Source: Candidatus Pacebacteria bacterium CG_4_10_14_0_8_um_filter_42_14
GTDB lineage: Bacteria > Patescibacteriota > Microgenomatia > UBA1400 > PJMF01
DNA length: 33,644 bases
Reading direction: 5' to 3'
Assembly (NCBI GenBank): GCA_002784625.1
Contig: PFLP01000002.1
Coordinates: 1-33,644, forward strand
Under the pieces are notes generated by a model that ran no database searches, was not told the origin of the DNA, and saw nothing but the letters and a program-made list of their open reading frames with translations. Of this stretch, positions 1-33,644 are shown in pieces. Position 1 is the first letter of the stretch, and the number at the start of each line of letters is the position of its first letter. Position numbers and translations under genes: made by a program.

Positions 1-65
1 TTTAAGCTGAGGCAACGATACGACGTTCGAGTACTATTATTGGTGAGGCAATACGGACCTATAAC

Positions 66-92
66 AAAAAACCCCTCCGGATGGAGGGGTTT
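66..92 (-). terminator. Rho-independent terminator of the pilin pair
   Basis: A perfect 10-bp stem (69-78 with 83-92, core CCCCTCC/GGAGGGG) closes a 4-nt loop. Read on the minus strand it is followed by a run of six T (A66-A71 on the plus strand, partly inside the stem). It lies 24 nt past the stop of the pilin gene ending at 117, so it ends that transcript. It is the clearest intrinsic terminator in the window. Nothing else recognisable is seen in 1-116. Confidence 0.93.
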
Positions 93-116
93 GAAAGTCA
101 ACGCTAGTTAGCTAGA

Positions 117-539
117 TCAGCCTCCTGCGTTAATCTGCTTCAAATTACTAAACAAGTCAGTGTAGCCACTAAAACCTAAGAAGTTAACTACGATCAAGAA
201 CACCGCCCAAGCAGCAGCAAGAATAATAAGCCCAACTACAGCGGCTGTAATCTTATTTCTGGCTTCTTCAGTCTTGCCAGAGTCACCACCAGAGGTAACC
301 CATTGAATACCACCCCAGATCATGTAGATGAGAATCATTAGGGCAGCAATTAGCATGACAAAGCTTAGAATAGAGCTAATTAGGGTTCCAATATTTGCTG
401 CATAACCTTTCTGGTCTGTCATTACTACATCGCCACCCAATGTTGATAGCTCGCCCTCTGCAAAAGCAGTACCAGCAACAAAGAGTGAAGTGCTAACTAA
501 TGAAGCCTTGGCGGCTAGAGATGTGAGGGTATTTTTCAT
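117..539 (-). CDS. T4SS pilin-like protein, probable major subunit (copy 2)
   Basis: This is a 140-aa secreted pilin-domain protein. Residues 1-27 form a signal peptide ending in an AFA cleavage site. A short mature N-terminus follows, then a hydrophobic helix at about 50-76, a cytoplasmic loop with the motif WVTSGGDSGKTEEARNK (80-96), and a second helix at about 97-122. The architecture matches VirB2/TrbC-like pilins and the CPR family known as T4SS pilin. An AGGA Shine-Dalgarno lies about 9 nt before the ATG, unlike most genes here. The gene follows its near-identical neighbour (570-1025) by 30 nt and ends before a strong terminator. The loop and both helices are almost identical to those of the neighbour, so this is a recent duplication. 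Assembly into a filament is inferred from the family. Confidence 0.88.
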   Translation of the reverse strand: MKNTLTSLAAKASLVSTSLFVAGTAFAEGELSTLGGDVVMTDQKGYAANIGTLISSILSFVMLIAALMILIYMIWGGIQWVTSGGDSGKTEEARNKITAAVVGLIILAAAWAVFLIVVNFLGFSGYTDLFSNLKQINAGG

Positions 540-569
540 ACGATATTTTCCTTTCGAGTTAATTTTTAT

Positions 570-1025
570 TTACTCCATACCTCCTGGTAAACCAGGAATA
601 GGAGCACTTGTTCCTGCATTAATCTGCTTCAGATTACTGAACAAGTCTGTATATTTACTGAAGCCTAAGAAATTAATTACAATCAAGAACACAGCCCATG
701 CAGCCGCGAGAATAATAAGTCCAACTACAGCCGCAGTAATTTTATTTCTGGCTTCTTCAGTCTTACCAGAATCTCCACCAGAGGTAACCCACTGAATACC
801 ACCCCAGATCATGTAGATGAGAATCATTAGGGCAGCAATGAGCATGACAAAGGTGAGAACAGAGCTGATGAGTCCACCAATGTTTTCAGCAAAACCCTTG
901 CCTGTTTGTACTGTGCCACCAAGCTTTGATAACTCAGCAGTTCCTGCAAAGGCGGTGCCAGCGATAAATAACGATGTACTTATCAAGGATGTTTTGGCAA
1001 CCATATTTGTGAGGGTATTTTTCAT
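570..1025 (-). CDS. T4SS pilin-like protein, probable major subunit (copy 1)
   Basis: This is a 151-aa protein if started at the ATG at 1025, which aligns with the start of copy 2 (MKNTLT). An upstream in-frame ATG at 1061 would add 12 residues, but it lies upstream of the -10 box. The features are a signal peptide ending AFA, two hydrophobic helices, and the WVTSGGDSGKTEEARNK loop identical to copy 2. The C-terminus is longer and Pro/Gly-rich (APIPGLPGG). The gene has its own extended -10 promoter 10 nt before the start codon, so the pair can be expressed separately from the six upstream pilin genes. It is likely a structural subunit. The family assignment is strong; the role as major subunit is inference from duplication and separate control. 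Confidence 0.88.
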   Translation of the reverse strand: MKNTLTNMVAKTSLISTSLFIAGTAFAGTAELSKLGGTVQTGKGFAENIGGLISSVLTFVMLIAALMILIYMIWGGIQWVTSGGDSGKTEEARNKITAAVVGLIILAAAWAVFLIVINFLGFSKYTDLFSNLKQINAGTSAPIPGLPGGME

Positions 1026-1035
1026 ATTGAAAATT

Positions 1036-1044
1036 ATTGTAGCA
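1036..1044 (-). promoter_or_regulatory. Extended -10 promoter of the pilin pair
   Basis: On the minus strand this reads TGCTACAAT, a TGn-extended -10 element, ending 10 nt before the ATG at 1025. No good TTGACA-like -35 is seen at 17 nt spacing. The predicted start site gives a leader of only a few nucleotides. Confidence 0.6.
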
Positions 1045-1065
1045 TATTTAGCCCAAAGCAAGCCA

Positions 1066-1431
1066 TCATCTAAAATTAAAAGTTAAGACCTCAATTCCTA
1101 AAAATACTTGTAAGAGTGAGAAGATGGCTACCACAGATGCCAAAACAATAATGCCAATCACCGACTGAGTGATTCTGCCACGGGAAGATTCTAGCTTTCC
1201 TGTGTCTCCACCAGAGGTAACCCACTCCATTGCACCCCAAATGAGATTGATGAGGACCATAAGGGCGGCGATGGTCATGGCGATAGTCAGAACTCGACTA
1301 ACCATAACGCCGAGACCAACTTGGCTACTATTTATGTCTGCAATGGAATTTCTGCCTGGAAGTTTTTGCAAAGTTGCTTCTCCAAAGAGGTTTAAATTTG
1401 CTTGTGCTAGCTGGGTAAAATTATTAATCAT
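1066..1431 (-). CDS. T4SS pilin-like protein
   Basis: This is a 121-aa pilin-domain protein with two hydrophobic helices at about 41-65 and 90-112, around the loop EWVTSGGDTGKLESSRGRI. It has no classical cleavable signal peptide: the N-terminus (MINNFTQLAQANLNLF) is short and amphipathic. It overlaps the upstream gene by 8 nt and is the last gene of the six-gene coupled operon. Its loop keeps the SGGD-x-x-K-x-x-x-x-R signature. It is probably a minor pilin or membrane platform subunit. The exact role cannot be read from sequence. Confidence 0.83.
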   Translation of the reverse strand: MINNFTQLAQANLNLFGEATLQKLPGRNSIADINSSQVGLGVMVSRVLTIAMTIAALMVLINLIWGAMEWVTSGGDTGKLESSRGRITQSVIGIIVLASVVAIFSLLQVFLGIEVLTFNFR

Positions 1432-1867
1432 AATCGTATTCTGGTGGAGGTTGGTCTGCTGATGGTCTATAAAGTTCCGTCGCAGATGGAAACGTCAGGT
1501 TTAAAATCGTAAAGTTGGTCCCAAAAAATAACTGGCTGACGTATGCGATGATTGTAAAAGAACTGACAAGAATGAACAAGCCAATGGCTGACTGTGTTAA
1601 GCGATTCCGGGCACTTTCAATTTTGCCACTATCACCACCGGCGGTTATCCACTCAATGCCACCTTGAAGAAAGAGGATAATTACAGCTAGGCCTCCAATA
1701 GTTATTGCGGAGCGCCAGAGAACGATAAAATAGTAAGTGAAGGTGACACCGCTGGCCGCCTTTGCTGAATCATCACCAAGAATACCAATGGTTTTGTTTT
1801 GAATTTCTGCAAATACAGTTGTAATTGAGAGAAAAAAAGGCACTAGGAAAGAGAGAATTTTTTTCAT
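1424..1867 (-). CDS. T4SS pilin-like protein with acidic tail
   Basis: This is a 147-aa protein with a signal peptide (residues 1-20, ending VFA), a helix at about 49-72, the loop EWITAGGDSGKIESARNRL, and a second helix at about 92-114. The C-terminus is an unusual Pro/acidic tail (PPPEYDYD) absent from the paralogues. It overlaps the upstream gene by 4 nt and the downstream gene by 8 nt, so translation is likely coupled. The AGGD signature and basic loop match the T4SS pilin family. The tail could be a contact point for a partner, which is inference. Confidence 0.83.
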   Translation of the reverse strand: MKKILSFLVPFFLSITTVFAEIQNKTIGILGDDSAKAASGVTFTYYFIVLWRSAITIGGLAVIILFLQGGIEWITAGGDSGKIESARNRLTQSAIGLFILVSSFTIIAYVSQLFFGTNFTILNLTFPSATELYRPSADQPPPEYDYD

Positions 1868-2238
1868 GATGTTGGAACCAGCTCTATTAACATTTTCGCA
1901 GGATTTAGGATATCAATACCAACTATTGTACCAATAATACCAACAATCCCATACGCTGCAACAATAATGACTAAGCCAATCGCTGACTGCATCATGCGAT
2001 TTCGAGCTGTCTCAATTTTGCCACTCTCTCCGCCAGCAGTAATCCAGCTGAAAGCGCCAAGGATAAAGTTGACTATGAAGAAAATTGATCCAAGAACTGT
2101 GAGAATACCGAGCAGATTCGAGAAAAACTTTTCAAGGATTGTGAAGGCATTTGTAGAAGTAGCTGCGTCCTTTGTGTAGACGTTATCAACTGGTGCTTTG
2201 AAACTACCAAATTGCGCTAATTGTGAAGGAAGTTGCAT
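1864..2238 (-). CDS. T4SS pilin-like protein
   Basis: This is a 124-aa pilin-domain protein. After a polar N-terminus with no obvious cleavable signal come helix 1 (about 41-65), the loop SWITAGGESGKIETARNRM, and helix 2 (about 88-108). Glu replaces Asp in the AGGD/SGGD motif. The gene starts 26 nt after the stop of the preceding gene and overlaps the next by 4 nt. It is an operon member and a likely minor subunit of the same machine. Confidence 0.82.
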   Translation of the reverse strand: MQLPSQLAQFGSFKAPVDNVYTKDAATSTNAFTILEKFFSNLLGILTVLGSIFFIVNFILGAFSWITAGGESGKIETARNRMMQSAIGLVIIVAAYGIVGIIGTIVGIDILNPAKMLIELVPTS

Positions 2239-2264
2239 AAGTTTCTAATAGTATACATTGCCTG

Positions 2265-2882
2265 CTACGGCGCGACCACTGCGCTATCAAGGGCGGTGAT
2301 GAGTTGTGGATTCAAAATATATGCAGCGTTGCCAAAGAAAATCAGGCCAATGATGCCAGCGATGGCAAAGGCGCCGACAATGAGACTGAGGCCGACGGCA
2401 GACATAGTAAGTTTTTCTTTTACAGCGGTGAGGCCGTCATCGCTATCTGGTTTGGTAATATAAATGAAGGCTGCGGAAATAACATTAAACATCACCCAAA
2501 GACCGGCGATGATGGAGCCAAATTGGAGAACGCGGGAGAGGAAGAGGATGAGGCCGATACCCATTCCTGAGTTATCCGAACTAGCAATTAAAGCAAAAAG
2601 GTTGAGCTTTAATATTGAGTTGGGTGGCTTTACAGCACCAAGAACAGCCACACCCTCACCTCCACCGCACGATACTCGCCTTGCAGAAATCATCCCATAG
2701 GGGGGAGGATAGCTTGTAAACTCACACAATTTCCCATTAACGCATTGACCATCACTTTCACAGCCGTCGATTTTTATTGGACCAGTTTCTGCAGATGAGT
2801 TAGTTGGTAGTAATAAAGCTAAACAACTTAATAAAGTAACGAAGAGCAAGATTGAGAATTTTCCACCTATTTTCTTTTTCAT
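2265..2882 (-). CDS. Secreted Cys-containing T4SS pilin-domain protein
   Basis: This 205-aa protein is the largest of the tandem array. Residues 1-31 look like a signal peptide (SSA). An extracytoplasmic segment with four cysteines follows (CESDGQC, KLCEF, RVSCGGG), suggesting two disulfides. Then come a hydrophobic helix (about 111-140), a diverged loop (YITKPDSDDGLTAVKEKL) and a final helix pair. The loop has lost the canonical SGGD but keeps the acidic/basic pattern and length. It overlaps the upstream gene by 4 nt. The extra Cys-rich region makes it intermediate between the small pilins and the two large pilin-domain proteins at 7644-10573. Confidence 0.8.
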   Translation of the reverse strand: MKKKIGGKFSILLFVTLLSCLALLLPTNSSAETGPIKIDGCESDGQCVNGKLCEFTSYPPPYGMISARRVSCGGGEGVAVLGAVKPPNSILKLNLFALIASSDNSGMGIGLILFLSRVLQFGSIIAGLWVMFNVISAAFIYITKPDSDDGLTAVKEKLTMSAVGLSLIVGAFAIAGIIGLIFFGNAAYILNPQLITALDSAVVAP

Positions 2883-3256
2883 AAACTGCCTATCGTCGGA
2901 TTCAAAATAAAAGTAGCACTGCCAAAAAAGATTAAACCAAAGATGGCAGTGATTGTGTATGCAGTCACCAATAGAATTAGGCCAATGACGCTGTTTGTCA
3001 TCATCTTGCTGACTTTTTCATTAGCGCTGGCGTCACCGTTTCCAGAGATATAAATATAAGCAGCTAAGAAAATGTTGATCACCACCCAAAGGGAGCCGAC
3101 CACCATCAACAACTTTATGATCGTAGAAACAAAAACTAAAATGCCTATATCTCCACCTGTGGCATTGAAATTATCTACTGGAGCGGGCTTATCTATAGTG
3201 CCAATTCCTAAAGGATCGGAGGTAGTTGCTGCCGCTAACAAATTAAAAATACCCAT
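2879..3256 (-). CDS. T4SS pilin-like protein, diverged loop
   Basis: This 125-aa protein has a short N-terminus rich in small residues, a hydrophobic helix at about 45-72, the loop YISGNGDASANEKVSKMM, and a C-terminal helix at about 88-112. The ending FGSATFILNP closely resembles that of the adjacent 205-aa protein (FGNAAYILNP), so the two are sister paralogues. The gene starts 2 nt after its upstream neighbour stops and overlaps the downstream one by 4 nt. It is an operon member and likely minor subunit. Confidence 0.82.
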   Translation of the reverse strand: MGIFNLLAAATTSDPLGIGTIDKPAPVDNFNATGGDIGILVFVSTIIKLLMVVGSLWVVINIFLAAYIYISGNGDASANEKVSKMMTNSVIGLILLVTAYTITAIFGLIFFGSATFILNPTIGSL

Positions 3257-3258
3257 AT

Positions 3259-3618
3259 TTATAACCCCATGTTTACTCCAGTGAGGAGCTGAACAATTTG
3301 TACGATCCAGTATGCACTAAAAAGCAGGACGAAGCCAATGACTGCGGTAGTCGCCATTTTTTGTGCTTGTTCCATACCTTTTTTGCCCTGAGAAACAAAT
3401 AAAAATCCTGCATAAAATGCATAAAGGAAAAGCAAAACCCCTGCGAGCACAAACAAATTTCTGACGATTAGATTAACAAGAAAAGCTGGTTCACTATAGA
3501 CGCTTTTAATGGTTGTATTGTTGGAAAGTGTTAAGCATTCTCCCAGATCAATACTGGCTTCTTCACCCGCATCGCAGGCAGCGCGAACTTGTTTGATCAA
3601 TGAGAACGAAGAGATCAT
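3259..3618 (-). CDS. T4SS pilin-like protein, first gene of pilin operon
   Basis: This is a 119-aa protein with two N-terminal-region cysteines (CDAGEEASIDLGEC) and helices at about 50-74 and 90-112 around the loop FVSQGKKGMEQAQKMAT. The C-terminal helix (LLFSAYWIVQIVQLLTGV) resembles that of the large protein at 7644-9275 (FVSYWIMQIVEVIFGI), so they may be partners or relatives. It is the first gene of the six-gene operon. A TATAAT box ends 7 nt before the ATG, so the mRNA is probably leaderless. Confidence 0.82.
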   Translation of the reverse strand: MISSFSLIKQVRAACDAGEEASIDLGECLTLSNNTTIKSVYSEPAFLVNLIVRNLFVLAGVLLFLYAFYAGFLFVSQGKKGMEQAQKMATTAVIGFVLLFSAYWIVQIVQLLTGVNMGL

Positions 3619-3623
3619 AAGTG

Positions 3624-3632
3624 GTATTATAC
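3624..3632. promoter_or_regulatory. Near-symmetric bidirectional -10 between pilin and sigma-factor operons
   Basis: GTATTATAC is palindromic apart from its central base. On the minus strand TATAAT (3631-3626) lies 7 nt before the pilin ATG at 3618. On the plus strand TATTAT (3625-3630), preceded by TGG, lies 11 nt before the sigma-factor ATG at 3642. The same few base pairs therefore appear to serve both directions. No convincing -35 hexamer is seen on either side. Confidence 0.6.
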
Positions 3633-3641
3633 GACAATTAC

Positions 3642-4175
3642 ATGACAGACGAGAAGCGACTCATCAGCGAACTTAAACAAGGCAAGCCAAAGGCGGTCCG
3701 CAAGTGGTTCAAAACATATCATGATCGATTGTTGCGATTGGTTTTGCAACGCATATCTCAAGAAAAAGACGCTGAAGAACTAGTCCAGGAAACATTTCTT
3801 AATGCTCTAAAACAAATTCCTCTGTTTAGGGGAGACTCAAGTCTTTGGACTTGGATGGTATCAATAGCTCGTCATGAAATAGCAGATTTCTATCGAAAAA
3901 AATATGCCAAGCGGGCACTTCGCACCGTACCGCTTGGTGATTTGGTCATTGCTACAAAAATTTATGATTCATCTGAAGTTTCAGAGATTGTGATGCGTTG
4001 TTTGGGCGATATGAAAGCTGAATCTGTTGAACTTCTGAAGCTCAAATATATAGATCGCAAAAAAATCTTTGATATAGCCGAAGATCTTGATCGGAGTGTC
4101 AAATCAATTGAGTCAGAACTCTTTAGAGCTCGGAATGAATTTCGCGCTCTTTATCTAGCTTATGAAAACGAATAA
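3642..4175 (+). CDS. ECF-type RNA polymerase sigma factor
   Basis: This is a 177-aa protein started at ATG 3642; an upstream in-frame GTG at 3621 lies inside the -10 box and is rejected. Region 2 lies at about residues 5-75, with the ECF-typical stretch ELVQETFLNAL followed by FRGDSSLWTWMVSIARHEIADFYRKK (core-binding and -10 recognition). Region 4 lies at about 110-170, with a helix-turn-helix containing IAEDLDRSVKSIESELFRAR. The size and two-domain layout fit sigma-70 group 4. It redirects RNA polymerase to specific promoters. It is divergent from the pilin operon and overlaps a small membrane-protein gene by 14 nt, a common place for an anti-sigma factor. The target genes are unknown. Confidence 0.88.
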   Translation: MTDEKRLISELKQGKPKAVRKWFKTYHDRLLRLVLQRISQEKDAEELVQETFLNALKQIPLFRGDSSLWTWMVSIARHEIADFYRKKYAKRALRTVPLGDLVIATKIYDSSEVSEIVMRCLGDMKAESVELLKLKYIDRKKIFDIAEDLDRSVKSIESELFRARNEFRALYLAYENE

Positions 4176-4368
4176 TTTTCTTAAAAAACTTGAAGAAGAA
4201 GCTGCTTTGCAGGCCAAGCTATCGACCACGAGAATATTCCCGAGAGAACTCGACGCTCTTACCTCATTTATTGGTAGAAATTCATGGCAATTTGTTTTGG
4301 TTTTATCAGGATTAACTGCTTTGTTAATAGAGCTTCTAGGTTTTCTAGTAAGAACTGGGCCCAAGTGA
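4162..4368 (+). CDS. Small single-pass membrane protein, candidate anti-sigma factor
   Basis: This is a 68-aa protein with a charged amphipathic N-terminal half (NNFLKKLEEEAALQAKL) and one transmembrane helix at about 42-63. It overlaps the sigma-factor gene by 14 nt and the next gene by 4 nt (GTGA), so it is translated from the same message. A cytoplasmic helix plus one membrane span next to an ECF sigma gene fits a minimal membrane-tethered anti-sigma factor. No anti-sigma family motif such as a zinc-binding HxxxCxxC is present, so this role is only contextual. Confidence 0.65.
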   Translation: MKTNNFLKKLEEEAALQAKLSTTRIFPRELDALTSFIGRNSWQFVLVLSGLTALLIELLGFLVRTGPK

Positions 4369-4700
4369 AGAAAGATCAGCTTTTCTCATTTCTCTATGCG
4401 CTCGGAAAAATTACCCTGGGTTTACTTCTACATCCTTATCAAACCATGCAGTCGCTGATTCGTGAAAGAGCTTTTATCTGGATGGCGTTACTGCCAAGTG
4501 CGGTTTTTGTGGGAGCAAAAATAATTTGGTTTTTCGTTCTAGTTCCTATGGTCCGCTTCGCTTTTTCCTGTTCAGTTTCAAGTTTCTTTGGTTGCGAACT
4601 AATTCCATTTTTCGCCAACTGGTTAGTTTTATTTTGTATTTATTGGCAAGTGATGCTTTTGTATTTGCTTTTGAGGTTTAGTTTGGCTTTTAGAGACTAG
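4365..4700 (+). CDS. Small polytopic membrane protein in the sigma-factor operon
   Basis: The GTG at 4365 overlaps the TGA of the upstream gene (GTGA) and gives 111 aa. An in-frame ATG at 4284 inside the upstream gene would add 27 implausible residues. The protein has a soluble N-terminus with the segment HPYQTMQSLIRERAF and about three hydrophobic helices (near 34-55, 60-75, 80-105). No family is recognised; the layout is loosely like Yip1/YesK-type small membrane proteins. The position suggests a role with the sigma factor and its putative membrane regulator. Confidence 0.6.
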   Translation: MKKDQLFSFLYALGKITLGLLLHPYQTMQSLIRERAFIWMALLPSAVFVGAKIIWFFVLVPMVRFAFSCSVSSFFGCELIPFFANWLVLFCIYWQVMLLYLLLRFSLAFRD

Positions 4701-4741
4701 AGAAAGCGCGACTTTGGTACTTACCTTTTTTCATATCAGAA

Positions 4742-4764
4742 CTAAAAGTTAGTTTTAGACTAAC
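4742..4764. repeat. Overlapping inverted repeats in the 4701-5056 intergenic region
   Basis: Two mutually exclusive hairpins share bases. CTAAAA (4742-4747) pairs with TTTTAG (4753-4758) around GTTAG. GTTAGT (4748-4753) pairs with ACTAAC (4759-4764) around TTTAG. The element lies 42 nt after the sigma-factor operon. No T-run follows, so it is not a standard terminator. The rest of the 356-nt gap up to the isomerase gene holds no gene I can support and no recognised riboswitch. Confidence 0.4.
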
Positions 4765-5056
4765 CTCTGGTTCAGATACACTCATTATTTGAGATTTTGT
4801 CAAGCAGTCTAGCGTGATTTGATGGGGAAGTTGCGACTAATATATATCAGCTTCACTGCAGAGTTTCTGGAATTGCGTGTTTCAGATGAAAAAATCGACT
4901 AAGTTAGTGTGCCAAACATTGAAAGCGCCAGACAAAGTAGAGAAAGAGCGGGGTTCTTGAGAATGCATTGGGGAAATGGATGTGGTCCAATTGCAGTGTT
5001 ACAAAAATTGAACGAGATGGTTCCTCCGGGAGCGATAAAAGCTGGAAATAGACAAC

Positions 5057-5623
5057 ATGAAAAACACAGAACGAACAAAAATCAAGAACATTGATCGAGT
5101 TATTCTGGTTAACGACCAGGACGAAGTTATTGGTCAGATGGATAAAATCGAGGCTCATCGTGGAAAAGGGAAGCTACACAGAGCCATTTCAGTTTTTTTA
5201 TTTAGAAAGATTGCTAACGAAACACAGCTACTTATTCAACAGAGAAGTGCCAAAAAAATAGTCGGTGCTCATCAGTGGGCCAATACTGTTTGTGGCAATG
5301 TCCGCCCCAATGAAACATATGAAGAGTGTGCGAGAAGAAGATTGGAGGAAGAGCTCGGAATTATTGATCCGCAGCTAATTCTTGCTCCAGCTAAAAAATT
5401 CCAATATCAGGTGAAGTGTAACGATGAATTTAGTGAAAATGAAATTGATCAGGTGTTTACAGGTTGGTTCGATGGGGAACTAAATATAAATCCGGATGAA
5501 GTTCAAAAAATCGATTGGGTTAACTGGCGGTCTTTACAAAATGGCAACCACAAAGACCTCGATTATAATTGGGCGCCGTGGTTTGAGATAATGCTAGAGT
5601 TTGCCAGAGAAATTTATGAATAA
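5057..5623 (+). CDS. idi: Isopentenyl-diphosphate delta-isomerase, type 1
   Basis: This is a 188-aa Nudix-fold enzyme that interconverts isopentenyl and dimethylallyl diphosphate in the cytoplasm. Visible hallmarks are LHRAISVFLF (metal-binding His), the catalytic Cys79 in NTVCGN, the modified Nudix segment NETYEECARRRLEEELGI, and the acidic catalytic pair region ENEIDQVF. Length and motif order match type 1 Idi; the usual His after CG is Asn (CGN). The ATG at 5057 is chosen because conserved sequence starts shortly after it (VILVNDQDEVIG). It heads a four-gene isoprenoid cluster, and its stop overlaps the next gene by 8 nt. Some related Nudix proteins lack isomerase activity, but Cys79 and the Glu residues support the isomerase call. 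Confidence 0.88.
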   Translation: MKNTERTKIKNIDRVILVNDQDEVIGQMDKIEAHRGKGKLHRAISVFLFRKIANETQLLIQQRSAKKIVGAHQWANTVCGNVRPNETYEECARRRLEEELGIIDPQLILAPAKKFQYQVKCNDEFSENEIDQVFTGWFDGELNINPDEVQKIDWVNWRSLQNGNHKDLDYNWAPWFEIMLEFAREIYE

Positions 5624-6116
5624 AGAAAAAGAGCCATCTATAAGATTCGGAGCAATAGCGGTTGTTATTGGTCCTGATGGTCAGTTTGTCTTTTTTGATT
5701 CTCATGCAGAAAATGGAAATAAGTTGGACTGGGACGGAGAAAAATATAGACCAGTCAATGACAATTTAGAAATGGTTTCAGGTGCAAATAATGATTCATT
5801 GTTTGCTCAAGACGACGCAATTATAACGTTGCTAAGAGAGGTAAAAGAAGAAAGAGGTATAGAAATTAATAGAGATCAAATTTCATCAAGAATTGGCTGG
5901 ATTTCAGCTCATCAGCAAAGAGGTGATGAAGTACTAGCTTTTAACACCTCTGTTCATATTCTACGAGTAACCCAAGAACAATTAGATAGAATCTCACAAA
6001 ATGGTTCAGAAATTATCTCAATGTCAAAAGAGGAAGCCTTGATTGCTTTAGAAAACAACAAATCTGCTTTCCGCCCATCCGTCAGGGAAGCAATAAAATT
6101 AGTATTACAAAATTAA
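5616..6116 (+). CDS. Nudix hydrolase of unknown substrate
   Basis: This is a 166-aa protein from ATG 5616, overlapping idi by 8 nt; the ATG at 5601 is possible but deeper in the overlap. The Nudix signature core LLREVKEERGI is clear. The first half is degenerate: the expected Gly and first Glu are replaced by acidic residues. The two catalytic Glu pairs in REVKEE remain, so hydrolase activity is plausible. It lies between idi and isopentenyl phosphate kinase. Certain plant Nudix enzymes dephosphorylate isopentenyl diphosphate to the monophosphate that this kinase uses, so a similar role is possible here. House-cleaning nucleotide hydrolysis is the alternative. Confidence 0.72.
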   Translation: MNKEKEPSIRFGAIAVVIGPDGQFVFFDSHAENGNKLDWDGEKYRPVNDNLEMVSGANNDSLFAQDDAIITLLREVKEERGIEINRDQISSRIGWISAHQQRGDEVLAFNTSVHILRVTQEQLDRISQNGSEIISMSKEEALIALENNKSAFRPSVREAIKLVLQN

Positions 6117-6121
6117 AATTT

Positions 6122-6925
6122 ATGTCTATGATCTCTTCCATCACCCTCATCAAAATCGGCGGCTCCTTAATCACCGATAAAAATAAACCGTACACAGTGA
6201 GAAAACAGGCCTTGGCCACGATCGCCGCTGAGGTAAAGAAAGCGACTGAGAGCGGACAGAGGCTAATTCTTGGTCACGGAGCTGGTTCATTTGCCCATAT
6301 TCCTGCGAAAAAATATCAGACACACAAAGGTTTGCAGAATGAGGAAAGCCTAAAAGGATTCGCTGAGGTTGCCGCCGCCGCGCGCGAACTAAATGGCATT
6401 GTTATGAAGGCGTTGATTGACGCTGGAGTCTTAGCTGTTTCAGTAAGTCCTTTGAGCATGATGACTGCCGATAATTTTGAGCTTGGAAGCATGTGGACAA
6501 ACAGCATCGAGAAACTTTTAGAACTTGGTCTTCTGCCTGTAGTATATGGTGATCCAATCGTCGATTTAGTGAAAGGCAGCACCATTTTTTCTACAGAGCG
6601 CGTTCTTGGATATCTTGCTCTTGATCTTAGAGCTAAGGGATACGAAATTGAACGCGTTATTCATTGCGGTCAAACAAACGGCGTTTATGATCTCGAAGGT
6701 AAGACTATTCCTTTGATTAATTCTTCGAATTTTTCGACATATAAGCAGGCTATCGGTGGATCTAGTGGAGTTGATGTGACTGGAGGCATGGTGCATAAGG
6801 TGGAGGAGACGCTTTCTTTGGCCCAGCAAGGAATTCCAGGAATTATTATTGATGGCATAGAGCACGGCACTCTCTCGCAGGCGATTCGAAATGAACCAGT
6901 AATAGGCACAAAAATTGAAAATTAA
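6122..6925 (+). CDS. Isopentenyl phosphate kinase
   Basis: This is a 267-aa amino-acid-kinase-fold enzyme that phosphorylates isopentenyl phosphate to isopentenyl diphosphate, the last step of the archaeal-type alternative mevalonate route. Hallmarks are the N-terminal LIKIGGSLITDK (residues 9-20), the glycine-rich GHGAGSFAH with the substrate-binding catalytic His59 followed by AKKY, YGDPIVD, and the C-terminal GVDVTGGMVHKV. The His in the GSFxH position separates it from acetylglutamate, aspartate and uridylate kinases. It starts 5 nt after the Nudix gene and is followed by cis-prenyltransferase after 2 nt, so product and user are co-expressed. The family is usual in archaea and sporadic in bacteria, suggesting ancient transfer. 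Confidence 0.92.
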   Translation: MSMISSITLIKIGGSLITDKNKPYTVRKQALATIAAEVKKATESGQRLILGHGAGSFAHIPAKKYQTHKGLQNEESLKGFAEVAAAARELNGIVMKALIDAGVLAVSVSPLSMMTADNFELGSMWTNSIEKLLELGLLPVVYGDPIVDLVKGSTIFSTERVLGYLALDLRAKGYEIERVIHCGQTNGVYDLEGKTIPLINSSNFSTYKQAIGGSSGVDVTGGMVHKVEETLSLAQQGIPGIIIDGIEHGTLSQAIRNEPVIGTKIEN

Positions 6926-6927
6926 TT

Positions 6928-7647
6928 ATGTCCAAAAAAAACTCTAATCCTATTCCAGCTCACGTCGCCGTTATTTGTGATGGCAATAGGCGTTGGGCGA
7001 AAAGCCACGGCTGGGATGTGATTAAGGGTCATCAGTATGCTCTAGATGTTATTTTTGAGCCTCTGGCTGACAAAGCTGCAGAGATGGGCATAGGCTTTCT
7101 TACTTTTTGGGTTTTTAGTACCGAGAACTGGAATCGAGACAAGAGGGAAGTCGAAGCCCTGATGAATATGTTTCGCAAGGTTTTTGACGAACAAGTGGCG
7201 CGTTTTAACGAAAAAAATATTCGCGTCAATCATATCGGCGATCTTGATGGTCTGCCGGGAGATATCCAACAAAAAGTTCGCGATGGAGTAGAAAAAACTA
7301 AAGATAATACTGGCCTTACTCTAACCTTCGCCATGAATTATGGCGGTCATGATGAACTCACAAGAGCTATTAAGAAGATTGCTGCTGAGGCTATGGCGCG
7401 CAAGGTGCTGCCAGAAAATATCGACGAGAAACTTATTTCCGATCATCTCGATACGGCTGGAATGCCAGAGCCTGACCTGATTATTCGCACCAGTGGAGAA
7501 CAAAGACTTTCAGGCTTCATGTCTTGGCAGAATAATTATGCCGAGTTTAGTTTCCCGAAATTTCATTTTCCAGAGCTGACCCCAGAAAAATTTGAGGGTG
7601 TAATAAAAGAATATGGTGACCGCAAGCGTCGTTTTGGAGCTGGTTAA
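6928..7647 (+). CDS. uppS: Cis-prenyltransferase (undecaprenyl diphosphate synthase family)
   Basis: This is a 239-aa enzyme that condenses IPP units onto an allylic diphosphate to make the polyprenyl carrier for peptidoglycan and glycan synthesis. Conserved features are the catalytic P-loop VAVICDGNRRWAK (residues about 13-25), FSTENWNR, MNYGGHDEL, the IRTSGEQRLSGFMSWQ substrate-binding segment and the C-terminal RKRRFG. The catalytic loop reads DGNRRWA, whereas most bacterial UppS have DGNGRWA; this variant is seen in archaeal, eukaryotic and actinobacterial relatives. Chain length cannot be deduced safely. It is the last gene of the isoprenoid cluster, and its end overlaps the convergent pilin-domain gene by 4 nt. 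Confidence 0.93.
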   Translation: MSKKNSNPIPAHVAVICDGNRRWAKSHGWDVIKGHQYALDVIFEPLADKAAEMGIGFLTFWVFSTENWNRDKREVEALMNMFRKVFDEQVARFNEKNIRVNHIGDLDGLPGDIQQKVRDGVEKTKDNTGLTLTFAMNYGGHDELTRAIKKIAAEAMARKVLPENIDEKLISDHLDTAGMPEPDLIIRTSGEQRLSGFMSWQNNYAEFSFPKFHFPELTPEKFEGVIKEYGDRKRRFGAG

Positions 7648-9275
7648 AGAATGGTAATTCCGAAAATCACCTCGACAATTTGCATTATCCAATAAGAGAC
7701 GAAGAGCAGTAAGAAACCGACTATCGCGGCAGTGGCGCGCTGTTTCCCGGCGTCAAGAGATTTTTCACTGGATGCTCCTGCCAGCATTTCAAACCCTGCC
7801 CAACTAAGCATGGCAAAGAGAATGAGTCCAGCCAAGGGGAAGGCAAAGAGGAGGATGCGCGAAATAAAGCCTCCGGGACTTTTTAGTGTTTTAGCATATT
7901 TGCTAGCTGATCCATCGGCGTTTCCCATGAGAAGAGGATTAAGTTCATTAAATTTTTCTGAGGTAAGGTTGTCGACTATGCTGTCGCTTGGGGGTTCTTC
8001 TGGATTTTCTTCTGTTTCACCACCACCACCTCCGCCAGGAAGGGGGTCTGGATCTGATTTAGGACAAAGATCCATTGAATCAGGAGAGCAACATACAGTT
8101 GGATCAACACCACAAGATTGGGCTCCTGAAATTTTTTGATTTGCACTATTTTGACAAGTAGCCATACTTGCGTTCCAAGTTCCGCAACCAAAAGCTTGGC
8201 TAGTTGGACAGGTGCCTCCAGAAGCTTGCAAATAACCTACGGAGCAACACTGACGTTGACTTGCATTAATTTCTGTTCCTGGACAATCTTGCGCTTCCCC
8301 AAATTCATACTCTGTTCCATCTACAGCAATACAAAGATTTGACCCGACATATGTCACTCCACAGTAGTGATCTGGGTTATTTGTATCAACATCTCTTGGT
8401 TTTACCGCATATTGTCCAACTTCACATAATGACCTTGTTGTATCTGTAGAAAACAGCGAAACATTATATGTTAAATCCTGCAGACTTTCGTTGCTGAGCA
8501 AGCCACTGTTTGTGAGTAAAAATGTCAATTGGTATCTAGCAGCATCTTCTGCGACCGTCAATTTGTTTGTTTCAAATTCTTTCCCTTCGCTTGACTTAAT
8601 TTTTAAATAATAGCCAGGATGGGATTCGCTGGTTCTTAGATTCAGGACAATTCTTTTGCTGGATGTTCCTTCTATTACATCATCTAGACCCTCAGCGCTT
8701 GTTATTGCAACACCACCAGCGCAAGAAATCGATCCAGGGGGAAGGGGGTCATTTGCCACTTCGTTTAATGCATCGTAGTAATCTTTTTCAGCTTGGCTGG
8801 AAAAAACATAGTAGCTACCAATCCCACAAGATGGGTCAATTCCAAATGAAAAATTTAGGCCTAGGGCTCTGTCCGCATTAAAAGTTATTCCATATCCAAG
8901 CTTGTTTTGCGCATCGAGAGAATTCAGTCCTTTTTCGGGATCAATATCAAAGGTCAGATCATAAATTTGCTCGCCACTTGGCGTGCGTCCTCCATCAACT
9001 CTCGCAACTTCTCTTGATTCAAAATTATTGTTATTTTGTGGCTGAATTGTTAAGTAGTAGCCTCTAAAATTTTCTTTTGTAAGAATTCTTAGTTTAATTT
9101 GTTTGCTAGACGCCCCGTTTATTTCATTTTTGATTTCTTCGATGTTTTGGACTGTCATTTTATTTCCACAGCTGAGCGGTGTCGTACTAGCGTCTGCAAA
9201 TACTAAATCGGGTTTAATTAGAAGCACGAACGCAAACAGAAAAAATGTAAGTAAAGTTTTGTTCAGTATTTTCAT
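7644..9275 (-). CDS. Large secreted Cys-rich protein with C-terminal T4SS pilin domain
   Basis: This is a 543-aa protein. Residues 1-27 are a signal peptide (VFA). Two related domains follow: repeat A about 36-157 and repeat B about 185-291. Both start SC, contain (S)SK-x-I then GYYL, and end with C followed by GxYxV. A segment with 12 cysteines (305-404) and a flexible Gly/Pro/acid linker (about 405-432) come next. The C-terminus (about 465-543) is a pilin-like pair of helices around a loop (GASSEKSLDAGKQRAT). It overlaps the upstream gene by 4 nt, so the two large proteins are co-translated. Anchoring by the pilin domain with a displayed disulfide-stabilised head suggests a pilus-tip or adhesin role, which is inference. 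Confidence 0.85.
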   Translation of the reverse strand: MKILNKTLLTFFLFAFVLLIKPDLVFADASTTPLSCGNKMTVQNIEEIKNEINGASSKQIKLRILTKENFRGYYLTIQPQNNNNFESREVARVDGGRTPSGEQIYDLTFDIDPEKGLNSLDAQNKLGYGITFNADRALGLNFSFGIDPSCGIGSYYVFSSQAEKDYYDALNEVANDPLPPGSISCAGGVAITSAEGLDDVIEGTSSKRIVLNLRTSESHPGYYLKIKSSEGKEFETNKLTVAEDAARYQLTFLLTNSGLLSNESLQDLTYNVSLFSTDTTRSLCEVGQYAVKPRDVDTNNPDHYCGVTYVGSNLCIAVDGTEYEFGEAQDCPGTEINASQRQCCSVGYLQASGGTCPTSQAFGCGTWNASMATCQNSANQKISGAQSCGVDPTVCCSPDSMDLCPKSDPDPLPGGGGGGETEENPEEPPSDSIVDNLTSEKFNELNPLLMGNADGSASKYAKTLKSPGGFISRILLFAFPLAGLILFAMLSWAGFEMLAGASSEKSLDAGKQRATAAIVGFLLLFVSYWIMQIVEVIFGITIL

Positions 9276-10573
9276 GACGTTCCAAAGCCCGGAATACGAA
9301 GAATATCAAAGCCGATAAACTGAAGAATGGTTACAGAGAAGATGATAATTAGGAGTCCGACGATGGCGGATGTAATCATTTCTTTGGCTTGTTCTGCGCG
9401 CTTTGGATCACCCTGGGATGTGGTGATCAAGAATCCTCCTGCGAGTGTCATGATTAGTGAAACCCCGCCACCAATACCGAGTCCAAGTTTGACAAGGCTT
9501 TGAACGATCGAGGTCGGTTCACGTTTGATGCAGCCGATAGCTGTCCAGACTCCAGCACTTTCATTAGGGTTTTCTTTTGTGATGCCTGCGCAGCTTTCGC
9601 ACTCTGCTCGTGCTTTTGGTGATGAAACTTGACTACAGAGTTTGAAAGATTCTATTTTTCCATTAAAATCACCCTGGTTGCTAGGAGGTGTTTCACTACA
9701 CAAAGAAGGGTCACAAGCCTTGCCTCTTACTACAAAGGTTGATTGGCAGTTGCCAGCAAATTCGTTCCCCCCTATCTTTGGAGGTCCAATGCTGTAGGTT
9801 CCCGATCCAAGGCTTGGACTGAGTATTCCACCAATAATTGGATCTTCTAAATGACCATCAATGATTTTTACAGGGCGATCTGTGCACCACCAAAAGCCGC
9901 TAAGTCCGCATTTTAAAGTAACGTTTCTCTTGTTTTCAATAATTTGTCCATTCGACTTTAGATCGCCATTGGCAATAATAATAGGTGATTTATCATCAAT
10001 ACACCCATTATTAGTGGTGTAACACTTATTTTCTTCTGGAATTCCATCACCATCTTTGTCAAAGGTTTTGACTTGATAAATGTCAAATGCTGAACACGTA
10101 AGATTTTCATTGCGAATATTAATTTTTCCAACCCTACAGACGCCATCAGAAAGTGAGCCTCCGGAGCCATCATAAAGCCAGATTTGTTTGGTGTCTATCC
10201 AGCCGATCCAGTCATCATAAGATAAGTCTTTGGTGGATAGCGAAAAGACCATTGTCTGGTCAATGCTTGTTTTTTGAACAAGCTCGCTTGCAGACTCCGC
10301 AGCGATATCTGCTCTGCCGTTGTCCCAGACGACGAGTCGGTAACTTCCAATTGGAATATAAGGAGAATAAATAGAAATTTTATAGTCTTCAGCCCCCTGA
10401 TCCAAAGATAAATTTCCTTCATCTATTGTTATATTCACCCCTGTTATCTGTGCCTCGTACTGATCTCCAGAGCAATCTTCTGCCAAAACCATTGAACTCG
10501 CCGAAAAAAACAACCCCACTGCCAGGAAAACAATGAAAATTTTCTTAAAGCGTGATATTGAAGGTAAATTCAT
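9272..10573 (-). CDS. Large secreted protein with C-terminal T4SS pilin domain
   Basis: This is a 433-aa protein with a signal peptide (1-31, VLA), a beta-rich N-terminal domain (about 34-160), a Ca-binding-like loop FDKDGDGIPEEN (171-182), and a Cys-containing middle region with many cysteines up to residue 348. A C-terminal pilin domain (about 355-425) holds two helices around TTSQGDPKRAEQAKEM. The loop motif is the same as in the small pilins at the start of the window. It is the first gene of a two-gene operon. A TACAAT box lies 26 nt upstream of the ATG, and no Shine-Dalgarno is evident. It is likely a surface-exposed minor subunit or adhesin; the exact ligand is unknown. Confidence 0.85.
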   Translation of the reverse strand: MNLPSISRFKKIFIVFLAVGLFFSASSMVLAEDCSGDQYEAQITGVNITIDEGNLSLDQGAEDYKISIYSPYIPIGSYRLVVWDNGRADIAAESASELVQKTSIDQTMVFSLSTKDLSYDDWIGWIDTKQIWLYDGSGGSLSDGVCRVGKINIRNENLTCSAFDIYQVKTFDKDGDGIPEENKCYTTNNGCIDDKSPIIIANGDLKSNGQIIENKRNVTLKCGLSGFWWCTDRPVKIIDGHLEDPIIGGILSPSLGSGTYSIGPPKIGGNEFAGNCQSTFVVRGKACDPSLCSETPPSNQGDFNGKIESFKLCSQVSSPKARAECESCAGITKENPNESAGVWTAIGCIKREPTSIVQSLVKLGLGIGGGVSLIMTLAGGFLITTSQGDPKRAEQAKEMITSAIVGLLIIIFSVTILQFIGFDILRIPGFGTS

Positions 10574-10599
10574 AGGAATAACGATAGATTTCTTTCATT

Positions 10600-10605
10600 A
10601 TTGTA
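10600..10605 (-). promoter_or_regulatory. -10 box of the large pilin-domain operon
   Basis: On the minus strand this reads TACAAT, 26 nt before the ATG at 10573. It faces away from the SpoIID-gene promoter. The predicted leader is about 20 nt, longer than at most other promoters here. No clear -35 is seen. Confidence 0.45.
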
Positions 10606-10624
10606 CCCCATCTCGAGCCACCAG

Positions 10625-10633
10625 TGGTACACT
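10625..10633 (+). promoter_or_regulatory. Extended -10 promoter of the coiled-coil/SpoIID gene
   Basis: TGGTACACT is a TGn-extended -10 box ending 9 nt before the ATG at 10643, implying a leader of two or three nucleotides or none. It supports choosing 10643 as the start, since an upstream in-frame TTG at 10601 lies before the promoter. Confidence 0.5.
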
Positions 10634-10642
10634 GTTTACATC

Positions 10643-12328
10643 ATGTGGCGACGTTTTTTTGTCAGCATATTTCTTGAGGCAGTGCTGGCAACAGTCTTAA
10701 GTGGGGGGATTTTTCAGATTCTGCCTGTCTGGGCTGACGAAGTCGCTGATCTCCAGAAGCAAATTGACGAACTTGAGAACCTGAAAAACATGTCAGAGTC
10801 GGCGACAAAGCCTTTAGTAGAAGAACTTAAGGGTTTAGAAAATCGCATAAATACCGCTCGCGCTGGTATCATCAGAGCTAAAACAGAGGTTGCCGCTCTG
10901 GCTAAAAACATCGATGGTCGCGAGCTTGACTTGGCTCTCCAGTATCAGATCCTTTCAGAGCGCGTTCACGTCCAGTACAAAAGAAGCCGCCAGCTAAATC
11001 CGCTCCTTATCTTCTTTGCCGGTGGCGATGCTAGCGCTGTCGCTAAGGATCTTGCCTACCAGTCGGCTGCCAAGGTCAGAGACGATAAGCTCATTACCGA
11101 TATCAGTTCTGACATCTCAGGTCTGGAGGCCGACACCGTCGCTCTTGAAAATAAACAAAAACAACTTGCTGCTCTAGAAATTCAGCTTGATGAACAAGCG
11201 CAGTTTTTTCGCGGAGAAATCGGTAAGGCGAAAGATTATCAAAAAGATCTAACAGGCAAAATTGCTTCTCTTTCAGCCAAGCAGCAAGAAATCTTAGCGG
11301 CCAGATCAGGAAGCTTCACTGCCAGTATTGGCGATAGCGAGCTAGCTGATGATTTTAATGCTTCGATTAAAGGTTTTCGCGATTCAGCCCCGAGCGGCTA
11401 CTTCGCAGTTTTTTCCTTCGGTGCTTATACCCACAGAAAAGGCATGAGTCAGTATGGAGCCAGAGGTAGAGCCCAGAATGGCCAGAACTATAAACAAATT
11501 CTGCAGGCTTATTATGGCAAAGAACCCGTTGGCAAAAATACCGATGGCAACATCAGGGTTAGCGGCTACGGAGAAATGAATTTTGAGGAGCAGTATCTCT
11601 GGGGTATAGCTGAGATGCCGTCGAGCTGGCATGCAGAAGCCTTAAAGGCCCAGGCAGTGGCCGCCAGAACTTATGCTTACCGCTATATCGAACAGGGAAA
11701 AGAAATTTGCACAACAGAGGCGTGCCAAGTTTTTTCAAAATCAAAATCTGATAATGCTCCAGAAGCCTGGAAACAAGCAGTGAGGGATACAAGAGGCCAA
11801 GTGCTTGAGGATGTAGTCACTTTTTATGCTTCGACGCATGGTGCCTTCACTACCACTGCTGGCTGGGACACGACAGATGGAAATGGCGGCGGCAACTTCA
11901 TCGACAAGTCATTTGAGAAATTAGGCGGTTCTCCTTGGCTATACAAAGCTTGGTACACCCAAGGTTATAGCTCTAGTAGTGATAAGTGTGGCAGAAGCAA
12001 TCCTTGGCTCTCTCCCGAAGAGATGGCAGACATTATCAATGCAGCCAGATTCAGAGACGACCGAGTTACGCCAGTTAGCACTTCTTGCTGGGGAGGCAAT
12101 CCTTACTCACATGAGGAATTGCGACAAAAAGCCAACGGACCTTCGAGTGTGTCATCGGTCTCAGTTAGTCAGGGCAATGGCACCACCAACGAAGTTATTT
12201 TCCAAACCAATATTGGTGAGATTCGCCTCAGCGGCTCTGACTTTAAAACTGCCTTTAATGTCCGTGCTCCAGGACGTTTATCAATTCCCCAAAAAAGTTT
12301 TTCATTCTTTAATATCGAGCATAAATAG
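10643..12328 (+). CDS. Secreted coiled-coil protein with SpoIID/LytB domain
   Basis: This is a 561-aa protein. Residues 1-30 are a signal peptide. Residues about 33-230 form long coiled coils in two blocks separated by a short globular piece (NPLLIFFAGGDASAV), resembling the N-terminal domain of PcsB/CwlO-type wall hydrolases. A SpoIID/LytB domain follows, with GMSQYGARG at about 267-275, then LWGIAEMPSSWHAEALKAQAVAARTYA. SpoIID proteins are lytic transglycosylases on denuded glycan in sporulators; here the protein probably remodels peptidoglycan outside the membrane. Glu in the AEMP segment corresponds to the family's catalytic acid region. The stop overlaps the recF GTG by 1 nt. Confidence 0.85.
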   Translation: MWRRFFVSIFLEAVLATVLSGGIFQILPVWADEVADLQKQIDELENLKNMSESATKPLVEELKGLENRINTARAGIIRAKTEVAALAKNIDGRELDLALQYQILSERVHVQYKRSRQLNPLLIFFAGGDASAVAKDLAYQSAAKVRDDKLITDISSDISGLEADTVALENKQKQLAALEIQLDEQAQFFRGEIGKAKDYQKDLTGKIASLSAKQQEILAARSGSFTASIGDSELADDFNASIKGFRDSAPSGYFAVFSFGAYTHRKGMSQYGARGRAQNGQNYKQILQAYYGKEPVGKNTDGNIRVSGYGEMNFEEQYLWGIAEMPSSWHAEALKAQAVAARTYAYRYIEQGKEICTTEACQVFSKSKSDNAPEAWKQAVRDTRGQVLEDVVTFYASTHGAFTTTAGWDTTDGNGGGNFIDKSFEKLGGSPWLYKAWYTQGYSSSSDKCGRSNPWLSPEEMADIINAARFRDDRVTPVSTSCWGGNPYSHEELRQKANGPSSVSSVSVSQGNGTTNEVIFQTNIGEIRLSGSDFKTAFNVRAPGRLSIPQKSFSFFNIEHK

Positions 12329-13386
12329 TGACACCACTTAAACAACTTTCCCTTCAGCATTTTCGGACACATAGCCAGCTATCGCTTGCTTTTAAAAATC
12401 AAATCACGGTTATCAGCGGTCCCAACGCCAGTGGCAAAACTTCAATTTTAGAAGCAATTAACTTACTCGCCACAGGTGAGAGTTTTAGAGCTAAAAAAAT
12501 AGCAGAAATGATCTCATTCGGCTCTGATCTCGCCCGGGTCAGGGGCAGAGTCTCAGAAAACGAGGGCGAAACCCTGGATCTTGAAATTATGCTCACCCAC
12601 GGAGTCATTCAGGGAAAACGAACTCCGCATCGCCTTTTTCGGGTCAATGAAGTAGCTCGTCAAAAACGCATTGCCACGCATCGATTCTTCACCACTGCTT
12701 TCAGACCAGAGGACTTGCGCTTGATTGAAGGCTCACCATCAAGACGACGCGGATTTTTAGACACAGTTTTATCGTCAGTTCACCCGGATTACGAGAGAAG
12801 CTTACGAGTTTACGACCAAACCCTCAGAAGACGGAATAAGCTTCTAGAACAAGTCAGAGCTGGAGAGCAGTCAGCCAATGTTTTGAGTTACTGGGATGTA
12901 AATATGCTAAAGCACGGCATAGTTTTACAAAAAGCCCGGACAGACTTTGCCGCCGCTTGCGCCGGGGTGGCATTCCCCAAACAATTTACGATTGAGTACT
13001 TGCCATCGATTATTTCCGAAGAGCGCCAAGACGAGTATCGTGCCAAAGCCATTGCGGTGGGGCACTCGCTCATTGGTCCCCACAAAGATGACTTTGCCAT
13101 CCATCTGCAAACGCAAATTAACCAATTTGAGCTTTCCGCCTATGGCTCGCGCGGTCAGCAGCGCCTAGCGGTTTTGTGGCTGAAGCTTTGTGAGCACGCT
13201 TATGTTCAAGAAAACTCCGATAGTGAACAAATCCTCCTCCTCGATGATATTTGGTCGGAGCTTGACGATGAAAGCCAGGCGATTATAGAGCCACTTTTTC
13301 GTAAGCAACAGACTATTGTCACCACCACCAACGAAGAACTGGCAGAAAAATTGACCGCAGCTCACGTGACTCTCGGTGTAGAATAA
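12328..13386 (+). CDS. recF: DNA replication and repair protein RecF
   Basis: This 352-aa SMC-like ATPase helps load RecA at single-strand gaps. It contains the Walker A SGPNASGKTS (residues 30-39), the family segment FRPEDLRLIEGSPSRRRGFLD, the signature GSRGQQRLAVL and the Walker B ILLLDDIWSELDDE. The RecF-type GPHKDDF motif is also present. It starts with GTG inside the TAGTG overlap with the preceding gene. It lies away from any visible dnaA, dnaN or gyrB, the usual bacterial neighbours. It is slightly shorter than many RecF proteins but complete. Confidence 0.93.
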   Translation: MTPLKQLSLQHFRTHSQLSLAFKNQITVISGPNASGKTSILEAINLLATGESFRAKKIAEMISFGSDLARVRGRVSENEGETLDLEIMLTHGVIQGKRTPHRLFRVNEVARQKRIATHRFFTTAFRPEDLRLIEGSPSRRRGFLDTVLSSVHPDYERSLRVYDQTLRRRNKLLEQVRAGEQSANVLSYWDVNMLKHGIVLQKARTDFAAACAGVAFPKQFTIEYLPSIISEERQDEYRAKAIAVGHSLIGPHKDDFAIHLQTQINQFELSAYGSRGQQRLAVLWLKLCEHAYVQENSDSEQILLLDDIWSELDDESQAIIEPLFRKQQTIVTTTNEELAEKLTAAHVTLGVE

Positions 13387-13391
13387 CCAAA

Positions 13392-14240
13392 ATGAATACT
13401 TCTATTTCTCCAACCATTGCCGCATATCTTCAGCGCCTAAAACTTCCAGAGAAATATTCTCACAAAGGTCAAAATGGCAAGCTCTTGATCATTGGTGGTA
13501 GTGAGCTTTTTCACGCGGCTAGCAAGTGGAGTCTTGACGTGGCCAGTAAGTTTGTCGATATGGTTTTTTATTCTTCAGTGCCGAGCAATAACGTTTTGGT
13601 TCAGGCCGCCAAACAGGAATTTTGGAATGGTTTGGTTGTCGAAAGAGAAAATTTGGCTGATTATATAGATGAAGCCGACTGCATTTTAATTGGTCCAGGC
13701 ATGGAGAGAAGCGAAGAAACAACCAAAGTTACCAACAAATTATTGGCAAAGTATCCAGAAAAAAAGTGGGTGATTGATGCTGGAGCCTTGCAGATGATGA
13801 GTCCAGAACTAATCCCTAAAAATAGCATCATTACGCCCCACGCCGGAGAACTGGAGCGCCTACTTGGTGTTGTCGCCCGCCAGTCTTTAGATTCGCCAGC
13901 AGGTCCAAAGCTTAACGAGCTCGAGCCGCTTTTGGCTAAAGGCACAACGGTTCTTCTTAAAGGTCCCACCGACTATATTTATCACAGAAATGAGTTAGTA
14001 ACTGTTGAGGGTGGCAGTCCAGGGATGACCAAGGGTGGTACCGGTGACGTTCTGGCTGGAGTTGTGGCCGCACTTTTCTGTAACCATGACGCTATGACGG
14101 CGGCGGTGATTGGCAGCTTTGCCAATAAGCAGGCTGGAGAAGAGCTCCATTCCAAGTTTGGACCGCTCTTTAATGCTTCCGATTTGGTTCATGCCGTTCC
14201 GAAAGCATTGTGGGATTCTTTTAAGTCTTTTAAAAATTAA
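13392..14240 (+). CDS. nnrD: ADP/ATP-dependent NAD(P)H-hydrate dehydratase
   Basis: This is a 282-aa ribokinase-fold enzyme that repairs hydrated NAD(P)H (NAD(P)HX) back to NAD(P)H. The features are KGQNGKLLIIGGS near the N-terminus, ILIGPGM, VIDAGAL, ITPHAGELERLL and the phosphate-binding GGSPGMTKGGTGDVLAG with the catalytic Asp in GTGD. Only the dehydratase half is present; the epimerase domain found in bifunctional bacterial versions is absent. It starts 5 nt after recF with no clear Shine-Dalgarno. Confidence 0.9.
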   Translation: MNTSISPTIAAYLQRLKLPEKYSHKGQNGKLLIIGGSELFHAASKWSLDVASKFVDMVFYSSVPSNNVLVQAAKQEFWNGLVVERENLADYIDEADCILIGPGMERSEETTKVTNKLLAKYPEKKWVIDAGALQMMSPELIPKNSIITPHAGELERLLGVVARQSLDSPAGPKLNELEPLLAKGTTVLLKGPTDYIYHRNELVTVEGGSPGMTKGGTGDVLAGVVAALFCNHDAMTAAVIGSFANKQAGEELHSKFGPLFNASDLVHAVPKALWDSFKSFKN

Positions 14241-14242
14241 TT

Positions 14243-15700
14243 TTACATTAACAAAAAGTATTTTAAGGGCACTTTGACAACGTTATTTTTTAGGATTAAC
14301 TCTGAATCACAGACAACTAATCCGTATTTGCCACCAAGTTTTTTCAAAGTGGCTTCAGCTTGATTAGTTAACTTTTTGCCATAACCAACTTCTATAGGAA
14401 TTTTTTGATTCGATAAACTTAACAGAAAATCGGCTCCACCTTTGGAGCTGTCATAAAAAATTGGAGAGGTGTTTTTGTCAGAAAAATTGCGGTATAGAGT
14501 TAAAGCCACGACATCTTCCATGTATTTTCCTTTGTGATTTAAAAACGCATTATCACCCTCAACTATTGAAAGCAGAGCATATCTTATTGCCGGAGTCATA
14601 AAATGATATTTTGAAGGCTTGCGGACTTTTTTGTATGTTGAACCGTAAGGATAAACACGAATTAACACCTCGGCCTTTTCCAGACATTCAAGTATGTTTG
14701 CCAGAGTAATTAGTGAAATTCCTCTTAGACTCTTTGTCACACTGGTTAAACTAACTTCACTACTTCCAGCCACTAAAAGCAATATATTTTTAACTGACGA
14801 TAGCGTGCTTGTGTCAAAACTTCCAAGCTCCGATAAATCCCGCTCTATTACTCGATCAATTAACTGATTAGTCAAAGCATATATATGCTGGTCACTTTTA
14901 ATAGTAAGAGAAAATGGCATGCTGGAAAATCTCAAGTATCTATCAATTTCAAGTGACTCAATACCTAGCCAATACTTTTTTATTTCTGAATCCAGTTCGG
15001 CAAGCTTGGTATAACATTCATCGGCATTTGCGCTGTACATAATTGCTTGTTTTATTTTTTCAGGTAGGTCTTTTACAGGCACCTTAACGCTTGCGACCTC
15101 ATCTCTAAATGACTCGTATTTCGTTTTCAACAACATATACTCTACGAAGTTCATGGGGTAAAGTTTTTCAAAAACTACTCGACGAGCTAGATCAGCTGTT
15201 GATCGGAGTGACAAAGCAGAAGAACCAGTGCAGACGACAAATACTCTTTTTGAATGATCGTATAGGGTTTTAAGAACACTAGTCCATTTTTTGTCAAAAT
15301 GGATTTCATCGATAAATAGGAATATATCCTCTTTGCTCTTTTCAAATGAGATATCTAGAATTTTTTGATACTCTTCTAGCACTGTGAGGAGGTCAGATCC
15401 GAGCTCATTTACAATTTGATCAGTAGAAATATATAGAATATTTTTCCCATTTTGCAAATAATTCGCCAAGTAAAGTTGGGCTAGCAAGGTTGTTTTTCCT
15501 ACGCCTCTAAGTCCAGGGATACCAACAATTCTCACTTCTTGTTCTCCGGCCACAAAATTATCAATCAATTGTTTTACTCGATCATACAAATCTCTGGTCA
15601 GGTATTTGTTGCCCCGAGCATCTTCGGTATATGACCGCAGAAGGGAGGGAGATCTACTTATTTGATTTTGAAGATATTGGTGGATTTGATTATTATTCAT
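14243..15700 (-). CDS. AAA ATPase with PD-(D/E)XK-like C-terminus (DUF4143-type)
   Basis: This is a 485-aa protein. It contains the Walker A GLRGVGKTT (63-71), the Walker B IFLFIDEIHF (126-135) and a sensor-like VVCTGSSALSL. A winged-helix-like middle section follows, then a C-terminal domain with D424, E437 and K442/K443 in the pattern GADF-x-PIEVGYGKK, typical of restriction-endonuclease-fold domains. This layout matches the large, poorly understood family of accessory prokaryotic ATPases with DUF4143. It is a monocistronic, A+T-rich gene convergent with nnrD (2 nt gap), probably acquired. Function is unknown; defence or toxin-like roles are speculation. Confidence 0.85.
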   Translation of the reverse strand: MNNNQIHQYLQNQISRSPSLLRSYTEDARGNKYLTRDLYDRVKQLIDNFVAGEQEVRIVGIPGLRGVGKTTLLAQLYLANYLQNGKNILYISTDQIVNELGSDLLTVLEEYQKILDISFEKSKEDIFLFIDEIHFDKKWTSVLKTLYDHSKRVFVVCTGSSALSLRSTADLARRVVFEKLYPMNFVEYMLLKTKYESFRDEVASVKVPVKDLPEKIKQAIMYSANADECYTKLAELDSEIKKYWLGIESLEIDRYLRFSSMPFSLTIKSDQHIYALTNQLIDRVIERDLSELGSFDTSTLSSVKNILLLVAGSSEVSLTSVTKSLRGISLITLANILECLEKAEVLIRVYPYGSTYKKVRKPSKYHFMTPAIRYALLSIVEGDNAFLNHKGKYMEDVVALTLYRNFSDKNTSPIFYDSSKGGADFLLSLSNQKIPIEVGYGKKLTNQAEATLKKLGGKYGLVVCDSELILKNNVVKVPLKYFLLM

Positions 15701-15724
15701 AGTTCTCTATCGTGTTTAAAAATG

Positions 15725-15744
15725 ATAGTAACATATATTACTAT
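15725..15744. promoter_or_regulatory. 20-bp imperfect palindrome upstream of the AAA ATPase gene
   Basis: ATAGTAA and TTACTAT form perfect 7-bp arms around a 6-bp A+T centre, 25-44 nt upstream of the ATPase ATG, with a TATAAT (15742-15747) abutting it on the plus strand. Its position and symmetry fit an operator for a dimeric regulator. The 186-nt gap between the two divergent genes holds nothing else I recognise. Confidence 0.4.
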
Positions 15745-15886
15745 AATAGTCAACTATAACTGTAACGCGCTCGAGCCTTTTTCCAGGCTAAAAATAGCAA
15801 AATCTCTGTTTGAAATAGTATTGATCTTCCTTTCTCTCAACATTTTCTTGCAAAATTTGCGATAATGGGCGAGAATAACGCCGCAA

Positions 15887-16981
15887 ATGTACGAACCAAA
15901 ATTTACCATCTCTAATAATATCCTGACTTACATCTCGAAAATCGAGTCTGCGCGGGCGATGATCGATCATGCTCCTCTGGTACCGAGTTGGGAAGCTAAG
16001 TTTCGCGACGACGCCTTTTCTCGCACCGTTCACTACGGGACAAAAATTGAAGGAAACGATCTGACCGAAGAGCAAGCCCAGCAAGTAGTTCGTCTGGGAG
16101 ATTTTGTTGATTCAGAGGATGTGGCCAAAAAAACTGGCATCATCGCCAGAGACCGAGATATTCAGGAAGTAATTAATTATCGCAACGTCATCGACTGGAT
16201 CGACAAGCAACAATCGCCAAAATATGAGCAACTGATCACGGAAAAGACGCTGAAAACCTTGCACAGATTGACAATTTACAAACTCATCGACGAAAAATAC
16301 ACGGGATCTTATCGTGACAAGCAAGTCATAGTTGAGAGCGCCAGAGGAGGTGGAATTGTTTTTCGCCCACCAGTCTCGATGGAAATTCCTTTCCTGATCG
16401 AAGATTTTTTCAAATGGGCTCAGAATACCAAGACCCAGAGTGCCATTCATCCAATCTTAAGAGCCGCTATCACTCACTACCAGCTTGTCTACATTCATCC
16501 TTTTATAGAGGGGAATGGTCGTACGGCGCGCGCCTTAGCCACACTAGTCCTGACTTCACTTGGTTATAACTTCAAGCGCTTTTTCTCGCTGGAGCAGTAC
16601 TTTGACAGCGATGTTGATGCTTATTACAATGCTTTGCTCTCAGTCCAACAAAACCCAGAAATTGATCTAACTTATTGGCTTGAGTATTTTTGTTATGGTG
16701 TGGCTCTGGAGATCGACAAAATTCAAAGTCAAGTCATGAGTCTCTCGCGCGATCTGAAACTTAAAAAACAACTCGGTCGTCAGGTAGCTTTATCAGAGCG
16801 CCAGATTATTTTACTCGAACTCTTCCAGCGACAAGAAAGAGTTACTTCCGATGACGTCCAGAAAGTTTTGCCCCAAATCTCGGTCGACACAATCTTGCGT
16901 GACATGAAAGACCTGATTAGCAAGGGGATTATCAAAAAAGAAGGTGTGACCAAGGGTGTCCACTACACTTTGGACGAGTAG
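15887..16981 (+). CDS. Fic-family AMP/NMP-transferase with C-terminal winged helix
   Basis: This is a 364-aa protein. The Fic catalytic motif HPFIEGNGRTAR is complete at 204-215, with His204 as the catalytic base. An N-terminal inhibitory-helix-like motif TKIEGN (52-57) carries Glu55, so activity is probably auto-inhibited. The C-terminal 80 residues look like a winged helix (SERQIILLELFQRQERVTSDDVQ), suggesting DNA binding or self-regulation. The enzyme would transfer AMP or another nucleotide to a hydroxyl on a target protein. The gene ends 3 nt before the DNA-ligase start, so they share a transcript. A GATAAT preceded by TGC (15858-15866) is a possible promoter. Confidence 0.9.
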   Translation: MYEPKFTISNNILTYISKIESARAMIDHAPLVPSWEAKFRDDAFSRTVHYGTKIEGNDLTEEQAQQVVRLGDFVDSEDVAKKTGIIARDRDIQEVINYRNVIDWIDKQQSPKYEQLITEKTLKTLHRLTIYKLIDEKYTGSYRDKQVIVESARGGGIVFRPPVSMEIPFLIEDFFKWAQNTKTQSAIHPILRAAITHYQLVYIHPFIEGNGRTARALATLVLTSLGYNFKRFFSLEQYFDSDVDAYYNALLSVQQNPEIDLTYWLEYFCYGVALEIDKIQSQVMSLSRDLKLKKQLGRQVALSERQIILLELFQRQERVTSDDVQKVLPQISVDTILRDMKDLISKGIIKKEGVTKGVHYTLDE

Positions 16982-16984
16982 CGC

Positions 16985-18739
16985 ATGTTGTTTTCTGAAT
17001 TCGCTTTTTTTCTGTCTTGCCTAGAAGCACTTTCGAGTCGGTTGGCTATGACGGAAGTCCTTGCCGAGTTGTACACGAAACTTAGTCAAGAAGAACTTAA
17101 AGAAGCAAGCTACCTTCTCCAGGGTTCGCTAGTCCCTCCATATCAATCTCTAGAATTTCAAATTTCCAATAAGCTTGTTATTCGCTCTTTAGCACAACTT
17201 CAGGCAAAGCAGGAAAGTACTGCGACCAATTTATTTGGAGAGTCAGATGCGACAGGCTCAGAGTTGCAAGTCAGCGAGCTTTTCATAAAGACTGGCGATA
17301 TTGGCACTGTGGCAGAGAAAGTTTCAGAAAAAGTTAAAATTGATAAAAAACTGACTCTGCTTGAGGTTTTCAGTCGGCTGCGGCTAATTGCTGAAGCCTC
17401 CGGTGATGGTTCACAAGCCCAGAAAGTCAATCAGTTGGTGGCTTTGTTTTCAGATCTAGAGCCAATCTCAAATCGCTACATTGCCCGGATTGTCATTGGC
17501 AAAATGAGATTGGGTTTTAGCACCATGACTTTGCTAGACGCTTTGTCGTGGGCAAAAAATAAATCAAAAGAGGAAAGTAAAGTTCTTGAAAATGCTTACC
17601 AAAAAAAAGCCGATGTTGGCGCCCTGGCCCAAGTTTACTTAGTTGCCAAAACAAAAGAAGAGCGAGATCGGGCCTTGGCAAATTACTCTGTCAGTTTTGC
17701 GGTACCAGTCATCCCGCAGCTTTGTCAGCGTCTTCACTCTGCGGAAGAAATTATCGAAAAATTAGGCGAGGTTTTTGCCGAACCAAAATACGATGGCCTG
17801 CGCATCCAGCTCCACATCTCCACTGACACTAATGAAGTCCATGCTTATACGCGAAGTCTAGAAGACGCTACTCACATGTTTCCAGAATTAGCTGTGCTTC
17901 CGAAAGCTATCTCAGCACACACCGTCATTCTTGATGCTGAGGCGATTGGCTATGATCCAGACACAGGTGTGCTTTTGCCATTTCAGGACACAATCACCCG
18001 CAAAAGAAAACACGACGTGGCTTCGAAAGCAGACTCGGTGCCGATCAGATTTTATGTTTATGACGTCATGCTCATTGATGGTGAGTCACTTATTGATAAA
18101 CCTCTTGAGGAGCGCAAAAAACGCTTGCTTTCACTTTTTTCGAACTCGAAAACCCTGACTCATTCTCCAGTCTTAAGAACCAAGAACGCGGCTGAACTAC
18201 AGCGCTTCCATGAAGAGCAATTACGTCTTGGCTTAGAGGGCGCGGTCGTTAAGCAAGTAATGTCTCCTTATCAAAGCGGCCGAAAAGGTTGGTATTGGGT
18301 GAAGATAAAAGAGGCGGCGGGTACTCGTGGCAAATTAGCAGATACTTTGGACTGCCTTGTTTTGGGCTATTATCCAGGCCGAGGCAAAAGAACTCAATTT
18401 GGTGTTGGCGCGTTTCTAGTCGGTGTTCTAGATGGAGACAAAGTTAGAACTATTGCGAAAATTGGCACAGGACTTACTGATGATCAGTTTAGAGAGTTAA
18501 AAAAACGCTGTGATGAACTAAAAACTTCCGTGAAGCCAGAGGCCTACGACGTGCCGAAAGATTTGTTTCCAGGAGTTTGGTGTTTGCCCGGGCTTGTGAC
18601 CGAGATCGCTGCCGACGAGCTGACCCGCTCTCCCATGCACACGGCTGGACTGGCCTTGCGCTTCCCACGCCTGGTTCGGTTTCGCGATGATAAAAAGTGG
18701 AGGGATGCGACGAGCGTTTCGGAATTAGGGGATTTTTAA
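16985..18739 (+). CDS. lig: ATP-dependent DNA ligase, archaeal type
   Basis: This 584-aa protein has the three-domain layout of archaeal/eukaryotic replicative ligases. An N-terminal DNA-binding domain (about 1-220) starts with the family-typical FSEFAFFLSCLEALSSRLAMTEVLAEL. The adenylation domain has the nucleotidyl-lysine motif EPKYDGLR (Lys268), FYVYDVML, EGAVVKQ and WVKIK. A C-terminal OB domain ends with TRSPMHTAGLALRFPRLVRFRDDK. It seals nicks using ATP. Bacteria normally rely on NAD-dependent LigA, so this is probably an acquired second ligase; whether LigA also exists cannot be seen. Its 3' end overlaps the convergent hydrolase gene by 15 nt. Confidence 0.93.
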   Translation: MLFSEFAFFLSCLEALSSRLAMTEVLAELYTKLSQEELKEASYLLQGSLVPPYQSLEFQISNKLVIRSLAQLQAKQESTATNLFGESDATGSELQVSELFIKTGDIGTVAEKVSEKVKIDKKLTLLEVFSRLRLIAEASGDGSQAQKVNQLVALFSDLEPISNRYIARIVIGKMRLGFSTMTLLDALSWAKNKSKEESKVLENAYQKKADVGALAQVYLVAKTKEERDRALANYSVSFAVPVIPQLCQRLHSAEEIIEKLGEVFAEPKYDGLRIQLHISTDTNEVHAYTRSLEDATHMFPELAVLPKAISAHTVILDAEAIGYDPDTGVLLPFQDTITRKRKHDVASKADSVPIRFYVYDVMLIDGESLIDKPLEERKKRLLSLFSNSKTLTHSPVLRTKNAAELQRFHEEQLRLGLEGAVVKQVMSPYQSGRKGWYWVKIKEAAGTRGKLADTLDCLVLGYYPGRGKRTQFGVGAFLVGVLDGDKVRTIAKIGTGLTDDQFRELKKRCDELKTSVKPEAYDVPKDLFPGVWCLPGLVTEIAADELTRSPMHTAGLALRFPRLVRFRDDKKWRDATSVSELGDF

Positions 18740-19546
18740 AAATTGAATTATTTGCTCAGAAAGTTTGTCAACTGCATTAAGTGGCGCTATGTGATTTGAG
18801 TTAATGGCAACTGTCTTAGTCTTACGAAGTTCCCTAAAAGTCTTTTCTTGATATCCCTTTGGAAGTATGTGATCGTATTTTCCGTACAAAATTAACGTTC
18901 TCTTATTATCAATCAACTCTGTCTGAGTGTTTTTATAACTAAAGCAACCAAGCCAAAATGCAAAAAATACTGGGGGCGTAAGACGGAAAATCTCTGTTAG
19001 GATTCTAGGCAAGTAAAAATCTCCTGTGTTTTTGAAGCGAAGAAATGATTCAGTACTAACTTCAAATCCAGGTTTTTTGTTTTTTGTTAACCATCTGACA
19101 ATGCCGTAGAGTCTAGAAGGTTTTGCAACAAAGCTTAATTGTGTTTTTATAGATGAACAAATAAGAATTTTCTTTGCATTTCTTAAAGTTGGGTGCAAGG
19201 CAACTGCTTCTTGAATGATAGAACCTCCGAGGCTGTGTCCCACTAGGGTAAGTGAGAGATTTTGGTCAAGATGAGATGAAACTAAAAGCAAGTCGTTGCT
19301 CAGGACTCTAACTAAGTCAATTCCATCTTTTGGTAAACTGCACTCAGATGCTCCATGACACCTGAGATCAAAGCTCACACACAAAGTGTCGGGTAACTTC
19401 TCCAAAATTTGCTCAATAACTTCTTCCCAAGCTCTTGCTCCAGAGCCAATGCCGCCAACGAAAATGATCGCCCGAGTGAATTGATTGTTGGTGCAGTGAT
19501 AAACGGCATTGATACCGTCAGAAGTGAAATGACTTTTTGTTAACAT
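18725..19546 (-). CDS. Alpha/beta-fold hydrolase
   Basis: This is a 273-aa soluble protein. The nucleophile elbow GHSLGGS carries the Ser, the acid is in LILYGKYDHILP, and the His is in NSNHIAPLNA, giving a complete Ser-Asp-His triad. An oxyanion-hole segment FVGGIGSGARAW sits near the N-terminus. The substrate is unknown; esterase, lipase-like or lactonase activities are all possible. It lies 21 nt after the GT2 glycosyltransferase and is likely co-transcribed with it. Its end overlaps the ligase gene. Confidence 0.85.
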   Translation of the reverse strand: MLTKSHFTSDGINAVYHCTNNQFTRAIIFVGGIGSGARAWEEVIEQILEKLPDTLCVSFDLRCHGASECSLPKDGIDLVRVLSNDLLLVSSHLDQNLSLTLVGHSLGGSIIQEAVALHPTLRNAKKILICSSIKTQLSFVAKPSRLYGIVRWLTKNKKPGFEVSTESFLRFKNTGDFYLPRILTEIFRLTPPVFFAFWLGCFSYKNTQTELIDNKRTLILYGKYDHILPKGYQEKTFRELRKTKTVAINSNHIAPLNAVDKLSEQIIQFLKIP

Positions 19547-19567
19547 TATTATCTTAGTAATTGTGTT

Positions 19568-20434
19568 CTAGTCTAATGAGTCAGTTAGTTTTTTCACTAT
19601 CTTTGTTATTTCTTTTCGCTGTCTTATAGTGGCTGTTTTTATGAATGTTGAAACGTTATGAAGAATAGAACGTTCTTTTTCTGAAAGTTGATCATAATAA
19701 GAACCACCTTCCATTGGATAATTATCAACTTCTAATATGTCTTTCCCTCTGAGGAATTTGAGCAGAAGTGGAGCAACTGTCCTCATCGTACTAAGCGTGC
19801 CGCTAGCCTTCATCCGACGAAGTGAATAGAAATAATATGGATCTCTAAAAATAGAAAAAATATATCCAGAATCGCTGGCTTCTTTAGTGAATTTTCCATC
19901 TTCAGCATACTTGATTTTTTCATCAAAACTAATTATTTTTAACACAGTTTTTCTGCAGCCAATAAATGCTCCCAGCGCAGCTTCCTTCCCAAGTTTTAAA
20001 AATATTTCTGTGCCAATATTTATTAATTGTTCAATGGTTTTGTCTAGCCTATCATTGGATTTTACCCTAACCCAAAGTGTGAAAATGTCTGTAGTTGGAG
20101 ACTTGGCAATTCGATATCTTATTCCATCTAACAAATATTCTGGCAGCCGATTATCAGCATCCATGAAAATGATCCAGTCAGCTTTAGCCATTTTCCCGCC
20201 GACGTTTCTTTGATGAGAAACGTTTCGCTTTTTGACAACTCTGACTCTAAGATTTATTTTTTTGGAAAACTTTTTTGCTTTAAGAACTGTTTTATCTTCG
20301 GAGCTGCCATCCACAACAATTACCTCAAAGTCATTAGCTGATTGTTTGGAGAGGTCCTCCAAAAGGTTGGGTAGGTATTTTTCTTCGTTAAGAGCAGGGA
20401 TGACGATTGTGAAGGTAGGTTTTGTTTTTGGCAT
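19568..20434 (-). CDS. Family 2 glycosyltransferase
   Basis: This is a 288-aa GT-A-fold protein. The N-terminus FTIVIPALNEEKYLPNLL and VIVVDGSSEDKT bind the nucleotide sugar; MDADNRLP supplies the metal-binding DxD; YAEDGKF holds the likely catalytic Asp. No transmembrane segment is obvious. It probably adds a sugar to a lipid or polysaccharide. I chose ATG 20434; a TTG at 20440 is in frame and sits 8 nt from a TATAAT box, which would give a leaderless alternative. The gene is A+T-rich and divergent from pth. Confidence 0.87.
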   Translation of the reverse strand: MPKTKPTFTIVIPALNEEKYLPNLLEDLSKQSANDFEVIVVDGSSEDKTVLKAKKFSKKINLRVRVVKKRNVSHQRNVGGKMAKADWIIFMDADNRLPEYLLDGIRYRIAKSPTTDIFTLWVRVKSNDRLDKTIEQLINIGTEIFLKLGKEAALGAFIGCRKTVLKIISFDEKIKYAEDGKFTKEASDSGYIFSIFRDPYYFYSLRRMKASGTLSTMRTVAPLLLKFLRGKDILEVDNYPMEGGSYYDQLSEKERSILHNVSTFIKTATIRQRKEITKIVKKLTDSLD

Positions 20435-20448
20435 ATGCAACAGGATGT

Positions 20449-20454
20449 ATTATA
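20449..20454 (-). promoter_or_regulatory. -10 box of the glycosyltransferase/hydrolase operon
   Basis: On the minus strand this is a consensus TATAAT, 14 nt before the ATG at 20434 and 8 nt before an in-frame TTG at 20440. It is back to back with the pth promoter, whose -10 box begins 11 nt away. Confidence 0.5.
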
Positions 20455-20461
20455 GCCTGAC

Positions 20462-20470
20462 TGATACAAT
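20462..20470 (+). promoter_or_regulatory. Extended -10 promoter of pth
   Basis: TGATACAAT is a TGn-extended -10 element ending 6 nt before the ATG at 20477. The predicted transcript begins at or next to the start codon. No -35 is recognisable at the usual spacing. Confidence 0.6.
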
Positions 20471-20476
20471 GACGGT

Positions 20477-21022
20477 ATGCAATTGATAATTGGGCTTGGA
20501 AATCCGGGAAAAGAATACGAAGAGACTAGACATAATATAGGCTTTACTGTTGTTGATATCATAGCTGCTAAAGCAAACAAAAAGTTTGTTTTATCAAAAA
20601 AACTCCACTCACAACTTTGTCGCTTAAATACAGATGTTTTTCTGGTAAAGCCCGAAACATTTATGAACGCTTCGGGTCGGGCTGTCCAGGCTGTGGCTGC
20701 CTATTATGGAGTGAGCAATTTTGAAAATATTTATGTTATTCATGACGATCTTGATCTCGTTGTGGGAACAAAAAAAATCCAGTTGGGCACCGGCCCAAAG
20801 ATCCACAATGGTCTAAGTTCTATCTATGAGCATCTAGGTACTGAAAGTTTTTGGCATGTGCGCATTGGCATTGATGGACGCGCTGGTGATCGATTGATTC
20901 CGAGCAAGAATTATGTGCTGCAACCATTCGCTGCAGCTGAACGACCACTGATAGATAAAACAATTTCCGAAGTCACTAAAGAACTTGTAGCTCGCACGAT
21001 GCCAGCGGGTTTGTTACCATAG
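20477..21022 (+). CDS. pth: Peptidyl-tRNA hydrolase
   Basis: This 181-aa enzyme releases peptides from prematurely dropped peptidyl-tRNA. It contains GLGNPGKEYEETRHNIGF with the catalytic His19, ETFMNASG, and YVIHDDLDL with the catalytic-site Asp. The later segment is LGTGPKIHNGL, where most bacteria have GGHNGL; the HNG triplet is kept. It is essential in most bacteria. It is first in a run of four same-strand genes. Confidence 0.92.
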   Translation: MQLIIGLGNPGKEYEETRHNIGFTVVDIIAAKANKKFVLSKKLHSQLCRLNTDVFLVKPETFMNASGRAVQAVAAYYGVSNFENIYVIHDDLDLVVGTKKIQLGTGPKIHNGLSSIYEHLGTESFWHVRIGIDGRAGDRLIPSKNYVLQPFAAAERPLIDKTISEVTKELVARTMPAGLLP

Positions 21023-21028
21023 GGGAGC

Positions 21029-22261
21029 ATGCCGAGATTTAGATCCTATCACCTTCATCTTCCCCACCTTCAAGTCGATCGCCAAAAAGATCTTCTAGTG
21101 CTTTATTTCATAAGAGTAGCCAGAGATTTTGTAAATCAAACTACTTTCTTCTTCATGCCGATTTTTCTTTATATGACTGGTCAACAACTTTTAGAAGGCC
21201 TCAGTTTTGTCTCAACGCCTTTGGAGGCGGGTTTTTTAGTGATTGCTGGTTATTATTTGATCGCAAGACTAGTGATGATGCTAACAGGCATCCCCCTGGG
21301 TTCTTGGTCGCGTCAGGTTGGACTCCAGCGAGCTTTTATTTTTTCTGATTTATTGCGCTCTTTAATGTTTGCTCTTTTCTTTTTTGTATCCTTTCAGCCC
21401 TGGATTCTTCTGGTAGCGGCGGTTGTTGATGGATTACAGGCGAATTTGTTTTGGAATAACTATTACACCGTTCTCAGTCGACATGCCCACAAACACAATG
21501 TTGGTAAAGATTTAGGTTTACTCCAAACAATTTTGCAGATTGCCTCCGCTTTAGCTCCAGCACTAGGAGGAATCTTGGCAGCTGTATTTGGGTTTAACAC
21601 TTTATTTCTTTTCGCCCTGGCTGCTTCGATCTTCAGTATCATCATTGTCTTCAAGCTCTCGGTTAAAGTTATTCATGATGCAGTTAGTTATAAGGAGTTT
21701 TTCACATGGTTAAAAGAACCAAGATTCGAACGCCTGGCTTTTTCTTTTGTTGGCCAGTATATAAATGATGCCACTCTCTTCTTGTGGCCACTTTATGTAT
21801 TTTTAGTTTTGGGAGCTGTTGATAAGGTGGGATATTTGTACACAGCATCGCTTTCAATGGCTCTCATTTTTTCATTTTTGATTGGAGTTTATGTTGATGG
21901 ACATAAAAGTAAAAAACCCTTCGTGGCTTCTGGAGGAATGCTCTCGCTTCTGTGGTTGGCACGTACACAGATAGCCACCATTTGGGGGATTGCCGTGGTA
22001 GACATGGTCGAAAAACTAACTAGTAACTTTCACTGGCTTTTCTTTGAGTCAACTGTCTTGAGAAGGAGCAAGGGTAATCAAGCGTTCTCCTACTTTGTTT
22101 ATCGGGAAATTATTCGCTCCGCCATGGCATTAATATTTTGGCTAGCGGTTTTTGTCTTATTCTTATTCACCTCAAGCTGGACAGCACTTTTCATACTTGC
22201 CGCCATGGCCGTTTTGTTTAGTTTGCTTATTACCGATAAATCGCATCCAGGTAAAGTATGA
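21029..22261 (+). CDS. MFS-type multi-pass transporter
   Basis: This is a 410-aa membrane protein with about 10-12 hydrophobic helices and a central cytoplasmic loop (VIHDAVSYKEFFTWLKEPRFERL) in the middle of the chain, giving the two-half MFS layout. A GGGGAG Shine-Dalgarno precedes the ATG closely. The substrate is not deducible. Its last bases ATGA overlap the next gene. Confidence 0.78.
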   Translation: MPRFRSYHLHLPHLQVDRQKDLLVLYFIRVARDFVNQTTFFFMPIFLYMTGQQLLEGLSFVSTPLEAGFLVIAGYYLIARLVMMLTGIPLGSWSRQVGLQRAFIFSDLLRSLMFALFFFVSFQPWILLVAAVVDGLQANLFWNNYYTVLSRHAHKHNVGKDLGLLQTILQIASALAPALGGILAAVFGFNTLFLFALAASIFSIIIVFKLSVKVIHDAVSYKEFFTWLKEPRFERLAFSFVGQYINDATLFLWPLYVFLVLGAVDKVGYLYTASLSMALIFSFLIGVYVDGHKSKKPFVASGGMLSLLWLARTQIATIWGIAVVDMVEKLTSNFHWLFFESTVLRRSKGNQAFSYFVYREIIRSAMALIFWLAVFVLFLFTSSWTALFILAAMAVLFSLLITDKSHPGKV

Positions 22262-22557
22262 CCGATTCAGTAAAGAAAAAACCTGCATTTACAGCTATTT
22301 CTTCTGTGCTTGCTCGCTACGGACTTGAAGACAAAGGCGGACACATTACCCGCGAGTTTCAAGATTATGGCTATAGATTAGCAGTCGCTCTTGATGATCT
22401 TCCGCATAAAAGTCTATATATCAAGATGGCGAAGCAGTATGATCGCGTTCTCCTAGACCAAGCGCTTTCTTTCGTATCTGACGCAAATAATGCCAAGAGC
22501 AAGGGTCGCTTGTTTATGTGGAAAGTGAAACAGCTTCGCGATGCTAAGAAAAAATAA
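22258..22557 (+). CDS. Small basic hypothetical protein
   Basis: This 99-aa soluble, Lys/Arg-rich protein is not recognised. It has no signal peptide or membrane span. It overlaps the transporter gene by 4 nt (ATGA) and the glycosidase gene by 17 nt, which supports real translation. The basic surface could favour nucleic-acid contact, but no motif supports it. Confidence 0.7.
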   Translation: MTDSVKKKPAFTAISSVLARYGLEDKGGHITREFQDYGYRLAVALDDLPHKSLYIKMAKQYDRVLLDQALSFVSDANNAKSKGRLFMWKVKQLRDAKKK

Positions 22558-23617
22558 TTCACCTTACTTAAGAACTTGGATTTTTATTGGTTTGTTAGCC
22601 TTAACAGCCGTTATTGTTGGATTTGCAACTAGATACTATCAAGAAAAATACCCACTTCCTTCTGCTTTGGCAGAGCCAATGATTCAAGAAAGCGAAGAAG
22701 TCGAAGAAGTAGTTGCCTCGTCATCCACAGAGTTGCCGTTATCCCAAAAAATGGCCGTGCCTCTCTTAATTGACTCCGACCACAATCTTACTTCTGACCT
22801 TGCTTGGATGGCAGAGAGAAAGTTTGGAGCAATTACAATTTTTGGCACAAACATTTCAAAAGATCAAATGAACTCAGTGAGTAACCAGCTGGCCTTATAT
22901 CCAGATTGGAATCCATTATTGATCGTGGATCACGAAGGAGGAACAGTTCAGCGCTTGAGCGGGGAAGGTTTTACAAAATTACCAAGTTGGCAGGAGCTTT
23001 GTACTTTACCAGAGGAAGAGCAGGTGAGTTTGCTCGATGCTTCTTTTTCTGAATTAAAAGAGGTCGGGATCAATATGGTCCTTGCCCCCGTAGTTGATCT
23101 TGGGCCAAGTCCAGTTTTAAAAAGTCGTGCCTGTTCTTCTGACCCAAAAGTAGTCGTCGCAGCTACCAAACGTTTTATTGCCCAGGCTAAAAAATATAAT
23201 ATCCAACCAGTTCTAAAACATTATCCAGGCCTTGGGACTGCAAAATTTGATTCTCATAAGTCTTTTGAAGTCATTCAGCCGACAGAAGCTGATCTTCAGG
23301 TTTTTTCAGACTTACTTGATCTCTATCCAGATCTATCGGTGATGATTGCTCATGTTGGTATCGCTAATCAGGAATCTGACTTGCCATGTTCTTTGAGTTC
23401 CTCTTGTATTAATTCATTAAAAACACTTTATCCAGATACCTATATCATCAGCGATGCTTTAGAAATGAAGGGCGCCTTAGAATTGCCAGACGGATCAGAG
23501 CGGAGCCTGAGTGAGGCGACAGAAATGGCCATGAGTGCTGGCGTTGATCTTCTTTTGTACGGCAGTCCAGTATCTTATGAAGAGATTGACGCAGTGCTCA
23601 ACGAACTTAATCCTTAA
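22541..23617 (+). CDS. GH3 beta-N-acetylhexosaminidase-like enzyme, membrane anchored
   Basis: This is a 358-aa protein with an N-terminal membrane anchor (about 10-29) and a glycoside hydrolase family 3 barrel. It contains LLIVDHEGGTVQRL, VLAPVVDLGP, LKHYPGLGTAKFDSHKSF (the Asp237-Ser-His239 acid/base dyad typical of NagZ) and ISDALEMKGAL (Asp305, nucleophile). It would cleave terminal N-acetylglucosamine from wall fragments or glycans outside the cell. In NagZ the third segment is usually KHFPGHG; here the second His is Leu. The anchor and extracytoplasmic location differ from cytoplasmic Gram-negative NagZ. Its start overlaps the preceding gene by 17 nt. Confidence 0.88.
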   Translation: MLRKNNSPYLRTWIFIGLLALTAVIVGFATRYYQEKYPLPSALAEPMIQESEEVEEVVASSSTELPLSQKMAVPLLIDSDHNLTSDLAWMAERKFGAITIFGTNISKDQMNSVSNQLALYPDWNPLLIVDHEGGTVQRLSGEGFTKLPSWQELCTLPEEEQVSLLDASFSELKEVGINMVLAPVVDLGPSPVLKSRACSSDPKVVVAATKRFIAQAKKYNIQPVLKHYPGLGTAKFDSHKSFEVIQPTEADLQVFSDLLDLYPDLSVMIAHVGIANQESDLPCSLSSSCINSLKTLYPDTYIISDALEMKGALELPDGSERSLSEATEMAMSAGVDLLLYGSPVSYEEIDAVLNELNP

Positions 23618-23664
23618 TTCCATCGTCGGCATATGCTCAAAAAATGTTTCTTTTTAACAAAAAG

Positions 23665-23693
23665 TTGATCTACTAATAAATACAAGATATCAT
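23665..23693 (+). promoter_or_regulatory. Sigma-70-like promoter of the orphan gene at 23743
   Basis: TTGATC and TATCAT are separated by exactly 17 nt. The predicted start site near 23700 leaves a leader of about 43 nt. This -35/-10 layout contrasts with the extended -10, near-leaderless promoters of most other genes here. Confidence 0.4.
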
Positions 23694-23742
23694 TTACGAG
23701 TGCGCACATGATCGAATAATAATTGCCATATGAACATTACCT

Positions 23743-25020
23743 ATGAATGAGCCCAAAGAGCAAGCTTTTGATCAACCAATGATAATCGACGAACTGGTTG
23801 GGTCAATGTATCCAGAAGCAAGTGTTTTTGACAAGGATTGGATAGCTCAAAATATAACAACAATTTTAAAAGCTACTGCGGATGGTGAACATCAGACTAT
23901 GTACTATCCAGCTTGTGGAACAGATCTTATCAGACCATTGCTCGCATATAACTTAGACAGCATTATAGCTGTCGATAATAATGAAGAAGTCTTAAAATCA
24001 GTTTTGTCTACGCTTGATAAGCTGGGTGTTAATCCGGTGGTAAATACAGTTGGTGATAACGCCAAAGAGCTAGTATTTGAAATGTGGGGAAAAAATAGAA
24101 AAATATTATTAGTCATTGATGATGCAAGAATACTGACTCCACTGATACCTGAGAGGACAGATATCCTGCATATATACTTCCCAACTGGAGCAGATCGAGA
24201 ATTAGAAAATTATTTTTCTAAGCCTGGAGAAAACACATGGAGAATTAATCCAACTCTTGATGCTGTCAACATTACAAGGATAAATGTTGGCGGTTTTTTA
24301 GTAATTAACGAAATGCCAATTGTTTCTGAAAGAGGACTCGTTTCAGCGAGCCTGTTGGAAATTGCTGGCATTGATCAAATAGAGATTACTAAAAGACATC
24401 CTCAATACGTAATGACTAGCTTCTATCCAGATAGTAATGAGCTTCATGGAATGAATCGTAATGGAGCAATTTTTCATAAGAAAAAAGAAGTCGCAGCTGG
24501 GGTATTGAGAGAAGTTCAAGAGGGAATTGAGATGTGTAATTGGGCCGATTACATTTTGATGGAGATCGAACGTGGGAATTTTGAATTTCTAGGAAATCTA
24601 GATTATGTTTATGAATTGAAGAAGGCCACGCTAGAATTTGTTCAGGGATATTTGAAAGATTGTGAAAAGATTATTGCAGAAATGAAGCATGACGGTGTTG
24701 ACTTAACTCTGGCAAATTCTTATGGAAATGATTTTGCCAAAAGATTGCTCTCATCAATTAAAAGAATTCAAAGTAATTTTATTGGTTTCATCAGAACGTA
24801 TGACGATCTTGTTTTTGGAATCCCAACCGGAAAAAAAGAATTCGATGATACAGATCTTCTTTCAGTTGGAATTATTCTTGATCAGGAAACAAGCTCGTAT
24901 CGCTCAAATATCTGGCCCATCGCGCTTCCATATCTTCAGAAAGAAGAAATTCGTCAATGGGTTTTAGAATTTTCTAAATTAGATATAGATAAAATGTTCA
25001 CTGACGAAGAACTGGCATAA
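23743..25020 (+). CDS. Orphan protein with methyltransferase-like N-terminus
   Basis: This is a 425-aa soluble protein that I do not recognise. The segment YYPACGTDLIRPLLAY (54-69) followed by IIAVDNNEE (74-82) resembles motifs I and II of class I SAM-dependent methyltransferases, with Asp78 as the likely cofactor-binding acid. The C-terminal half (about 250-425) is helical and Lys/Glu-rich without a known motif. The gene is monocistronic, A+T-rich and has its own promoter, suggesting acquisition. Methyltransferase function is tentative because the motif I glycines are reduced to one. Confidence 0.7.
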   Translation: MNEPKEQAFDQPMIIDELVGSMYPEASVFDKDWIAQNITTILKATADGEHQTMYYPACGTDLIRPLLAYNLDSIIAVDNNEEVLKSVLSTLDKLGVNPVVNTVGDNAKELVFEMWGKNRKILLVIDDARILTPLIPERTDILHIYFPTGADRELENYFSKPGENTWRINPTLDAVNITRINVGGFLVINEMPIVSERGLVSASLLEIAGIDQIEITKRHPQYVMTSFYPDSNELHGMNRNGAIFHKKKEVAAGVLREVQEGIEMCNWADYILMEIERGNFEFLGNLDYVYELKKATLEFVQGYLKDCEKIIAEMKHDGVDLTLANSYGNDFAKRLLSSIKRIQSNFIGFIRTYDDLVFGIPTGKKEFDDTDLLSVGIILDQETSSYRSNIWPIALPYLQKEEIRQWVLEFSKLDIDKMFTDEELA

Positions 25021-25082
25021 AGTGTTTCCGTTTTTGCTATCAATATTATTTTTCTACTTATGATTACAGTAAGCCCTTAATT

Positions 25083-25091
25083 TGCTACAAT
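25083..25091 (+). promoter_or_regulatory. Extended -10 promoter of the 25098-26801 operon
   Basis: TGCTACAAT, identical to the box upstream of the pilin pair, ends 6 nt before the GTG at 25098 and 12 nt before an in-frame ATG at 25104. It drives the operon containing lgt. Confidence 0.55.
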
Positions 25092-25097
25092 AGAATT

Positions 25098-25577
25098 GTG
25101 CTAATGTTTAGACAACTTCTCGCAAAACTTTTATTACCAACACTTTTGGTCGGAGCTTTCTTTTTTTTCAAATTAAACGCAGACATAGCGGAGTGGAAAG
25201 CTTTGCTCACTATTTCCATCGGTGCGTATCTAGGCGTCCTTTTTCTTTGGTTTGATAGCGCTCTCATGTGCCGGCAGTATCAAGAAAACGGCGAGGTCAC
25301 TCTAATCACTCGCTCTCTACCATTTATTCTTTCTTATGCGGCGGTCGCATTTTGGATGGTGACTTCTTCAGCTAGCCTAGTTGGAAGCGCCATGGCAGTA
25401 GGAATTGGCAGTTCGCTCTTGGTGGAAATGACTCATCTTCGCTTAGATACCGAGGGCTTTAATCAGCGCTTTTTAAAACACCTAACTAGACCTTTCTCAC
25501 AACAAGCGATTGGCAACATGGTTGCTATTGGTTGGATATTCCTTTTTGTTATCACTGCTCTGATGTTCAGGTTTTAA
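25098..25577 (+). CDS. Multi-pass membrane protein of unknown function
   Basis: This is a 159-aa protein with about four hydrophobic helices (near 5-25, 35-52, 72-110, 137-156), the third region probably two spans. The GTG at 25098 or the ATG at 25104 is the start; the -10 box favours a near-leaderless message. It sits 4 nt before lgt. No family is recognised. Confidence 0.72.
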   Translation: MLMFRQLLAKLLLPTLLVGAFFFFKLNADIAEWKALLTISIGAYLGVLFLWFDSALMCRQYQENGEVTLITRSLPFILSYAAVAFWMVTSSASLVGSAMAVGIGSSLLVEMTHLRLDTEGFNQRFLKHLTRPFSQQAIGNMVAIGWIFLFVITALMFRF

Positions 25578-25581
25578 GCCC

Positions 25582-26358
25582 ATGGTCGAGCCTTCATTTT
25601 CATTCTTTGGATTAACCATTCGCTGGTACGGGATTTTCATCGCATCTGGCGGAGTCTTGGCTTTTAACATTATCGAAAAACAGTCAAAAAAATATCAATT
25701 ATCAACTTCTCAGTTAAATAAGATGTCAGTCTATGCAGTTATAGGCGGTTTTCTTGGGGCTAGAATGTGGCATTTAGCTACTGATTGGCATTTATACGCA
25801 AACAACCTGATTGAAATTTTCGCTATCTGGAGAGGAGGCATGAGTATTTTTGGGGCAGTGGCTGGTGGCCTGGTTGCCTTGGTTATTTATAGCCGAAGAT
25901 CAAGAGTTAAATTTTGGAAAATGAGTGATTTGCTCATTTTTGGTTTACCTCTTGGGCAGATAGTGGGGCGTTTAGGAAACTGGGTGAATGGCGAACTGTA
26001 CGGTTTGCCAACAAACTTGCCATGGAAATTGTTTGTGGCTCCAGAGAATAGATTAGCTGGTTTTGAGACTGCTTCTTATTACCACCCGCTCTTTTTGTAC
26101 GAAATAATTTTGCTCAGCATTTTTCTAATCTTTGTTTGGTTGAGAGAGACGCGAGCGAAAAACTCCTGGCAAGTCGGGAGCGGGAAATTAACATTGTTAT
26201 TTATCGCCTACTACAGTTTTATTCGCATCTTACTTGATTTTCTGCGCCTCGATAAAGCAACGGCTTTTGGAAGCCAAATTGGAATAAATCAAGTAGTTTG
26301 TATCATTGCCTTCTTAACTGTAGTAATTATCTGGAAGAGAAGATATAAAAAACCATGA
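25582..26358 (+). CDS. lgt: Prolipoprotein diacylglyceryl transferase
   Basis: This is a 258-aa integral membrane enzyme that transfers diacylglycerol from phosphatidylglycerol to the lipobox cysteine of prolipoproteins. It has about seven helices. Conserved segments are IRWYGIFIASG near the N-terminus, the signature VGRLGNWVNGELYG, HPLFLYE, and a C-terminal YYSFIRILLDFLR. Length and motif order are standard. It overlaps the downstream DUF192 lipoprotein gene (ATGA), a probable substrate. Confidence 0.94.
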   Translation: MVEPSFSFFGLTIRWYGIFIASGGVLAFNIIEKQSKKYQLSTSQLNKMSVYAVIGGFLGARMWHLATDWHLYANNLIEIFAIWRGGMSIFGAVAGGLVALVIYSRRSRVKFWKMSDLLIFGLPLGQIVGRLGNWVNGELYGLPTNLPWKLFVAPENRLAGFETASYYHPLFLYEIILLSIFLIFVWLRETRAKNSWQVGSGKLTLLFIAYYSFIRILLDFLRLDKATAFGSQIGINQVVCIIAFLTVVIIWKRRYKKP

Positions 26359-26801
26359 AAAAGATTTTCGCCATTCTAATTGCCTCAATAATACTTTCTG
26401 GTTGCACAATGGGTGTGGTTCCTAATAAATCTAACCTTGAAACTATTTCGATAGATAATCATGAGTTTCAAGTAGAAGTCAGAAGGACCCCAGATGAATT
26501 AGCCCAGGGACTTAGCGGTCGCACGGAAATTGGCTCAGATGGGATGCTATTTTATTTACCACAAAGACAAGTAGCGAGTTTTTGGATGAAGGATATGCTA
26601 TTTGCTATCGATATGGTCTGGATTGATGATGAAAAAGTTGTGGATATATCTTCCAATGTTCCATTTCCAAATCCAGAAGTTCCTTTGAATAAATTGCCAA
26701 CTTATAGTCCTAAGCAGCCAGTGACTCTTGTGCTGGAGCTTGATGCGGGTGGGGCTGAACGATTTGATATAAAAATCGGTAGTTTAGTCGTCCTAAAATA
26801 G
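26355..26801 (+). CDS. DUF192 lipoprotein
   Basis: This is a 148-aa protein with a lipoprotein signal peptide and lipobox (LSGC, Cys17). The DUF192 core follows, with the recognisable RRTPDELAQGLSGR, MLFYL, SFWMKDMLFAIDMVWID and a C-terminal VLELDAG. The family is widespread, small and functionally obscure. The gene overlaps lgt by 4 nt, the enzyme that would lipidate it. Confidence 0.9.
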   Translation: MKKIFAILIASIILSGCTMGVVPNKSNLETISIDNHEFQVEVRRTPDELAQGLSGRTEIGSDGMLFYLPQRQVASFWMKDMLFAIDMVWIDDEKVVDISSNVPFPNPEVPLNKLPTYSPKQPVTLVLELDAGGAERFDIKIGSLVVLK

Positions 26802-26822
26802 GCTGCTCTTTCCTCAAGCAAA

Positions 26823-26831
26823 TGATATGAT
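26823..26831 (+). promoter_or_regulatory. Extended -10 promoter of the T4SS ATPase operon
   Basis: TGATATGAT is a TGn-extended -10 box ending 8 nt before the ATG at 26840. The intergenic region is only 38 nt, leaving little room for other control. Confidence 0.45.
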
Positions 26832-26839
26832 GGATAGGC

Positions 26840-27487
26840 ATGTCACCAGCGCCCAACTCGCAGTCAGCAATTAGTGATTCGGCTCGTTCAAGAAGCTCGG
26901 CCATTTTGCGCCAGTTTCTTGGCAAACATGCTGGCCAAACTCAAGCAGCGGTTCCAACTCCAGCCCCAAGCTCAACTTCGTCACAACTTGACGTTCTTGA
27001 TAAAGTTTTAGCCGAGGTCGAAGCCAGCTCTAAGCCTGGAGAACCGAGTTCTTTAGCTCAGGCAGTCCCACAAGTGATCGACCAGATGACAGACACTCTT
27101 AATACTTCCGTAGGCTCAAGTGCGGGTAGTATCGAACGTCGTCAGCCAACCATGGATTTAGCTCCAGAACTAGCTGGCCATGCCCAGGTGGTTGATCAAG
27201 AACCAAGTCCAGAAATTTCTCCAGAAGTGGAGGGTTATTTAGAGGCAGTGGAAAATCATGTCAGTGAATTACCAGAGGAAATTGTCATTGCCGATGGCAC
27301 GATTCCCTCGGCTTCTCAGAACAAGACTGCCAAAAAAGTAGTGGTTTTGCCCATTTCCGAAGAAGAGGAAAAAGAAGGCAAGCACAAAAGTCCCAAGTGG
27401 AGTATTAAGTGGTTGATCACTTGGAGCCAAAAAATCATTAAAATGTTTAGAGGCGAAGTTGTTTATCGGCCAGCGGAGAACGAGTAA
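26840..27487 (+). CDS. Disordered acidic protein paired with the T4SS ATPase
   Basis: This 215-aa protein is mostly low-complexity, rich in Ser, Pro, Ala, Gln and Glu. A basic N-terminal stretch (SARSRSSAILRQFLGKHAG) and a C-terminal amphipathic segment (SPKWSIKWLITWSQKIIKMF) are its ordered parts; the latter could lie on the membrane. It overlaps the ATPase gene by 1 nt, so they are co-translated. It may act as an adaptor or recruitment factor for the ATPase, which is inference. No homology is recognised. Confidence 0.72.
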   Translation: MSPAPNSQSAISDSARSRSSAILRQFLGKHAGQTQAAVPTPAPSSTSSQLDVLDKVLAEVEASSKPGEPSSLAQAVPQVIDQMTDTLNTSVGSSAGSIERRQPTMDLAPELAGHAQVVDQEPSPEISPEVEGYLEAVENHVSELPEEIVIADGTIPSASQNKTAKKVVVLPISEEEEKEGKHKSPKWSIKWLITWSQKIIKMFRGEVVYRPAENE

Positions 27488-29823
27488 TGGGATTTAATCT
27501 TTCGAATCAAACAGAACAGCTAGTTTCCGTACTCGTTACAATCGGAGTGTTTTTGTTACTTTTGGCGATTTTTGTTGGATTTGCTTACATGGTTCTGCAG
27601 TGGTTTAAGCACAGGCATCGCCAGAGATATGCTCTGGACTTTATAACACTTTCAGTAAAAGTTCCAAAAGAAAATGAGATTAAGATTGATGCTGCTGAGC
27701 AAATGTTTGCTGGTCTTTACTCATTGAAAAAGTCTGGCATCAAAAAATTTCTCCAGGCAGAAGACGTAATTGCGTTTGAGATGGTGGCTTTGAAGGAGAA
27801 CATCGGCTTTTATGTTAGTTGTCCCAAGAAAATCCGCGATTTGGTTGAAAAACAAATTAATGGCGCTTATCCAGAAGCAGATATCAGGGAAGTTGATGAG
27901 ATCAATATCTTTAATCACAAGGGGAGAGTTAGTTTTACTTCCCTGAAGCTTGATAAGGGAAATAAATATCCTCTAAAAATGTATAAAGATTTGCCGACCG
28001 ACGGCCTATCGCTTACCACTTCTGGACTTGCCAAGATGGGTGAGGGTGAGGGAGCGATAGTCCAGTTACTACTTCAGCCAGTCAGCAATAGCTGGCACAA
28101 AAAATCTCGCCAATACGTTGCCGGCCAGAAGAAAAGAGAAGCTGATCCAGATAAAGCCACTTATCAGCACGATCCAAAAGAGATGGAATCAATTACGACA
28201 AAGGCAGAAAAGCCTGGATTTAGAGTTTCGTTGCGCATAGTTGTTTCATCGCCGCAAGATTATTTAGCCGAGTCTCATTTGAATAATATCAAAGGTGCCT
28301 TTTCCCAATTTTCTTCCGCCTACAACAGTTTTAAAACAGCCAGAATTCTTCTCAAGCATCTTTTCATGATTGACTTTTTATATCGATACATGCCGCTATT
28401 TAACAGAAACACGATGATCCTGAATACAGAGGAACTTGCGACGGTTTTGCATTTCCCTAATAAGACTGTCATTACACCACATATTAAGTGGTTGAATGCC
28501 AAAAATGCCCCAGCTCCAGAGGGAATTCCACATGAAGGGTTATATCTTGGCACTTCTAAGTATCGTGGCGAAAAGCGCAAGGTCTTTATGTCTCTTGATG
28601 ACAGACGTCGTCATATGTATATCATTGGGAAAACTGGTACAGGTAAATCAGAGTTTCTCAAGGAAATGATTCTTCAAGATATCGAAGATGGACATGGAGT
28701 ATGTGCGATCGATCCTCACGGAGAGTTTGTGGAAGATATTTTGCAATTAATGCCGCCAGAGCGTTCTGATGACGTGATTTACTTTAATCCTTCCGATCTC
28801 ACTCGGCCCATGGGTCTCAACATGATGGAAGCGGACTCAGAAGAGCAGCGCCACTTTGTCGTTAGCTCAATCATTGGGCTAATGTATAAGCTTTATGATC
28901 CTCACCGCACCGGTATTATCGGTCCTCGTTTTGAGCACGCGATCAGAAACGCTATGTTGACGATTATGTACAAGAAGGGCACAACTTTTATCGAGCTTGT
29001 ACGCGCTTTAACAGATGCCAAGTATGTTCAGGAGCTTCTGCCCTTTGTTCTGGATCCAGTGGTCAAGCGCTACTGGACTGACCAGATCGCCCAGACTTCA
29101 GATTTTCATAAGTCAGAAGTGCTTGACTACATTGTTTCTAAGTTTGGTCGATTCGTGACCAACAAAACCATGAGAAATATTATTGGTCAGCCGAGTAGTT
29201 CCTTTAATTTTCGCCAAGCAATGGACGAGAAGAAGATTATCCTCTGCAATCTTTCTAAGGGTATTTTGGGTGAAGAGGACGCTAAATTTTTGGGTTTGAT
29301 TTTAGTTCCAAAGGTTTTGACTGCGGCCATGAGTCGGCAGAATATCCCCATGGATCAACGTCATGACTTTTTTCTTTATGTCGATGAGTTCCAGAATTAT
29401 GCCACTGAGGATTTTGCGGTTATTCTCTCAGAGGCTCGTAAATATCGCCTAAATCTTATTGTCGCTAATCAGTTCGTTGGCCAGATTGATGAGGAAGTGA
29501 AGAATGCTGTTTTTGGTAACGTCGGTACCATTGTTTCTTTCCGCGTCGGTGTACCTGATGCCAATTTCTTGCAGCATGAATTTACGCCAATATTTAATGA
29601 TAATGACCTTATTAATATTGAAAAATATCATGTTTATATCAAGACAATTGTGAATAATGAGCCGATGCCACCTTTCAGTATGTCTCTCGAGAAAGATATG
29701 GATCAGGTTAAGGCCAGAATGAATCTCAAACAAGCTGAAATGATTAAAGAACTGTCGCGACTGAAGTATGGCAGGGACAAGGATGTGGTCGAAGTTGAGA
29801 TCCAACAGCGCAGTAATCTTTAG
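27487..29823 (+). CDS. Type IV secretion-type DNA-translocase/coupling ATPase
   Basis: This 778-aa protein has one N-terminal transmembrane helix (about 13-38) followed by a long soluble N-domain (about 50-370). A RecA-fold motor domain carries the Walker A GKTGTGKS (381-388) and the Walker B LYVDEFQ (D633-E634). Further conserved segments are AIDPHGEF, FEHAIRNAML and IVANQFVGQID. The motor resembles TraG/VirD4 and HerA/DUF87 ATPases of type IV secretion and DNA translocation. It is probably the motor for the pilin-domain machine, although the genes are 17 kb away. A VirB4-type assignment cannot be excluded; the membrane anchor and single motor fit either. Confidence 0.9.
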   Translation: MGFNLSNQTEQLVSVLVTIGVFLLLLAIFVGFAYMVLQWFKHRHRQRYALDFITLSVKVPKENEIKIDAAEQMFAGLYSLKKSGIKKFLQAEDVIAFEMVALKENIGFYVSCPKKIRDLVEKQINGAYPEADIREVDEINIFNHKGRVSFTSLKLDKGNKYPLKMYKDLPTDGLSLTTSGLAKMGEGEGAIVQLLLQPVSNSWHKKSRQYVAGQKKREADPDKATYQHDPKEMESITTKAEKPGFRVSLRIVVSSPQDYLAESHLNNIKGAFSQFSSAYNSFKTARILLKHLFMIDFLYRYMPLFNRNTMILNTEELATVLHFPNKTVITPHIKWLNAKNAPAPEGIPHEGLYLGTSKYRGEKRKVFMSLDDRRRHMYIIGKTGTGKSEFLKEMILQDIEDGHGVCAIDPHGEFVEDILQLMPPERSDDVIYFNPSDLTRPMGLNMMEADSEEQRHFVVSSIIGLMYKLYDPHRTGIIGPRFEHAIRNAMLTIMYKKGTTFIELVRALTDAKYVQELLPFVLDPVVKRYWTDQIAQTSDFHKSEVLDYIVSKFGRFVTNKTMRNIIGQPSSSFNFRQAMDEKKIILCNLSKGILGEEDAKFLGLILVPKVLTAAMSRQNIPMDQRHDFFLYVDEFQNYATEDFAVILSEARKYRLNLIVANQFVGQIDEEVKNAVFGNVGTIVSFRVGVPDANFLQHEFTPIFNDNDLINIEKYHVYIKTIVNNEPMPPFSMSLEKDMDQVKARMNLKQAEMIKELSRLKYGRDKDVVEVEIQQRSNL

Positions 29824-29826
29824 TTA

Positions 29827-30180
29827 CTACTCATTTTTAGAATAATTCTGGCGAGTTTCGTAATCTGTGATAACTTGTTTGCAGTACTCATAGCGGCCAT
29901 ATTCGAAAGCCTTTTCATGGAGCGGTTGATCTGACTTGTCACTGGAGATTGTCCCCAAAACATTCCCTGCATTTTTTGTCAGACTTGTAGCTTGCCCAGT
30001 AACTTCAGTCGCCACTTGGTTAAGTTCTGGATTTAATCCTCCCAAGTTTGATAATTTGCTTCCCAGCTCATTTGCAGTTTCTTTCAGAGAGAATGTATCT
30101 TGAGTTGGAAGTAAAACGTAAGCCGCCAAAACCATTAATCCAAGCAAAAAAATAGTAAAGAAAACTCGAGCTTTACGCAT
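29827..30180 (-). CDS. Small membrane-anchored hypothetical protein
   Basis: This 117-aa protein has an N-terminal transmembrane helix (about 6-24) and an extracytoplasmic helical tail rich in Asn, Ser, Leu and Thr. It is not recognised. A TATACT box ends 5 nt before its ATG. It ends 3 nt from the end of the convergent ATPase gene and starts just after the MacB-like permease gene, so it may also be read through from that operon. Confidence 0.68.
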   Translation of the reverse strand: MRKARVFFTIFLLGLMVLAAYVLLPTQDTFSLKETANELGSKLSNLGGLNPELNQVATEVTGQATSLTKNAGNVLGTISSDKSDQPLHEKAFEYGRYEYCKQVITDYETRQNYSKNE

Positions 30181-30185
30181 ATCTC

Positions 30186-30191
30186 AGTATA
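30186..30191 (-). promoter_or_regulatory. -10 box of the small membrane-protein gene
   Basis: On the minus strand TATACT ends 5 nt before the ATG at 30180. It lies in the 13-nt gap after the permease gene. No TGn extension or -35 is seen, so it is weaker evidence than the other boxes. Confidence 0.35.
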
Positions 30192-30193
30192 CC

Positions 30194-31399
30194 TTACTCG
30201 TATCGTAGGGCTTCAATTGGAGAAAGATCAGCAGCTCTTTTAGCCGGGGCTGCTCCAAAGACAAGACCGACCAATGTAGAGACGCCAAAAGCAAGAAGCA
30301 CGGCATCGTAAGTGATTTTAGCTGGCAAATATGCTTGCATAGCAAGAGTTCCGAGGAAAGCGATAAGAATGCCAATGGCTCCCCCAAGCAGTGACAAGAT
30401 TGCCGCTTCAATGAGGAACTGCAAAAGAATCAGATTCGGTGTCGCGCCGAGAGCTTTTCTTAAGCCAATCTCCCTGGTTCGCTCCGTTACCGAGACAAGC
30501 ATGATATTCATGATGCCAATACCGCCAACCAATAGAGAAATACTGGCGATGCCTCCCAATCCAATCGTCAGCATAGATAGAATTTGGTTGATTGTACCGA
30601 GAATTTCAGATTGATCGACAACCGAGAACTCATCATCTTTTAGGGTTTTTTCAAGCTCTTTCTCTATGGCCTTGATGTGTTCAGGAACTCTCTCAGTTGT
30701 TTTAGTCTTGGTGATGATACGAATGATGGTGTCGGTGTCGTAGCTCTTGAAAAAAGTTCTGAGAGGAATATAGACATAAGTGTCAAAGGAAGGACCGCCC
30801 ATGCCACCGCCTTTTTTCTCGGCTACACCGACGACTGTAAAAGTCTGATCTCCAAGCTTGACCCGTTTCCCAATAGGATCAATGCTTCCAAATAAGTTGA
30901 TAGCAACCTCGAAGCCAAGCACGGCCACTCGATCGCTGGCTCCATACTCATTTTCAGAAAAGAAGCGGCCTTTAATGGTTTTGGTATTGAAGACCTCGCC
31001 GTAGTTTGAGGTTGTGCCAAAAACAGTTGTTTGCTTTGTTTTTGCCTGGAATGAAATTCGTGAGGCCTGAATATTAAATGGGGCTACCGCCGAGACGTGT
31101 TCTCGTAGTCGTTCTAGATTTCGAACCTCAGTTTGTGTTAATTGGCTATTAATAACACTTGTAGCAGAACCTTCACCACTGAAGCTTCCATTTTCGTCAA
31201 AAATATCTCCGGGAAAAATTAATACAGTATTGGCTCCCAGTGCGTCAAATTGGTCTGTAACGAAAGCAGAGAGGCCATTGCCGATCGCTGTCAGTAAGAC
31301 GACGGAGGAGACACCGATAATCACGCCAAGCATCGTTAAGAATGACCTCATCTTATTGGTCAAAATCGCTTTGAAAGCAATTGTTGCGACTGATAACAT
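30194..31399 (-). CDS. MacB-like ABC transporter permease (FtsX family)
   Basis: This 401-aa protein has an N-terminal helix (about 19-42), a large extracytoplasmic domain (about 50-265) and three C-terminal helices (about 277-305, 325-355, 360-388). The coupling segment TERTREIGLRKALGA links it to the ATPase. Typical MacB-type permease features are MLGVIIGVSSVV at the N-terminus. It works with the ATPase and the MacA-like subunit to move a substrate by mechanotransmission. It overlaps the ATPase gene by 1 nt. The substrate is unknown. Confidence 0.92.
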   Translation of the reverse strand: MLSVATIAFKAILTNKMRSFLTMLGVIIGVSSVVLLTAIGNGLSAFVTDQFDALGANTVLIFPGDIFDENGSFSGEGSATSVINSQLTQTEVRNLERLREHVSAVAPFNIQASRISFQAKTKQTTVFGTTSNYGEVFNTKTIKGRFFSENEYGASDRVAVLGFEVAINLFGSIDPIGKRVKLGDQTFTVVGVAEKKGGGMGGPSFDTYVYIPLRTFFKSYDTDTIIRIITKTKTTERVPEHIKAIEKELEKTLKDDEFSVVDQSEILGTINQILSMLTIGLGGIASISLLVGGIGIMNIMLVSVTERTREIGLRKALGATPNLILLQFLIEAAILSLLGGAIGILIAFLGTLAMQAYLPAKITYDAVLLAFGVSTLVGLVFGAAPAKRAADLSPIEALRYE

Positions 31400-32118
31400 T
31401 ATTTGGCTTTCCTTTTGCCAGTTGTTTTTTTCTTCTTTGATTTTTGTTTAGTGTCGCTGATTACTTCGCCATCGTGAAACACAATTAGTCTATTTGCAAT
31501 TTCTGCAACATCATCCTCATGAGTCACCATGATAATGGTTCTACCTTCTTTATGAAGATCGCTCAGGAGTTTTTTGATATCATCACCAGATTTAGAGTCT
31601 AGATTTCCAGTTGGTTCATCAGCAAAAATTAAGTCTGGATCATTCACCAATGCGCGGGCAATGGCGACGCGCTGTTGTTGACCTCCGGAAAGTTGTGCGG
31701 GAGTATTTTGTAGTCTATCGCCAAGACCAACCTTCTCGAGCATAGCTTTGGATCGTTTCACTCGGTCTTCTTGAGAAACTTTGGCATAAAGTAGAGGTAG
31801 TCCTACATTATCGAGGGCTGATGTACGCGCCAAAAGATTAAATTGTTGAAAAATAAAACCAATTGATTTGTTTCTAAGCTTCGCACGCTCGACCTCGTTG
31901 TACTGAGTCAAGTCTCTGTCTCTTAGCAAGATAGAGCCTGATGTGGGTACGGCGAGAATACTGGCGACTTGGAGAAAAGTTGATTTTCCAGACCCAGATG
32001 GGCCCATGATGGCGACAAATTCACCTTCTTCAATTTCTAAAGAGACGTCGTTCATGGCTTTGATAAGTGTGTCACCGAGTTGGTAGTGTTTTGAGACGTG
32101 CTGAAGCTTTAGGAGCAT
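31399..32118 (-). CDS. MacB/LolD-type ABC transporter ATPase
   Basis: This 239-aa protein contains the Walker [11 protein letters not shown]-loop [16 protein letters not shown], signature [15 protein letters not shown], Walker [13 protein letters not shown] and switch His in MVTHEDD. The sequence is a complete nucleotide-binding domain. The C-terminal 20 residues are a Lys-rich tail ([16 protein letters not shown]) not needed for the fold. It powers the permease encoded immediately downstream. Confidence 0.94.
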
Positions 32119-32120
32119 GA

Positions 32121-33140
32121 TTACTCCGGTAAAACTATTTCTTCTGATTCATTTAATCCGGAAAGCACCTCGACAATTTCATCAGTTTGCAATCCAAGAG
32201 TTATTTCGCGCTCTTCGAAAATGTCTTCGCCAGTTTTAAGATCAACATACACTTTGCCGTCCCTTTCGCGAGTGCTGACCAGAGGAATTGTTAGGGCATC
32301 AGCTTTTTGGTTGAGAACGATCTTGGCGTCTCCATTTAGGCCAATGCGAAGTTGTTGGCTATCAAGTAAGTATGCCAGGGGCAGACGGACTTCAAAGGTG
32401 GTGCCGCTGCTGGTTTCACTGCTAGAAAAAGCAACATAGCTGACTTGGCTACTCAGTTCTTTATTTTCAAAAGCGTCAAGAATTATAGTTGCCTCTTGTC
32501 CTTGAGAGACTTTAGAAACATCTGCTTCGTCAACACGGCCGACAAAAACTAATGCATTCGGATTTACGATTTCAAAATAATCAGAGGCAGTAAGTTGCAC
32601 TCCCGCCACCGTTGTTGGTGAATGGGTGAGGATGCCAGCAAAAGGAGAAGCGAGATTAGTATTTTTAATGGCTATATCTCTGATTTCTACGTCAATGACT
32701 TTGTTAGTCAGATCCCATTGTTCTATATCTATTCTGCGTTGTTCTGGAGTTTCTATAGTTCTATAGCGAATATCATCTTGAGTATCTTCCCAATTCCAGC
32801 GCTCTTGCATATAAAGATTCAGATCTTTCTCGAGTGATTTTTGTAGCGAAGCTTGATCAATGGTCGCGATGGTTTGCCACTTTTTGATAGCGTCCCCTTC
32901 TTGGGCGCCAATGTAGACAACTTTCCCACCAGCTAGAAATCTGAGTCGAACTGTTTCCAGAGCTGCGACAGTACCTGAAACTTCAAGAGTTTCAGAAATA
33001 TCTTGTCTAATAGGTGAAACAAAGTTGATTACTTCTTTGGCTTTGTTATTTCTTAGGTAAAGAATATAGCCGCCAATACCAAGAATAATCGCTAGTATCA
33101 ACAATAATTTCCAGCGTTTCGTAATAAATCTTTTTAGCAT
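32121..33140 (-). CDS. MacA/HlyD-type membrane-fusion-like subunit
   Basis: This 339-aa protein has an N-terminal membrane anchor (about 12-28). Lipoyl/barrel-sandwich halves (about 45-95 and 160-190) are separated by a short helical hairpin, and a beta-barrel and membrane-proximal region follow. Motifs include VSGTVAALETVRLRF and ASPFAGIL. In Gram-negatives MacA spans to TolC; the hairpin here is short and no outer-membrane partner is seen, so it probably works with MacB-like components in a single membrane. It heads the operon, with an extended -10 box 6 nt from its ATG. Confidence 0.9.
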   Translation of the reverse strand: MLKRFITKRWKLLLILAIILGIGGYILYLRNNKAKEVINFVSPIRQDISETLEVSGTVAALETVRLRFLAGGKVVYIGAQEGDAIKKWQTIATIDQASLQKSLEKDLNLYMQERWNWEDTQDDIRYRTIETPEQRRIDIEQWDLTNKVIDVEIRDIAIKNTNLASPFAGILTHSPTTVAGVQLTASDYFEIVNPNALVFVGRVDEADVSKVSQGQEATIILDAFENKELSSQVSYVAFSSSETSSGTTFEVRLPLAYLLDSQQLRIGLNGDAKIVLNQKADALTIPLVSTRERDGKVYVDLKTGEDIFEEREITLGLQTDEIVEVLSGLNESEEIVLPE

Positions 33141-33146
33141 TCGGTT

Positions 33147-33155
33147 ATCATACCA
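33147..33155 (-). promoter_or_regulatory. Extended -10 promoter of the MacAB-like operon
   Basis: On the minus strand TGGTATGAT ends 6 nt before the ATG at 33140, the tightest class of near-leaderless promoter in the window. It faces away from the tRNA promoter. Confidence 0.6.
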
Positions 33156-33173
33156 TTCTAGTTCACTTGGCTA

Positions 33174-33179
33174 TATAAT
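33174..33179 (+). promoter_or_regulatory. -10 box of tRNA-Ile
   Basis: A consensus TATAAT lies 13 nt before the first base of the tRNA, giving a short 5' leader for RNase P. No clear -35 is visible. Confidence 0.5.
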
Positions 33180-33192
33180 GTCCCATGTAGTT

Positions 33193-33266
33193 GAGCCGGT
33201 AGCTCAGTTGGTTAGAGCGGTAAGCTTATACCTTACTGGTCGGGGGTTCGAGTCCCTCCCGGCTCA
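33193..33266 (+). tRNA. tRNA-Ile (anticodon UAU)
   Basis: A complete cloverleaf is visible. The acceptor stem GAGCCGG/CCGGCTC is perfect, and the D-stem GCTC/GAGC and anticodon stem GTAAG/CTTAC are perfect. The T-arm has GGGGG/CCCTC with one G-T wobble around TTCGAGT. The anticodon loop CTTATAC places TAT at 33227-33229, reading AUA. The discriminator is A. CCA is not encoded (ACA follows), so a CCA-adding enzyme is needed. Most bacteria read AUA with a CAU anticodon modified by TilS; an unmodified UAU anticodon is uncommon. Confidence 0.93.
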
Positions 33267-33268
33267 CA

Positions 33269-33613
33269 TTAGCCCATGTAAAGATTCTCAATCTTTACTA
33301 AATAGTTAATTTTTCGGAAACTTTTTTTATCTTGCGTAATTACATCAGACGGAAATTTCCAGTTCATCCTATCTTCAGCTGCAGCTACAGCTGAAAAACG
33401 ATTGTATACTAGGCTATTTCTATGATGTCCATCTTCGATACGCTTATTACTCATTTCTGACAGCTCGCGGAGTCCAGAGCGGTGCTGTTGGCTATGTTCT
33501 GCAATCGTTCTTGTACCTTCAATGGCTGATTTGCGAACGATAGTGATGGTGCAGTTAATACCACCCTCTTCTCTGATTACGTTTATCACTGCTTTTTTGA
33601 TTGATAGATCCAT
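33269..33613 (-). CDS. Hypothetical protein next to the tRNA gene
   Basis: This 114-aa soluble protein is not recognised. No signal peptide, membrane span or motif is seen. The stop lies 3 nt from the end of the tRNA on the opposite strand, and its last codons form part of a perfect hairpin. It could be real or a chance open frame; there is no overlapping neighbour to support it. The start at 33613 is the first ATG, with a weak upstream promoter-like TAATAT. Confidence 0.42.
   Translation of the reverse strand: MDLSIKKAVINVIREEGGINCTITIVRKSAIEGTRTIAEHSQQHRSGLRELSEMSNKRIEDGHHRNSLVYNRFSAVAAAEDRMNWKFPSDVITQDKKSFRKINYLVKIENLYMG
33278..33298. terminator. Perfect hairpin after tRNA-Ile, possible terminator
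   Basis: GTAAAGATT (33278-33286) pairs perfectly with AATCTTTAC (33290-33298) around a 3-nt loop, 12 nt after the tRNA. A T-rich stretch (TTAATTTTT) follows only about 9 nt later, so it is a weak intrinsic terminator at best. It lies in the last codons of the opposite-strand gene. Confidence 0.4.
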
Positions 33614-33644
33614 TACTTTTGCAACATATATTAGCGACCTATTT

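Follow-up and report, generated by a model that had tools for sequence, protein, structure and literature searches.

Does a row of different pilin genes encode interchangeable variants of one subunit, or different parts of one assembly? The T4SS of Patescibacteria, which are ultrasmall parasites, is a secretion machine directed at their hosts. The window analysed here is the whole of contig C55 (33,644 bases), part of a draft genome of 0.98 Mb that is 90% complete. Among named sequences, those most closely related to the final genes of its pilin array come from contigs assigned to Ca. Pacebacteria, Woesebacteria, Gottesmanbacteria, and Microgenomates, and the source organism is placed in Microgenomatia (Patescibacteria/CPR). 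As an earlier note on this DNA had claimed, the ORF list contains eight tandem minus-strand ORFs at 117-3618, which encode small two-helix membrane proteins. In order of transcription, with their E-values in the PF18895 (T4SS_pilin) search, these genes and the terminator behind them are:

3259..3618, minus strand: pilin class A, first in the array, 119 aa; PF18895 5.5e-4, below cut-off, placed by class order
2879..3256, minus strand: pilin class B, 125 aa; PF18895 1.1e-4, below cut-off, placed by class order
2265..2882, minus strand: pilin class B2, 205 aa; PF18895 0.18, grouped with class B, hairpin helices
1864..2238, minus strand: pilin class C, 124 aa; PF18895 1.7e-8, above cut-off
1424..1867, minus strand: pilin class D, 147 aa, signal peptide; PF18895 3.6e-7, above cut-off
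1066..1431, minus strand: pilin class E, 121 aa; PF18895 1.5e-5, just below cut-off
570..1025, minus strand: pilin class F, proposed major pilin copy 1, 151 aa, signal peptide; PF18895 1e-10
117..539, minus strand: pilin class F2, proposed major pilin copy 2, 140 aa; PF18895 7e-11
69..92, minus strand: intrinsic terminator 3' of F2, 10-bp stem with a T tail

The first six genes are tightly coupled, as had been proposed, with gaps of +2, -4, +26, -4, and -8 nt; the gaps before F and F2 are +40 and +30 nt. The class F ORF stays open to a TTG at 1061.

The identification of these genes as T4SS pilins was upheld by profile searches in which the cut-off was the Pfam gathering score for PF18895 (26.6 bits). 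Four genes (starting at 117, 570, 1424, and 1864) score above this value, three (1066, 2879, and 3259) fall just under it at 20-25 bits, and the gene at 2265 reaches 12.3 bits. The four genes below the cut-off were counted as pilins because of their orthologue classes and gene order, and the 2265-2882 gene is tied to the family by its orthologue profile and a predicted helix hairpin. Hydropathy indicates two hydrophobic helices in all eight proteins, and AlphaFold models of F2 (helices at residues 50-82 and 87-120) and B2 (109-143 and 148-183) contain the same hairpin, in agreement with the VirB2-like arrangement of two hydrophobic helices and a short charged loop. In B2, the hairpin is preceded by a signal peptide and a small Cys-rich ectodomain. 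The loop motif [ST/A]GG[DE]xxKxxxxR that the earlier note had drawn from the array is strictly kept by C, D, E, F, and F2, five of the eight members; A, B, and B2 carry diverged forms. Membership in unrelated two-helix families was rejected, as the best alternative Pfam matches were weak and inconsistent, and a phage origin was rejected in the absence of any PHROG match. The TrbC/VirB2 profile (PF04956) matched only class C, below its cut-off (E 0.015), and a PDB sequence search for pilin relatives gave no meaningful match. When the F2 model was aligned to 8dfu, the conjugation pilin of Aeropyrum, 76 of 84 residues were covered at a Z score of 7.8. The helical-hairpin background reaches 8.1, and the match lies inside it (Foldseek E 1.7); for a hairpin, such a likeness is compatible with a conjugative pilin but not diagnostic.

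The eight genes of the window fall into classes of orthologues that form an ordered set, here A, B, B2, C, D, E, F, and F2. Most full arrays from relatives start with a homologue of the 3259-3618 gene (class A) and finish with class G; in full, the set runs A, B, (B2), C, D, E, F (one to four copies), and G, and array size reaches 12 among the arrays examined. Array rank or synteny served to label 88 pilin domains in a tree built from an 82-column alignment. On this tree, array position required 13 changes (minimum 6), genome of origin 71, and all eight label groups together 15 (shuffled mean 61); the alignment is short, many forks are open, and the claim is limited to clustering. As an independent test, class profiles for A-G were trained on six genomes of one family and applied to 80 named Microgenomatia loci, with pilins more than 90% identical to the training set excluded. 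The order A-B-C-D-E-F-G accounted for 983 of 1017 pairs in 63 arrays (shuffled 509, maximum 585) and was perfect in 50 of the 60 arrays with four or more genes; these loci share kinship, and the order is to be read as a conserved trait rather than as 63 independent events. Every class has its own consensus, N-terminal signatures included. B2 is a class B duplicate whose Cys-rich ectodomain recurs in relatives. Duplication was found in no array for A, D, and G, in 2 of 56 arrays for C, in 7 of 56 for B, and in 6 of 35 for E; F, present in two or more copies in 32 of 67 arrays, is the only class that is often multiplied.

Conservation in related genomes was borne out by the presence of PF18895 in 28 of 28 relatives and 141 of 145 genomes of the phylum, and by ordered arrays throughout Microgenomatia. 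Extension of the A-G classes beyond Microgenomatia was rejected, since in the phylum's other classes the class calls came out mixed and without order. Because arrays exist outside Microgenomatia but lack recognisable A-G classes in the loci examined, the ordered A-G set is, on the evidence of these alignments and profiles, a trait of the class Microgenomatia. The conserved identity and place of each gene suggest that the genes encode different fixed parts and not interchangeable variants, and this position-specific orthology makes the mixed-subunit assembly raised in the earlier note a fitting reading.

The remaining components very probably lie on a second contig of the same genome, C53. It starts, in the same orientation as the array, with an F-class gene (F3) followed by G. 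Next come a secreted protein of 1,461 aa that weakly matches SLT lytic transglycosylases, a polytopic protein of 610 aa, an M23 peptidase, PrgI, a TrsD-like VirB4 N-part, VirB4, and DnaA. The VirB4 gene, which lies beside PrgI and DnaA, matches NF045971 above cut-off (8e-114); PrgI is above the PF12666 cut-off, and the TrsD match (1.4e-3) is below its own. VirB4, PrgI/VirB3, and a TrsD-like N-part, by which a Patescibacteria T4SS is recognised in a genome, are therefore all present on C53. By topology and position, with no family match, the 610-aa protein is VirB6-like. The array and this core are on separate contigs here, and the join is drawn from relatives: genome G012 (locus L065) carries the fusions described below, the sigma gene, A-G, the giant protein, and the VirB6-like gene on one contig, and in locus L192 the array runs contiguously via the VirB6-like gene to PrgI and VirB4. 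Because of the linkage in these two loci, the array very probably continues on C53 and belongs to its T4SS, which very probably lies near the replication origin, in line with Quinonero-Coronel et al. (2025; PMC12102498). A single inverted repeat, CTGAGGCAACGAT, has arms at the ends of both C55 and C53 and may plausibly have broken the assembly between them. The eight genes that the earlier note had treated as a unit form a real array, but the natural unit is the A-G set running into the giant SLT protein and the VirB6-like protein.

Further features of the window lie upstream of the array:

3642..4175, plus strand: ECF-type sigma factor, divergent from A, 177 aa from the ATG at 3642
4162..4368, plus strand: single-pass membrane protein, 68 aa, overlaps the sigma gene (ORF, hydropathy)
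4365..4700, plus strand: 111-aa two-helix membrane protein, conserved beside the sigma gene
7644..9275, minus strand: class Y, secreted, 543 aa, pilin hairpin at the C terminus; PF18895 4e-4, below cut-off
9272..10573, minus strand: class X, secreted, 433 aa, pilin hairpin at the C terminus; PF18895 1.9e-8
10601..12328, plus strand: protein with a SpoIID domain; in relatives, its gene is divergent from the X-Y pair

The sigma gene is 23 bp from gene A, and a divergent sigma match was found upstream of 35 of 54 testable arrays. The 68-aa protein, which gave no match in Pfam and PHROG searches, is an anti-sigma candidate by position only. The position of the X-Y pair next to spoIID is conserved. 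The X and Y fusions, the terminator, the sigma gene, the fact that the window is an entire contig, and the two further pilins and T4SS core on its neighbour C53 were absent from the earlier note.

Three boxes in the window are placed as putative promoters:

3626..3631, minus strand: TATAAT box, inferred leaderless-type promoter, 7 nt before the start of A
2250..2255, minus strand: TATACT box, inferred internal promoter, 11 nt before the start of C
1036..1041, minus strand: TACAAT box, inferred internal promoter, 10 nt before the start of F

A standard -35/-10 scan showed no promoter excess, and -10 boxes emerge only when positioned relative to start codons. TATAAT-like boxes (score 8 or more) stand 4-14 nt before A in 65% of arrays and precede G in 52%, compared to 5% of random ATGs in each case. 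Ribosome sites are commonest before class F (46%). These positions imply that the array would be transcribed from leaderless-type promoters, and the divergent ECF sigma may control part of this transcription; no ECF-specific promoter motif was established.

We consider it probable, though well short of certain, that the array is most of an ordered set of VirB2-like pilins that are fixed, non-interchangeable parts of one chromosomal VirB4-driven T4SS. The gene set, the position-specific orthology, and the conserved order and neighbours were seen directly, and from them we infer the following roles. Each class would be a distinct, non-interchangeable subunit within one assembly. Class F is proposed as the main pilin because it is often multiplied, has a signal peptide and the canonical loop, and has the commonest ribosome site. 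A-E and G, mostly single-copy, would act as minor pilins in the membrane around the VirB6-like protein, where they would initiate, anchor, or cap the structure; the two fusions, X and Y, would display large domains on the same anchor. VirB4 would power extraction of subunits into a short pilus or an envelope-spanning platform touching the host cell, with the giant cell-wall-hydrolase-like protein and the VirB6-like channel coming in after G. A more specific form of this model, in which about seven obligatory, non-interchangeable VirB2-like subunits comprise one bulk pilin and dedicated minor pilins under their own ECF sigma switch, is put forward only tentatively. If true, the VirB2 family would have independently evolved a sharing of tasks comparable to that seen with the minor pilins of type IV pili.

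That no pilus is made, and that the hairpin subunits instead pack around VirB4 and the VirB6-like protein to form a conductance platform resembling an inner-membrane complex, seems unlikely to us. Monoderm T4SSs are generally without pili according to PMC12102498 (a pilus in monoderm T4SSs is discussed in a review, PMC12857230), seven classes resemble fixed parts, and A, C, and E often score as lacking a clear signal peptide by a crude heuristic. By contrast, class F resembles a classical pilin in its signal peptide, canonical loop, and duplication, and the archaeal pilin CedA1, whose N terminus is unprocessed, still forms pili (PMC9905601).

Improbable in our judgement is the reading by analogy to Bartonella and Anaplasma, suggested in PMC12102498, that the genes encode variant pilins for the same slot, diversifying for host change or escape from recognition. 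It would account for the low identity within the array (21-46% between members, the exception being F versus F2 at 85%; the published mean is 25%), for the varying array size (2-11 as published there, up to 12 here), and for the duplication of F copies within lineages. However, position rather than genome predicts sequence across genera, families, and orders (13 versus 71 changes), gene order is kept, and every class has its own conserved signature. Moreover, A-E are 42-65% identical to their orthologues in one genome of the same genus, a range that overlaps the values for the neighbouring genes sigma (61%), ipk (42%), and uppS (69%). The conserved order makes simple antigenic variation a poor explanation for A-E and G. 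Gene dosage or redundancy through recent tandem duplicates with undivided roles, as the 85% identity of F and F2 might suggest, is very improbable for the array and is refuted for all classes except the F copies, since the other classes separate before the divergence of the sampled families and orders.

If the array members are fixed parts, the question moves from antigenic variation to the assembly of a mixed-subunit VirB2 structure, and class-by-class testing becomes possible with the deletion method published for Southlakia epibionticum. The class order also provides a simple annotation rule for Microgenomatia arrays, of which Pfam alone recovers part. In S. epibionticum, the sole species tested, epibiotic growth requires the Patescibacteria T4SS: the gene cluster SEML1_0006-0019 contains an essential pilin series (Wang et al., 2023; PMC10633639), of six pilins according to a review (PMC12857230). 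That cluster is likewise a pilin series, in a Gram-positive-like T4SS cluster, but S. epibionticum belongs to Saccharimonadia, and the A-G classes were unrecognisable in the non-Microgenomatia loci examined, S. epibionticum not being among them.

Among more distant systems, a near match is the profile of the pilin-like conjugal transfer protein Mbov_0395 of Mycoplasma ICEs (NF045849), on which F2 (39.3 bits) and F (39.7 bits) just miss the cut-off of 40. Unlike the Mycoplasma ICEs, this array has many classes and is chromosomal, and no relaxase was seen in the stretches that were annotated. The archaeal Ced/Ted DNA-import pili (PMC9905601) are also domesticated T4SSs in which VirB4 and VirB6 occur together with a VirB2-like pilin of two helices, made with or without a cleaved signal peptide; unlike this array, they are described with one pilin species per pilus and with no ordered array.

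The nearest comparison is within Patescibacteria itself, where, contrary to the earlier note's statement that the organisation is poorly described, both the arrays and their essentiality are published (PMC12102498, PMC10633639, PMC12857230). PMC12102498 reports 441 arrays of 2-11 genes for VirB2-like pilins, spread over 383 assemblies of Patescibacteria and with an abundance of them in Microgenomatia, with most T4SS clusters lacking a relaxase, and suggests antigenic variation or host versatility as their role. A fixed class order, a divergent ECF sigma, and amplification of F only are not mentioned in the accessible text of that paper, and the first two were not found in the literature searched, subscription papers and preprints being outside its scope. 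These arrays are of the same kind as ours, but their members were treated there as variable pilins and are treated here as fixed ordered classes. Thus, we conclude that this kind of array is already published, and that what is added here is its composition of ordered and probably non-interchangeable pilin orthologues.

The contig break between the pilin genes F2 and F3 was probably caused by an inverted repeat, CTGAGGCAACGAT, whose arms sit at the ends of C55 (the window) and C53 (the neighbouring contig of the same genome) that face each other.

window 7-19, +, arm of CTGAGGCAACGAT on C55
L045 (stretch covering the C53 end) 19176-19188, -, arm of CTGAGGCAACGAT on C53

In most close relatives, a Fic-domain and ATP-dependent DNA ligase gene pair is kept together adjoining the pilin array.

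window 15887-18739, +, Fic-domain protein, then ATP-dependent DNA ligase

The window also encodes a tRNA-Ile.

window 33193-33267, +, tRNA-Ile, anticodon TAT (UAU)

The AUA-reading tRNA is normally made by the enzyme TilS. Because a search of the draft genome (90% complete) returned no match to TilS, this tRNA-Ile(UAU) may read AUA directly.

This genome also has a short contig that carries a second VirB4-like fragment, adjoined by an M23 peptidase; the fragment is possibly part of a second T4SS or of a mobile element.

L046 (short contig) 3942-4745, -, second VirB4-like (P-loop_TraG) fragment

Clustered with LGT and unknown proteins, and distant from VirB4, is the gene for a 778-aa ATPase that shows partial similarity to coupling proteins.

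window 27487-29823, +, HerA/VirD4-like ATPase
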